DNA of 45,095 bases from a virus: the IMG/VR virus record IMGVR_UViG_3300037349_000286, positions 1 through 45,095 of that record; one strand, 5' to 3'. A program made the position numbers and the translations under genes. Below, piece by piece: positions 1-45,095 of this stretch. Every line of letters begins with the position of its first letter. The stretch's first letter is position 1. The notes below the pieces were generated by a model. The model saw only the letters and a program-made list of their open reading frames with translations. It was not told the origin of the DNA and made no database searches.

Positions 1-321
1 TCTAAAGCAGCAGCAAAAGCGAAGCCCGAAGAGGAAGAAGGCGAGACCCGGATCGCGCGCGGTGTTGGCGACAACAGCGGCGCGGTCGTCGACGGGAAGA
101 AGCTATCGGGGTTCATCACTTCGATCGGCCGCCTCGAGGACAAGAAGCAGCAAGTCCTCCAGAACATCCGGCAGGACTACGCGAGCGCGAAGTCCCTCGG
201 CTTAGACACCAAGACGATCCGTCGTCTGGTACGCGAGGGCCGCATGGAGCCGGAGGAACTCAAGGCTCAGCAAGACCTCTACGATGTATATAAGTCGGCC
301 CTCGGTCTGCTCGATGACTAG
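1..321 (+). CDS. GapR-like (DUF2312) DNA-binding protein, 5' end missing
   Basis: The frame is open from the first base and ends at 319-321, giving 106 residues of a protein whose start lies outside the window. After an Ala/Lys/Glu-rich leader comes a GVGDNSG segment, then a helical region with the family pattern: I..I.RLE..K......I...Y..AK..G.D.K.IR..VR, ending in DLY..Y..ALG. This matches GapR/DUF2312, small alphaproteobacterial nucleoid-associated proteins that bind AT-rich or overtwisted DNA. In a phage it may shape DNA during replication or silence promoters; that is inference. It is the first gene of a rightward run of overlapping small genes and probably continues the early block that leaves the right end of the window. 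Confidence 0.8.
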   Translation, partial: SKAAAKAKPEEEEGETRIARGVGDNSGAVVDGKKLSGFITSIGRLEDKKQQVLQNIRQDYASAKSLGLDTKTIRRLVREGRMEPEELKAQQDLYDVYKSALGLLDD

Positions 322-619
322 CGGGGACGCAGCGGATAACTCGGGGGACGCGCAAGCGTCCCTCGATATCCCTGATTTCCTCCGGCGTGGGGAAGTGAAG
401 GTTACGCATGTTGCTCTCGTCGAAACGGCGCCCGATCCAAACGGTACGATCCTGACGGATCGGGCGCTCCCGACGGTCGGCGAGCTCTACGATACCATTA
501 CGCGGCTCCGGGCGAAGCAGGTGACGATCCGCGAGGAGACGCAGCTCAAGCTCGCCGAGATCGACGACCATGTCCGTATCCTCAAGAAGCAGGCCGAGAA
601 GATGGTGCGCGGATTATGA
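314..619 (+). CDS. Hypothetical protein with C-terminal helix (101 aa)
   Basis: Not recognised. The ATG at 314 overlaps the end of the GapR-like gene by 8 bases; an in-frame ATG at 284 is possible, and neither has a clear ribosome site. The N-terminal third is polar. The middle contains VTHVALVETAPDPNG and a TILTD segment, suggesting beta structure. Residues about 60-101 form a charged amphipathic helix rich in Leu, Lys and Glu that could be a coiled coil. It overlaps the next gene by 4 bases (ATGA), so the genes are probably translationally coupled. Confidence 0.65.
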   Translation: MTSGDAADNSGDAQASLDIPDFLRRGEVKVTHVALVETAPDPNGTILTDRALPTVGELYDTITRLRAKQVTIREETQLKLAEIDDHVRILKKQAEKMVRGL

Positions 620-789
620 AACGCGACGCTAAAAAAAGGGTAGAGCGCAAAAGGTCGTCGCTGGCCGTGGACGTCAAAGCGCTCGTCGAGCAGCAGCAGG
701 TCGAAAAACCCTCGACAGAAGACGCGATCAGATTACTTTCCGAAGCCACACTTTTTTTGCTGGAGGACGCATGCCGAAAGAATCAATAA
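616..789 (+). CDS. Small basic hypothetical protein (57 aa)
   Basis: Starts by ATGA overlap with the gene ending at 619. The first 15 residues are strongly basic (MKRDAKKRVERKRSS); the rest is a predicted helix with Leu spacing and one Cys near the end. No family recognised. It overlaps the next small gene by 19 bases, as expected for compact phage early genes. Confidence 0.5.
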   Translation: MKRDAKKRVERKRSSLAVDVKALVEQQQVEKPSTEDAIRLLSEATLFLLEDACRKNQ

Positions 790-899
790 CCACAAAATGG
801 CGTTTCGATCTTTGGTCCTACACGATTGGTATTTTCGCGCAAGCCACGCTTGGGACTCTCGCAGCGCATTTTATTGAAAGGTATTGGCCATGCCAGTAA
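771..899 (+). CDS. Small single-pass membrane protein (42 aa)
   Basis: ATG at 771 lies inside the preceding gene, 7 bases after a GGAGG ribosome site. The product has a polar start followed by a hydrophobic stretch (roughly residues 16-34, WSYTIGIFAQATLGTLAAH), so one membrane helix is likely. Phages of this type often carry such peptides in early operons, but I cannot assign a role. Overlaps the next start by 10 bases. Confidence 0.5.
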   Translation: MPKESITTKWRFDLWSYTIGIFAQATLGTLAAHFIERYWPCQ

Positions 900-1048
900 C
901 CACCTCGGAAACAATAGACCAGTTCGTTAACCGCAGAGCAAAAGAGATACTAGAGAGCGGCGGTTTTTGCTGGGATCAATTCGACGCGGCTGAAAAGATA
1001 ATCGCCGTTCTACAAGCAGAGAAGGAATACGCATGTCAGAAACAGTAA
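890..1048 (+). CDS. Small hypothetical protein (52 aa)
   Basis: ATG at 890 overlaps the previous gene. The sequence is soluble and helical, with TIDQFVNRRAKEILESGGF near the start and a Cys-x-Lys end. No family recognised. Its last codons overlap a 17-codon frame starting at ATG 1033, which has a good AAGGA site and ends at 1086. That frame may be a tiny peptide or a leader coupling translation to the next gene. Confidence 0.5.
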   Translation: MPVTTSETIDQFVNRRAKEILESGGFCWDQFDAAEKIIAVLQAEKEYACQKQ

Positions 1049-1069
1049 CGACCACGCGCGGTGCCGTGA

Positions 1070-1162
1070 ATGATCGCTATACCTAAAAAGCCCAAGCCCC
1101 CGCTGTGGCAATGCCAATGCGAGGACTGTACCGCGAAGCGGGGTGCGCGTGGGAAAAACTGA
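1070..1162 (+). CDS. Very small Cys-containing peptide (30 aa)
   Basis: A 30-residue frame with a Pro/Lys-rich start and the pattern WQCQCEDC, ending KRGARGKN. Three closely spaced cysteines could hold a metal, but a fourth ligand is not obvious. The start lies within the 17-codon frame 1033-1086, and the stop overlaps the methyltransferase start by 20 bases. This is supported only by its place in a chain of overlapping genes, so it could be spurious. Confidence 0.35.
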   Translation: MIAIPKKPKPPLWQCQCEDCTAKRGARGKN

Positions 1163-1682
1163 GGGCTACGCCCGCGACAAAGACGATTTCTTCCCGACGC
1201 CAGATGAATGCACCCTCGCGCTCCTGCGGGCCGAAAAAGAGTGCATGCCAGTCGAGATATGGGAGCCGGCATGCGGCGAGGGGGCGATTTGCAAAATGAT
1301 GCCAGCCCGTATGTGGATCGCGACCGATCTTGTCGCCCGCGGATACGGGCAAAGCGGCGTTGATTTCTTGATGGAGCGCAAAAAGCTGGCCGATGCGATC
1401 ATAACCAATCCGCCATTCAAGAACCTCACCGCCTTCATAGACAAGGCGATCGACCTCGACGTTTCATACATCGCGATGTTCTTTCGCGTGACGTATCTCT
1501 GTACCGGCGCGTGGCAGAGGATTTGCGAGAAGCGCGCGCCAGCGAGGATTTATACGCTGTCATGGCGCCCGGATATTTTCGGTATCGGGACGCCTGACCA
1601 GAGGTGCCTTTTCATATGGGCCGTCTGGGATAAGCGATACGAGGGTGAAACGATATACCGGACTCTCAGACGCCCTAAGTAA
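1143..1682 (+). CDS. Phage DNA adenine methyltransferase-like protein
   Basis: A 179-residue class I SAM-dependent methyltransferase-like protein. FFPTPDE near residue 16 is typical of phage adenine methylases. Motif I, WEPACGEG, is at about 40-47 and binds SAM; an acidic turn (ATDL, about 60-63) follows, and the catalytic motif NPPF is at 89-92. The order (motif I then IV) fits gamma-type enzymes. It is short and I see no target-recognition domain, so specificity cannot be read. The start is GTG at 1143, with a second GTG at 1149 possible. It ends the rightward block and its stop overlaps the stop of the convergent endolysin gene. Likely role: modification of phage DNA against host restriction. 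Confidence 0.7.
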   Translation: MRVGKTEGYARDKDDFFPTPDECTLALLRAEKECMPVEIWEPACGEGAICKMMPARMWIATDLVARGYGQSGVDFLMERKKLADAIITNPPFKNLTAFIDKAIDLDVSYIAMFFRVTYLCTGAWQRICEKRAPARIYTLSWRPDIFGIGTPDQRCLFIWAVWDKRYEGETIYRTLRRPK

Positions 1683-2151
1683 CCGTCCCACCGGCCGCCA
1701 CGTAGGCCGCCTGTAGCCGCGCGAGCCTCTGCTGGGGCTGCCCAGCGAGCGAACCCGGGAGACTAGCCCACTCCGGCGCGCACAGGGCGACCGCCTGGGT
1801 GAAGTTCCCTGCCTCGACAAATGGCATCGCACGACGCCCCGCGATCAGCTTGACCGCCATCGCGTCCTGCGTCGCCGGCTCGAAGTCTGTGTAGCCGTAC
1901 TGCTGGCACAGCCCGACGAAGGTCGGGTGGATGATCTGGTATCTGCCGCAGGCGGTACTGTCGAGCGCCTGATTAAGGATATCCGGGTGCGTCGCGTAGC
2001 TGGGAAAGGTCAGCGGGTTGTCGGGCGTGGCACCTACGAGCGCGGCGTAACCGTCATCCGTCAGGGGCAGGAGGTCGGGCCCGATCTCACTCCATGCGAT
2101 GCAATCAAGGAAGGCAGCCATATTGGCCGAGAGCCCGGTCGCGCGCGGCAT
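1675..2151 (-). CDS. Endolysin, lambda R-like lytic transglycosylase
   Basis: A 158-residue match in pattern to the lambda R endolysin family (GH104 transglycosylase), which cuts peptidoglycan at the end of infection. It has AFLDCIAWSE with the expected catalytic Glu22, TGYDV-like DDGYAALVG, a TACGRYQII segment, the DF.P..QDA motif, and WASLPGS...AGGTV at the C terminus. No signal peptide is seen, so release probably depends on a holin. It is the last gene of the long leftward block. The start overlaps the stop of the upstream gene (TAATG), so the two are coupled. Confidence 0.9.
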   Translation of the reverse strand: MPRATGLSANMAAFLDCIAWSEIGPDLLPLTDDGYAALVGATPDNPLTFPSYATHPDILNQALDSTACGRYQIIHPTFVGLCQQYGYTDFEPATQDAMAVKLIAGRRAMPFVEAGNFTQAVALCAPEWASLPGSLAGQPQQRLARLQAAYVAAGGTVT

Positions 2152-2354
2152 TAGTTCAAACTCACGTTCAGGATCAGTCTGCGAAATGCTCCATCACGGT
2201 CACAAACGGCAACGAACGAATCTCGCCTCTTGCAATGATATTTGTGCATCTCCGGCCCAATGTAAACCTCAAGTACGAAAGCGTCCGGGTGCATGGTAAC
2301 AAGCTGTTGATAGAGGTAAAACTGCTTTTCGAGGTCTTTCTCCTCCTCGGTCAT
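2151..2354 (-). CDS. Small lysis-region protein (67 aa)
   Basis: Not recognised. I chose ATG at 2354 because it makes an ATGA overlap with the upstream gene; an in-frame GTG at 2369 is less likely. The N-terminal half is an acidic helix (TEEEKDLEKQFYLYQQL). The C-terminal half is mixed, with KYHCKRRDSFVAVC and hydrophobic beta-like segments. No membrane helix. It lies between a membrane peptide and the endolysin, so a lysis or packaging-end role is possible, but this rests on context only. Confidence 0.6.
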   Translation of the reverse strand: MTEEEKDLEKQFYLYQQLVTMHPDAFVLEVYIGPEMHKYHCKRRDSFVAVCDRDGAFRRLILNVSLN

Positions 2355-2521
2355 GATGGCCCGTGCCACGGAAGCGGAATGCCCATGGGATCGGAATAGA
2401 GCGTTCTATATTCGGGAGGGTAGTAAGGCAGAAACTTGACCAGAAACAGAGTCATCGCCCTCAAGACCAGCAGGCATTTAAGGAACATTTTCAGCAGATC
2501 GAGTTTTGTAGCGGGTTCCAT
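2351..2521 (-). CDS. Small membrane protein of the lysis cassette (56 aa)
   Basis: A clear ribosome site (AAGGAGG, 5 bases before ATG) precedes this short frame. Residues about 9-32 are hydrophobic (LLKMFLKCLLVLRAMTLFLV), followed by a Pro/Tyr-rich tail (KFLPYYPPEY). One membrane helix with a short tail is expected. It is nested between the lipase-like gene and the 67-residue gene with an ATGA overlap. A holin, antiholin or spanin-like part is possible. No lipobox is seen. Confidence 0.6.
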   Translation of the reverse strand: MEPATKLDLLKMFLKCLLVLRAMTLFLVKFLPYYPPEYRTLYSDPMGIPLPWHGPS

Positions 2522-2532
2522 TTATACCTCCT

Positions 2533-3171
2533 TTATGCGGCGGACAAATTTTTGACGCCCGCAGCGTAGAGCGCGATGTTGTGCCACGCCACTGGATCAT
2601 CGCCATTTACGGGCGACTCGTTCAGAAATATGAACGGCGCGGGCTCGATGTAAGGGAAAAGCGGGAGGACGGTCAAAGGAACGTCCGGGACAGGATCATC
2701 GCCGTTGCGATAGGATTCTATTTCCGTATCCGAGAGAATATCTTTCAGCTTGCTAAAGCCCGGGCGCGGCGACCCAAACACGGTGACTTTGGCGACCGGG
2801 ATTTTCTTGACCGCGCACAGCCCCGCGAAGATATACGCGCGCGCGGCGCCCAGGCTGTGGCCAGTCACAACCAGCGGCTGTACGGTTTTTTGGATAATCG
2901 AAGCGAAGGCGTTGTCCATGCCTTCCGCGAATCCCCGCTCGATACCGCCGAGCAGTGGGTGGTCGATAGGGAAAGCCTTGAAGTCGCGGAACCAGTCTTC
3001 CAGGGAGTCGGAACCCCGGAACACAATCACGTCATATCCGGGAAAGCGTTTCAGCGCCGCGTAGATGCCGCCGTTCATTCCGGGCACCCACATCTCATCC
3101 CAAACGAAAGCATCTCCGTATGACGCGGCGCATAAATCCACAAGCACGGAATCAGGTGGAAGTGTTCCCAC
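2533..3171 (-). CDS. Class-3-lipase-like alpha/beta hydrolase
   Basis: A 212-residue protein with the Lipase_3 pattern. YDVIVFRGS near residue 46 forms the early strand and oxyanion region. The nucleophile elbow GHSLGAA has Ser106. FGSPRPG is at about 132-138. A DDPVPDVP segment gives the likely catalytic Asp (158 or 159), and WHN gives His197. The full triad is therefore present. GTG at 3171 is the start, with GGAG 8 bases upstream; the gene overlaps a 32-residue frame. It lies in the lysis cassette upstream of the endolysin, so attack on envelope lipids during lysis is a reasonable guess, by analogy with esterases such as mycobacteriophage LysB. No signal peptide is seen. Substrate unknown. 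Confidence 0.8.
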   Translation of the reverse strand: MGTLPPDSVLVDLCAASYGDAFVWDEMWVPGMNGGIYAALKRFPGYDVIVFRGSDSLEDWFRDFKAFPIDHPLLGGIERGFAEGMDNAFASIIQKTVQPLVVTGHSLGAARAYIFAGLCAVKKIPVAKVTVFGSPRPGFSKLKDILSDTEIESYRNGDDPVPDVPLTVLPLFPYIEPAPFIFLNESPVNGDDPVAWHNIALYAAGVKNLSAA

Positions 3172-3250
3172 GCAGCTTGCTCCATATCGATTTCACCGCG
3201 CGGATCGTGGCGAAGATCGGAATCGAAACCGAAAAGGCCGGGATTTTCAT
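3152..3250 (-). CDS. Tiny amphipathic peptide (32 aa)
   Basis: A 32-codon frame whose ATG overlaps the stop of the preceding gene as TAATG, and whose end overlaps the lipase-like gene by 20 bases. The product begins with a hydrophobic stretch (IPAFSVSIPIFATI) followed by a basic tail (RAVKSIWSKLR). This could be membrane-active or simply act to couple translation into the lipase gene. Supported by overlap pattern and composition only. Confidence 0.4.
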   Translation of the reverse strand: MKIPAFSVSIPIFATIRAVKSIWSKLRGNTST

Positions 3251-3600
3251 TATCCCGCCAGATTGGCCGTGGCAGCCTGAGCCACCAGAGAAGGCGCCAG
3301 CGTGTCGATCAGCGCCTTGATGGAGGTCGCGGCGTCTTTGGCCGCGGCGGCTTCCATGTTCGGCAGCGCCGCTGGAACGGCGGCGTAGAACGCGAGACTC
3401 TGCGCGACAACGTTATCAGGGGCCGGATTGGAAATGATGCTGGTCAGGTAGCTGTCGCCAACCGGCTGCAAGACGCCAAGTTCGTCTCTTACGACGCTGG
3501 CGAAAAGGCCGTTGAGGGCGGAGGTGACGAGGGATTGAACGCTCGGTGCGGGCGTTGCGGGGGCGGCAACTGTTGAGGCTGCGGTGTCTGTGCTTGTCAT
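3250..3600 (-). CDS. Ala-rich hypothetical protein (116 aa)
   Basis: Not recognised. A good ribosome site (AGGAG) precedes ATG at 3600. The first 20 residues are Thr/Ala/Pro-rich and probably disordered; the rest is predicted helical with many Ala and Leu and no charged core, for example YLTSIISNPAPDNVVAQSL. No signal peptide or membrane helix is obvious. It sits between the two-helix holin candidate and the lipase-like gene; its role is unknown. Confidence 0.65.
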   Translation of the reverse strand: MTSTDTAASTVAAPATPAPSVQSLVTSALNGLFASVVRDELGVLQPVGDSYLTSIISNPAPDNVVAQSLAFYAAVPAALPNMEAAAAKDAATSIKALIDTLAPSLVAQAATANLAG

Positions 3601-3610
3601 GATCGATCTC

Positions 3611-3865
3611 CTAAGTTTTGGGGGTGAGGTATTTCTGCGTCAGCAAAGATATCACGATATGGCCGACCATGAAAAGCATAGAAACGGCCATTGAGAAAAT
3701 GACGGTCAGGGCGTCCTCGAGCGATTGCGAGGTGATTCCATTGGCGGGACTTGCGCCGATGGGATGATAGGCAAGCCAGATCACGGCAAGCGCGGCGCCC
3801 GCCGCCTGCCCCGATACCGAGGTCGCCATAAGGGCACCCGTGCCGGGGGCCTGGAAGTCGCTCAT
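3611..3865 (-). CDS. Holin candidate, two membrane helices (84 aa)
   Basis: The protein has two hydrophobic segments, about residues 17-34 (VSGQAAGAALAVIWLAYHP) and 53-76 (VIFSMAVSMLFMVGHIVISL), separated by a polar loop, with a short charged C terminus. Small size, two membrane helices and position just upstream of the lipase and endolysin fit a class II holin-type protein that permeabilises the inner membrane at lysis. It starts by ATGA overlap with the upstream coiled-coil membrane protein, so the pair may act as holin and regulator. No sequence family was recognised. Confidence 0.6.
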   Translation of the reverse strand: MSDFQAPGTGALMATSVSGQAAGAALAVIWLAYHPIGASPANGITSQSLEDALTVIFSMAVSMLFMVGHIVISLLTQKYLTPKT

Positions 3866-4134
3866 CGCCCGTACCCTCCGCCAAAGAATCCGGCGATGGC
3901 CCCTATCACCACACTTGCGGCGTGTGCCATATAGCCGATGGCGCGGCGGTGACCGCGATCCTCGGCCAATATGATCTTGACCTCGGTCATATCGTCGGCG
4001 GTCTTGCCGAGTATTTTGCTCTGCTCGGCGGTTTCCTCGCGCAGAAGGGCGAGGCCGGTCTCGACGCGCGCAAGTCGTTCACCGTGTGCATCCCGGCGGC
4101 GATCAAAGTCGGATGTGCGGAAGTGATCTGCCAT
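3862..4134 (-). CDS. Coiled-coil protein with C-terminal membrane helix
   Basis: A 90-residue protein: basic start (MADHFRTSDFDRRR), a heptad-like helix at about 15-60 (ARVETGLALLREETAEQSK), and a C-terminal hydrophobic helix at about 68-86 ending FFGGGYGR. The layout resembles XhlA-type haemolysin/holin-associated proteins, which have a coiled coil and C-terminal anchor. ATG at 4134 is chosen because it lies just after the previous stop (TAG-T-ATG); a longer in-frame start at 4179 would overlap the upstream gene. It overlaps the two-helix holin candidate. A lysis role is likely from context. Confidence 0.6.
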   Translation of the reverse strand: MADHFRTSDFDRRRDAHGERLARVETGLALLREETAEQSKILGKTADDMTEVKIILAEDRGHRRAIGYMAHAASVVIGAIAGFFGGGYGR

Positions 4135-4135
4135 A

Positions 4136-4435
4136 CTATAGGCTCCCGAAAGGAGATGGGAGACTTTGGAACTGGTCATTGGATTGGCAGATCAGGTTGC
4201 CGCCACCCTCGAATTGGTAGTTGTAATATCCGGTTTGTGTGACATCAAGATCATAGTGGTAGGCCCCCACTCCATCGCGGATGATCTGACTCGCGGCGTA
4301 GGTATAGGTGGCTATTGTCTGATCCGGCGCGCGCACGAGCAGCGTTATGGTCGTGGGGTCGATGGGCGTATTGCCGACCAATTGCGTGAATTGCACCGAT
4401 AGGTGGACGAGGTTATTGATTCCGTAAGTATTCAC
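4136..4435 (-). CDS. Beta-sandwich-like virion-associated protein (99 aa)
   Basis: The sequence reads like a small Ig-like beta sandwich: VHLSVQFTQLVG, PTTITLLVRAPDQTIATYTY, then DGVGAYHYDLDVTQTGYYNY and FEGGGNL. Conserved phage proteins of this pattern often follow tail-fibre genes and are of unknown function. It has no signal peptide. A GGAGG ribosome site precedes the start. Fibre tip, adaptor or capsid-binding roles are all possible. Confidence 0.65.
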   Translation of the reverse strand: MNTYGINNLVHLSVQFTQLVGNTPIDPTTITLLVRAPDQTIATYTYAASQIIRDGVGAYHYDLDVTQTGYYNYQFEGGGNLICQSNDQFQSLPSPFGSL

Positions 4436-4445
4436 TCAGTTCCTC

Positions 4446-4613
4446 CTAACACTCTTCGTCGTTCAGTGTGGCCGAGTACACGAGGCTATCAGATACTCGC
4501 GCGGCATAAAGTCCAGAATCAGTCACGGCTGCGGAATAAATCGCCTGATCGGATACGTGGGCGCAGGCGGGGAGCGGCCGCTGAAAAATCCATATGAGGA
4601 GATCGAGAAGCAT
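4446..4613 (-). CDS. Small protein with VSD..YSA repeats (55 aa)
   Basis: Start overlaps the stop of the upstream gene (TGATG). After a hydrophobic start (MLLDLLIWIF) the sequence has imperfect repeats of VSD..(I/V/L)Y(S/A)A: HVSDQAIYSAAVTDSGLYAA, then RVSDSLVYSA, ending NDEEC. Such short beta-like repeats occur in phage structural peptides. Function unknown. It is in the same leftward run, 10 bases from the next gene. Confidence 0.5.
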   Translation of the reverse strand: MLLDLLIWIFQRPLPACAHVSDQAIYSAAVTDSGLYAARVSDSLVYSATLNDEEC

Positions 4614-4909
4614 CAGCTCACCTGCGATCCGCCGGCGAAGGTCTGGATCGTGAGTAAGTATTGCTCGATGATCGATTGGACGATCTGCTTGACGGTGGCA
4701 TCATTAGAGGATGTGGAGGCCATACTCGTCAATACTGGCGAGATGTCCAAATTCATAGTGGATAAAGCCTGCTCGATGTGCGCTGAATCTAGATAGCTAT
4801 TGATGGTGATGTTGAGTGTCCCAGGCCCTAGGCAAAAGGCACCATTTTCAATAACATGATAAGTGGCATTAACGCCGGTCGGTTGCGCAATGGTGCATTG
4901 AATTGGCAT
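4613..4909 (-). CDS. Hypothetical protein (98 aa)
   Basis: ATG at 4909 is preceded by GGGAGAA, so I prefer it over the longer frame reaching into the fibre gene. The N-terminal part is beta-like with two Cys (PIQCTIAQPTGVNATYHVIE, GAFCLGPG); the C-terminal part is helical and ends in QTFAGGSQVS. No family recognised. It lies just after the 923-residue fibre-like gene and may be a fibre-associated factor. Confidence 0.6.
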   Translation of the reverse strand: MPIQCTIAQPTGVNATYHVIENGAFCLGPGTLNITINSYLDSAHIEQALSTMNLDISPVLTSMASTSSNDATVKQIVQSIIEQYLLTIQTFAGGSQVS

Positions 4910-4920
4910 GATTGTTCTCC

Positions 4921-7692
4921 CTAGCAGTGAGTTACGATTCCGTTCGTGATGACAAAAGTTATCGTGGGTACACCCGAACAAGAAACACCCGGAGCATTTG
5001 TGCCGATGGCAAAACTTCCGGCGCTGACGGTGCCGATGGCCTGTAAGGGATATTGCGGTGCCGTCGTGCCGATGCCGATATTGCCCAATAATAGGGTGCC
5101 GTTGTTTGGATTTACCGAGGATGCCCCAAGTCCCACCACATTCGCGTTTATGCGAGAAAAAGCGGCATCTATATTGAGCGTTCCGCCATTGATGAACCCG
5201 ATTGCGCCGACCGTCGCCACGCCAGATGAAAATGTATTGATATACGGCCCATCACAATCGTTGAAATGCCCAAAGGTTCCAAAGTTAGTTAAACAAATGG
5301 CTTCGTTGCTCCCCGGTTCGTCGATGTGAATACCACCGCCGGAACTGAACGCTGATGCACCGTCTATTAGGATCGAGGCGGCGCTAGAGGCGGTTCCGAC
5401 GATTGTATTCCCAGAAGTATCCACTGAAAATTGGCTTACGCCTGCCTTCGTTAAATTTACGATATTCCCCGTCGTGGCATCGACATTTAATTCTCCACTC
5501 GGCGATGCCGTCCCGATCCCAACACCCCCGGTCGTATAATATATATTTGAGCCGCTCGTTGTCCACTGGCTACTCCCGCCTCCGCCGCTGCTGGTTGAGA
5601 CCGCCACGCCCTGCACATAAAGTGCTTGTGCATTTAATGATCCAGCCCCCTCATATCCGCCAGTTGGAGAACCAATTTCAGCGCCTTGCGTCCCTATCGC
5701 CATAGCTGCTGTTGGCGTTGTTCCGGTACTTATTTTAACTAGACCAGCCGCATTAACAGCCGCTACATTTAATCCGGGGTCAAGCGTATAGAGGTAGGTG
5801 TCATCAGGATTCATAAAGGGCGCGGTTGAACCTATGGATCCATTTTTCCCAAAATCTGCATAATGCGCCGAGGCCGTCATGTCATTGCCGCCGACGATAT
5901 AATCTGCTGAGTTCTGCGTACCAACAGCCGTATTTTGCAGGATCACTTGATAGAAGTTATTTATATTTCCGGTGATCTGAGCGCCCGTCGTATTGGCCAC
6001 ATCGCTGAACGCTTGGGTACCGATTGTGAGCGGAGAATTTGGCCTCGCAGTCCCAATCCCGACATTGCCGCTGACGATCAATCCGCCCGCCGAGCCGCCA
6101 TACTGATCGGGATAGCCGATGCTCGCGGCACCGTTGACTTCCAGCATGTTGGAAGCCGAGGTGGTTGCGGTGCCGATGCCGATGGTGGCGGCAAGCAAAG
6201 TGCCGGTCGCGCCGCCGGCATTAGTACCGACCTGGAGAACACCATTGCCAAAACGGCTCAGCTTGACGTCGATTGTATTTTGTACATTGGCGACATTAGC
6301 CCACCCAATCGTCATATTGCTGCCGACCGCGAACAGGGTGCTTGTCAGCTCGGCCTCATTTCCACCCGAACTTCCGATGACATCAAACGTATAATTGCCG
6401 GCATTAAAATAATAGCCGTTCGAACCATCCGATTGGATGAGGTAATTGCTGGCGCTCGGCGCCGGGCCGTTGAGCAGCCAGAGGGTCGGGTAAGACGTGC
6501 CGCTGGCCACGCCCTCACCGACCGCGAAAGCGGTAGCGCTTCCCGCCTGCAAATCCATCAGCAGCGAATTGGCTTTGCTCGATGTGTCGGTGATGTTCTC
6601 GAAGATCGGCGCGTCGAACGTGGTACTGCCGTTGTTCCAAGTCTGCGCGATGTTGAGCACGGGCGTACTTGTGGTAATCGTGCCGCTCCGCACGTCGAGC
6701 GTGGCCTGCGGCGTCGCCGTACCGATCCCAACATTCCCCTGCACGATCATGCCATTCGCGGGCGGCGCCATTCCCGCATACCCCGTGCCGATGGTCACGC
6801 CGTTCGTCGCGGTGCCGATGCCGAGAATGCTGGTGCCGGAGACCGCCGTCCCAGCGCTGGCGTAGAAGGCGCTCTGGTTAAGGGTGCCGGAATTGACCGT
6901 TCCGCTTCCCGATCCGGAAACTGTCAAAACGCCATTCGTGCATGTAGCGCCCGAACCGCATTCCAGAATGCCGTAGGCCGTGCTCGATCCGAGCGGAAGA
7001 TAGGCTGTTCCGATTGCCGTCCCTTTCCATGTGCCAGTGCCGATGGTTCCTACGGTCGTAAGCGATGATGTGACCACGTTCGAGGCCAGCGTGGTGCCGG
7101 TGATCCCCGAAGCCGGAGTCGTGTTCGCGGTGCCGACTGTCAGGCCCGTTGCCGCGATGCTTGAGAAGGCCGAAGTGCCTTCTGCTATGACGACATTCCC
7201 GCTTGTCAGGGAGGACGTGCCGATGCCTCCCTGCGCCACATTCAACGGGCTTGTAATGCCATATCCGGCCAGCGTGGTCGGGGTTGAGGTGATGCTCGAC
7301 CACGCCGGAGTGATCGTCACGACGCCGGCCGCCGTTATCAGGCCCTTGCCGTTGACCGTGAATGTCGGGGCTTGTGTGGCGCTCCCAAAACTTCCGATGT
7401 TGCTGTTGACCGCCGCCAGCGTAGAGACGTTGCTGGCGGTGCTGATCGAGATGTCCCCGGTGATGGCCGGGCGCGAGACGGTCACGATGCCGGCGGAAGA
7501 ACTGACGGTGATCGTGCCATCGCTGTTAGTGACAGAAAGCGTGGGCGCGCCGCCCCCGTCCTTGACCGCGAAATTGTTCTGAAACACCGGCACGTCGCCA
7601 GGCGTGACGCTGCCGATCACGGTCAGCCCGGGATTGCCAGCGAAGGCGGGCGCGCACAGGAGCGCCAAGAGGAGGGGAATGATCCTACGCAT
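4921..7692 (-). CDS. Large fibre-like protein with signal peptide (923 aa)
   Basis: A long Gly/Thr/Ser-rich protein with repeated (V/N)GIGTA.P motifs and short beta repeats, as in trimeric phage tail fibres and adhesin stalks. The middle has many copies, such as GNVGIGTARP and TGGVGIGTASP. Unusually, residues 1-18 form a textbook Sec signal peptide: basic MRR, a Leu-rich core, then APAFA before Gly19. The C-terminal region has Cys (GVSCSGVP) and ends in Cys923, which could form a disulfide in the periplasm. A central segment (TGGYEGAGSLNAQALYVQG) is closely similar to one in the 975-residue neighbour, so the two are paralogues. Either a fibre that is exported, or a secreted surface protein of infected cells. 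Confidence 0.75.
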   Translation of the reverse strand: MRRIIPLLLALLCAPAFAGNPGLTVIGSVTPGDVPVFQNNFAVKDGGGAPTLSVTNSDGTITVSSSAGIVTVSRPAITGDISISTASNVSTLAAVNSNIGSFGSATQAPTFTVNGKGLITAAGVVTITPAWSSITSTPTTLAGYGITSPLNVAQGGIGTSSLTSGNVVIAEGTSAFSSIAATGLTVGTANTTPASGITGTTLASNVVTSSLTTVGTIGTGTWKGTAIGTAYLPLGSSTAYGILECGSGATCTNGVLTVSGSGSGTVNSGTLNQSAFYASAGTAVSGTSILGIGTATNGVTIGTGYAGMAPPANGMIVQGNVGIGTATPQATLDVRSGTITTSTPVLNIAQTWNNGSTTFDAPIFENITDTSSKANSLLMDLQAGSATAFAVGEGVASGTSYPTLWLLNGPAPSASNYLIQSDGSNGYYFNAGNYTFDVIGSSGGNEAELTSTLFAVGSNMTIGWANVANVQNTIDVKLSRFGNGVLQVGTNAGGATGTLLAATIGIGTATTSASNMLEVNGAASIGYPDQYGGSAGGLIVSGNVGIGTARPNSPLTIGTQAFSDVANTTGAQITGNINNFYQVILQNTAVGTQNSADYIVGGNDMTASAHYADFGKNGSIGSTAPFMNPDDTYLYTLDPGLNVAAVNAAGLVKISTGTTPTAAMAIGTQGAEIGSPTGGYEGAGSLNAQALYVQGVAVSTSSGGGGSSQWTTSGSNIYYTTGGVGIGTASPSGELNVDATTGNIVNLTKAGVSQFSVDTSGNTIVGTASSAASILIDGASAFSSGGGIHIDEPGSNEAICLTNFGTFGHFNDCDGPYINTFSSGVATVGAIGFINGGTLNIDAAFSRINANVVGLGASSVNPNNGTLLLGNIGIGTTAPQYPLQAIGTVSAGSFAIGTNAPGVSCSGVPTITFVITNGIVTHC

Positions 7693-8167
7693 ACTTGATC
7701 GTCACCGTCGTATCAGCGGCACTCCCAACGACTTGCAGCGGCCCCGAGGGGATGCGCCGGTCGTATGTCTTGGTGCCATAGGGGATAAGGAGAAAGGTTC
7801 CGGGGTTCGCCTGACCATCCGTAAAGCCAGGGGTCGATCCATCGAAGGTGAAGCCGACGGAGTTTCCATTGTTGCTCGTGTTCTCCATATCGACCCAGAG
7901 CGTTGCGGCGCCGGACTCGATGGCCTCGACCACCTCAGTCCCGATCGTGGCGCTGGCGTCGATCTCGGTGATGCTCACCGCCTCGCGCGTCTGCGAATTG
8001 CCGGCGGCATCGGTCTTCTGGTAGTTGCCGGGCGTGGTGGGGTCAGCGTTGGTGATGACCTGGCGCTTGACGCTGCCGGCAGAGGTCATGACCGTATTGT
8101 TATCGATCAGGGCTTGGACAGGCCCCACGACTTGAGGGATTTGGACTTCTGATGGCGTGTTCGGCAT
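7685..8167 (-). CDS. Hypothetical structural protein (160 aa)
   Basis: The product lacks a signal peptide, unlike several neighbours. It begins MPNTPSEVQIPQVVGPVQAL and contains mixed polar beta segments (STPGFTDGQANPGTFLLIPYG, then YDRRIPSGPLQVVGSAADT). The end, TVTIKYA, is typical of a beta sandwich. It overlaps the 923-residue gene by 8 bases. A similar layout is common for small head or tail decoration proteins, but I cannot name a family. Confidence 0.6.
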   Translation of the reverse strand: MPNTPSEVQIPQVVGPVQALIDNNTVMTSAGSVKRQVITNADPTTPGNYQKTDAAGNSQTREAVSITEIDASATIGTEVVEAIESGAATLWVDMENTSNNGNSVGFTFDGSTPGFTDGQANPGTFLLIPYGTKTYDRRIPSGPLQVVGSAADTTVTIKYA

Positions 8168-8198
8168 TTCATGGTGTCCAGCGTTTTGAAAGAATCGC

Positions 8199-8336
8199 TT
8201 AAGGTGTCATCTGCTCGATCACAATTTTACCATTTGCGCCTGCACCGCCATTGGCGGCACCACCGGCGCCAGATGAACCACCAGCACCACTGCCCCACGC
8301 CGCACCGCATACATTCCAATGTCCCGATCCGACCAG
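8199..8336 (-). pseudogene. Gly-rich fibre C-terminal remnant or frameshift product
   Basis: In the -1 frame relative to the 67-residue gene, a 45-codon open stretch encodes WNVCGAAWGSGAGGSSGAGG followed by ANGGAGANGKIVIEQMTP and a stop. This is the usual end of glycine-rich tail-fibre tips (GA.G..G.IVI) and resembles the end of the 975-residue protein. It has no ATG, GTG or TTG start before the upstream stop at 8337-8339. It may be a fragment left by recombination, or be fused by frameshift to the preceding reading frame. Confidence 0.4.
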
Positions 8337-8422
8337 TCATGCATGTCCGGTTCGTCATAAAACCGGCGGCGCTGGTCGGTCTCATTGAACGGGTTGAACC
8401 GTCTGGCTTGCTGATCGCTCAT
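8219..8422 (-). CDS. Small protein with conserved-looking N-terminus (67 aa)
   Basis: Begins by ATGA overlap with the upstream gene. The first 36 residues are rich in Arg, Asp and aromatic residues (FNPFNETDQRRRFYDEPDMH, then DWSDRDIG) and look like real protein. After about residue 37 the frame turns into a low-quality Val/Pro-rich tail, while the -1 frame there encodes a Gly-rich fibre-type end. A frameshift, natural or from sequencing, would join the good N-terminus to the good C-terminus. As written, the 67-residue product is the conservative call. Confidence 0.45.
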   Translation of the reverse strand: MSDQQARRFNPFNETDQRRRFYDEPDMHDWSDRDIGMYAVRRGAVVLVVHLAPVVPPMAVQAQMVKL

Positions 8423-8832
8423 TGCGCCGGACTCGCTGTGTTGAGAGGGACTGAAGCGGGCGTAGTAGCAATCGCGCTGAGACTGGATGACACGGCGGCG
8501 GCTTGCGGCGTCCCCGTCATGGCCGTATTCACATCAGAAGCCTGCAAGACACCTTGCTGTACGAGAAGCGTTGTTAGGGCAACGACGGGATCAACGGGAG
8601 GTGCAGGCGGTGATGAAAAGATGCCATTGACGAACCTACCGCCAATTTGTGCTGTTGTTCCGGCTGCCGTAGCCGTTATCAAGCTTTGACCGATTGGCAA
8701 AGCGATAGATGAGATACCATCCCACATAATGACATTTATGACGTTTCCATTCTGGTCAATTATTGCATAATTCGCTGCCGCCGCGAAAGCGGGGAAGGCA
8801 AAAAGCAGGAAGAGAAGAACGAGCTTTTTCAT
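8419..8832 (-). CDS. Exported fibre-associated protein (137 aa)
   Basis: ATG at 8832 overlaps the 975-residue gene (ATGA). Residues 1-20 are a signal peptide: MKK, a Leu/Phe core (LVLLFLLFAF), then PAFAAAA. The mature part starts NYAIIDQNGNVINVIMWDG, the pattern seen at the start of many short fibre-associated or assembly-like phage proteins. The C-terminal half is Ala/Thr/Ser-rich, including PPAPPVDPVVALTTLL. Export to the periplasm is predicted; a role with the large fibre-like protein is inferred from coupling. Confidence 0.7.
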   Translation of the reverse strand: MKKLVLLFLLFAFPAFAAAANYAIIDQNGNVINVIMWDGISSIALPIGQSLITATAAGTTAQIGGRFVNGIFSSPPAPPVDPVVALTTLLVQQGVLQASDVNTAMTGTPQAAAVSSSLSAIATTPASVPLNTASPAQ

Positions 8833-11756
8833 TCTGTGTACGTTCCCGAGGACGTGAATTTTATGATCGTGTTCGCGCCGCTGGTCGTGATCGTGGGCGA
8901 ACCAGTGGTGGTGCCGGAATAAAATACGGTTGGAATGCTGAGAATGACAACACCGGAAGCGCCGGACGCACCCGCCGCCGCGACCGACCCGGTATACCCG
9001 TCGCCGCCGCCGCCATTTCCAGTATTGGCCGTAGGGGTTGTGGCGGGGACGTTCCAAGCGCCGGTGCTGCCGCCGGCGCACCCAGCAGTTCCTGGGCCAC
9101 CGCTGTTGTTGCCGCCGCCGCCGCCGCCGCACCCGTAGGTAAGGGACGATCCGGTGATGCTGTTGGCCGTGCCGTTCCCTCCCGCGCCGCCAGTGTTTGT
9201 CGTTCCTGTGATGCCCGCCCCGGCGTTACCTGCGCCGCCGCCGCCGTTGTTGCCGCTGGTCGATGGCCCACCGCTGAAATTCGTGCCGACACCGCCAGCG
9301 CCACCTACGCCGCCGCCGCCGCCGTTATAGCCAGCCGAACCCGCCGCATTCGCGCCCCCGCCGCCGACCGCGACCGTCGAGATTAAACCTTGCGGGCCAT
9401 TGATCGAAGAAACGCCGCCGTTTGCGCCTTGGGTCGTCGAATTAAACGTGCCGCCCGCCGCGACGGTAACGGTTAGGGTTTGGCCCGGCACGAAGTATGT
9501 GACGCCCGGAAGAACTTCGCCGCCCGCGCCCGCACCACTTACGCTCTGTCCGCCAACCACACCACCGCCCGCCGCGCCACCGCCGACAAGAAGATAGCTG
9601 CCGCCATAAATCGAAGGGGCAACGCCTTGGATGGTCGTGGCATTCGTCCACATAGCCATCTGGCCGTTGGTGGGCGTGCCGGTGTTGACGACGTTGCCAG
9701 AACCAGATCCGACCGCCGAACCATTGACATAAAGCGCGGTCGCGTTGAGCGTTCCAGCCCCCTGGTTGCCGCCCGTTGCTGTGCCCACGACCACACCGCC
9801 AGCGGTGCCAACTGCCACATAGGGAGTACTTCCAATCTGAAATATATTAGTTGCTGCTGGCGAGGCGGTTCCAATCCCGACATTGCCGCTCACGATCAGA
9901 CCATTTGTCGGCGCGGCTACGTCGGTCGCGGCATAGGTGCCGACCGTCACGCCACCATTGACGGCGAGTTTCGCGTTCGTCCCGAGCGTGGCCGTAGCGA
10001 TGCCGACGCTCGTATTCGCGACAATGGCGGTGCCGGTTACGGCCGCAGCCGCCGTACCCCCGAGCGCGGGTGGAGAGGCAAAGTAATTCGTGAACCCTGT
10101 TCCGCTGACCGTGGACGAAGCCGCTAACGTCGTGGCGGAAATAGCGGCGGGGGCAGTTGTCCCGATAGGCGGCGGGGACGCCAGATAATTGGTAAAGCCC
10201 GAGCCGCTGACGGCGCCGGATGCCGAGAGCGTGGTGAAGGCGCCCGTTCCGGCCGTGGTCGGGCCGACGTTTACCGCGTTTAGATTTGTGACGGTACCGC
10301 CGAGGTAAGTGACGGTCGAGCCGAAGGTGATGCCGCCGTTCCCGGCCATGTAGGCGGTGCCTATCGCCGTGCCCTGCCAAGTGCCGGAAGAAATCGTCCC
10401 CACGCCCGTGAGCGACGATCCCGTGACGCCAGAGGCTAGGGTCGATCCGGTCAAGCCAGACGCAGGAACCGCCGCTGCGGTGATCGACGTATTGCACCCG
10501 GGCCCGGTATTCGTCGTCCATATCAGCGCGTCTCCGGCGGCGGAACAGCCGCTGACCGATATGGCCGCGACGTTCGCCGTGCCGCTTCCGGTATTGCCGA
10601 GGATCGTATTCGTCGCAATCTGCGCGACATTGCCAAGCGTAATGCCGTTGGTCGTGCTTTGGAAGGCATAGGTGCCGGCGCCGGTTCGCGTCAGGAATCC
10701 GGTCGATGCGAAGCCCGTTATATTGTCGAGTGTCGTGCCGCTGGCCGAGGACGCGGCCGTGCCGCCATTTGCAACCCGTAAAACGCCCGTCATGTAAGCC
10801 GTGCCGATGGGGGTGCCCTGCCACGTTCCCGCCAGCACCGTGCCGCTTGAGTTGACCTCGAACGCGTTGCTGCCGACCGTGAACAGGGCGCCGGGGTTCG
10901 TTGTTCCGATCCCGACGTCGCCGCCAGCGTCTTCGAGGATCAGCGGGTTCGTGCCGCCCGCGACCCCAACCGACATGTACGCATTCGCCGCCGTCGCGTT
11001 GTAGACCCAGTTTACGTAGCCGTGGTAGCCGGACGCTTGGCCGATATCGACGCCAGAGTTGGCGACCGCGTTCGAGACCGCGATCCGGCTCCCGGTGAAG
11101 GTACCAAGCAGGCCGCCGCCGATCTCTAGGGCGTTCTCGGGTGCGGCGGTTCCGATCCCGAGGCCGGTGCCGTTGACGGTGACCTCCTGTACCCCCGCAG
11201 CCGCTACCGCGACCGTGGCGGCCGCCGGCGAGAACAGGCCCGTGGTCGCATCGCCGATGCGCGCGGGATTCGAGTACGCCGCCGCCGTGCCGAGTTCGAC
11301 GCTTGCGGGAAGCGCGCCGGCGCTGATGGTGATAGTGCCGGGGCCGTTGATGATGGCGACGCCGGTGCCTGCCGTAATGGTGTTGGAAACCAAGCCGCCG
11401 GTCGCGGTGCTGCCGATCATGATCTGGCCGTTGGTGAAAAGGCCGCCGATCTGATTGGGGTTCAGAAATCCCGCAATTTGCGAGAAATAAGGCTGTGTGC
11501 AAACACCAACACCCTGCGGGTTGATCGAATTAACCCACGCGCTCGAACCGCAGTTAGCGCCCCATCCTGCCGTCAGGCCATAGGACACGCCGCCGCGCGT
11601 GAATACGCCCTTATCGCCGGTGGAGATATTGACGCTGCCGGATGCGGGGATAGGCCATGCGCTGATCGGTTTGCCGCCGATTTGCGCTTCCTGCGCGAAA
11701 GCGCCGCCGGATACCAGCAGGGCGAGGAGCGCGAGGCTGGCTAGGATCTTTTTCAT
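8829..11756 (-). CDS. Large fibre-like protein with signal peptide (975 aa)
   Basis: Residues 1-21 are a Sec signal peptide (MKKILA, hydrophobic core, GGAFA before Gln22). Next comes a domain with ISAWPIPASG, G.N.GSSAWVNSINPQG and a Cys pair that could bond (WGANCGSS, GVGVCTQP). Then a long stalk carries VGIGTA.P and GTAYM-type repeats. The tail end is an extreme Gly-rich domain (about residues 750-930, runs such as GCGGGGGGNN, with Cys), then ASGVVILSIP and a short beta tip. Gly-rich tips of this kind bind receptors in tail fibres. Shares several segments with the 923-residue gene. It appears to be an exported fibre paralogue; no transmembrane anchor is visible. Confidence 0.75.
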   Translation of the reverse strand: MKKILASLALLALLVSGGAFAQEAQIGGKPISAWPIPASGSVNISTGDKGVFTRGGVSYGLTAGWGANCGSSAWVNSINPQGVGVCTQPYFSQIAGFLNPNQIGGLFTNGQIMIGSTATGGLVSNTITAGTGVAIINGPGTITISAGALPASVELGTAAAYSNPARIGDATTGLFSPAAATVAVAAAGVQEVTVNGTGLGIGTAAPENALEIGGGLLGTFTGSRIAVSNAVANSGVDIGQASGYHGYVNWVYNATAANAYMSVGVAGGTNPLILEDAGGDVGIGTTNPGALFTVGSNAFEVNSSGTVLAGTWQGTPIGTAYMTGVLRVANGGTAASSASGTTLDNITGFASTGFLTRTGAGTYAFQSTTNGITLGNVAQIATNTILGNTGSGTANVAAISVSGCSAAGDALIWTTNTGPGCNTSITAAAVPASGLTGSTLASGVTGSSLTGVGTISSGTWQGTAIGTAYMAGNGGITFGSTVTYLGGTVTNLNAVNVGPTTAGTGAFTTLSASGAVSGSGFTNYLASPPPIGTTAPAAISATTLAASSTVSGTGFTNYFASPPALGGTAAAAVTGTAIVANTSVGIATATLGTNAKLAVNGGVTVGTYAATDVAAPTNGLIVSGNVGIGTASPAATNIFQIGSTPYVAVGTAGGVVVGTATGGNQGAGTLNATALYVNGSAVGSGSGNVVNTGTPTNGQMAMWTNATTIQGVAPSIYGGSYLLVGGGAAGGGVVGGQSVSGAGAGGEVLPGVTYFVPGQTLTVTVAAGGTFNSTTQGANGGVSSINGPQGLISTVAVGGGGANAAGSAGYNGGGGGVGGAGGVGTNFSGGPSTSGNNGGGGAGNAGAGITGTTNTGGAGGNGTANSITGSSLTYGCGGGGGGNNSGGPGTAGCAGGSTGAWNVPATTPTANTGNGGGGDGYTGSVAAAGASGASGVVILSIPTVFYSGTTTGSPTITTSGANTIIKFTSSGTYTE

Positions 11757-11763
11757 GCGCCCC

Positions 11764-12189
11764 CTATTGATAGCCGATGACGCCGGAGATGCCGGTGGAC
11801 GGGGCGGAGGAGCCCGTGGGGGTGGTCGTGGCGGCCGCCGCGAGGCCGTTAAAGAACGTCACGGCGGCGCTGTCGGGCAGGGCGAGAGCCGTCACACTGC
11901 TGGAACCCAGCGGGATGACCATCTGCGGGACAGACGTGCCGAGCGCGACGCTCGTGGAGGTGCCGTTGAAAAGCTGGACGTATTCGACGGTGTTGTTGGA
12001 GTTGTAGAAATTGTAGCTCGTTATGTTCCGCTGCCCTATGGGCCCAATCTGCACCGGGGAATTGGTCAGGAGGGCATTGCCGCCGGTGGATGTCCCTATC
12101 GCCGCGTAGTTCTGGGAATCGATGCCCGCAGCGTGGGCGTCCCACATCCACCCGAGCGACAGGAAGAAAAAGAGAAGGGTTAGGCGCAT
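11764..12189 (-). CDS. Exported small protein of fibre cluster (141 aa)
   Basis: A signal peptide is clear: MRLTLLFFFLSLGW, then a short polar segment and AHAA before Gly22 or so. The mature part is beta-like: IDSQNYAAIGTSTGGNALL, ITSYNFYNSNNTVEYVQLFN, ALGTSVPQMVIPLG. The end is Ala/Thr/Pro-rich (PTGSSAPSTGISG). No family recognised. It lies 7 bases before the 975-residue gene and 8 bases after the 166-residue exported gene, so the set is probably co-expressed. Confidence 0.65.
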   Translation of the reverse strand: MRLTLLFFFLSLGWMWDAHAAGIDSQNYAAIGTSTGGNALLTNSPVQIGPIGQRNITSYNFYNSNNTVEYVQLFNGTSTSVALGTSVPQMVIPLGSSSVTALALPDSAAVTFFNGLAAAATTTPTGSSAPSTGISGVIGYQ

Positions 12190-12197
12190 TGGGCCTC

Positions 12198-12698
12198 CTA
12201 CGGGCAGGTAGCTTTCTGATAAAAATTCCCCGCGCTATCCCGGCACACATAACCCGCACCAGCCGTGGTTCCGATCGGCGCGCTCGTTCCGAGACCGACG
12301 ACCTGAAATACAGATGCAGCCGCAGTCGTACCGATGCCGATATTTCCGGTGGCGAGAAGGCCCCCTGTGATGGCCGGCGCAGTCAGCGTTTTGTTGGTCA
12401 GCGTCTGGACGTCAGTACGCCCCACAAGCAAACCGCTGGTCGGGAAAACCTGCGCGACGCCGCCGATCTCGAAGGTCCCGGTGAAGTTGTTGGTCCCGGT
12501 CCAGGTATTGGCGGTCGCTGCGTTCGGGATGACCGTGGTGGTGCCCTGACCGTTGATGCCGATGGCGTAAAGATTACCGGTCGCGGTGTCCCAAACGTTG
12601 ACCGATTCGGTCGCCGGGAGCGTCTCGTAGGTGTCGGCAAAGGCCGCCGGTGCGAGGAGGAGCAGGACGGCGAGCCAGAGGCTGAGGATATTTTTCAT
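12198..12698 (-). CDS. Exported fibre-like protein with Cys pair (166 aa)
   Basis: First gene of the run of exported proteins. Residues 1-21 are a signal peptide (MKNILS, Leu-rich core, APAAFA before Asp22). The mature part has NVWDTATGNLYAIGINGQG, beta repeats with LTNKTLTAPAITGG, the GNIGIGTTA motif of fibre stalks, and a final domain with two Cys (GYVCRDSAGNFYQKATC). This Cys ending resembles that of the 923-residue protein. A good AAGGAGAA site precedes the start, and a possible promoter lies at 12724-12751. Confidence 0.7.
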   Translation of the reverse strand: MKNILSLWLAVLLLLAPAAFADTYETLPATESVNVWDTATGNLYAIGINGQGTTTVIPNAATANTWTGTNNFTGTFEIGGVAQVFPTSGLLVGRTDVQTLTNKTLTAPAITGGLLATGNIGIGTTAAASVFQVVGLGTSAPIGTTAGAGYVCRDSAGNFYQKATCP

Positions 12699-12723
12699 GG
12701 AATTCTCCTTGGAAGCTGCGCTG

Positions 12724-12751
12724 ATTTTACACGGAACGCGGCTAGGGACAA
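12724..12751 (-). promoter_or_regulatory. Possible internal promoter before exported fibre cluster
   Basis: On the minus strand, TTGTCC (12746-12751) and TAAAAT (12724-12729) are separated by 16 bases. The -10 matches 5 of 6 consensus positions and the -35 matches 4 of 6. It lies in a 68-base gap between the 376-residue structural gene and the first signal-peptide gene, so it could express the exported cluster separately. By-eye call only. Confidence 0.3.
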
Positions 12752-12766
12752 TGATTATTCGGCTCC

Positions 12767-13897
12767 TTAAAAGTTAATACGGAATCCGTAAGCCCACAGT
12801 GCGGCGCCGGAGGCCGACGAGACATAATAAATGTTCGTGCTCTCGAGTTGAAACTCGAACAGGGAACGGCCGGAGATGCTCACCGCCCCGTCGACGCAGG
12901 CTGGATAAGGCGGCGTCGTGCCCTCGTTCGTGCCGAAGCCGCTGTTCGGGCCGCAGACCGCGTAGGAAGACATGCCGCCGTTATAGGAGCCCTGATGGTA
13001 GCCCTTGAAGGTCGCCGCATTGGGGGGAGTGTAGGGGCTGATCGAGATGGTAATCGGCGTAAGCGCGCCCGTATTGCTCCAGGTGCCTTGCTGGAGTGAC
13101 GAGACGAGGAGCGGAGTCGTATATTGGAAATCGTCGTCGTGCTGGACGAAGCCGACGATGTGCTTGCTGGCGTCGGTCAGGACCACGCCGATCAGGGTCG
13201 CGGTATAGCCGCTCGGCACAGTCGGCGCCGAGAAGCTGGCGGACATGAGGATATTTTGCGCGGCGGTCGCCTGATTATAAATCGCGTAGACCGCGTACCA
13301 GGTCGACGCCGCCAGCGAACCGGTGTCGAGGCCGCCGGCGCCGCTGACCGCGGTATTGAGAGTCTGGTTGTAGTTAGAGAGCGGAGTCGTCGCTCCGACG
13401 GTCAGATAATTCGCCGTCCAGGTCGCGGTCGTATTGGAGACCGATACGCCCTTGAGGTTCGAGAAGACGCCGGGCTGAACCCCTACCGATTCGGTGCTCC
13501 CGAGCGGGAGCCAGAATGCGCCATCCGCGCCGGGCGTGGTGGTGTTGGCGGCGGCGGTCGAATACCAATTCTGGATACCGCTGCCAGCGTTGTAAGAAAC
13601 AACCGCGCCGAGATTGTAGGAATAGGGATTTACGCCGCCGTTCATCGTCGTCGTGATAAAGGGCGGCGCACCGTTCTGCTGGAGGTACTGGATCGCGGTC
13701 GTGATGTCCTTTAGTACCTGATTCGATTGGGCGAGCGGGACAGGGAGGTATGCGGGATTGGTGGGGGCGAGTTCGTAGGGCGTCGTCCAGCCTTGGGCGT
13801 AGGAGACGCTGCCGTCGCTGGCTGGCGCGTCGGGTATGGTCGTGACCGTCCCCGATGTGGCCCAGATCGTGTCGAAATAGCCGCTTACTGGGCACAT
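12767..13897 (-). CDS. Tail fibre/collar-type structural protein (376 aa)
   Basis: ATG at 13897 with GGAGG 8 bases upstream; an in-frame TTG at 13912 is less likely. No signal peptide. The N-terminal part has TIWATSGTVTTIPDAPASDG and GWTTPYELAP with a tail-fibre-like tone, then FWLPLGSTESVG. The remainder is beta-rich with aromatic residues (AYGFRINF at the end). It is directly downstream of the DUF2612 baseplate gene, the usual place of the first virion fibre, and so is a candidate for the actual cytoplasmically assembled fibre. Confidence 0.65.
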   Translation of the reverse strand: MCPVSGYFDTIWATSGTVTTIPDAPASDGSVSYAQGWTTPYELAPTNPAYLPVPLAQSNQVLKDITTAIQYLQQNGAPPFITTTMNGGVNPYSYNLGAVVSYNAGSGIQNWYSTAAANTTTPGADGAFWLPLGSTESVGVQPGVFSNLKGVSVSNTTATWTANYLTVGATTPLSNYNQTLNTAVSGAGGLDTGSLAASTWYAVYAIYNQATAAQNILMSASFSAPTVPSGYTATLIGVVLTDASKHIVGFVQHDDDFQYTTPLLVSSLQQGTWSNTGALTPITISISPYTPPNAATFKGYHQGSYNGGMSSYAVCGPNSGFGTNEGTTPPYPACVDGAVSISGRSLFEFQLESTNIYYVSSASGAALWAYGFRINF

Positions 13898-13901
13898 GCT
13901 C

Positions 13902-14648
13902 TTAGCCTCCAAAATTTCCTTGACCGAATCCTAATCTTAGCGGCCCGAAGCCGAAGGAATTGATCGTGCCATCGCGATAGGTACTTTTTACCCCAGCCGG
14001 GCGCGCAAGTAAATCGAAGTTATTGAAGAGATATTGTAGCTCGAAGGTTAAAGGAAACAGGAACACGTAAATTTGCGTCATGTCGTGATTGTCGACGAGG
14101 AAAACCTTCCCGTATGCAGAGAAGACATAATTCATGAAGCGGTTGATCTCCGGCACCGTCCCGGACGAGCAGAGTTGAAAGTAGCGGAGCAAAAGAGCGA
14201 TTCGCTGAGTCGTGGCCGAGAAGTTAACCGTGACGCCGTTGAGGTTGCCAAAATTGGAATTCCCAAAATTACCATTGTCCGGGCCGAATCCGAACGATAG
14301 GACGCCCGATGGAGTCGCCCCTTCATTCACGAACAGCGGGAGATCAAGGATTATGCTCCACACGTCGAGACCAAACTCGTTGGCGGTCATGAGCGTAAAG
14401 ACGTTGGCGATCCAGTCGTTCCAGAAATCCTCGTAGTTCGCGTCGAGCCAGGTCTGCTTCGAGTTGACGAGCGACTGGAGGTTCGGCGCGTTGTTGTACT
14501 GCCAAAGAATCGCGCGCGTGACGTTAATGCCGAGATGGAGCTTTTGGATATCGGCATTCGATGTGACGATATCGCCAGCAATCCCGATGCCGTCCTCGCC
14601 GGTAATGATCGTGCCGTCCTCGCCGGCTATAAGCACCGGGACGGCCAT
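13902..14648 (-). CDS. DUF2612-type baseplate/tail protein
   Basis: A 248-residue protein with the pattern of DUF2612 phage tail proteins: WLDANYEDFWNDWIANVF.L, then G.DVWS.IL..P, F.FG......FG..NFG repeats, and the family end YLFNNFDLLARPAGVKSTY, followed by FGFGPLRLGFGQGNFGG. Such proteins follow the J-like baseplate gene in Bcep-type and related phages and probably join baseplate and fibres (comparable in position to P2 gpI). ATG at 14648 overlaps the J-like stop by one base. Confidence 0.8.
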   Translation of the reverse strand: MAVPVLIAGEDGTIITGEDGIGIAGDIVTSNADIQKLHLGINVTRAILWQYNNAPNLQSLVNSKQTWLDANYEDFWNDWIANVFTLMTANEFGLDVWSIILDLPLFVNEGATPSGVLSFGFGPDNGNFGNSNFGNLNGVTVNFSATTQRIALLLRYFQLCSSGTVPEINRFMNYVFSAYGKVFLVDNHDMTQIYVFLFPLTFELQYLFNNFDLLARPAGVKSTYRDGTINSFGFGPLRLGFGQGNFGG

Positions 14649-16240
14649 TAAACGTTCACCGTAATTCCGCCTGCAATAACATAGGCTTGCTGATTGAGGC
14701 CTATAGCGATGGGCGTGCTCGCGTAACTGGGCGATTCGCTGTTGATCGCGATCTCGACCGAGGAGACGTAACACCCCGGGTTCTCGATGGCGATGGCGCC
14801 GGCGATCTCGAACGGCGAGACCGGTTGCCCCACCCGAAAGCCCTGAAGCACCGAGGTATTGCCCGCCGGGTCGGTGACCGTCCCGGCCTGATAGTCCAGA
14901 ATCGCCTGTACGACCTGATCTGTCGTAGCACCGGTAACCACGACCTCGATCAGAATCTCAAGCTCGGTGGGCGTGTCGTAGAGGACGGTGTACGACTGCC
15001 CGGACGCCGGCTCGATCACTGGCGTCGCGACGGCACCGTTCCACGCGCAACCGCTCGACTTGTTCTCGAGCAGCGCGGCGGCGACGTCGGTCGCGGTGCC
15101 GCCAGCGACGCAGGCGTAGACTGAGCTCGCAATCAGCGAGATGCCCTGATTCGAGCCGAGGATGCTCGTCCCCGAGGTATAGCCGGGATAGCGCGTCCAT
15201 GTGCTCGACTCGGCGGAATAAAGCCCGTTCTGCGACGCAGTCGTCTGGTTCTTCACGAGAATGATATTTCCCGCAGATAGGCCCGATCCCCAATCGCCGC
15301 CGCCCTGTGTGCCGAGGCCCGAGAGCGTGATATTCGCCGTCGTAGTAAACGCCGCGACGGGCCAAGGATTCGGAACCGGCAGAACCTGGTCGCTCTCGGC
15401 GAAGGCGACCGAGTCGGTGCCGATCACGATCGCCCCGTTCGTTCCGGTGCCGGAAGTCGTCGTCATGCCCCAGATCGTGCCGGACAGCGTCGTGCCGCCC
15501 GTGACCGAGATCAGCATCCCCTGAGGCACCGAATTGTAGTTTTCGAGGAACGAGAGGCTCGGGACCCCGGGCACCGCATAGAGCGCCGAGGTGATGGCTT
15601 CCGCGAGCGAGAGGCCTTGGAAGGCGAGGGTATTTTTGCGGTAGGCGCGGAACGCCTGGTCGCTCTGGGTCGTCGAGCCGAGCGTCGTGACGCTGGCGGG
15701 CGAGCCGCCCGTGTTGTTGGTGACGCTCTCCCACCCGAGGATCGCGGTGACGATCTCGTTGAGCGCGCCGTTCGCGCAGGGGATAGGCCCGTAGGCAACG
15801 GACTGGAACGTCGCGTAGACCGTGCCCCCGGACGGTATGGTGGTCGTCTGGGTGAGCTGGAAGAGGTCGCCCGCCTCGGTCTGGGCTTGGGCGCCGACGG
15901 GAAGGACGGTGCCAGCAACCCCGGCAATCGTGACGTTGGTGACGGCCGTCGGCTGCTGCACCTGCCGCTGGATGCCGGTCAGTTGCCCGATGGCGTCGAG
16001 GAAGACCCCGCCGGCGATGTTCGGGTTGATCTGATTCGCGAGCGCTGCGTTGTTATTGAGCATGGTATTCAGCGAAATCGTCTCGGTCGTCATGATGACC
16101 CCTTGCGGCGTGGCCGGATCGATCACGAGGTCGGCACCCAAGGCTTGAATCCACCAGCTCTGCACGGTCGCGAGAGTCGAGGACGTGTCGGCGATGATTA
16201 CGCCTTGGGGCGATAGGTATGCGTAACTCGCGGACGTCAT
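14648..16240 (-). CDS. Baseplate J-like protein
   Basis: A 530-residue J-like baseplate wedge. The N-terminal region has GADLVIDPATPQGVI and an NINPNIAGGVFLDAIGQL motif; the core has TVLPVGAQAQTEAGDLF and GWESVTNNTGGSPAS; the family end has GFRVGQPVSPFEIAGAI. Between residues about 270 and 370 there is an extra module (ANITLSGLG, then IILVKNQTTASQNGLY), the pattern of a separate beta domain found inserted in many phage tail proteins. It overlaps the gp25/W-like gene by 4 bases. Confidence 0.85.
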   Translation of the reverse strand: MTSASYAYLSPQGVIIADTSSTLATVQSWWIQALGADLVIDPATPQGVIMTTETISLNTMLNNNAALANQINPNIAGGVFLDAIGQLTGIQRQVQQPTAVTNVTIAGVAGTVLPVGAQAQTEAGDLFQLTQTTTIPSGGTVYATFQSVAYGPIPCANGALNEIVTAILGWESVTNNTGGSPASVTTLGSTTQSDQAFRAYRKNTLAFQGLSLAEAITSALYAVPGVPSLSFLENYNSVPQGMLISVTGGTTLSGTIWGMTTTSGTGTNGAIVIGTDSVAFAESDQVLPVPNPWPVAAFTTTANITLSGLGTQGGGDWGSGLSAGNIILVKNQTTASQNGLYSAESSTWTRYPGYTSGTSILGSNQGISLIASSVYACVAGGTATDVAAALLENKSSGCAWNGAVATPVIEPASGQSYTVLYDTPTELEILIEVVVTGATTDQVVQAILDYQAGTVTDPAGNTSVLQGFRVGQPVSPFEIAGAIAIENPGCYVSSVEIAINSESPSYASTPIAIGLNQQAYVIAGGITVNV

Positions 16241-16602
16241 AGCGGGAACTCCTGCGCAAGGGTAAAGGCTTCGCCAAATTGATTCTGTATAACCGCGCTG
16301 TAGGAGAGCGTACCGCCGTTAAGCGTGGTTGTCAGGCTTTCGATCTGGATGACCCCCGGAACGGAGAGGATCGCCGCGCGGAGGTATGCCTCGAAGACCG
16401 GGATATTCGGCACGCCGACGAAGACAGCCTGGAAGAATGGGATGCCGTTGTTGATCGAGAAGACCTCCTCGCCGAGCGACGCGCGGGAGACGTTCTCGCA
16501 GGCCTGCTTCACCGCGGCCTGCTGAGTGGCCCACGCAAGATTTCCATTGGCATCGACGTAAATGTCGTTGTTCGATGCATTCGTAAGCGCCGTCTGGGTC
16601 AT
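16237..16602 (-). CDS. gp25/W-like baseplate wedge protein
   Basis: A 121-residue protein of the gp25/W family, which joins the baseplate wedge to the inner tube. It has DIYVDANGNLAWATQQAAVK, the family QACENV...LGEEVFSINNGIPFF and the segment NIPVFEAYLRAAILSVPGV. The gene order spike, W-like, J-like is conserved in contractile systems. Overlaps the next gene by ATGA; one base separates it from the preceding spike gene. Confidence 0.85.
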   Translation of the reverse strand: MTQTALTNASNNDIYVDANGNLAWATQQAAVKQACENVSRASLGEEVFSINNGIPFFQAVFVGVPNIPVFEAYLRAAILSVPGVIQIESLTTTLNGGTLSYSAVIQNQFGEAFTLAQEFPL

Positions 16603-17340
16603 TTATGTTCCCCCGTTGGGCGGCCCGGTGTCGCCCCCACCGGTCATAACGCCCGGATGCGTATGATTTAACATATCGACGCCCGTTCCGCCAGAACCGG
16701 AGGTGATGTTGCCGTCGGCCTGGATGGTGCCGGTCACGACCAGATTGCCGTTGATGGTCGTGGTGGTGCAGTCGAGATTTATGACCGGCGCGTCGATGAT
16801 GACGGTCGGCGCGGTGACCTTGACCTGGTCGGCCCAGATCGCGACCCGGACGGTGCCGGCGAGGTTTTGCAGGACGACGTTGGCCGCATCCTCGGATTGG
16901 ATCGTAAAGCCCGTAAGGATCGAGGGGATGAAGATCGCGTCCTCGAAGCTGTGCATCCGGCCGGAGGCGGGCGAGATGATCCGCCAGACCTGTTTGAAGA
17001 GCGAGATGTCCCGGTCGTTGGACTTGAGGAATCCAATATCGCCAGGGTTAATAGGGAAATTGAGGACGAAGCCGCCGCCTCCGAGTTGGAGCACAGGGAC
17101 GGACGCAATGGGTGCGCGCTGCTGGACGGTATTGAGCGTCGTGACGACGTTGATCATCGGCTGCACGGACGCGAAGTTGGTCGCGCGGTCATACGCGATC
17201 ACCTGCGCGGGTAGCATGTCGTCGATATTGCCCTGCAAGAACTTATTGAGCGCGAGCCGGAAGACGCCGTAGAGCCGACCGTCGACCGACGGGTTGCGGG
17301 ACGGTTGCCCGGATGGGGGGAGGTTCGAGGTATCGCTCAT
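16603..17340 (-). CDS. Baseplate spike protein (gp138/gpV-like)
   Basis: ATG at 17340 overlaps the hub gene's stop (ATGA). The 245-residue product has the gp138 N-terminal OB-fold pattern (residues about 30-130: LPAQVIAYDRATNFASVQP, VLQLGGGGFVLNFPINPGD, GFLKSNDRDI). Then comes a beta-prism stalk (VKVTAPTVIIDAPVINLDC) and a tip containing LNHTHPG.MTGG...PP, a motif seen in membrane-piercing spikes that bind metal through His. It probably forms the trimeric spike that punctures the cell envelope. Confidence 0.85.
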   Translation of the reverse strand: MSDTSNLPPSGQPSRNPSVDGRLYGVFRLALNKFLQGNIDDMLPAQVIAYDRATNFASVQPMINVVTTLNTVQQRAPIASVPVLQLGGGGFVLNFPINPGDIGFLKSNDRDISLFKQVWRIISPASGRMHSFEDAIFIPSILTGFTIQSEDAANVVLQNLAGTVRVAIWADQVKVTAPTVIIDAPVINLDCTTTTINGNLVVTGTIQADGNITSGSGGTGVDMLNHTHPGVMTGGGDTGPPNGGT

Positions 17341-18224
17341 CCGGTCGCTCCAAAGCCAACGGCGAGTCCAGCCGGTTTCGCCCAGATATTCCAGTACCAC
17401 GGCGCTTCCCAGGTCGCGATATCGAAGCCGAGCTTGAAGATCGTGAAGACGCCATTTGCCGCCGGGTTCATGGTGCTTTGTACCTGGATCAGGTCGCCGG
17501 CACGGAGTTCGCTATTGATCAGCATCTTCACGCTCAGGCCAAAGGTATCGGTCTCGGGGACGCCGATCATCCCCGTCTCGGAGTTGACAAGGAGCGGAGA
17601 GTTGTTGCGGGCCGGAGGGGGAGCTGCGGGGGTGGGGCCGCCAGAGAGGACGACGAGGACTCCGTTGTCAGGGAAAGCCCAGACGTTGCCGAGAGCCTTG
17701 AGTTTGTCGATCAGCTTTGCCACGGCACCAGTGAACGAGAAGTTGCCGACCTGAAAGTCCGTCCCCTTGAACTGGAGGGTAAGGTGGTTGAGGGTCGCGA
17801 CCTCCTGGGCGATGACGGAGAGCGAGGACATCGGGCCCATGTTGAGGGCGCCGATATTGCCGAGCCAGTACTGGTTCGCGAGGCTCTGGAATGTTAACCC
17901 GATATCCGGCGGCTGCGACGGATTTGCGGCGGCGGCCTGCCCCGCGAAGAGCAGGAAAGTTCCGGTAGAAGCACGTCCTACCTCAAGCTGGATGTTGGCA
18001 AATAGACGCGGTGCCGGGGGGGGCTGCCATGGGACGCACTTCTTGACGAGGAAGTCGCGCGTCGACTTGGCGATATTGTCGATACGAATCGCGCACTCGC
18101 CGAGCATCCCGTCGGTGTATTTCGTGCCGCTCGAGCGAATATAGTAATTTTGATCCCACGTAAATACCTGGTCTTCGACCGAGACGGTGAATTGTAGGAG
18201 CCTTGAATCAAAAGCCTCGCTCAT
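17337..18224 (-). CDS. Baseplate hub protein (gp27/D-like)
   Basis: A 295-residue protein with no single short signature, but its features fit the hub that holds the spike: N-terminal FTVSVEDQVFTWDQNYYIR, an IDNIAKSTRDFLVKKC helix, VGRASTGTFLLFAGQA, and C-terminal PETDTFGLSVKMLINSELRAGD..QVQS. These are seen in phage baseplate hub families of Bcep-like phages. Position directly before the spike gene and after the plug-like gene supports the assignment. Confidence 0.75.
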   Translation of the reverse strand: MSEAFDSRLLQFTVSVEDQVFTWDQNYYIRSSGTKYTDGMLGECAIRIDNIAKSTRDFLVKKCVPWQPPPAPRLFANIQLEVGRASTGTFLLFAGQAAAANPSQPPDIGLTFQSLANQYWLGNIGALNMGPMSSLSVIAQEVATLNHLTLQFKGTDFQVGNFSFTGAVAKLIDKLKALGNVWAFPDNGVLVVLSGGPTPAAPPPARNNSPLLVNSETGMIGVPETDTFGLSVKMLINSELRAGDLIQVQSTMNPAANGVFTIFKLGFDIATWEAPWYWNIWAKPAGLAVGFGATG

Positions 18225-18227
18225 GCG

Positions 18228-18650
18228 TCACCCGGCAACATAACCAACGGGCGAGAGCCTCAAGGGCAGCCCGCCGACGGGATCGAAGGATTGCGCCGTC
18301 ACCGTCGGGACGTAGCGCGACGCGGCGACCGGCGGCGTGCGGAAGGCCGCGAGCTCGGCGGCCGAGAAGTAGAGCAACGACTGCGTGAGGTTGAACTGCT
18401 CGTAGTTCGGAAGCTGGTTATTTGCCGTCAGGAACATGAAGTTGCCGTCGCCGTCCTCTAGGTACTGGGACGGGATCAGGGGCTGGCAGGCGACCGCACG
18501 TAGATTCTCGACGACCAGCGTCCCGTCGAGCGAGACGGAGACGCTCATGACCCCGCCGGTCGCGCGGATCGAGAAGTTATAGTCATTGTTGCCGAGGGTG
18601 ATCGAAAACGCCTGGCTCGGGATTGCTTGGATAGGTACGCCTATCGGCAT
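18228..18650 (-). CDS. Baseplate plug-like protein
   Basis: ATG at 18650 with AAGGA upstream; upstream in-frame codons belong to the overlapping neighbour. The 140-residue protein has the plug family pattern: PIQAIPSQAFSITLGNNDYN, then SIRATG, SVSLDGTLVVENLRAVACQP, LEDGDGNFMFL. The plug is a small ring component within the baseplate hub. It lies between the TM-anchored protein and the hub gene. The C-terminal 35 residues extend beyond the domain core. Confidence 0.7.
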   Translation of the reverse strand: MPIGVPIQAIPSQAFSITLGNNDYNFSIRATGGVMSVSVSLDGTLVVENLRAVACQPLIPSQYLEDGDGNFMFLTANNQLPNYEQFNLTQSLLYFSAAELAAFRTPPVAASRYVPTVTAQSFDPVGGLPLRLSPVGYVAG

Positions 18651-18655
18651 TTGGG

Positions 18656-19195
18656 CTATCCTTGCGTAAGAGGAAAATCGAAGCAGCGTAGCTGCCCCTG
18701 ATACCAGCAAGCAACCGCGCGCACCGGGCGGGCCAAGCCGTCCTGATCCGGGATGGCATACTTGCTTTTCGGAACTGGTACCCAGTCATCCGGCGCGCCG
18801 CTATCGGGGCCGAAAGTTTTCTTGTCGATAAAGACCTCCATCGTGCCGCCGTTGTTGCGCGTATCGACCTCGCGGCAATCCGCCTCGGTGCAGGAGTAAC
18901 CCGTCCATGTATTGCCGGGCGTCGGTAACCTGAGGCTCTTGAAGTACGGCGCAAAAGCGGGATTGGCGCCATCCGGGGGCGCTGCTTTGGTCACGGTGAC
19001 GGAGATCGCCAACGCTATAGCGCCAATCTTGAAAGCCCGGAATATCTGTCGGGCCTTCCTCAATTCCCCGATCTGATCTTGCACGACCCGGAAGCCGGTG
19101 GACAGGCCGTGCGCGGTCGTGAGCCGGTCGGCGATGCGCCACTGGTAGGCGTTTTGCTTCTCGATCAGGAGGATGGATTCCGGGTGCCGTTTCAT
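18656..19195 (-). CDS. Membrane-anchored protein with Cys-containing external domain
   Basis: A 179-residue protein in two parts. Residues 1-50 form a charged helix (QWRIADRLTTAHGLSTGFRV). Residues about 54-70 are hydrophobic (FKIGAIALAISVTVT), a likely membrane anchor or signal anchor. The rest matches a domain common as small secreted proteins in alphaproteobacteria: FKSLRLPTPG, SCTEADCREVDTR, then EVFID, WVPVPKSKYAIP, ACWYQGQLRCFDFP. Two Cys pairs could form disulfides in the periplasm. Finding it inside baseplate genes is odd; it overlaps the Dit-like gene by ATGA. Roles in superinfection exclusion or in lysis are possible but unproven. Confidence 0.65.
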   Translation of the reverse strand: MKRHPESILLIEKQNAYQWRIADRLTTAHGLSTGFRVVQDQIGELRKARQIFRAFKIGAIALAISVTVTKAAPPDGANPAFAPYFKSLRLPTPGNTWTGYSCTEADCREVDTRNNGGTMEVFIDKKTFGPDSGAPDDWVPVPKSKYAIPDQDGLARPVRAVACWYQGQLRCFDFPLTQG

Positions 19196-19875
19196 TGGTT
19201 GAACCCCGCGCCGATGGTTTGTTGGGAGACCATGCTCTGTACGCCAGATATCTCTGGGGCTGAAGTCGAGAATGGCGACGACGAAGCAGGAAGCGCCGAC
19301 GTGCCGCCGATGGTCTGGACGCCGTTGAGCGTGTAGGCGGGCTGCTGCGGCGGGATGCTGCTCAGGTCTAAAGTGCCGTCCGGATTGGTAGCGTAATTCA
19401 CGGTATAGGCGTTTTGGTTGCCGAGGTTCTGCGTGTTAGCCTGCGTCGGGTCGGCCGGCGCGTAGCTGGTAACCGACGTGACGACCTGAACCTGCCGGAA
19501 GCGGATCGTCATGGGCAGCGCGTCGTATTTCTCGGGCGTCTCTTCGTGAGGTATCTCCGCGATGATCATATTCGGATAACTCGACGCCTTGGTCTGGACG
19601 GTGAGGAGTTCCGATTGCTGCCAGAGCTGCCATATCTCGGCATACAGATCGCGCGAGAATGGGGAAGGGAGGATCAGCTCCATCTGAAGTTCGACGGGAA
19701 GGATGACCTTGTAGTCCGAGACGATTTGCCCGGTCTCGAGCGGATGATCCATGAGGCGGGCGGAGGGCCTTGGAAAGGCGCGGACGGGGCGCGCCTCCGC
19801 AAACACTTGATTGAAGCTGTCATCGAACACGCCAACGATATCGAGCGGCGAACCGAAGGGGAGGATCGTGGGCAT
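19192..19875 (-). CDS. Dit-like tail/baseplate protein
   Basis: The first 150 residues have the pattern of Dit-like phage tail proteins that sit at the tube-baseplate junction: ARLMDHPLETGQIVSDYKVI, then LELPV-like VELQMELILPSPF, QLWQQSELLTVQTKASSYPN, IPHEETPEKYDALPMTIRFR. The C-terminal 75 residues are Gln/Pro/Ser/Thr-rich and likely flexible. It follows the tape measure gene with a one-base overlap, the normal place for this protein. Confidence 0.75.
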   Translation of the reverse strand: MPTILPFGSPLDIVGVFDDSFNQVFAEARPVRAFPRPSARLMDHPLETGQIVSDYKVILPVELQMELILPSPFSRDLYAEIWQLWQQSELLTVQTKASSYPNMIIAEIPHEETPEKYDALPMTIRFRQVQVVTSVTSYAPADPTQANTQNLGNQNAYTVNYATNPDGTLDLSSIPPQQPAYTLNGVQTIGGTSALPASSSPFSTSAPEISGVQSMVSQQTIGAGFNQ

Positions 19876-21332
19876 TAGTAGAGCACCCCGTCGTCCATTG
19901 AGCCGATCGTCTGCGAATATTCCTTCTGCATTGAGCCGTTGAAGTCGCGCGCGATCCCACCGGCATCGGTCGCTTGGGTATTGATCGTGACGCTGCCAAT
20001 AGAGAGGGCGTTGCTGCTCGAACTAGTCGTGCTGTTGATAGGCGATTGATTTGCTTCGCCGACGGCGCCCGCAGCCACGGCGGCCATGAGTCTGGAATCG
20101 GAAGCCCATGGAGCAAGTCCCTGCTGACTGTAAATAAGGGATGCAACCCTCGTTTGCACGTCAAATGGGGCTGACATTGCCGTGGGGTACTGGCTTAAAT
20201 CCACTCCGGCCTGCGGGGCAAACTGGCGCCATGTTCCATTGAGGATTTGGTAATAGCCGCTGGCCGTGGAGGCTGGAGTTCCTCCGGGCCCGCTCGCGTT
20301 TGGGACGTTCCTGTTGCCGCTTTCATACTGGGATATCAGGGAAAGGGTGCTGGATGCGGAACCGGAGCCCGTGGGAGCCCCAAGGGTCGATTTTGGGGTC
20401 GTGGGGGACGCCTGATCATAGGCTCCGCCAGAAAGTTTCTCCCCGACCCATCCCGCGCCCTTGAGGAGGCCTTGTATGAAGGGGACATTAACGATAGCCC
20501 CTGCGATGTCCAGGATCGCGGCCAGCGTATTGGCCGTCATTTCAAGGACGGTAAGGAAAACCTTCGCGGCGGGGATTGCTTTCGTAAAGGTGCTCTGGAA
20601 CTCCGTACCAATATTCGCCCATTGATTCTTGATGTCGACGCTCGCCTTCGCCGTGCGCTCATTTACCGCGACTAGTTTTTCCTGTTGGGCGAGGATCTGA
20701 GTAACCTTCTGGTATCCCTGATCGAGCAGGAGTACTTCCCCGGGCGTCAAGCCAAGCTGCGTCGCGCGCTGGAGGCGCTGGCTGTCCGTCAACCCCTCCC
20801 ATGCCTTAGCGAGCGTCAGGAAGTCCCGCGTGACAAACTTGATCCGGTCGTTGACGCCGAGCGCCGCGTACTGCTCGTTGAGCTTCGAGATGTAGCCGAG
20901 GAACTCGCCTGCAGAGCCGCCCGCCTGCTGCACGGCCTTGTCCCATACGGCTAACTCATGGGCGCTGATCCCGGTAAGTTTCGAGGTCTTTTGCAACTCG
21001 AAATTATAGTCAATCACCCCGACGACGCCGTCCTTGATCTTCTTGAGCACCTCGACGGCACCTGTAAAGATACCGAGCCCGGCAGCGACCTGCCCGGCCA
21101 TCGAGTAGAACGATGTCCCGAGCTTGTCGGTCTGGTCGGTGGTGTCGCGGAGGTCTTTGATGTGATCGGTGCGGAGCTTCCGGAGGGCCTTGAGCTGGTT
21201 CTGCTCGGACTCTGTACGTTTGTTGCCCTTCTCGGCGAGACCCGCAATCGCCTTGTCGAGGGCGTCGATGTCCGCGCGCGCCTGCTTGGCGTCGGTGCCG
21301 TATTTGATGAAGAACTCTTCGACGATATTCAT
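19875..21332 (-). CDS. Tape measure protein with lytic transglycosylase-like domain
   Basis: A 485-residue tape measure. The N-terminal 75 residues are a charged coiled coil, followed by hydrophobic Gly/Ala segments (SMAGQVAAGLGIFTGAVEVL; VFLTVLEMTANTLAAILDIA) typical of tape measures that enter the membrane. Residues about 335-425 look lysozyme/transglycosylase-like: LISQYESGNRN with a candidate catalytic Glu, SGYYQILNGTWRQFAP and DVQTRVASLIYSQQG. It would help the tail cross peptidoglycan. ATG at 21332 is favoured over GTG at 21353 because it forms ATGA with the frameshifted chaperone and has GAGG upstream. At under 500 residues it is short for a long-tailed phage, implying a short tail. 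Confidence 0.85.
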   Translation of the reverse strand: MNIVEEFFIKYGTDAKQARADIDALDKAIAGLAEKGNKRTESEQNQLKALRKLRTDHIKDLRDTTDQTDKLGTSFYSMAGQVAAGLGIFTGAVEVLKKIKDGVVGVIDYNFELQKTSKLTGISAHELAVWDKAVQQAGGSAGEFLGYISKLNEQYAALGVNDRIKFVTRDFLTLAKAWEGLTDSQRLQRATQLGLTPGEVLLLDQGYQKVTQILAQQEKLVAVNERTAKASVDIKNQWANIGTEFQSTFTKAIPAAKVFLTVLEMTANTLAAILDIAGAIVNVPFIQGLLKGAGWVGEKLSGGAYDQASPTTPKSTLGAPTGSGSASSTLSLISQYESGNRNVPNASGPGGTPASTASGYYQILNGTWRQFAPQAGVDLSQYPTAMSAPFDVQTRVASLIYSQQGLAPWASDSRLMAAVAAGAVGEANQSPINSTTSSSSNALSIGSVTINTQATDAGGIARDFNGSMQKEYSQTIGSMDDGVLY

Positions 21333-21876
21333 TTGCGCGGCCTCGCGAGCCACTGATTATACCTATCGACCGCAATGCACTCCCAGATAAAAAAAGCGTC
21401 TTCTAGTCCATAGCAGGTTTGGAGTTCTCGGAGAGTGGCTTTTCCGGCTGAAACAATGGCCGAAATGAATCCGTTATTATTCGGGTAACCAATGCTTTTA
21501 CCATCACCCGTGATCTGTCCCAGAAATCGGAGAGGTCGTCGCTCAAAAAAAAACCCCAGTTGTACTCGGCCATCTTCCGCTGCAGCGCCATGTAGGTCTT
21601 GAAGTCGGTGTGGTTGTCGATCAGCGCCTGGGTGACGAGGCGGAGCGGCTCCTTGCCCTTCTCCTTCGGCGGGACGGCGACGTAGGACATCATCTTGAAG
21701 GCCATGGCCTCGGTGAGCTTGTAGCTGTCGCCCGGCAGCAGCCCTTTGCCGTACTGGACGACGATCTCCATCGAGGCGGTCGCGGGGATGATCGAGAGGA
21801 TATACGCGTGCTCGACCCCGTCCTGGCCGACGGCCGTGAACTCCTTCGGCTTGATCAGGGGGATGCTGTCCGACAC
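21329..21876 (-). CDS. Tail assembly chaperone, -1 frameshift fusion (182 aa)
   Basis: A -1 slip in the T9 run (21553-21545) after Phe110 joins codons 1-110 of the frame-0 gene to a 72-codon open frame ending at TGA 21331-21329. That frame has no ATG, GTG or TTG codon to start on, yet has protein-like sequence: IGYPNNNGFISAIVSAGKAT, LRELQTCYGLEDAFFIW, ECIAVDRYNQWLARPRK. The end resembles second parts of tail chaperones (YGLED...AVD.YN..LA). Its stop overlaps the tape measure ATG (ATGA). The lack of a start, open frame and position together support programmed frameshifting. Confidence 0.7.
21403..21876 (-). CDS. Tail assembly chaperone, frame-0 product
   Basis: A 157-residue protein at the tail-chaperone position between tube and tape measure. 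Features are SDSIPLIKPKEFTAVGQDGV, an ASMEIVVQYGKGLLP segment, and a helical region (AMALQRKMAEYNWGFFLSD). At codons 108-111 the minus-strand DNA has nine T in a row (21553-21545). Translation in frame 0 continues to a DRSRVMVKALVTRI helix and ends PAMD. In the lambda G/GT system and P2 E/E', an abundant short and a rarer frameshifted chaperone are both needed for tail assembly. Confidence 0.75.
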   Translation of the reverse strand: MSDSIPLIKPKEFTAVGQDGVEHAYILSIIPATASMEIVVQYGKGLLPGDSYKLTEAMAFKMMSYVAVPPKEKGKEPLRLVTQALIDNHTDFKTYMALQRKMAEYNWGFFLSDDLSDFWDRSRVMVKALVTRIITDSFRPLFQPEKPLSENSKPAMD

Positions 21877-21877
21877 G

Positions 21878-22324
21878 TTACGAGCTCAATACTTGCTCGA
21901 ACGCAAAAGCGTAGACCTTGGTCTTGAGGCGCTGCGAGCCGGCGATCGACTTGCCGAATGGCGCGTTGGTCAGGCGCCCGTTGGTCAGAGTCACCACGCT
22001 ACCATCGGGGTAAACGACCGTGGCCTGGAACAGGTCGCCCACGGCCGGCTTGCCGATGGAGGGGCGGTTGGCCTCGGAGAGAAGCTGGAGGTTCTGGTCG
22101 TCGTCCGAACCTGGGATCACGGCCAAGACCATCGGGGCCGGGACGGCGCGCGCCCAGGTGATCAGGTCGCCATTCAGGCCCATCGCCTTGTCGGCGATAT
22201 CGATCGACGCAAGATCGAGCGGATCGGTGTCGTCCGCGAACTGCGTGATCGTGATGCCCGTCGGGAAGGTGAAGCTCGCTGTGAGCCTGACCTTGGTGCT
22301 AAAACCAGAAATATCCTGCGGCAT
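21878..22324 (-). CDS. Tail tube protein (DUF3277-like)
   Basis: A 148-residue tube protein directly after the sheath gene. It has FSTKVRLTASFTFPTGITIT, DDTDPLDLASIDIADKAMGL and the pattern WARAVPAPMVLAVIPGSDDD, then LTNGRLTNAPFGKSIAGSQR. These match DUF3277-type tube proteins paired with DUF3383 sheaths. Forms the inner channel through which DNA passes. Located 10 bases from the sheath gene; the chaperone gene starts 1 base after its stop. Confidence 0.85.
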   Translation of the reverse strand: MPQDISGFSTKVRLTASFTFPTGITITQFADDTDPLDLASIDIADKAMGLNGDLITWARAVPAPMVLAVIPGSDDDQNLQLLSEANRPSIGKPAVGDLFQATVVYPDGSVVTLTNGRLTNAPFGKSIAGSQRLKTKVYAFAFEQVLSS

Positions 22325-22334
22325 TGCTTATCTC

Positions 22335-23876
22335 CTAGACCAGGACGTCGTTGCCCTGGATGAATCTTATGACGTTGTCCTGCGCATAAACGAGCGTGTA
22401 ATTCGCGAAGTATTTTGTGACCCCGTCGACGACCTCGGGGACGATGACGCAGGTGACCCAATATCCCCCCGTCTGAACCTTCGCCGCGGCGGTCGGGCTG
22501 TTGGTGATCTGCTGGATGTAGAGCTGCTCGTCGACGTCGAACGGATTGGCGAGGCCGCGAATGACGATCGTGCCGTTCGAGAGCGCCTGCTGGATCACAC
22601 CGCCGAGGATGGCGAGGATCTGAGAGACGCCCTCCGCGTCGGCGGAGACCTCTGCCAAAGAGAGCAATAGCGTAAGCAGGGCCGCGGCCGAGGCGTCTTT
22701 GAGCCACATTTCGTTCGCATAGGTGTTCTGATCGGTGGGCAGAGAGGTCGGGCCGGTCAGGACTCCGGTCTGGTAGAAATTGATGAGGTCGCCGGCACTC
22801 TGGGTCTGCCCGTAGTAATTGACGCCGAGATTGTCGTAGGTCGCCTTGTCGTTCGCGTCGGCCACGGACGGCGTGGACGGGAAGTTGGTCTGGAACATGT
22901 AGTTCTGAACCGAGTTCGCGTCGTTGTAGTTGGTCGCGGCGAGCACGGCCATCGGGATCATCTCGGGATAATCGTCGGCGAGCGGGGAAAGCGTCATTGC
23001 CATGCCGCCGTAGACGGAGATCGCGGCCTCGATAGTCGCGGCGTTGGCTGCCGTCACCGGTACCATGCCCATGTAAAGCACGTTCTGGGAGTTGACCCAT
23101 TCCGCGAATTGCGTGATCTGGCTCGTGTTGAGCGCGGGCAAGAAAAGCAGCGAGCCGAAGTTGTTGCTCGCGTTGGCCGTGTTGTTGAGGGTCGTTGTGA
23201 TTGTCTCGACCGCCGAGCCCTGAGCGATGATCGCCGTGGCGCTGAGAAGGCCGAGGAGCGGGCCGAGGTCGGTTCCCGACGCCGCGGCCGCGATCCCGAT
23301 AGCCTCGGCGCCGGTGACGCCGCCCGTCAGGACAAATTGCGGGAGACCCCCCTGAGTGGGGGCGGCGACGTAGGACACGACCGCCGATGTCCAATCGGTA
23401 CCTCCGGCGCTGTAGGCCTGAATGGCGGTCGTGATATCTGTGGCGACCGCAGCCAGGCTACCGGCGGCGGAGAGGTTGATTCCTGTCAGTTCGTGGGTCG
23501 TCTCGCCGATAGTCAGGTTGAGGTGACCCGACGTGACTGCTGTGAGGGTCGCGAGCGTAAATGTCTGTTGCGCGCCGAAGATATAGCCCGGCACGGCCGT
23601 ATCGACCCAGCGGCCGAAACTGATGCCCGGGGCCTGCTGGACGTCCTTCGAGACCCACGAGCCGTAGTATTCGGCCCGAAGGTACTCGTTGGAGCCGGAG
23701 CCGAAGTAATCCTCGACCTGTTGCAGCCAGTCGCCGCCCGAGAAGGTCTTCTGCGTCTGCGGGGGCACGAGGATGTTGTCCGTCATCAGCCGGGCGATAA
23801 GCTGCCGTACCGGGACGGCGGTCGCGGCGCCTTCGCCGGAGGTGATATTGACGTAGGCTGTCTGTGGGATCGCCAT
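22335..23876 (-). CDS. Contractile tail sheath protein (DUF3383)
   Basis: A 513-residue sheath. Features: YVNITSGEGAATAVPVRQLI near the start, QVEDYFGSGSNEYLRAEYYG, GISFGRWVDTAVPGYIFG, the large central domain with NNFGSLLFLPALNTSQITQF, and the family C terminus GQTQSAGDLINFYQTGVL ... ANEMWLKDASAAALLTLLL ... FANYTLVYAQDNVIRFIQG. This is the DUF3383 sheath of Bcep-type myophages and shows the tail is contractile. It also has an internal repeat-like domain (about residues 105-240), common in sheath insertions. Confidence 0.9.
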   Translation of the reverse strand: MAIPQTAYVNITSGEGAATAVPVRQLIARLMTDNILVPPQTQKTFSGGDWLQQVEDYFGSGSNEYLRAEYYGSWVSKDVQQAPGISFGRWVDTAVPGYIFGAQQTFTLATLTAVTSGHLNLTIGETTHELTGINLSAAGSLAAVATDITTAIQAYSAGGTDWTSAVVSYVAAPTQGGLPQFVLTGGVTGAEAIGIAAAASGTDLGPLLGLLSATAIIAQGSAVETITTTLNNTANASNNFGSLLFLPALNTSQITQFAEWVNSQNVLYMGMVPVTAANAATIEAAISVYGGMAMTLSPLADDYPEMIPMAVLAATNYNDANSVQNYMFQTNFPSTPSVADANDKATYDNLGVNYYGQTQSAGDLINFYQTGVLTGPTSLPTDQNTYANEMWLKDASAAALLTLLLSLAEVSADAEGVSQILAILGGVIQQALSNGTIVIRGLANPFDVDEQLYIQQITNSPTAAAKVQTGGYWVTCVIVPEVVDGVTKYFANYTLVYAQDNVIRFIQGNDVLV

Positions 23877-23879
23877 GGG

Positions 23880-24281
23880 CTATTCCTCGGCTGTGGCTTT
23901 GGCGGTCAAGGAAAGCGCGTTATACGCGATGCGGCCGGGAACAATCGCCTTCTGGCCGTATTTCTTGGTATTTCCCTCTTCCCAACGCTCGATCTGAGCG
24001 CCGCCTATGGCCGCGCGCTTGGCCCTGCTGGTCGCGGCGACGCGGAGCTTTAGCTTGGCCGCGAAGTCGCGCGGCGTGAAGCCGAGGGACGTCCTGAGCT
24101 GCTTGAGTTCGGCACCCGTCATGCGGGGATAGGGCTGGCCGTCCGGTGCCAGAGGGCGCGTGTGGAGCGAGCGCTGCTGCGGCGACATCGCGGCGAATTG
24201 CGCTTTGGTGGGGCGGCTGTCTTGGCTGATCATGCGGCGGTAGCTCGATAAAGCCTCGGGGACGGCGACCAAATTTACCAC
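23880..24281 (-). CDS. XRE-like helix-turn-helix protein
   Basis: A 133-residue basic protein between the sheath gene and the tail completion gene. The C-terminal half reads MTGAELKQLRTSLGFTPRDF, AAKLKL, a basic insert (RVAATSRAKRAA), IGGAQIERWEEGN and IAYNALSL, the pattern of an XRE-type HTH DNA-binding domain. The N-terminal half is Pro/Gln/Ser-rich (LHTRPLAPDGQPYPR). The start is uncertain: GTG at 24281 or ATG at 24233; neither has a strong ribosome site. Its regulatory target is unknown, and its position inside a late structural operon is unusual. Confidence 0.65.
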   Translation of the reverse strand: MVNLVAVPEALSSYRRMISQDSRPTKAQFAAMSPQQRSLHTRPLAPDGQPYPRMTGAELKQLRTSLGFTPRDFAAKLKLRVAATSRAKRAAIGGAQIERWEEGNTKKYGQKAIVPGRIAYNALSLTAKATAEE

Positions 24282-24308
24282 AATGACCGGCTAACACAAC
24301 CGATTGTT

Positions 24309-25055
24309 TCAGACCGAATATATATCGAGATTCTCCCCGGAGAGGATCGCCGGCGAAGACACGATGATCTGCTTGTGCGTCAAGACGAAATCGAACGACG
24401 GGCTGAACTCGTATCGCTGCCGATCATCGCTGAACGGGACGTTGCGCACGGCCCCGATCTTGAGGACGCCAACGCCTTGCGCTTCGAGCGCAGCTACGGT
24501 CGCCTGACTCTGCATGATCCACGCCGCATAATTCGCGATATCGGAGGCGGTCAGCTGATTCGGGTTCGACGGGTCTTGCGTCGACAGCGCGCTGATCTGA
24601 AAGGTCGACTCGTACTGCTGGAGTTCAGTACGGGTTTCCGCGGCAACCGTCGTCATCGACTCGGAGCCGACGGTAAGGCTCTGGTTGAGCGTGTATTTCC
24701 CCGTCCCGCCCGTGCCGGTGCCGAGCGCCTGCACAACCACGCCGGTCGGTATCCCGGCGCCGACCAGCGCCTGCCCGACCTCGATCATCCCGCTCGCGAA
24801 CCCCGTCACCGTCAAGACATTCCCGGCCACGCTGCCGGTGAAGGACGCGGCGCCGGAACTCCACTGGGAGGCCATTTGTGGGGTGCCGCGCCGGTAGTCC
24901 CCGACCTTGTAGACGAAGAGCGTCGGGCCCGAGGGGGTGCCGATCTGCGTCGGCAGGTAATTCTGGCGGATACCCACGGTGCTGGCGAGTTGCAGCTGCG
25001 TCAGCCCCGCCGTGAGGACGGTGTTGAGGAGGGCGAAGAGGGCATTGTCCAGCAT
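24309..25055 (-). CDS. Tail terminator/completion-type protein with inserted domain
   Basis: A 248-residue protein of the LIC_12616-like tail terminator type: LDNALFALLNTVLTAGLTQL, then GPTLFVYKVGDYRRG, and C-terminal TRTELQQYESTFQISALSTQ, ASDIANYAAWIMQ, RYEFSPSFDFVLTHKQ. Between residues about 72 and 140 it carries an extra beta domain: GSVAGNVLTVTGFASGMIEV, GQALVGAGIP, TGTGGTGKYTLNQSLTVGS. Domains with this pattern occur twice in the structural protein at 28780-29745. Position after the gp10-like and connector genes and before the sheath fits a tail terminator. Confidence 0.7.
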   Translation of the reverse strand: MLDNALFALLNTVLTAGLTQLQLASTVGIRQNYLPTQIGTPSGPTLFVYKVGDYRRGTPQMASQWSSGAASFTGSVAGNVLTVTGFASGMIEVGQALVGAGIPTGVVVQALGTGTGGTGKYTLNQSLTVGSESMTTVAAETRTELQQYESTFQISALSTQDPSNPNQLTASDIANYAAWIMQSQATVAALEAQGVGVLKIGAVRNVPFSDDRQRYEFSPSFDFVLTHKQIIVSSPAILSGENLDIYSV

Positions 25056-25056
25056 T

Positions 25057-25422
25057 TTAGCTCGGCACCTTCACGGCCAGAATCTCCACCCAGTTGTCGA
25101 TGTAGTACCACGCCGTTTTCGATATGCCCTGAAACAAGTCAGGGCCGATCTGGAACTGATCGCTGGCGATGTCGCGCTGCACCCCGAACACGTTATTGGA
25201 GGTGAAAATCTTGACGTAGGATCGATTCATATCCAGCCCCAGCAATTCCATGAGCTGTTGCGAGACGGGCTGAACGCTGGCCTGAATCGACACGGGTGCC
25301 CCGTATGTCGGCGCCACCATGAGATTCGCGCCGGTGGTCTCGCCGGTGTGCGGGAGCCAGCTGATCGTCTTCGCCGCGATCAGCGAGAGGGCTTGGTTCA
25401 GGATATTGCCGCCGGGGATCAT
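25057..25422 (-). CDS. Head-tail connector-region protein (121 aa)
   Basis: Not assigned to a named family. The protein has GNILNQALSLIAAKTISWLP, VAPTYGAPVSIQASVQPVSQ and NRSYVKIFTSNNVFGVQRDI, DWVEILAV-like DNWVEILAVKVP. Beta-rich, no membrane segments. It is placed between the gp10-like and tail terminator genes and overlaps the former by 4 bases, the position of connector or stopper proteins in Bcep-like phages. Confidence 0.6.
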   Translation of the reverse strand: MIPGGNILNQALSLIAAKTISWLPHTGETTGANLMVAPTYGAPVSIQASVQPVSQQLMELLGLDMNRSYVKIFTSNNVFGVQRDIASDQFQIGPDLFQGISKTAWYYIDNWVEILAVKVPS

Positions 25423-25958
25423 GCGTTATCGACCCTATGGTTGATCTCGGAGTTTATGACGTCCCCGTACATCTTGCCAGAGTCGATGAGCGGTTTATCC
25501 AAAAGTCCCAAGGTCTTTTTATCTGCCCGTCGCCGTAGCCGCGCGGCGATAGTCGCCGGCTTGAGCGGCGGGGATTGCACGAGGGTGATGCTCCGCGCGA
25601 TATCTGCGGCTATACGCAGGCCGATGCCATCGTAGACCTGCTCGGGAGTCAGCGAACCCCTGAGAATCGCGCGCGCGCCGCTCGCCATGTAGGTTAGCCA
25701 CTGTTGCTGCTCGCGCAGGATGGTCGGACGCATGAAGGGGCGCGGTGGAATGACGATGGTGTAGTCGCCGGCCTTCGAGCCGAAGCGCGAGATATGCGCG
25801 CCGTACTCCTGGATTACGGCCACGGCGGCGACTGGCATGCCTGATTCGTAACGACTCGATGCGAACCATCCGGCTTTTGCTACTTTTCCTTCGAGTGCTT
25901 TAAGCCGCGATGCTACGACCGTGAGGGAAAGAGACGTCTTTCGGGAGATATCGACCAT
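25419..25958 (-). CDS. gp10-like head-tail connector/morphogenesis protein
   Basis: A 179-residue protein with the family pattern: VAKAGWFASSRYESGMPVAA, VAVIQEYGA, then IPPRPFMRPT and a helical region, ending RADKKTLGLLDKPLIDSGKM. The VAVIQEYG...IPPRPFMRPT signature is typical of HK97 gp10-like/virion morphogenesis proteins that complete the neck. Its first 59 bases overlap the end of the HNH endonuclease gene, which has probably been inserted just upstream. GAGG lies 5 bases before the ATG. Confidence 0.8.
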   Translation of the reverse strand: MVDISRKTSLSLTVVASRLKALEGKVAKAGWFASSRYESGMPVAAVAVIQEYGAHISRFGSKAGDYTIVIPPRPFMRPTILREQQQWLTYMASGARAILRGSLTPEQVYDGIGLRIAADIARSITLVQSPPLKPATIAARLRRRADKKTLGLLDKPLIDSGKMYGDVINSEINHRVDNA

Positions 25959-26619
25959 TCTTGCCTCGGGTGCCTTGGTAGGTGGAAGCCTTCTTCGCTG
26001 CCCTCATTCTGGCACATGTTTCCACAGAATGCTTGCGGCCAGACATTGGGTTGTTGCTTCCGGCCATATTGGCGTGGGATTGACTCATTTTCGCGCGTGA
26101 TTCTTGAGAATGACGGTCGGTACCATTCTTGCGACGAGCGGCCCATACTTTGCGAGCTATCTCTGGGTCTCTTTTTCGACCAAGCAGAATTTTCCCATAC
26201 TGATTGCCCATCATTTTCTCCGATTTTTTTGCTCTTACCGCAGGAGTAGAATTGCGTCTAGCTGCATGTTGAGGGGATTGTTTCCTTCCCCGTAATTTCT
26301 CGCCATATTTATTGCCTATCATCAATTTATGTTTTTCTTTCGCATGGGCTTTTTGAAGCCATTCGTAGTTGCGCGCCCCATGTTTGCCATCTACTGACAT
26401 GCGGAAGGCCGCAACGATGAGTTTCCCGCCGTGAATCTTCGCCAGCAGCAGGTGCGCGACGAAGTGCTGGCGCGCGGAGAGGCGGACGATATTTTCAGGC
26501 GCGTCGCCGCCGCCGAGGCAGCGCGGGACAATATGATGCTTTTCGGTGTAGCCCTGCGGCGGATTGGCGCGGGCCGCGGCGACCAGTGAGTCATATATTG
26601 CGCAGTAATTCATAGCCAT
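25900..26619 (-). CDS. HNH homing endonuclease with NUMOD3 repeats
   Basis: A 239-residue protein. GYTEKHHIVPRCLGGGDAPE, NIVRLSARQHFVAH is the HNH pattern (HH at 29-30 and the downstream His), and later segments have repeated NUMOD3-like DNA-binding motifs: KYGEKLRGRKQSPQHAAR, YGKILLGRKRDPEIARKVW, NNPMSGRKHSVETCARMR. Such enzymes cut phage DNA and spread by homing. GC is visibly lower than in the surrounding genes, especially 25960-26400. It is inserted between the DUF4054 and gp10-like genes and overlaps the latter. ATG at 26613 is an alternative start. No intron is evident. Confidence 0.85.
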   Translation of the reverse strand: MAMNYCAIYDSLVAAARANPPQGYTEKHHIVPRCLGGGDAPENIVRLSARQHFVAHLLLAKIHGGKLIVAAFRMSVDGKHGARNYEWLQKAHAKEKHKLMIGNKYGEKLRGRKQSPQHAARRNSTPAVRAKKSEKMMGNQYGKILLGRKRDPEIARKVWAARRKNGTDRHSQESRAKMSQSHANMAGSNNPMSGRKHSVETCARMRAAKKASTYQGTRGKNGRYLPKDVSFPHGRSIAA

Positions 26620-26651
26620 AGGCTACGCCAGTATTCACGAATATGGAAGTG

Positions 26652-27086
26652 CTACCACCTGAACCCGACCCGGCCGGGGCCGCCCGGCACTGAGAATCCG
26701 CCGACGGACTGGGCCTGGAGGATGGCGAGGAGCTGCTTGCCGTACTCCGTCCCGGAGAGCCAGAGCTGCCACTGATTCGGGAACTGGAATTGCTGGAGTT
26801 CCACGCTGATCTTGTCGATGGACGCGCCGACCACGACCCCCGAGGTCTGGCCCTGGGCGATCTGCTGGCCGATCTGGGCGAGGTGGGCGGTAACGAGGTA
26901 GAGGCACGTCAGCGTCGCGCAGGCGCGGGCGAGGGGGGCGAAATTCGAGTTGGCGATGATCAGGCCAGCAGTATTGAAATACAGCTGCAAGACCGATTCT
27001 GGATACGTCGTCGAGTTGGCGAAGGCAGGGAACATCGCCCGGAACTGCGCGTCGTTGTAGGAAAACGCTGGTGAGGGGTAGGCCAT
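26652..27086 (-). CDS. DUF4054 head-tail connector protein
   Basis: A 144-residue protein with the DUF4054 pattern: YNDAQFRAMFPAFANSTTYP, VLQLYFNTAGLIIANSNF, CATLTCLYLVTAHLAQIGQ, then VGASIDKISVELQQFQFPNQ. This family forms an adaptor below the portal in Bcep-type and related myophages. Stop and start are one base from the preceding gene. About 30 bases separate it from the HNH gene. Confidence 0.85.
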   Translation of the reverse strand: MAYPSPAFSYNDAQFRAMFPAFANSTTYPESVLQLYFNTAGLIIANSNFAPLARACATLTCLYLVTAHLAQIGQQIAQGQTSGVVVGASIDKISVELQQFQFPNQWQLWLSGTEYGKQLLAILQAQSVGGFSVPGGPGRVGFRW

Positions 27087-27087
27087 C

Positions 27088-27522
27088 TTAGCCTATGGCT
27101 TTTTTCAACACCCGGACGGCGGTGGTGATGAATTTCTCCTCGCCCTGCTCTTCGGGGTCGGGCGCGTTGAACGCCGGCGAATCGGGCGTGAGGGGGGCGC
27201 TCCCGTCCCGCTTCTCCAGATCGCGCGCCACCTTTTCGGGGCTCTCCTTCGAGGTCGTGACGGTGATGAAGCCCTTGTCCATGTGCTTTTTGAACATCGG
27301 GCAGCCGTTGAGGTAGTCCATCTGCTCCTCGCTGACCTCGGTCGCTATGCCGCTCGGCGTGTGCCGGCCGTATCTAGAGTCGGGGAAGGTCGCGACGTTA
27401 GCGCCGCCCCTGATCGTCACCGGCGTACCGATGATCTCGGGGCTCATGTGCGGATCGGCGGGGCGCGACCACTGGTGGTATTTGCGGGATTGGGTGAGGG
27501 TCGAATGTACGAAATAACGCAT
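27088..27522 (-). CDS. Head-region hypothetical protein (144 aa)
   Basis: Not recognised by name. The start MRYFVHSTLTQSRKYHQW and middle (TPVTIRGGANVATFPDSRYG, EVSEEQMDYLNGCPMFKKHM, KGFITVT) resemble a conserved protein found between the capsid and DUF4054 genes in similar phages. The C-terminal third is acidic and Pro-rich. A parS-like palindrome (27557-27572) lies 35 bases upstream of the ATG. Confidence 0.65.
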   Translation of the reverse strand: MRYFVHSTLTQSRKYHQWSRPADPHMSPEIIGTPVTIRGGANVATFPDSRYGRHTPSGIATEVSEEQMDYLNGCPMFKKHMDKGFITVTTSKESPEKVARDLEKRDGSAPLTPDSPAFNAPDPEEQGEEKFITTAVRVLKKAIG

Positions 27523-27556
27523 TTTGGTGTCCTTTCAGAGATGGCTCTCCGCCAGA

Positions 27557-27572
27557 TGTTTCACGTGAAACA
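27557..27572. promoter_or_regulatory. parS: Perfect parS-type palindrome
   Basis: The 16 bases TGTTTCACGTGAAACA are a perfect inverted repeat and match exactly the bacterial chromosomal parS consensus (TGTTNCACGTGAAACA), the loading site for the ParB CTPase clamp; alphaproteobacteria use the same core. It lies in the 83-base gap between the capsid gene and its downstream neighbour, flanked on both sides by phage structural genes, so it is not a chimeric join to host DNA. No ParA or canonical ParB gene is seen in the window. If real, it would recruit the host ParB. A match by chance in 45 kb is very unlikely. Confidence 0.8.
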
Positions 27573-27605
27573 ATTAGCGGCGCCTGCGTTGTTAACTTAG
27601 GGGAA

Positions 27606-28769
27606 TTACGACAGACCCTCCCAAACTGTTACGGCCAGCGGGCGTTTCAACATAACTCCTGCTGTGGCGAGGGCAAAACCTTCCTGCCAGCCCTTGACGA
27701 GCTTCTGCACGCCAAGGATGCGGAACTTCTGCGGGCAGACATTGGCCCAGACGCGGCCGTCGTCGGTGGAGAGGTCTTGCACGCGCTCGGCGTAGAGGTA
27801 CGCCTGACCGTCGCCGACCGAGTTGCCGCCAGCCGTGTTGAGCTGGAGGGCCTGATCGACGCGGCACAGCGGATAGGTGTCCGAGAGCCACTTCCTGACC
27901 GAGACGCCCGCGAAGTCCGTGGTGCGCGCGAGGTAGGTGATCGCGTTTTGCGGCAGCGCCAGAACGGTTGGGACTTGCATCGGATCCACGACGCCCTTGG
28001 TCTGCGTGAGCACCTGGTTGAACATCAGGAGCAAATCCTGGATGATCTCGAGGTACGTCTTCTTCTGCCACAGGGCCGAGGCCGCAGCGCCATTCGGGAA
28101 GTTGTTGACCGGGAGGAGACCCGGATCGTTCAGCATGCCGTAGGTGTTGTTGACGCCGCTGTTGTAGCCGTTGAAGACAATCAGGTTGCGGCTGATCTCG
28201 AGATTGAGACCGCAGAACTCGCGCTTGGCCTGTGATGCATTTATACGCACCGCCGCACTGCGCTCTTCCTCCAGGATACCGACGCGCATGCCGAGTTCCA
28301 GACGGACTACGGTGCGGTACGGATAATTGGGGTTGTAATCGGCCAGCGGGATGTTGCTGTCGTCGGCATAGAGCCGCGGGTAGCCGGCACCATCGAGGTA
28401 CGGCTGCACGATCTGCTCGTCCCAGAACTCGCCTTGCGTCTGCATACCGAGGAGGCGGTCGCCTGCGCGATCGGCGGTCATGGCGTAGACCTGGCCGGGC
28501 ATCCAGAACTGCAAGAACTGGATCAGGCCGGGAATGCTGGGGGTCGATACGAGGCCCGGGAGAGCGTCCATCGCGGAACGGTCGGCACCATACATCTGAG
28601 CCATATCCCGCAATGCGCCAGGTTCGGCGCCGAAGCCGAGCTTTTTCATCACCTCTTGGAGGTGATCCCTAGTGTAGCTGGGCTCGATACGACCGACGCC
28701 CCGGGCGATATCGCTACCGTCGATGGCGAAGTGAACCGGAGAGGCTTTATTGGAAGATACTTGCGGCAT
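27606..28769 (-). CDS. Major capsid protein (DUF2184)
   Basis: A 387-residue capsid protein with the DUF2184 pattern: LGFGAEPGALRDMAQMYG, DALPGLVSTPSIPGLIQFLQ, FWMPGQVYAMTADRAGDRLL, TQGEFWDEQIVQPYLDGAGY, then NYPYRTVVRLELGMR and NASQAKREFCGLNLEISRNL, with the family end FRILGVQKLVKGWQEGFALA, ATAGVMLKRPLAVTVW. It is downstream of the DUF2213-type protease/scaffold and a structural protein, the standard order. Confidence 0.9.
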   Translation of the reverse strand: MPQVSSNKASPVHFAIDGSDIARGVGRIEPSYTRDHLQEVMKKLGFGAEPGALRDMAQMYGADRSAMDALPGLVSTPSIPGLIQFLQFWMPGQVYAMTADRAGDRLLGMQTQGEFWDEQIVQPYLDGAGYPRLYADDSNIPLADYNPNYPYRTVVRLELGMRVGILEEERSAAVRINASQAKREFCGLNLEISRNLIVFNGYNSGVNNTYGMLNDPGLLPVNNFPNGAAASALWQKKTYLEIIQDLLLMFNQVLTQTKGVVDPMQVPTVLALPQNAITYLARTTDFAGVSVRKWLSDTYPLCRVDQALQLNTAGGNSVGDGQAYLYAERVQDLSTDDGRVWANVCPQKFRILGVQKLVKGWQEGFALATAGVMLKRPLAVTVWEGLS

Positions 28770-28779
28770 TGGTTTCCCC

Positions 28780-29745
28780 TTACGCGCTGGTCAGTGAAAT
28801 AACGCCGAGGCCACCGTTACCCGCCGGCTGGAAGAGGATGACCTCCGCCCGGGGGATGTTGACGAGGGCATCGGAAGTGACGGCAGTAGTGCTGAGCAGA
28901 CTCGCCGGTGCGGGCGAGATCGTGTAGTTACCCGTACCGCCAGCTGCCGGAACTGCCGTGACTACGGCGTTTGCCGGGATGCCGGTGCCGTAGACCGGCG
29001 AGCCGACCGAGAGCTGACCCGAGGTTACCGTCCCGATGGCCATGACGCCCGCCGTGGTGATGCTGGTCGCCGAACCGGAGAAGGCCGGAGGCGGCAACGA
29101 GTTCGCGGTAGCCGTTACGCTGGAGAGTTTGCCACCGTTTACGTTCCAATCGGTGTAATACGTGCCCGTGCCGCCCACGCCGCTGTCGAGCCCGGTGATG
29201 GTAAAGGCGCCGGAGCCGGGGACGTTGAACTGCATCCCCACCTGCACCCATCCGGAATTGACGGTGGCGACGGTGAATACGCCGGTCGAGCCCGCCATGG
29301 AACCGACCACGCTGGTGGTCTTGCCGTAGGTCGCGAGTTGTCCGGTCGTCGGATCATAAGCGACCTGATCGCCGACGTTCGCCGGGCCGGGGAGAGAGAC
29401 CCAGAGGTGGCCCATCGTGGTGAGCTGCGCCGGAACGTCATTCGGCAGGGTGAAGGAGGGGATGAGCGCGCCGGTGGAAGTGCCGAGTTGCGCGTAGAGC
29501 TTGGAGTTCGAGAGGACGCCAACGAACGTGCCGGTGCCCCCAGCTGCCGCTACGCCACAAGCATCGCCAGCCCCAGCGTCAGCCGAGGTCGCCGTATAGG
29601 CGGTCGCGCCGATGATATTGTATGCGGCAGACGCCGAAACTAGTTCCCATACTGCCGAGCGTTCGGGGCTGTCGTCGTAGAGCGCGCCGGGAACGCCAGC
29701 GGCGTATTGAACGTTGATTACGGTTTGGAAAGAAGCGCCGGCCAT
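28780..29745 (-). CDS. Capsid-associated structural protein with two decoration domains
   Basis: A 321-residue protein with no signal peptide. The first half follows a head-protein pattern common upstream of the DUF2184 capsid gene: VINVQYAAGVPGALYDDSPE, RSAVWELVSA, and LTTMGHLWVSLPGPANVGDQ, VAYDPTTGQL. The second half carries two related beta domains (about residues 145-210 and 218-290), each with a VG..G..f.V..V.SG...VG pattern and a GGTGNY/GGTGTYY turn. The same domain appears in the tail terminator (24309-25055). It ends with LVNIPRAEVILFQPAG. Probably a decoration or head-stabilising protein. Confidence 0.7.
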   Translation of the reverse strand: MAGASFQTVINVQYAAGVPGALYDDSPERSAVWELVSASAAYNIIGATAYTATSADAGAGDACGVAAAGGTGTFVGVLSNSKLYAQLGTSTGALIPSFTLPNDVPAQLTTMGHLWVSLPGPANVGDQVAYDPTTGQLATYGKTTSVVGSMAGSTGVFTVATVNSGWVQVGMQFNVPGSGAFTITGLDSGVGGTGTYYTDWNVNGGKLSSVTATANSLPPPAFSGSATSITTAGVMAIGTVTSGQLSVGSPVYGTGIPANAVVTAVPAAGGTGNYTISPAPASLLSTTAVTSDALVNIPRAEVILFQPAGNGGLGVISLTSA

Positions 29746-29770
29746 TGGTTATCCCCTTGTGGTTAAGCGA

Positions 29771-30967
29771 TTAAGCCGCCCTTTTCTTGGCGATGTGTTG
29801 TTCCAGAGAATCGACGTTCGCGCCGCGCGCGTCGAGCGCAAAGCCAACTTCGTCTTGCGGAGCCTCGCGGCCGTGGAAGAATCCGTCCAGTGCGATCTGC
29901 TCCTGGCCCTTCTCGACCTTGAGGCCAATCTTGGCGACGGCCGCTTCGCGGAGAGCTTGCGGCGTCATGGCGTCGGCGCCGTCGATGGCGAAGCCGAAGG
30001 TTGTGAGCTGGGATGTGAGGGTCTCGCGGGTCTTGGCGTCCATCGCGGCGGTATGAGCAGCGGCCACGCCCTTGAGCGAGTTGAGTTCCGCCTGCACGGG
30101 AGCGAGGGCGGCGTCAACCGCAGTCTTGATCGCGGCGTCCATGCCCTTCTTGTCTTCGGCCTTTTTCTTTGCCTCTTCCTCGGCGTCCTTGGCGGCCTTA
30201 TCGGCGGCCTTCTTTTTCTCTTCCTCTGATTCGTCGTTGGCGCCGGTCTCTTCCTCTTCTTCCATGTCGTGGACGCGCTTATCGAGGGCCTTGAGCGCGT
30301 CGCCCATTTCCTTGAGGCTGTCGCCGACTTTCTTCATTTCGCCCATCATGGCGTCCATGGCTTTGTCGTCTTTGTCTTTATCCGGCATGGTGATGTCCCT
30401 CGCGTCGACAGTGAAAGTCAGGTGGTCTAAAACCGCTACTTCGGGGCCCATCCGACCTTCCGGCACGGACGCCAGATGGTTGCCTCGAATGTGATACTGG
30501 ATGGCATCATACGGGATTCCATTCCAAACGCCAGTAGAAATTTTATATTTGCAGCCATAGCCGAGGGAGAGTTGCCGAGCCTCGTTGGAATCGACGAGCT
30601 CTTGAAGGTCGGCAGAAAATAGTTTGATGTTCGAGTAGAGCGTATCGCCTTCGAAGAAAACATCTTCTCCAGTCACGCCGGACACGCCCTTCTCGTCGGG
30701 CGAGACGCGATCCTCACCGGCGCCGAGCAGACGGTTCGGGTGGATATAGACCCACGGCAGCAGCTTGAACGATTCGATGGTGTCGGGATCCGAGAGCTCC
30801 TCGGGCGCGCGCAAGACCATGTAGGTCTTGTCGGGATCGAGTGATTCGTCTATCTGCGCGCCTTTGTACGGGAAGACGCCGGCCTTCGAGATCGGATTCT
30901 TCCTGATCTCCGGCCACCCATTTGAGTCCGGAATCCTTGCAGAACGGGCGGCTGAAACGCTGGGCAT
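29771..30967 (-). CDS. DUF2213 prohead protease/scaffold protein
   Basis: A 398-residue protein in two parts. Residues 1-190 are a DUF2213 protease: LSLGYGCKYKISTGVWNGIP, YDAIQYHIRGNHLASVPEGR, GP, with Ser134 and His164 as probable catalytic residues. Residues about 195-280 are extremely charged (Lys/Glu/Asp/Met-rich, EEEEETGANDESEEEKKKAA), and the last 100 are helical and Ala-rich, as expected for a scaffold that is digested during head maturation. It sits between the MuF-like/portal genes and capsid genes, the usual order. Confidence 0.85.
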   Translation of the reverse strand: MPSVSAARSARIPDSNGWPEIRKNPISKAGVFPYKGAQIDESLDPDKTYMVLRAPEELSDPDTIESFKLLPWVYIHPNRLLGAGEDRVSPDEKGVSGVTGEDVFFEGDTLYSNIKLFSADLQELVDSNEARQLSLGYGCKYKISTGVWNGIPYDAIQYHIRGNHLASVPEGRMGPEVAVLDHLTFTVDARDITMPDKDKDDKAMDAMMGEMKKVGDSLKEMGDALKALDKRVHDMEEEEETGANDESEEEKKKAADKAAKDAEEEAKKKAEDKKGMDAAIKTAVDAALAPVQAELNSLKGVAAAHTAAMDAKTRETLTSQLTTFGFAIDGADAMTPQALREAAVAKIGLKVEKGQEQIALDGFFHGREAPQDEVGFALDARGANVDSLEQHIAKKRAA

Positions 30968-30998
30968 GCACCGATTTTATCACGCCCCTGCGAAAACG

Positions 30999-31232
30999 CT
31001 AGGCATTCCCGGCGGGTTGCGCTGGGGTTATGGTCGTCGCGCCCGGCACCTCGTCGGGCACCTCGATCTCGGTGATCGGGAATGTGTCTTCGGTCACCCC
31101 GACTGGCTTGCCGGCCTCGATGGTGATGGTGATCTTTCGGATAACCCGGTCGGTAGGCGGCGTGAGGTTGAGCAGCCCGTAAATATCGTTGACGAGTTTC
31201 GGGGTCATTTGGAGGGCGATTTTCTTTTTCAT
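30999..31232 (-). CDS. Hypothetical protein (77 aa)
   Basis: Not recognised. Basic start (MKKKIALQMTPKLVNDIYGL) followed by beta-like segments (RKITITIEAGKPVGVTEDTF, ITEIEVPDEVPGATTITPAQ). No membrane segment. The sequence and position between the packaging/portal genes and the protease are consistent with a small head-assembly accessory gene of unknown role. Confidence 0.6.
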   Translation of the reverse strand: MKKKIALQMTPKLVNDIYGLLNLTPPTDRVIRKITITIEAGKPVGVTEDTFPITEIEVPDEVPGATTITPAQPAGNA

Positions 31233-31268
31233 GGCGTGGCCTTTCGCGGGAGAGACGGGGGACTATAT

Positions 31269-31571
31269 CTATTGCTGGACTGCGGTTCTAGCCCATATCT
31301 CAAAAGGGTTGTGCGCTGGAGGCTCCCGCTCGATTGTACGGTAAATCTTCTCCATCGCCTCAAGGGCGGTTTGCAGGTTTCCCAAGCGTTCCTTGACAAG
31401 CTCGGACTTGATTGCCGAAAGGGTCATTTTGATCGGCCCGGGATGGACGGTCTTGCCCTTGGCGATAAGCTCGTCGATATGGCCCTGCGCGTCGGCGGCC
31501 TTGGTGAAAATACCAGCAAGGACGAGTTGTCCCTCCATGACCCAAACGGTCTCGAATTCAGGTTCTAGCAT
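31269..31571 (-). CDS. Hypothetical protein (100 aa)
   Basis: ATG at 31571 has a GGGAGG ribosome site, so I prefer it over an in-frame upstream codon. The product contains EFETVWVMEGQLVLAGIFTK, ADAQGHIDELIAKGKTVHPG and IKMTLSAIKSELVKERLGNL: mixed alpha/beta with a C-terminal helix. No family recognised. It is transcribed with the head genes. Confidence 0.55.
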   Translation of the reverse strand: MLEPEFETVWVMEGQLVLAGIFTKAADAQGHIDELIAKGKTVHPGPIKMTLSAIKSELVKERLGNLQTALEAMEKIYRTIEREPPAHNPFEIWARTAVQQ

Positions 31572-31581
31572 CGCTTCCTCC

Positions 31582-31749
31582 CTAATCGTCGCGCGGGCGA
31601 CCCGCGCCAAGCCGGTTTTCTTCCCGAACCAGATTCGCAGCTTGCTCCAGCGTGAGGCCGTTGCGCAATACCCTCCCGCTACCGGAGAGAAAGACCTCGT
31701 ACTTGCCGTTCGGCTGGCGGCGATAACGGGCGTATTCCGACTCGCTCAT
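31582..31749 (-). CDS. Small hypothetical protein (55 aa)
   Basis: The ATG overlaps the stop of the Mu F-like gene (ATGA). The protein is basic and soluble: YARYRRQPNGKYEVFLSGSG, RVLRNGLTLEQAANLVREEN. It may form a short beta hairpin and helix, possibly binding nucleic acid. Unknown family. It overlaps nothing downstream and lies 10 bases before the next ATG. Confidence 0.5.
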   Translation of the reverse strand: MSESEYARYRRQPNGKYEVFLSGSGRVLRNGLTLEQAANLVREENRLGAGRPRDD

Positions 31750-32600
31750 GTTCGATCATCGAAATTAATTATTGGCACCATCCGACAACGACAGTTAATT
31801 AAATCTCCGGGCTTACCTCTCTGTCCAGTCTTTTCATCAATAATGGGGGGCTTGTCGAGATCGTATATTTTTCCTGACATGGCAATATGTAGTTTTCTTG
31901 GTTTTTGCGATCCCGCTGAATGTAGCCATTCGTATTGCTTTATTCCCACCCGCTTCATGCGCGCGAAGTTGAGGTTGGAGAAGGCTTTTCTTGTCTGATC
32001 TGCGGCGATGGTCCGCGCGCGCCGGATCGTCACCCCCTCGTACTTGCGCAGGAACGGGACGAGGTCTTGGAGGCCGTTGCCGGTCGTGATCGAGCGCATG
32101 ACCGCGCCCGAGACCTGCGCGAAGTATTCGCCCGGGATCGACTTGATCAGGCCCACGTTCTCCGCGACCGAGGCCTGCAGGACTTCGCGGACTCCGCCGG
32201 TGATAAAGTCCGTCTTGATCGTGAGTCCCCCCGAGATAGCCCCGAGGCTCGTCTGCAGCGACGCCGCGCTCGATTGGGACTCTTGGGCGATCATCCGGGT
32301 CGCGACCGGCTTCGAGGCGAGGTCGAAGATGGCCTCAAAGCGCGCGCGCAGGTCTGCCATGACAACCTTTGCTTGCTCCGCGACAGTCGCGTCTTGGGCG
32401 AAATATTGCTCTGCGGGCGGTGCCGCAAAGAGCTTGGCGAGCTCCGCGTGCGTCCCCCGGATCATCTCCTCGATCAGGCGCCGGAGCGTCTCGTAATAAC
32501 GCGCCTCGATAGCTGCGTTCGGGTTGAGCGCGCGGCCCCGCATCCGCTGCGGCCGGGGGCGGTTCGGGATGAAGGGCTTTTGCTTGGCGTAAGAGGGCAT
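31746..32600 (-). CDS. Mu F-like/SPP1 gp7-like minor head protein
   Basis: A 284-residue protein of the Mu gpF family. Features include EARYYETLRRLIEEMIRGTH, AVMRSITTGNGLQDLVPFLR, RRARTIAADQTRKAFSNLNF, YEWLHSAGSQKPRKLH and the ending GKPGDLINCRCRMVPI. This family sits at the portal and is injected or helps DNA entry. The last 75 codons (31746-31980) are lower in GC than the rest and look as if they arrived separately. Overlaps the 55-residue gene and is one base from the next upstream gene. Confidence 0.85.
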   Translation of the reverse strand: MPSYAKQKPFIPNRPRPQRMRGRALNPNAAIEARYYETLRRLIEEMIRGTHAELAKLFAAPPAEQYFAQDATVAEQAKVVMADLRARFEAIFDLASKPVATRMIAQESQSSAASLQTSLGAISGGLTIKTDFITGGVREVLQASVAENVGLIKSIPGEYFAQVSGAVMRSITTGNGLQDLVPFLRKYEGVTIRRARTIAADQTRKAFSNLNFARMKRVGIKQYEWLHSAGSQKPRKLHIAMSGKIYDLDKPPIIDEKTGQRGKPGDLINCRCRMVPIINFDDRT

Positions 32601-32923
32601 CAGTCGCGCAAGAAATCAGGGAGCGGCGGGAGCTGCATATTAATCCCGCGCAAGCCGTGGGTGCAATCGCTCAAGTAATCGAGGACGCCCGCCAGCAGGA
32701 AGTAATGGCATGTCTCCGTGGGGATTTCCCCGGCCGGGTCTCTGGCGATGATGTTCATGCTCGGGGAGAAAGTGGGTAGGAGAATATTGCCGTCCCACGT
32801 CCAGCGCGCCTTGGTAGCGGGGTTCGGCTTGTCGATCCAAAAGCCGTGCGCGTGCCGGCATGCCGGGCAGTAATGGAGAAGGCCACCGTCAAACTTGCGG
32901 AGGAACTGAGAAATTTGCCCCAT
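32600..32923 (-). CDS. Conserved phage protein with Cys/His site (DUF6527-like)
   Basis: ATG at 32923 follows GGGGAAG; an upstream in-frame TTG is unlikely. The 107-residue product has LLHYCPACRHAHGFWIDKPN, ARWTWDGNILLPTFSPSMNI, then CHYFLLAGVLDYLSDCTHGL, PLPDFL. This CP.C.H.H...W.WDG...PTFSPS pattern is a known conserved phage family and likely binds zinc. Function is unknown; it usually lies among head or packaging genes. Confidence 0.75.
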   Translation of the reverse strand: MGQISQFLRKFDGGLLHYCPACRHAHGFWIDKPNPATKARWTWDGNILLPTFSPSMNIIARDPAGEIPTETCHYFLLAGVLDYLSDCTHGLRGINMQLPPLPDFLRD

Positions 32924-32938
32924 GCGCAACTTCCCCTG

Positions 32939-34555
32939 TTAGGATTTCTCCCCCGCCTGCGACTTGTCAGACTTGATGCCGCCGGTCGTGTCTTCCTCGC
33001 CGCTCAAGTCCATGGGCTCTGGATCGCGGTCGCCGAGGCCGTTGTAGCCGCTGTCGGGATCTGCCATGAGGCGGTTGCGCTCGTCCACGCCATCGATCGC
33101 GCCGGAGTTGACGAGATTGTTGCCGATGCGGCTCTCGATCTCGTTGATCTCGGCCTGTTCCTTGGCGTTGGGCGTATCGACCGGGTTCCAGTTGATCGTC
33201 GGCTGCCACCCCTCGGGGATGGACTTGAATTTTGGGCGAATCTCCGAGGCGATCAGGAGCCGGTGGTGCATCTCGATCAGGGGGAGCATGTCGTGCTCCT
33301 GCACCGATTCGAGGAATTCATGATAGCTGTCCGCGTCGTAATCGCCCTCCGAGCCAAGCCCACCCTTGGGCGACGTGCCCATGATCTTGGTCGCCGGGCA
33401 ATCGCCGGCCGCGCAGGCGATATTGTACTGGCACATCGTCATGTCGTCGAAGTCGGTGAGGCTCGTGTCATACTGCTCGAGTTTGTCATTCGTGCCGACG
33501 ATCTTGACGCCGTAGTTATCCCGCGTGTTGGTGAAGAAGTTGATGCGCTGCAGGAATTCCTGAAAGTTGGCGACGGCTTGGGCAACGTCGAGGTGCAGGA
33601 CGGTCGTCCGCTTCGTCAACGCGATCTGCGGCCCCTCGTTGGCGGTGCGCTCGGCGGCGTAGACACGCTCGGCGATCTTCTGCGGGATCGGCACGCCGCC
33701 GTAGTAGTACGTGGGCTTGAGGATGTCGGGGACGCTGCCGTTGCGGATGATCACGAAGTGCGAGCGGTGGATGCGGATGCCGTTGATCCGCCACCACGTC
33801 GGCTCGTAGAAATGGACTGACGCCGGGTTGGCTGCGGCCTCGAGATCCAGCTCGGGTGAAATCCAGTATGGGTCGATCTGGGCCATCCCCTTATAGCTGC
33901 CCGGCGTAACTTTCTTGATGTCAAAGGGCTTGAGATAATAACTCGCGTCCTTGTTCTCGATGATCGGAAGCGCCCAGCGAATGCCGAAGATGCGGTTGTA
34001 GCGCGCGAACTCGACGCAGTTCTTGCGGAGGCCAAATTGCTTGTCGCCCTTGCGGATCGCCTCAAGGACTTTGGGATCAATCGTCTCGTCGTCGGTGGTA
34101 GCGAGCTCGAAGCCATTGCGGATGGCATCGCGGCATGGCGTCGTGCAAATCTTATCGACCAGCCAGTGCTGCGAGAGCACGGCGCAGGTCTGCCACCCCA
34201 CGAAGCCTTGTGAGGCGTACCACGCGAGCTGCGCAGGCGGGATCAGGTTGACGGTGGGGATTACAGGCTTGAACGAGAGCGGGTTGCCGTCACTCGGCGC
34301 GTCCATAGCGAAGCGCCCGAGGCCGGGTGCACGCGGATTGAAGTCTCGTTTGCCGGTGATGGCGACTTCTTTTCCCGCGTGATTGACCGCCTTGAGGGTC
34401 TCGGGGAGAACCTGAAAGCTCTTGTTGAGGATCGCGCCCCATGCATCGTCGTCGAGGAAAGCAGGGTCGAAATCGAGATCAGTCGAGAAAAGGCTCGACG
34501 TCTTGGGCGCCAGAAGCGCGGGACGGGAGAAGAGGTTGCGGAACCAAGCGAACAT
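32939..34555 (-). CDS. Portal protein (DUF1073)
   Basis: A 538-residue portal of the DUF1073 type: FVGWQTCAVLSQHWLVDKIC, CRDAIRNGFEL, FARYNRIFGIRWALPIIENK, then YYLKPFDI..VTPGSYKGMA, YWISPELDLEAAANPASVHF, RIHRSHFVIIRNGSVPDILK, YYGGVPIPQKI. The clip and crown follow (CQYNIACAAGDCPATKIMGT). The acidic tail ends DLSGEEDTTGGIKSDKSQAG. It forms the twelve-subunit vertex for DNA packaging and sits right after the terminase gene (stop and start share a base). Confidence 0.9.
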   Translation of the reverse strand: MFAWFRNLFSRPALLAPKTSSLFSTDLDFDPAFLDDDAWGAILNKSFQVLPETLKAVNHAGKEVAITGKRDFNPRAPGLGRFAMDAPSDGNPLSFKPVIPTVNLIPPAQLAWYASQGFVGWQTCAVLSQHWLVDKICTTPCRDAIRNGFELATTDDETIDPKVLEAIRKGDKQFGLRKNCVEFARYNRIFGIRWALPIIENKDASYYLKPFDIKKVTPGSYKGMAQIDPYWISPELDLEAAANPASVHFYEPTWWRINGIRIHRSHFVIIRNGSVPDILKPTYYYGGVPIPQKIAERVYAAERTANEGPQIALTKRTTVLHLDVAQAVANFQEFLQRINFFTNTRDNYGVKIVGTNDKLEQYDTSLTDFDDMTMCQYNIACAAGDCPATKIMGTSPKGGLGSEGDYDADSYHEFLESVQEHDMLPLIEMHHRLLIASEIRPKFKSIPEGWQPTINWNPVDTPNAKEQAEINEIESRIGNNLVNSGAIDGVDERNRLMADPDSGYNGLGDRDPEPMDLSGEEDTTGGIKSDKSQAGEKS

Positions 34556-35862
34556 CAGGGCTTCCGGGCGAAGGAGAAAAGGCTGCTATAAGGCTCCGCG
34601 AGATCAGTGACGCCCCATACTAGCGCATCGATGCGGTCAGGGGAATAACCCATCTCGGTGCGATTGAAGTCCGGAGTGAATTGGCACATCTGATCCTCGA
34701 GTTGCGGAAAACAGCCGATGTGGTGAACCTTGCCCTGCTCATAAAGCGCTGCCACCGGTTCCGCACGCGTGACCTTGCCGCGGGAGGCGTGGACGAGCGT
34801 CACAGGGAGGGTGGCACGGATCACACGGAGGGTGCGCTCCACCATGTCGCCGCCCTGATTCGACTCGCCGATGACGCGGTCGGCCTTGTGGATATCGAAC
34901 TGGGCCACCGCCTCGCGCGCCCACTCCTCGGGGCTGTAAACGCCCGAGCGATCGGCGAAGACGTAATAATGGCCGTCCGAGCCCTTGCCGACGACCACGA
35001 TGCCGGTCTCGTTCGAATTTTCATTGGTCGAGACGGCCGGATCAACGGCAACGACCATGCGCACGAGGCGCAGGCCATCCGGCACCGCCTTGAGCCGGAG
35101 TTTCTCGATCTGAGTGCGGTTCCACAGAGCTCCGGGCACCTCGTCAAGAATCTCGGCTAGGAGTTCCTGCCGGCCCATGCGGGTGTTCTCGTAGCGCGTG
35201 ACGATCTTGTCGTAGAACGCCTTGGCGAGGTTGCGGCGGTTATCGTAGGTCGTGCCGTATGTCGTAACCGTCGCGTCCTCGGCGATAATCGCCTTGAACT
35301 GCTTGGTCGCGCGCGGGGTGGTGGTGATAATGGCTTGGGGGTTGGAGCCGAGACGGAGGCCTAGGCTCGCCTGATCCCAAGCCTCGCTATACCTCCACGC
35401 ACAAAGCTCATCTGCCCACATCTTCATGTGTTGCTTGCCACGAAGGCGGTCAGGCTCCTCGGCGCTGAACAGGAGGCTCTTCGCACCGTTCGGCCAATAG
35501 AGCGCCTTGTGTTGCGCCTTATAGACCGGACGCTCCTCGGGCGGGCAGATCGCCATGATCCCGCTCTCGCCCTCGATCATAATCGATCGGACGTCATCGG
35601 TGGTGGCGCCGATCAGATTGACATAGGGATAACACTTGACCCACTTCCGGACGGTCTCGGCGCCGGTGCGAGTCTTGCCGAAACCACGGCCGGCGCAGAT
35701 CAGCCACGTCACCCAATCGCCGGGCGGCAGGGTCTGCGCGGGTCGAGCCCACCATTCCTCCCAATCGTAACGGAGGGCGATGGCCTCCCGGTTCGAGAGA
35801 CCGGCAATCCTAGCCTTGCGTGTCGGGTACGGCAGGCCCTCGAACCTCTCCGCCGGGGACAT
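34555..35862 (-). CDS. terL: Terminase large subunit
   Basis: The packaging motor ATPase and nuclease. Numbered from ATG at 35862, Walker A is AGRGFGKT at 57-64 and Walker B is MWADE at 148-152. Later DPAVSTNENSNETGIVVVG, VIGESNQGGDMVERTLRV and PDRIDALVWG give the RNase H-like nuclease pattern. Start is uncertain: the ATG at 35862 gives 435 residues and a normal N terminus (SPAERFEGLPYPTRKARI); an ATG at 35940 would add 26 residues that overlap the small terminase gene and lack a ribosome site. The N-terminal WEEWWARPAQTLPPGDWVTW is conserved in this family. Confidence 0.9.
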   Translation of the reverse strand: MSPAERFEGLPYPTRKARIAGLSNREAIALRYDWEEWWARPAQTLPPGDWVTWLICAGRGFGKTRTGAETVRKWVKCYPYVNLIGATTDDVRSIMIEGESGIMAICPPEERPVYKAQHKALYWPNGAKSLLFSAEEPDRLRGKQHMKMWADELCAWRYSEAWDQASLGLRLGSNPQAIITTTPRATKQFKAIIAEDATVTTYGTTYDNRRNLAKAFYDKIVTRYENTRMGRQELLAEILDEVPGALWNRTQIEKLRLKAVPDGLRLVRMVVAVDPAVSTNENSNETGIVVVGKGSDGHYYVFADRSGVYSPEEWAREAVAQFDIHKADRVIGESNQGGDMVERTLRVIRATLPVTLVHASRGKVTRAEPVAALYEQGKVHHIGCFPQLEDQMCQFTPDFNRTEMGYSPDRIDALVWGVTDLAEPYSSLFSFARKP

Positions 35863-36280
35863 CTCCTCCGGGGGCCTTATCGTCGCCAAGGAGCTTGGTT
35901 CGGGCCTGGCTTGCGTCTGCGTACTCAATAGCGCCTCCATTGGGGCCGGAGAACTCGTTGCGCTGGATGGGCTTGCCCTCCTCGCGGTCGTAGAAGCTCT
36001 CGCGCTCGCCACGCTTGTCGTCGCCCACGATAGCGCCGACCGATTGCATGATCAAAGCCACATCGCGCGGATGCATCTGGAGCAGTTCCTTGCCGGGGGA
36101 AAGTTTGCCGCCTGGGTCTCTGTCGAACAGGGCCATGAGCTTCTCGAGGGTGTCGTATTTCTGGTCGAGGTGCTCGATGCGCGCGCGGCGCGTGGCGCGG
36201 CCTTTGTGGAGCGCGCCGCTGCCGCCGTCATTGCCCGGGGCGAAGGTGCCGTCTGGGTTGCGATTGGGGTCGTCCGTCAT
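35810..36280 (-). CDS. Probable terminase small subunit (DUF5681-like)
   Basis: ATG at 36280 chosen because the product begins DDPNRNPDGTFAPGNDGGSG, the N-terminal pattern of DUF5681-like phage proteins; longer in-frame starts overlap the methyltransferase. The middle is helical (IEHLDQKYDTLEKLMALF, MHPRDVALIMQSVGAIVGDD), and the end is Gly/Pro/Asp-rich. It overlaps the large terminase gene by at least 53 bases and immediately precedes it, the normal place for a DNA-recognising small terminase. No helix-turn-helix is plain. Confidence 0.6.
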   Translation of the reverse strand: MTDDPNRNPDGTFAPGNDGGSGALHKGRATRRARIEHLDQKYDTLEKLMALFDRDPGGKLSPGKELLQMHPRDVALIMQSVGAIVGDDKRGERESFYDREEGKPIQRNEFSGPNGGAIEYADASQARTKLLGDDKAPGGDVPGGEVRGPAVPDTQG

Positions 36281-36287
36281 GCCGGAA

Positions 36288-37484
36288 TTAACCTCTTGAT
36301 TTCTCGATTTCGGCGAAGGTTCGCCCGTCGCCGTCGAGTATAGCGGATTTGCCAACGAAAGTCTGCCAGCGCCGGACGATGACGTCGACATAGGCAGGGC
36401 TTATTTCCATCCCGAAGCATTTACGGTTTGTTTGCTCGGCGGCGATCAGGGTCGTGCCGGAGCCGAGGAAGGGATCATAGACCGCATCGCCCTCGGCGGA
36501 ATTGTTGAGAATGGGGCGGCGCATGCATTCGATGGGCTTTTGTGTGCTGTGGCCGGTTTCTGATTTGCGGTGATCTATTGTCCATAATGTACTTTCATTT
36601 CGGCTTCCCTGCCAGTTTCCATTTTCTCTAACTGCATACCAACAGGATTCGTGCTGTCCGTGATAATGACCCCTGCCAATTACAAATTTAGTTTTCCCCC
36701 AAACAATTTGCGCTCGAATTTCAAGCCCTATATTTTCTAAGCTTTTTGCAACGATTGCGGCCTTATTTCCAGCGTGCCAAACATAGGCGACATTACCGGA
36801 AAATAAGCGCCATGCCAAAGTCCAGTCCGCATTATCATCATTCGATACTATGCCATGAGCGGGATTGCAATTTGCACTTTGCAAACTGCGACGGGCGGTC
36901 GCATCATAATTCACCCCATAAGGCGGATCGGTGACCATCAGGTTCGGCTTTGCGCCACCGAGCAACGACTCGACATCGGATTTCGAGGTGGAATCGCCAC
37001 ACATTACGCGGTGCGCGCCGAGGAGCCACACATCACGCGGTGCGCTGACGGCCTTCGCCTCCAGCGCGGGCGTCTCGTCGGCCTTGGCATCGTCGAAGGG
37101 CGGCGTGGCGTTGGCAAGCCATTCGGCCGGCATTCCCCAATCCGCGAGCTCACCGAGGCCGAAGTCGGTCTGCAGCATCTCCCAGTTAAACTCGCCGAAC
37201 GGCAGGTTGTCCTGCACGAGCAGCCGGCGGAACTCGTCGCGGGTCAATTCGCGGTCAGGGATCAGGACGCTCACGGTCTCGATGCCAAGCTCCTGCAGGG
37301 CCTTAATGCGCTGGTGGCCTCCGATCACGCGCAGGTCGGGCTGGGCGACGATGCGCTGGTGGTAGCCCATTTCCTGAATGCTGGCCTTGAGTCTGGCGAA
37401 GGCGACTTCGCTGATCTTGCGGGGGTTGCGCTCATAGGGTCGCAGCGAGGCGACGGGGACGCGCTTTTCGCTCCACTGGATCAC
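36288..37484 (-). CDS. ParB-domain/DNA methyltransferase fusion
   Basis: GTG at 37484 overlaps the RHH gene's stop (GTGA). The 398-residue product starts with a ParB/Srx-like domain (residues 5-125: VPVASLRPYERNPRKISEVA, RVIGGHQRIKALQELGIETV). A methyltransferase domain follows, with DPPYG at 186-190 and, later, DPFLGSGTT at 337-345; the catalytic-then-SAM order makes it beta class. It methylates adenine N6 or cytosine N4 in DNA. Such fusions are common in phages and prophages. Bases about 36530-36900 are lower in GC, suggesting recombination in the catalytic domain. The ParB part lacks the HTH of chromosome-segregation ParB, so it is unlikely to bind parS. Confidence 0.85.
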   Translation of the reverse strand: MIQWSEKRVPVASLRPYERNPRKISEVAFARLKASIQEMGYHQRIVAQPDLRVIGGHQRIKALQELGIETVSVLIPDRELTRDEFRRLLVQDNLPFGEFNWEMLQTDFGLGELADWGMPAEWLANATPPFDDAKADETPALEAKAVSAPRDVWLLGAHRVMCGDSTSKSDVESLLGGAKPNLMVTDPPYGVNYDATARRSLQSANCNPAHGIVSNDDNADWTLAWRLFSGNVAYVWHAGNKAAIVAKSLENIGLEIRAQIVWGKTKFVIGRGHYHGQHESCWYAVRENGNWQGSRNESTLWTIDHRKSETGHSTQKPIECMRRPILNNSAEGDAVYDPFLGSGTTLIAAEQTNRKCFGMEISPAYVDVIVRRWQTFVGKSAILDGDGRTFAEIEKSRG

Positions 37485-37720
37485 TTGCTTTTCTGCTTCG
37501 GGCAGGGGGTGAACTTGCGAGGAGGCGCAGTGCGGGACGAAGCGGCCCGATCGGCTAGGACGGGCGAAGATCCCCGGCTTTGCTCCAAGCGATGCACGAT
37601 CTCGCCTATAGTTGAGCGGTGATTTTTGGTCGATTCGTCCACCAGATATTGCCACAGATCGAGCGGGATTCGTATCGATCTTGTGACAAAATCATTGATT
37701 TCATTAGGGTTCTGGCTCAT
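37481..37720 (-). CDS. Ribbon-helix-helix (Arc/MetJ-like) regulator, late block
   Basis: A 79-residue protein. Residues 10-50 match an RHH fold: FVTRSIRIPLDLWQYLVDES, then STIGEIVHRLEQS. The N-terminal strand contacts operator DNA and dimers form by beta pairing. The tail is Ser/Arg/Lys-rich (SSRTAPPRKFTPCPKQKSK). It is the first leftward gene next to the 37744-37783 overlapping promoters, so autoregulation is likely. A second RHH gene stands in the same position at 43335-43505. It shares a GTGA overlap with the methyltransferase. Confidence 0.75.
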   Translation of the reverse strand: MSQNPNEINDFVTRSIRIPLDLWQYLVDESTKNHRSTIGEIVHRLEQSRGSSPVLADRAASSRTAPPRKFTPCPKQKSK

Positions 37721-37743
37721 GTATCTTTTCCTCGCTTTTTCTA

Positions 37744-37783
37744 TTGACTTCTATTTTCTAATCGCTATTATAGCTTTTGTCAA
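37744..37783. promoter_or_regulatory. Face-to-face overlapping promoters, late/mid divergence
   Basis: Rightward: TTGACT (37744-37749), 16-base spacer, TATTAT (37766-37771), upstream of the 101-residue gene at 37817. Leftward: TTGACA as the reverse complement of TGTCAA (37778-37783) with TAGAAA 17 bases on (37755-37760). The two -35 boxes are on opposite strands and 34 bp apart (start to start), so the promoters overlap and probably compete. The leftward box lies in the 11-mer TTGTCAAGAAC (37777-37787), repeated at 43565-43575. The 96-base gap is AT-rich. Likely operator of the RHH protein. Confidence 0.6.
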
Positions 37784-37816
37784 GAACAACCCTTTGGGCC
37801 AACAGGAGGCCAAGCC

Positions 37817-38122
37817 ATGAAATACCAGATTCGCTACACCGATCACCAGACCGAAGACGCCGTAGATACCCTCGAAGAGGCCGTTGCCGACGCCCGCCGC
37901 ATCTACGAAATGTCCGGCGGCTTTCAGGGTTACTTCCCCGCCAATAGTCTCTTCGCCAAGATCAAGGGCATTTACTGCGAGCCCGGCAGCATCCTTTTGC
38001 TCGGTCGTAACATGCTCGCTGGTAAGTTCGGTGCCGAGGACGAAGCCGCCCTCACGGACGATGAACGCGACGAACGCGACTCACTCAGCAGCCACAACTT
38101 CCAGCACGGAACGTCTCTATAA
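37817..38122 (+). CDS. Hypothetical protein (101 aa)
   Basis: First gene of a rightward block, with a strong AGGAGG site 8 bases before ATG. The start MKYQIRYTDHQTEDAVDTLE, EAVADARRIYEMSGGF resembles small phage proteins whose strand-helix start contains a substrate-like loop; the remainder is alpha/beta and ends SSHNFQHGTSL. Not recognised. Early or middle gene by position, likely driven by the rightward promoter at 37744. Confidence 0.65.
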   Translation: MKYQIRYTDHQTEDAVDTLEEAVADARRIYEMSGGFQGYFPANSLFAKIKGIYCEPGSILLLGRNMLAGKFGAEDEAALTDDERDERDSLSSHNFQHGTSL

Positions 38123-38141
38123 CCCCAACCGGAGAACGACC

Positions 38142-38549
38142 ATGACCAACGCAACCGCCGAAGAAAAAGCCGCCTTTGACGTATTCGACAAGGCGCGTGC
38201 TAAATGCCGCGCGAAAGCGACGCGGCATACGCCGGGGCCGTGGAGATTTTGGCATTCTGGCTATGCCAATGCGCCCTTCGTTGTTTACTCCGGTTTCCAA
38301 ACCGGCCACGACGCCCCGTCCGTAGACGCGCAGGGACAACTTCACATGAACAACATGACAAAAATTTGTGAAGTTAAGCACGACGAAAGTGAAGAGCATG
38401 ACACACAAATCGCCAACGCCCGCCTTATCGCCGCCGCGCCAGAGTTGCTTGAGGCTTTGGAATATCTTAGGGGAGAAATGCATGCAGCAGCTTACGGCTT
38501 CGCAAAAATTAATGCTGCAATCTCCAAGGCGAAGGGCGGTGCAGCATGA
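38142..38549 (+). CDS. Conserved phage protein, HTPGPW...AAAPELLEAL type
   Basis: A 135-residue protein of a very common phage family of unknown function: RHTPGPWRFW near residue 27, a beta-rich centre, and DTQIANARLIAAAPELLEAL in the C-terminal helix. ATG at 38142 follows GGAGAA. It has a GYANAPFVVYSG strand and NNMTKICEVKHDESE. Overlaps the next start by ATGA. Confidence 0.8.
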   Translation: MTNATAEEKAAFDVFDKARAKCRAKATRHTPGPWRFWHSGYANAPFVVYSGFQTGHDAPSVDAQGQLHMNNMTKICEVKHDESEEHDTQIANARLIAAAPELLEALEYLRGEMHAAAYGFAKINAAISKAKGGAA

Positions 38550-38896
38550 GCACCATCCGCAAGCTGGTATTATACCGGTTCTTCAACGAGAACGACGTGC
38601 CGAAGTTCGGCTGCGGCTGGCGCAATGTGATCGCGCTTCCGGGCGGCCGGAAGTGGCAGACGCTCGTCGACTGGACGACGCTTGATGTCGCGCACCTCAC
38701 GCTCAAGGACTGGGGGCGCCTCCGCGCCGAGCCTGTCATCACGCGTGCGGCGCCGGTCGAGCGGGCGATGCGCGCGCGGATCAGGCTGTTCGAGACCTAC
38801 GTCGAGGCTGAGAAGCGGTTTAACCCGAGAGCGACGAAATACCAGATGCCGGCGGCGGTCAAGGAAGCCCTCAAGCTCCTCAAGGGTGCGCCATGA
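38546..38896 (+). CDS. Hypothetical protein (116 aa)
   Basis: ATGA overlap with the previous gene. Begins with MSTIRKLVLYRFFNENDVPK and is basic overall, with WRNVIALPGGRKWQTLVDWT and AEKRFNPRATKYQMPAAVKE. Alpha/beta, no membrane segment. No family recognised; the pattern FGCGWRNVI...G.KW.TLVDWTTLDVAHL suggests a compact fold. Overlaps the next gene by ATGA. Confidence 0.65.
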   Translation: MSTIRKLVLYRFFNENDVPKFGCGWRNVIALPGGRKWQTLVDWTTLDVAHLTLKDWGRLRAEPVITRAAPVERAMRARIRLFETYVEAEKRFNPRATKYQMPAAVKEALKLLKGAP

Positions 38897-39117
38897 GCCG
38901 CCTCGACCAATCGACCCAGCTTGAGCGCAAGCTCCAGCTCATGCTCGGCACGAGGGGGCGGAACGACCCGACGCCGGACTGGCTGACACCCTACCTCCAA
39001 TGGCTACGCGAGAATGGCACCGAGAGCGAGGTCAACGGCTACCCGTCGCCGGAGGCCTATCAGGATCACAACATCAACCTGTTCGTGCGCCAGCAGCGCG
39101 CAAGGAGGGCGGCGTGA
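38893..39117 (+). CDS. Hypothetical protein (74 aa)
   Basis: ATGA overlap at the start and GTGA overlap at the end. A polar helical protein with ERKLQLMLGTRGRNDPTPDW, LTPYLQWLRENGTE and a C-terminal RQQRARRAA tail. Not recognised. Confidence 0.6.
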   Translation: MSRLDQSTQLERKLQLMLGTRGRNDPTPDWLTPYLQWLRENGTESEVNGYPSPEAYQDHNINLFVRQQRARRAA

Positions 39118-39377
39118 TCGACGTTCTTTTCAAAGGCGACGCCGACCCCGCAAAGGAAGCGGCGCGCGAGCGGCTTGAGTTCGCCCTGCAAAACGCCATC
39201 CAATATCTGCCGGAGCGCAATTTCACCGAGGTATGGGAGGCGCTTCAGCGCCTCAAGGCGACCGATATCAACGGGTGGCGCGAGCTGCGCGGGCATTACC
39301 TCACGCGCTCGATCTTCGACATGATCGAGGCAGAGAACCGGTTCCGCTTGAGCGGGAAGGTGAGACCTAAAGCTTAG
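39114..39377 (+). CDS. Hypothetical protein (87 aa)
   Basis: GTG at 39114 is chosen because it overlaps the upstream TGA (GTGA) and has AAGGAGG 6 bases before it. Helical, charged: DADPAKEAARERLEFALQNA, IQYLPERNFTEVWEALQRLK, DMIEAENRFRLSGK. It may be a small regulator or adaptor; no family recognised. Confidence 0.6.
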   Translation: MIDVLFKGDADPAKEAARERLEFALQNAIQYLPERNFTEVWEALQRLKATDINGWRELRGHYLTRSIFDMIEAENRFRLSGKVRPKA

Positions 39378-39407
39378 CAGCCCCGCAACTCAGCAAGGAG
39401 AAGTCCC

Positions 39408-39671
39408 ATGAAGAGCAGTTTCGGAATCCTCGCCTTCGCCGCTATCGCGCTCGCCGGCTACGGCGGTTGCCAGCTCGGCGAGTTCCTCGACAAGCACGAG
39501 CGCGTCCCGCACGAGATCGCCAACAAGTGCGCCTATTATGACATGGATACGGGGCATTTCACGTGGGGGCCGCGGCCGGTCTCGATCATGATGCCCGACG
39601 ATCCCTTCACCGAAACGCGCAAGCTCCCGGCGCCGAAGCCCCCGGGCCGCAAGCCCGCTGGTACGCCGTGA
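39408..39671 (+). CDS. Small exported or membrane-anchored protein (87 aa)
   Basis: An AAGGAGAA site precedes the start. Residues 1-19 are a hydrophobic start: MKSSFGILAFAAIALAGYG, then GCQ. This could be a signal peptide or anchor; the position before Cys does not fit a good lipobox. The outer part has two acidic segments and ends Pro/Lys-rich (RKLPAPKPPGRKPAG). No function assigned. Overlaps the next gene by GTGA. Confidence 0.55.
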   Translation: MKSSFGILAFAAIALAGYGGCQLGEFLDKHERVPHEIANKCAYYDMDTGHFTWGPRPVSIMMPDDPFTETRKLPAPKPPGRKPAGTP

Positions 39672-39937
39672 TCGAGCTGACGCCCCAAGCCGTGGATCAG
39701 GCCAGCAATCGGCTGCGCGCCGTATGGCTTGAGGCGCGGCGCGCGCCGGCGGGGTCGGGTGTTGAGCCGGAGTGCTTGCACACCTGGCTCCGGCGCATGG
39801 CGAAGGAAGCGCTGGACGTAGACGACCGCACAGACGGGGGAAAATATCGCCACGCCGGCATGAAGTTTGGCCTCATTCCCATGGCCGGAGATCGGACTAA
39901 CCGATGGCTGCTGCGGTCGGTGGAGCGGGTAAGATAG
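39668..39937 (+). CDS. Hypothetical protein (89 aa)
   Basis: GTG at 39668 overlaps the upstream stop (GTGA). A soluble protein with IELTPQAVDQASNRLRAVWL, CLHTWLRRMAKEALDVDD and a basic end (RTNRWLLRSVERVR). No recognised family. A small gap of about 37 bases follows before the Ref-like nuclease. Confidence 0.6.
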   Translation: MIELTPQAVDQASNRLRAVWLEARRAPAGSGVEPECLHTWLRRMAKEALDVDDRTDGGKYRHAGMKFGLIPMAGDRTNRWLLRSVERVR

Positions 39938-39974
39938 TGGCGGCGTTCATAACAGCTTTTATGGAGGCATGTCC

Positions 39975-40265
39975 ATGACGACCGCCGCAGAGCGCACCCA
40001 TCTTGATCGAGTCGCCCGGCTCGGCTGCCTGATATGCGGCGCGCGCGCGGAGGTGCACCATATCCGCACCGGCCAGGGCCTGCGGCGCGCGAGCCACTTC
40101 GAGACGATCCCACTTTGCCCGACGCATCATCGCACGGGTGGGCATGGCATCGCCTTTCACGCCGGCCGCGAAATCTGGGAACGCACCTTCGGCACGGAGC
40201 TCGAGCTGCTGGCGCAGGTGCGCGCCGAATTATCGAGGGAAGAACCGCATGCAAGCATATCCTGA
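39975..40265 (+). CDS. Ref/DUF968-like HNH nuclease
   Basis: ATG at 39975 (7 bases after GGAGG) is favoured over 39969. The 96-residue product has the HNH pattern of P1 Ref-like recombination nucleases: ARLGCLICG (Cys18 and Cys21), VHHIRTGQG, HFETIPLCPTHHRTGGHGIA, then FHAGREIWERTFG. Cys18, Cys21, Cys48 and the paired His residues are the probable metal and catalytic ligands. Ref makes breaks at D-loops formed by RecA; here it may support recombination with the ERF annealing protein. It overlaps the next membrane gene by 17 bases. Confidence 0.7.
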   Translation: MTTAAERTHLDRVARLGCLICGARAEVHHIRTGQGLRRASHFETIPLCPTHHRTGGHGIAFHAGREIWERTFGTELELLAQVRAELSREEPHASIS

Positions 40266-40443
40266 TCGCGCACGCCACGTCGGCCACCGGCTCGGCGTGG
40301 TCGCCTACCTCCTGATCGGGATGCCGATCTTCGCCGTCAAGATGACGGGTCATGCAACTTATCTCGCATGGCAGACGTGGATCTCCATCATGCGGCCGCT
40401 GGGCAAGACGATCTGGCAAACTTACCGCGACGCTCTGAAATAG
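40249..40443 (+). CDS. Small membrane protein (64 aa)
   Basis: ATG at 40249 lies within the Ref-like gene, with a GAGGGAA site. Basic start (QAYPDRARHVGHRLG), then a hydrophobic helix (residues about 16-31: VVAYLLIGMPIFAVKM), then an aromatic amphipathic part (HATYLAWQTWISIMRPLG). Ends the rightward block. Its role is unknown. A GC-rich hairpin follows the stop. Confidence 0.6.
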   Translation: MQAYPDRARHVGHRLGVVAYLLIGMPIFAVKMTGHATYLAWQTWISIMRPLGKTIWQTYRDALK

Positions 40444-40468
40444 CCCGAATGTTCCGCGCGCATCGGGC
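40443..40468 (+). terminator. Possible hairpin terminator after the mid block
   Basis: GCCCGA(A)TG and CATCGGGC can pair around a 9-base loop with one bulge. The hairpin begins at the last base of the stop codon of the 64-residue gene, at the convergent end of two blocks. There is no T-run after it, so it may not act as an intrinsic terminator. Confidence 0.3.
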
Positions 40469-40781
40469 CCACCGCGCGACTCTACCCTAGTGGAGGCCGG
40501 AGACTCCCTAATAGCATGAAAGTGGCTGGCGCCGCGATTGGCCCTCGATGCTGTCCCCGCGCGCACAGGGATCGCGGCTTGCTGTTCCGGGTCGCCAGCC
40601 GGCGGCCGTGATGATGGGCGCGGGGTGTTCCTTTCCTAGGATAAGCAATAAAGTTACGCTTGTAGAATGCCGTTTGCCGGCCATTAGCCGCTCCGTGGAT
40701 GCTGTTCCTAAATTTTGGCCACCCCAATAGCCATTTCTCTCCAAAATCGACTGGCGCCCGGTTTCCTCGCGACCGTAGCCC
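40469..40781. other. Non-coding gap between convergent blocks
   Basis: About 310 bases without a convincing gene. Two frames exist: an 81-codon minus-strand frame (40482-40727) with an odd, basic composition, and a 31-codon plus-strand frame at 40516. Neither has a ribosome site or protein-like sequence. A 7-base inverted repeat, ATTTTGG and CCAAAAT (about 40710-40746, 22-base loop), lies near the helicase end and might be terminator or processing structure. No tRNA is seen. Confidence 0.5.
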
Positions 40782-42092
40782 CTACCACATATTTTCGAGG
40801 GGGGCCTTGACGGTCTCCGTCTCCTTCTCACAGAACATCGGGCCGATCTGGGTCTCCATCCGGTAACCGGACGAATTTTCGGAGCCGATGTTGTAATACG
40901 GCGTATAGCGCGAGGCGAGCATCTCCAGCCACGCCTCGTCCGCCGGGCGGCGGCCGCTGATCTCGGGCGCGAACTCGGTCTTGTGCATGGCGAAGGTCAG
41001 GTCGCAAGCGTTCAGCAGCCCCTCGCCGCCGCGGATGTTTCCCTCCTGATTCAACTGCGCGGCCGTGAGTATCCAAATCGGAAACCGCTTAACGGCTTCG
41101 GCCATGGTCTGTGCCACGTGGTCATAGTGCTCGGCGAGGCTCTGATTGTTCTTCTTGCCGGTCACGAGTTGCACATAATCGATGATTATCCCATCGATCT
41201 TTCCGTTAATGCCCTGCTGCGCGATGATCGAACGCAAGTCGTCGAGGTCGATGCGCGGGCGCGCCTGAAAGAACAGCCCGCAGTCCCGGAAGCCAGCGGT
41301 CGCCTCGCGCGCGCGGCGCTGGAAGCCCTCCTGCATGCGAATATGCGGGTTGAGGAAATCGCGCGCGTTGAGGCCCATCTTGCGCGCGAGCAAACGCTGG
41401 AACGTCTCGGCGTAGCCCATCTCAAGGCAGAGATACAAAACCTTGCTCGATCCAAGCATGGTCATGTTGTACGCGATGGTGGCGAGCATCAGGCTCTTGC
41501 CCGCTTTCATGCGCGCGCCGAGGCCGTAGAATTTGTTCTGGTAGAACCCCCCGCCCAGCGCCGCGTCGAGCCGTGGAAACTTCGTCTGGTTGTACTGCAT
41601 GAATTTATCGAGCGAGTTGACGATCTCCATGCCCACCTCGAAGGCGCTGATCGTGCTCGACCGCCGCGAGACGATGGCGGCGAGGTCGGCGATGCCCCGA
41701 CCGAGGATATCCGCCGCCCCCCCGCTCGCGATGTCCCGCGCGGATGCCAGGAGCTTTTCGCTCTGGGCGACGATGCGGCGCCGGTCGCTCAGTTCTTGCA
41801 CCTCGCGGGCGTAGTCCCGGCCGGCGAGCGGCGACACGATGGCCGCGATCCAGCCTATGAGCATGTCGAGGACGCGTTTGGATTCGTCACACTGACCCGA
41901 AACGAACTCCACGATGCGTCTTGGATTTGGCGTCTCGCCGCGCAGGTAGCAGTCCGAGATCGCCTGCCAAATCCTGGCGTTCCACGGGTCGGTGAAGTCC
42001 TCCGCGCGGGTGTCGGCCATCTCCGCCCAGAGGTTCGGGGCGACAAAGGCGCAGGCGATGAGGCCCATTTCGCATTCGAGGTTCTGTGTCAT
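40782..42092 (-). CDS. DnaB-like replicative helicase
   Basis: A 436-residue RecA-fold helicase. The N-terminal domain (residues 1-90) is the DnaB N-terminal type: LIACAFVAPNLWAEMADTRA and RIWQAISDCYLRGETPNPRR. The ATPase core has Walker A GARMKAGKS at 192-200, H1a-like ALGGGFYQNKFYGLG before it, VLYLCLEMGYAETFQRLLAR, and Walker B GIIIDYVQLV with Asp305. The acidic and aromatic end is SSGYRMETQIGPMFCEKE. It overlaps the initiator-like gene by ATGA. Unwinds phage DNA at forks; no primase domain is present, so host primase is probably used. Confidence 0.85.
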   Translation of the reverse strand: MTQNLECEMGLIACAFVAPNLWAEMADTRAEDFTDPWNARIWQAISDCYLRGETPNPRRIVEFVSGQCDESKRVLDMLIGWIAAIVSPLAGRDYAREVQELSDRRRIVAQSEKLLASARDIASGGAADILGRGIADLAAIVSRRSSTISAFEVGMEIVNSLDKFMQYNQTKFPRLDAALGGGFYQNKFYGLGARMKAGKSLMLATIAYNMTMLGSSKVLYLCLEMGYAETFQRLLARKMGLNARDFLNPHIRMQEGFQRRAREATAGFRDCGLFFQARPRIDLDDLRSIIAQQGINGKIDGIIIDYVQLVTGKKNNQSLAEHYDHVAQTMAEAVKRFPIWILTAAQLNQEGNIRGGEGLLNACDLTFAMHKTEFAPEISGRRPADEAWLEMLASRYTPYYNIGSENSSGYRMETQIGPMFCEKETETVKAPLENMW

Positions 42093-42832
42093 AGCGTGGT
42101 TGCTCCTGCATGCATGGGTTTACGGGGGACTTCTACGGACTTGCGGGAAAAGTTTGGCTTGGGCTCGAACAGCCCCTGCCAGCCGTTCTGAATCGAGGTA
42201 TTGATAATACTCACGGGATTATGGCCGCGCTTTTGAAAATCGGCGAGCTGGCCGAGCGTGAGCGAGCATGCGCGTTCGGTGAGGGGTTTTTTGACCGACT
42301 TGCGGTGCTCGATCCAGTCTTTCCACACCGGCAGGGGAAGCCATGCGGGCAGAGGCACGGCAAAGGGATCGAATTTCTTTTTTTTAGGGAGAGTATTATC
42401 AGTAAATAGTACTGACTCTACGTTCTCTCTTAACTCTCTACTCTCTACTCTAGCATCGCCAAGCATTGCTACGGGCATGCTTGTAGCATCTAACTTCTTG
42501 TTTTTAGACCATCTTATTTTAGCGGCTTTTTTTGCTTTCTCGGAGTGAAATTTGGTTCTGGTGTCCTGAAAAGCGAGTTCTTCATCGCAAGTTCGCTGAA
42601 AAAGCATGCCATCGCTATGCTGGAAGAATGCTACAAGCATGCTACAAGCATGTAAGCCCCAGTCCTGTAACGATATTCCACAGATTCTAGCCAGCGCCGC
42701 ATCATTATTCGGGAGGGGTTTGCGCGTGATCATATATTCATCGATCAAGCGCCGATAGCACCCGTCCTGATAGGGATCGAGCGACAGCGTTTTATCGCGG
42801 AATTTTAAGGGGAAAAAGCGGTAGTAATCCAC
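42089..42832 (-). CDS. DUF1376 replication initiator/helicase loader-like protein
   Basis: A 247-residue protein. The N-terminal domain matches DUF1376: MDYYRFFPLKFRDKTLSLDP, YQDGCYRRLIDEYMITRKPL, DAALARICGISLQDW. The middle is basic and disordered (KAKKAAKIRWSKNKK). The end has WKDWIEHRKSVKKPLTERAC, SLTLGQLADFQKRGH...NTSIQNGWQGLFEP, common in helicase-loading phage proteins. It precedes and overlaps the DnaB-like gene. Probably opens or marks the origin and recruits the helicase. Confidence 0.8.
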   Translation of the reverse strand: MDYYRFFPLKFRDKTLSLDPYQDGCYRRLIDEYMITRKPLPNNDAALARICGISLQDWGLHACSMLVAFFQHSDGMLFQRTCDEELAFQDTRTKFHSEKAKKAAKIRWSKNKKLDATSMPVAMLGDARVESRELRENVESVLFTDNTLPKKKKFDPFAVPLPAWLPLPVWKDWIEHRKSVKKPLTERACSLTLGQLADFQKRGHNPVSIINTSIQNGWQGLFEPKPNFSRKSVEVPRKPMHAGATTL

Positions 42833-42934
42833 GGATGACCTTCTCTGAAAAAGGTAACAAAAGTGTCAGGCGGGTAATCCCGTTCAGAGGCGGAAAACCA
42901 GAGCGACTGGCTGTCCCGCGCCCGACGGCCTTTT

Positions 42935-43354
42935 TTACGCTTTCCTTATGCGCTTTTGCAACTGTTTTCTCGATGCGAACCGCTTGAACCAGTCCATGAC
43001 GAGCGACCGCCCCTGCTCCCAGCTATGCACGAATCCGGCGATGCCGCCCGCCGCGCGCACCGAGTCGCGCCATGCGACCTGCCCGTCCGTGTACCGCGCG
43101 CCGACCGGGCGCTTGGTCTCGGCCGAGACGAAGACCGCGAGGTAAGATCCGACCATTTCCTTGGTGATTCGGACGGGCAGGAAGCCGATAAAATCGGCCG
43201 CGCCGTTCGGCCCGACGCCGTAGGTGACCCAGATAGGGCCGTACTTCGCCCGTCCCCGGGTGTTGCGGTAGAGGCGGCAGCCAGAGGCCTGCATCGCGTG
43301 CAAGACCTCGGGGATGATATCGGCCTCCTTGGGGTTACGGCGCAGGGGGGGCAA
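42935..43354 (-). CDS. VRR-NUC nuclease
   Basis: A TTG at 43354 with GGAGG 6 bases upstream is my start choice; an in-frame TTG at 43375 is possible. The 139-residue product carries the VRR-NUC PD-(D/E)xK core: RLYRNTRGRAKYGP, VGPNGAADFIGFL (Asp54), AVFVSAETKRPVGA (Glu79, Lys81), and GQVAWRDSVRAAGGIAGFVH. Such nucleases process branched DNA in phage recombination or replication. The 102-base gap to the DUF1376 gene shows no gene. Its start overlaps the end of the RHH gene. Confidence 0.8.
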   Translation of the reverse strand: MPPLRRNPKEADIIPEVLHAMQASGCRLYRNTRGRAKYGPIWVTYGVGPNGAADFIGFLPVRITKEMVGSYLAVFVSAETKRPVGARYTDGQVAWRDSVRAAGGIAGFVHSWEQGRSLVMDWFKRFASRKQLQKRIRKA

Positions 43355-43505
43355 ATTTGGCCTCCAGCGCGTCAATTCCGTCCCGGACGAGCAACCGTAG
43401 CGCGGCGGATATCCCTATCCCCTCGCGCTCCCCTATGGCCTTAACGCGGTCGTAGAGATCACGTCCGAGGTTGAAGGAAACGGTCTGGTTGGATGATTCT
43501 GACAT
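43335..43505 (-). CDS. Ribbon-helix-helix regulator, replication block
   Basis: A 56-residue protein with the RHH pattern: QTVSFNLGRDLYDRVKAIGE, then GISAALRLLVRDGIDAL. ATG at 43505 is chosen; upstream in-frame codons run into promoter DNA. It is the first gene of the leftward replication block, in the same position as the other RHH gene is in the late block. It probably binds the overlapping promoters at 43532-43571 and controls both its own operon and the ERF operon. Confidence 0.75.
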   Translation of the reverse strand: MSESSNQTVSFNLGRDLYDRVKAIGEREGIGISAALRLLVRDGIDALEAKFAPPAP

Positions 43506-43531
43506 TGTTCTTATCCGTTCGCAAATTATAG

Positions 43532-43571
43532 TTGACAGCAATAAGATAAAAGAATAATTAGTGGTTGTCAA
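43532..43571. promoter_or_regulatory. Face-to-face overlapping promoters, replication/ERF divergence
   Basis: Rightward: TTGACA (43532-43537) with a weak -10, either AATAAT (43553-43558) or TAATTA (43555-43560). Leftward: reverse complement of TGTCAA (43566-43571) gives TTGACA, then TATCTT 17 bases on (43543-43548). The opposite-strand -35 boxes are 34 bp apart, start to start, exactly as at 37744-37783. The leftward box is part of TTGTCAAGAAC (43565-43575), also seen at 37777-37787. Drives the VRR-NUC/DnaB block leftward and ERF rightward. Confidence 0.6.
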
Positions 43572-43649
43572 GAACCCCTACAACCTGCACCCCGGACGTT
43601 TCGCGTGAGCGACTTTACGAAGGCAGAAATCTAACCAAGGAGCGGCACG

Positions 43650-44444
43650 ATGGAACCGAAGCAAGAAATTCTCCCTGCACCGGTCGCAATGACGGCGAGC
43701 GAGCAAGCCGCGCAGATGATGCAGACGATCAAGGATATCGCACTCGCGCCAGATGCGGAGACGAGGGTTGGCGTCATGCGCGAGATCATGACGATGCAGC
43801 GCGAGCTTCAAAAAGACCAAGCGGAGCGCGCTTTCAACGAGGCGATGGCGCTGATCGCGAACGAGATGCCCCGGATCAAGAAGAAGGGCAAGGTCGAGTA
43901 CCTCGTCGACAAAAACAATAAACAAGGTCCGAAGGAGGAAGCGTTCAAATTCGCGAAGTTCGAGGACATCGACGCTGCGATCCGGCCGCTGCTCGTCAAG
44001 TATGGATTCTCGCTTTCCTTTACGACCGAGCCGCGTACCGCCGAAGGCGGCGGCCTGACGATGGTCGGCCGGCTCTCGCACAAGGAGGGCCACTTCCGCG
44101 AGTCGCGGATCGCGGTCGCGCTTGATAGCTCCGGCGGTAAAAACAACATTCAGGGCATGGGCTCGTCGTCCAGCTACGGCAAGCGGTACGTCACCTGCAT
44201 GCTGCTCAACATTATCACCGAGGGCGAGGACGACGACGCGACGACCGCCGAGCCGATCACCGAGGAGCAGGTCGCTAAGATCGAGGCGCGGATCAAGGAG
44301 GTCGGCGCCGACCGCGAGAAGTTCCTCGCGTACCTCAAGGTCGAGGAGGTCACAAAAATTCGCGCGCGCGATTTCAACAAGGCGCTCAAGGCGCTCGACC
44401 AGAAGGCAGCCGAGAACAAGCAACAGAAGGGAAAAGCGGCCTAA
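43650..44444 (+). CDS. erf: ERF-family single-strand annealing protein
   Basis: A 264-residue ERF-type recombinase (P22 Erf family) that anneals complementary single strands and supports phage recombination. The N-terminal part has AFNEAMALIANEMPRIKKKG, YKFAKFEDIDAAIRPLL-like EAFKFAKFEDIDAAIRPLLV and YGFSLSFTTEPRT. The signature GMGSSSSYGKRYVTCMLLNI is at about 169-188. The C-terminal helix is charged. A GGAG site precedes the start. First gene of the rightward block from the 43532 promoter; probably works with the VRR-NUC or Ref-like nuclease. No exonuclease partner is seen in the window. Confidence 0.85.
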   Translation: MEPKQEILPAPVAMTASEQAAQMMQTIKDIALAPDAETRVGVMREIMTMQRELQKDQAERAFNEAMALIANEMPRIKKKGKVEYLVDKNNKQGPKEEAFKFAKFEDIDAAIRPLLVKYGFSLSFTTEPRTAEGGGLTMVGRLSHKEGHFRESRIAVALDSSGGKNNIQGMGSSSSYGKRYVTCMLLNIITEGEDDDATTAEPITEEQVAKIEARIKEVGADREKFLAYLKVEEVTKIRARDFNKALKALDQKAAENKQQKGKAA

Positions 44445-44525
44445 CCACAGACGAGCGTCTGCGCGCTTAATGATATAGCCACGCCGCAGGTGTTCGATTT
44501 ATTTTCTTAACCAACGGAGGAAGCC

Positions 44526-45095
44526 ATGCAAGCCTATCTCAACAGCGAAGCCCTCAAGTCCAAAACCGTTTCCGCCATGCAGGCCGATATCGCAGCCGAG
44601 CGGCTCGTAAAAGGCCACTACTGGAATGAGGAGATGGGGAACGGTTGTTTCGTCGGTTGCGTTATCCGTGGCAATCAACACAGCAAATTCGAGGACGTCC
44701 TCGGCATCCCGAGAATCCTCGCGCGCTCGGGCGATAGCATTTTTGAGGGGTTGCCTTTCGAGGAAGCCAAAAAGTTCACCGTCGACTTTCTCGCAGCGAT
44801 CAAGCCGGGTGCCAATCTCTCGGGTGTCTGGCCTAAATTTGCCCACTTCATGCTCGTAGACTCCGAGCATGGCGTTCTGAAATTCGCCAAAACTGTACGC
44901 ACGAAGAAATCCATCCAAGCGATAGGCGACCTTTACCAGCGCAAAATCAACGGTGAAAATATCGATGTAAATACATGGCTGGAAGCAAGACTAACCGCCG
45001 ACGCCGCCGCCGCCTACGCCGCCGACGCCGCCGCCGCCTACGCCGCCGACGCCGCCGCCGCCTACGCCGCCGCCTACGCCGCCGCCTACGCCGCC
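44526..45095 (+). CDS. Conserved protein with AYAADAAA repeats, 3' end missing
   Basis: ATG at 44526 follows GGAGG. The first 155 residues form a conserved-looking domain: RLVKGHYWNEEMGNGCFVGC, VIRGNQHSKFEDVLGIPRIL, ARSGDSIFEGLPFEEAKKFT and FAHFMLVDSEHGVLKFAKT. From residue about 158 it changes to Ala/Tyr/Asp repeats (DAAAAYAA three times, then AYAA twice). The frame is still open at the last base. I recall the same arrangement, a domain plus a variable Ala-Tyr-Asp repeat tail, in phage and bacterial hypothetical proteins; function unknown. The repeat may be helical and binds or scaffolds. Confidence 0.75.
   Translation, partial: MQAYLNSEALKSKTVSAMQADIAAERLVKGHYWNEEMGNGCFVGCVIRGNQHSKFEDVLGIPRILARSGDSIFEGLPFEEAKKFTVDFLAAIKPGANLSGVWPKFAHFMLVDSEHGVLKFAKTVRTKKSIQAIGDLYQRKINGENIDVNTWLEARLTADAAAAYAADAAAAYAADAAAAYAAAYAAAYAA
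45000..45095 (+). repeat. GCC-rich coding tandem repeat at contig end
   Basis: Three exact 24-base units (45000-45023, 45024-45047, 45048-45071), then two 12-base units (45072-45083, 45084-45095). All are in frame: DAAAAYAA repeated, then AYAA repeated. The repeat reaches the last base, so the window probably stops where assembly failed. Unit number can change by replication slippage without breaking the frame. Confidence 0.85.

Follow-up and report, generated by a model that had tools for sequence, protein, structure and literature searches.

Why should a tailed phage encode fibres that appear to be destined for the periplasm? The fibres of tailed phages are taken to be synthesised in the cytoplasm and to fold there with their chaperones, and we know of no tailed phage that adds fibres made outside this compartment. 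The question is raised by an uncultured myovirus, of which a stretch of 45,095 nucleotides was analysed (hereafter the window). Five genes located between an ordinary tail fibre and the lysis genes (Table 1) had been credited with Sec signal peptides in a first-pass annotation, which took their products to be exported and listed decoys, receptor blockers, adhesins on infected cells and fibres added outside as possible uses.

Table 1. Features of the fibre cluster and its surroundings in the window. SP, signal peptide; the slash marks the predicted cleavage site and is followed by the +1 residue.
Feature	Position	Strand	SP encoded	N-terminus	Remarks
Endolysin	1675-2151	-			presumed lysis region
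Lipase	2533-3171	-			presumed lysis region
Two small hydrophobic proteins	3250-3600 and 3611-3865	-			presumed lysis region
Presumed lysis region	1675..3865	-			downstream of SP genes
SP protein 5	4921..7692	-	7639-7692	MRRIIPLLLALLCAPAFA/G	923 aa, fibre
SP-less gene within cluster	7685..8167	-			160 aa; 3' end overlaps start of SP protein 5
SP protein 4	8419..8832	-	8782-8832	MKKLVLLFLLFAFPAFA/A	137 aa, without Cys
SP protein 3	8829..11756	-	11694-11756	MKKILASLALLALLVSGGAFA/Q	975 aa, fibre
Cys-loop motif	10494..10547	-			C-S-x4-A-L-x-W-x-T-x-T-G-x2-C; marks exported phage fibres
SP protein 2	11764..12189	-	12130-12189	MRLTLLFFFLSLGWMWDAHA/A	141 aa, without Cys
SP protein 1	12198..12698	-	12636-12698	MKNILSLWLAVLLLLAPAAFA/D	166 aa
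Ordinary SP-less virion tail fibre	12767..13912	-			N-terminal domain common to ZF40-type fibres; Mtd second domain
DUF2612 baseplate-region protein	13902..14774	-			served to find syntenic relatives

The signal peptides were borne out. As a SignalP-type check, a heuristic Sec/SPI predictor of our own was run, not SignalP itself, and all five proteins passed it with textbook N-termini made of a positive n-region, a hydrophobic h-region and an A-x-A c-region. Five of the six called cluster genes passed, against one of the 61 remaining genes (hypergeometric 4e-6), giving six of 67 in the whole window. Compared with control phage loci, in which 12 of 1,077 genes (about 1%) passed, the cluster proportion had a probability of 1e-9. 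The ORFs 7685-8167 and 8219-8422, inside the cluster stretch, are both devoid of a signal peptide. Shine-Dalgarno sequences, or overlap with the stop codon of the gene before, back the starts of the five genes: SP protein 4 begins at the ATG at 8832, not at 8829, within an ATGA overlap, and the start at 7692 lies inside the 3' end of 7685-8167. A promoter that had been suspected before the first gene did not hold up, as the candidate at 12751-12724, upstream of 12698, is within chance (9 sites in the region vs 5.6 +/- 2.3 expected).

The mature parts of several of these proteins are fibre-like. SP protein 1 contains the fibre modules NTWTGTNNFTG..LTNKTLTAPAITGG and GIGTT and matches a PHROG tail fibre (1.6e-6); its best eight IMG/VR relatives are fibres, and the 5'-complete members of that family all carry a signal peptide. 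The two largest products had been described as fibre-like proteins with repeats and Gly-rich tips. Repeat shafts are indeed found in both (GIGT in SP protein 3, (V/I)GIGT in SP protein 5), but the Gly-rich tip, from about residue 716, belongs to the 975-aa protein and not to the 923-aa one. SP protein 2, for which family searches returned no match, is probably a small accessory protein. The mature part of SP protein 4, YAIIDQNGNVINVIMWDG, matches PHROG 14370 and presumably resembles small tail-fibre-assembly-type proteins; PHROG 14370 gave no match in four genomes, where the controls were silent as well. In the window proteins with signal peptides, Pfam revealed no known N-terminal virion-attachment domain, the signal peptide standing in its place, and no C-terminal peptidase S74 domain of the kind seen in secreted VGIGT fibre proteins of bacteria. 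Likewise, PHROG and Pfam found in them no muralytic domain as in SAR endolysins or signal-anchor lysis proteins. DNA and tblastn searches with the large fibre and the mature small proteins of the window retrieved no relatives, whether from cultured phages or from IMG/VR.

Cysteines had been placed near the ends of the mature parts and considered suitable for disulfides. All 14 Cys of the mature window proteins do fall into seven close pairs, 6-18 residues apart, but they occur in only three of the five proteins (6, 6 and 2 residues, the other two having none) and not all of them are near the ends. The pairs are 152/165, C-terminal, in SP protein 1, 69/86, 404/421 and 876/893 in SP protein 3, and 245/251, 800/813 and 905/923 in SP protein 5. 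Since two proteins lack Cys, disulfides are not the reason for the export of every member. Across the family an even Cys number was found in 30 of 33 mature proteins (p 1.4e-6), compared with 26 of 52 SP-less fibre-like genes and 216 of 503 other genes. Exported proteins are known to prefer even Cys numbers, according to PMC7678975, which cites Dutton 2008.

The association of signal peptide and Cys loop extends well beyond the window. A Cys-loop pattern derived from the 975-aa protein, with no signal peptide included, matched 65 viral stretches. Among 52 distinct 5'-complete ORFs, 39 passed a strict signal peptide test, 11 more passed a relaxed one and the remaining two have starts that look signal-peptide-like by eye; the strict test was passed by none of 455 large control genes (Fisher 2e-47). 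Genes with signal peptides also cluster, a signal peptide being present in 37 of 331 genes that neighbour a Cys-loop gene. Cultured carriers are Burkholderia BcepC6B, Xanthomonas PBR31 and Shewanella QDWS, the last with a tailspike. Accidental signal-peptide-like N-termini or misannotated starts could be suspected in a GC-rich genome with alanine-rich proteins, but the low background in both control sets, the presence of five cases in one cluster, their recurrence in dozens of unrelated phages and the Shine-Dalgarno sites or overlapping starts make this explanation practically negligible.

In one relative family (A1), identity over residues 23-520 is 71-72%, and this part contains eight invariant Cys in close pairs. 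The signal peptide (43%) and the tip (27%) diverge in this family, while the A-x-A/G cleavage motif followed by Q is constant. This bears on whether the hydrophobic N-terminus might stay uncleaved and serve for membrane anchoring, virion attachment or membrane insertion. Cleavage does rest on prediction, and hydrophobic stretches alone could anchor a protein. However, the constancy of A-x-A/G motifs despite signal peptide drift, often with Q next, the short hydrophobic cores suited to cleavage, and the even, paired Cys that point to an oxidising compartment render an uncleaved N-terminus improbable. Taken together, the signal peptides, the even and closely paired Cys, the family-wide link to the Cys loop and the drift around a fixed cleavage motif argue that the five proteins are very probably exported with oxidative folding, whatever their end use. 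From sequence, the window genes apparently belong to a widespread and so far undescribed class of disulfide-bonded, exported phage fibres and spikes; no published description of exported tail fibres was found in the open-access literature searched.

While export as such was strongly supported, no single one of the proposed uses could be picked out. An adhesin role on infected cells has nothing in its favour: at +1 the five proteins have D, A, Q, A and G, hence no lipobox with its Cys at this position, and known outer-membrane or autotransporter domains were not seen either. In relatives, the C-terminal tips of fibres with signal peptides match those of ordinary virion fibres, with the signal peptide in place of the virion anchor. 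The same tips occur without signal peptide in a Dickeya BF25/12 fibre (annotated as T7-tail type), in Enterobacter Mulvp2 and in prophage fibres (L038-L043). By structure, a likeness to a Klebsiella tail fibre was found, and PDB matches of the tip were to general jelly rolls that name no function. For one such fibre (L175), only the tip (residues about 135-261) was confidently predicted, the shaft and Cys loop being below pLDDT 50. Tips shared with virion fibres are compatible with free receptor binders as well as with fibres that are added outside.

Attachment of the exported fibres to virions at lysis is ranked as the most likely end use, though we put it at somewhat less than an even chance. 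Late fibre and small accessory proteins would leave the cytoplasm through host Sec and lose their signal peptides to signal peptidase I; folding would follow in the periplasm, with the closely paired Cys forming disulfides there. Their C-terminal tips would be receptor-binding modules of the ordinary virion-fibre kind. At lysis, holin would open the inner membrane, cytoplasmic virions would thus meet periplasmic fibres, and the latter would attach as the final step of assembly, giving the virion extra receptor-binding fibres next to 12767-13912, the one built in the cytoplasm. Two observations were counted for virion use: a 66-kb relative (L198-L201) has three fibre-like genes with signal peptides and no recognisable SP-less fibre, and a conserved N-module with a variable tip is the usual fibre design. 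The differing N-modules of these fibres showed no virion-attachment domain in common, and the T7 fibre-anchor family gave no match in 20 related records, in which the controls were silent as well.

Alternatively, the proteins may fold in the periplasm, be released at lysis and never join virions. They would then bind receptors on debris, on the own cell envelope or on neighbours and so keep progeny from adsorbing in vain, shut out superinfecting phages or, in the case of spikes, degrade surface polysaccharide. Retention of a separate SP-less fibre or spike in the window, BcepC6B, PBR31, G014 and G015 means that the SP proteins do not have to belong to the virion. In the same way, the loss of the virion anchor in favour of a signal peptide with a receptor-binding tip retained, the proximity of the lysis genes and a pectate-lyase-like spike domain in the exported protein of QDWS, L177, L146 and L148 speak for free proteins. 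Exported phage receptor blockers have a precedent in T5 Llp and similar proteins, which are small outer-membrane lipoproteins. Like the window proteins as proposed here, Llp is a Sec-exported phage product whose encounter with the receptor would be extracytoplasmic, but it is not a fibre, and the window proteins lack a lipobox. Known blockers being small lipoproteins rather than 900-residue fibres, the heavy cost of five genes (about 7 kb of a 45-kb genome), a relative (G001) without other recognisable fibre and the strongly conserved N-module (72%), which suggests docking on something, leave free receptor binding rather unlikely.

Lysogenic conversion was also weighed, with secreted adhesin-like proteins of use to the lysogen rather than to the lytic cycle. 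PBR31 and BcepC6B encode integrases, but none was recognised within the window, and in the genomes read the genes form part of the late structural-lysis block and share the strand of the virion genes. Moreover, the Cys-loop pattern is absent from 385 alphaproteobacterial genomes and is thus not a general bacterial motif there. Such cargo is accordingly considered very improbable.

Among known systems, the closest are BcepC6B gp19 ('tail fiber protein') and PBR31 orf35 ('putative structural protein'), which share with the window the signal peptide, conserved N-module, Cys loop and receptor-binding tip. They are located between a virion fibre or spike and the holin-endolysin-spanin genes; one such fibre was seen in each, whereas the window has five genes with signal peptides. 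The Shewanella phage vB_Sb_QDWS has a 687-aa ORF (L202:11698-13758) with a Cys loop and a signal peptide whose predicted cleavage site is ALA/QTYPSP, and its myovirus gene order of baseplate J, fibre, SP protein, endolysin and lipase is that of the window. Unlike in the window, its tip is a right-handed beta-helix tailspike. Ordinary tail fibres (T7 gp17, DUF2793, Mtd/ZF40 types) have in common the repeat shaft, the beta-sandwich or Gly-rich tip, tip swapping and the late structural locus, but they possess a virion-anchoring start, no signal peptide and fewer Cys, not even-numbered. Use of host Sec with cleavable signal peptides has tailed-phage precedents in Sec-exported endolysins and antiholin RI (PMC6116005, PMC8385771); these are lysis proteins, whereas the window set includes fibres.

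Whether many Gram-negative tailed phages secrete fibres or tailspikes, oxidise them in the periplasm and mount them on virions only at lysis is a broader proposition, which we regard as possible but doubtful. If true, annotation and expression of receptor-binding proteins would change for a broad Sec-routed class of fibres and spikes, and such phages might depend on host Sec and Dsb functions. Owing to their disulfide loops, cytoplasmic expression of such fibres would fail to form the disulfides. These fibres also offer a clean way of testing whether fibres can be added to virions at lysis, and Cys loop plus signal peptide is a simple signature for finding more of them. Such proteins are currently annotated as hypothetical, structural or tail fibre, or their gene is missed, as in the QDWS record, where the 687-aa ORF is unannotated and an antisense ORF and a truncated ORF are annotated there. 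In the available part of the PBR31 description, the signal peptide of orf35 goes unmentioned.

The window, a complete virus record from IMG/VR (45,095 bases), encodes a contractile-tailed phage whose portal has its nearest cultured relatives in Pseudomonas phages of the F8/LMA2/NH-4 group (46%); no DNA-level match to cultured phages was found for its first 25 kb. Downstream of baseplate J and a DUF2612 gene lies a tail fibre devoid of signal peptide, of which the first 135 residues are common to ZF40-type tail fibres and the second domain is Mtd. It is followed on the same strand by five genes with Sec signal peptides (SP), with two SP-less ORFs in between, and then by the presumed lysis genes. 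The window also encodes a DNA methyltransferase fused with a ParB-like domain.

Features of the window (nt; strand where reported)
Feature	Position	Strand	Remark
Endolysin	1675-2151		presumed lysis gene
Lipase	2533-3171	-	class 3; presumed lysis gene
SP gene, 923 aa	4921-7692	-	large fibre-like
Start-less open stretch	8199-8336	-	
SP gene, 137 aa	8419-8832	-	
SP gene, 975 aa	8829-11756	-	large fibre-like
Cys loop	10494-10547	-	in 975-aa protein
SP gene, 141 aa	11764-12189	-	
SP gene, 166 aa	12198-12698	-	
Tail fibre	12767-13912	-	no SP
Baseplate J	14648-16240		
Tape measure	19875-21353		
Tail sheath	22335-23876		
Portal	32939-34555		
Terminase	34555-36012		
Methyltransferase-ParB	36288-37655	-	
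Small gene, SP-like start	39408-39668	+	

The first-pass annotation had proposed Sec signal peptides for the five cluster genes, to be checked by a SignalP-type prediction. The check was run with a self-written heuristic Sec/SPI predictor rather than SignalP (positive n-region, uncharged hydrophobic core, A-x-A-type cleavage) on ORFs from a simple gene caller, and it bears the proposal out: 6 of the 67 called genes pass, five of them being the cluster genes, against a background of 12/1,077 genes in other phage loci. The mature proteins contain 6, 6, 2, 0 and 0 cysteines, every one paired at a spacing of 6-18 residues. The exact Cys-loop motif occurs in only one of the five, the others being tied to the class by synteny, SP and paired cysteines. 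The small gene at 39408-39668, which starts like an SP gene (MKSSFGILAFAAIALA/GYGGC), lies on the opposite strand, outside the structural block. The start-less stretch ends in GSGAGGSSGAGGAANGGAGANGKIVIEQMTP and a stop, as is typical of Gly-rich fibre tips; it partly overlaps an ORF in another frame (8219-8422) and is probably the relic of a replaced tip.

The loop C-S-x4-A-L-x-W-x-T-x-T-G-x2-C is common to the 975-aa protein and a podovirus fibre family, and IMG/VR was searched with it as a DNA pattern, leaving the SP out of the query. The search found 65 stretches; together with the window they hold 52 distinct 5'-complete ORFs, of which 39 passed the strict SP test, 11 passed a relaxed one and two (L125, L155) have starts that are SP-like by eye; as the set was chosen by a motif of this class, these counts speak for a loop-SP association and not for the prevalence of exported fibres. 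None of the 455 control genes, all 250 aa or longer, passed the strict test, with any Met within the first 150 residues allowed as start. The SP genes are clustered, accounting for 37 of the 331 neighbours within four genes of loop genes. The cysteine count was even in 30 of 33 complete mature loop proteins, while SP-less fibre-like controls, which include a few SP fibres that the gene calling had shortened at the start, gave 26 even and 26 odd counts. An even cysteine count is an established mark of proteins whose disulfides form beyond the cytoplasm (PMC7678975, which cites Dutton and others 2008). The motif was not found in 385 alphaproteobacterial genomes.

In the syntenic relative L025, an Mtd-type fibre is likewise followed by two SP genes at the equivalent place. 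The 166-aa protein best matches the podovirus fibre family (L002-L009; 60-65% over about 52 residues), in which all 5'-complete members carry an SP, including some whose long n-region makes the strict test miss it; its weaker matches (L010-L022) are ordinary fibres without SP. In the alignment of the podovirus family, identity is 43% in the SP, 71-72% over residues 23-520, where eight cysteines are invariant (93/109, 164/176, 295/312, 438/447), and 27% in the last 150 residues, which is a fibre design of conserved body and swapped tip. One member, P0001, has a C-terminal half (residues 345-666) that recurs at 40-49% identity in SP-less prophage fibres (L038, L039, L040) with N-termini of the usual virion-fibre kind. 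In soil podoviruses, SP genes also adjoin capsid genes (L198:14728-17992, L190:18737-19135 and the L004/L005 equivalents), so that export may concern head-associated proteins besides fibres.

Cultured phages carry such proteins as well. BcepC6B gp19 and PBR31 orf35 both have the SP, the N-module and the Cys loop, and their genes lie between those of the virion fibre or spike and those of holin, endolysin and spanin; the available excerpts of the PBR31 paper mention a signal peptide for gp40 only (PMC10975493). Shewanella phage QDWS, whose gene order is almost that of the window, encodes a 687-aa SP protein with the Cys loop and a pectate-lyase-like spike domain, over which its record (OK094664.1) annotates an antisense and a truncated ORF (L202:11580-13761). 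The same record encodes a retron-type reverse transcriptase. The window lipase, which adjoins the lysis genes, has a counterpart annotated at the same place in QDWS, and PBR31 has an SP esterase at the equivalent place. In Pseudomonas phage Orisa01, a collagen-like protein whose start resembles an SP (MLKSIIGLMTLLPALTMA/A; L035:13563-14480), downstream of a GDSL lipase gene, is possibly another exported fibre. Elsewhere, a start resembling a Tat signal (MKRRSFLALAAALAATPSLRPVWA; L023:13345-13767) suggests that some phages may export proteins already folded.

The steps with the best support are export and oxidative folding, both predicted, and two readings of the end use are serious. That the SP fibres would, after export, become virion parts is quite plausible, if short of an even chance, because of their fibre design and position in the structural block, and because in a 66-kb relative (L198-L201) three SP genes are fibre-like and no fibre lacking an SP could be recognised. 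Late attachment is feasible, since the tail fibres of T4 join completed fibreless particles when lysates are mixed. That the SP fibres act free, without joining virions, is the less likely of the two; it would fit their having no virion anchor, the separate anchored fibre or spike retained by several phages, and the precedent of T5 Llp and other exported receptor blockers. Small SP partner proteins accompany the window fibres, and one matches PHROG 14370 and resembles tail-fibre-assembly-type proteins; this suggests that fibre and helper would have moved to the periplasm together.

One N-module is combined with at least three tips, including ARRVR and Gly-rich types. The ARRVR tip of this family, about 130 residues with ARRVR at the C-terminus, is also found in Enterobacter phage Mulvp2 and in a fibre without SP from Dickeya phage BF25/12, whose record annotates a T7-tail domain in it. 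The AlphaFold model of this tip is a beta sandwich with pLDDT mostly between 73 and 93; its best match among named viral structures is a tail fibre from a Klebsiella phage (1.9 angstrom over 140 columns).
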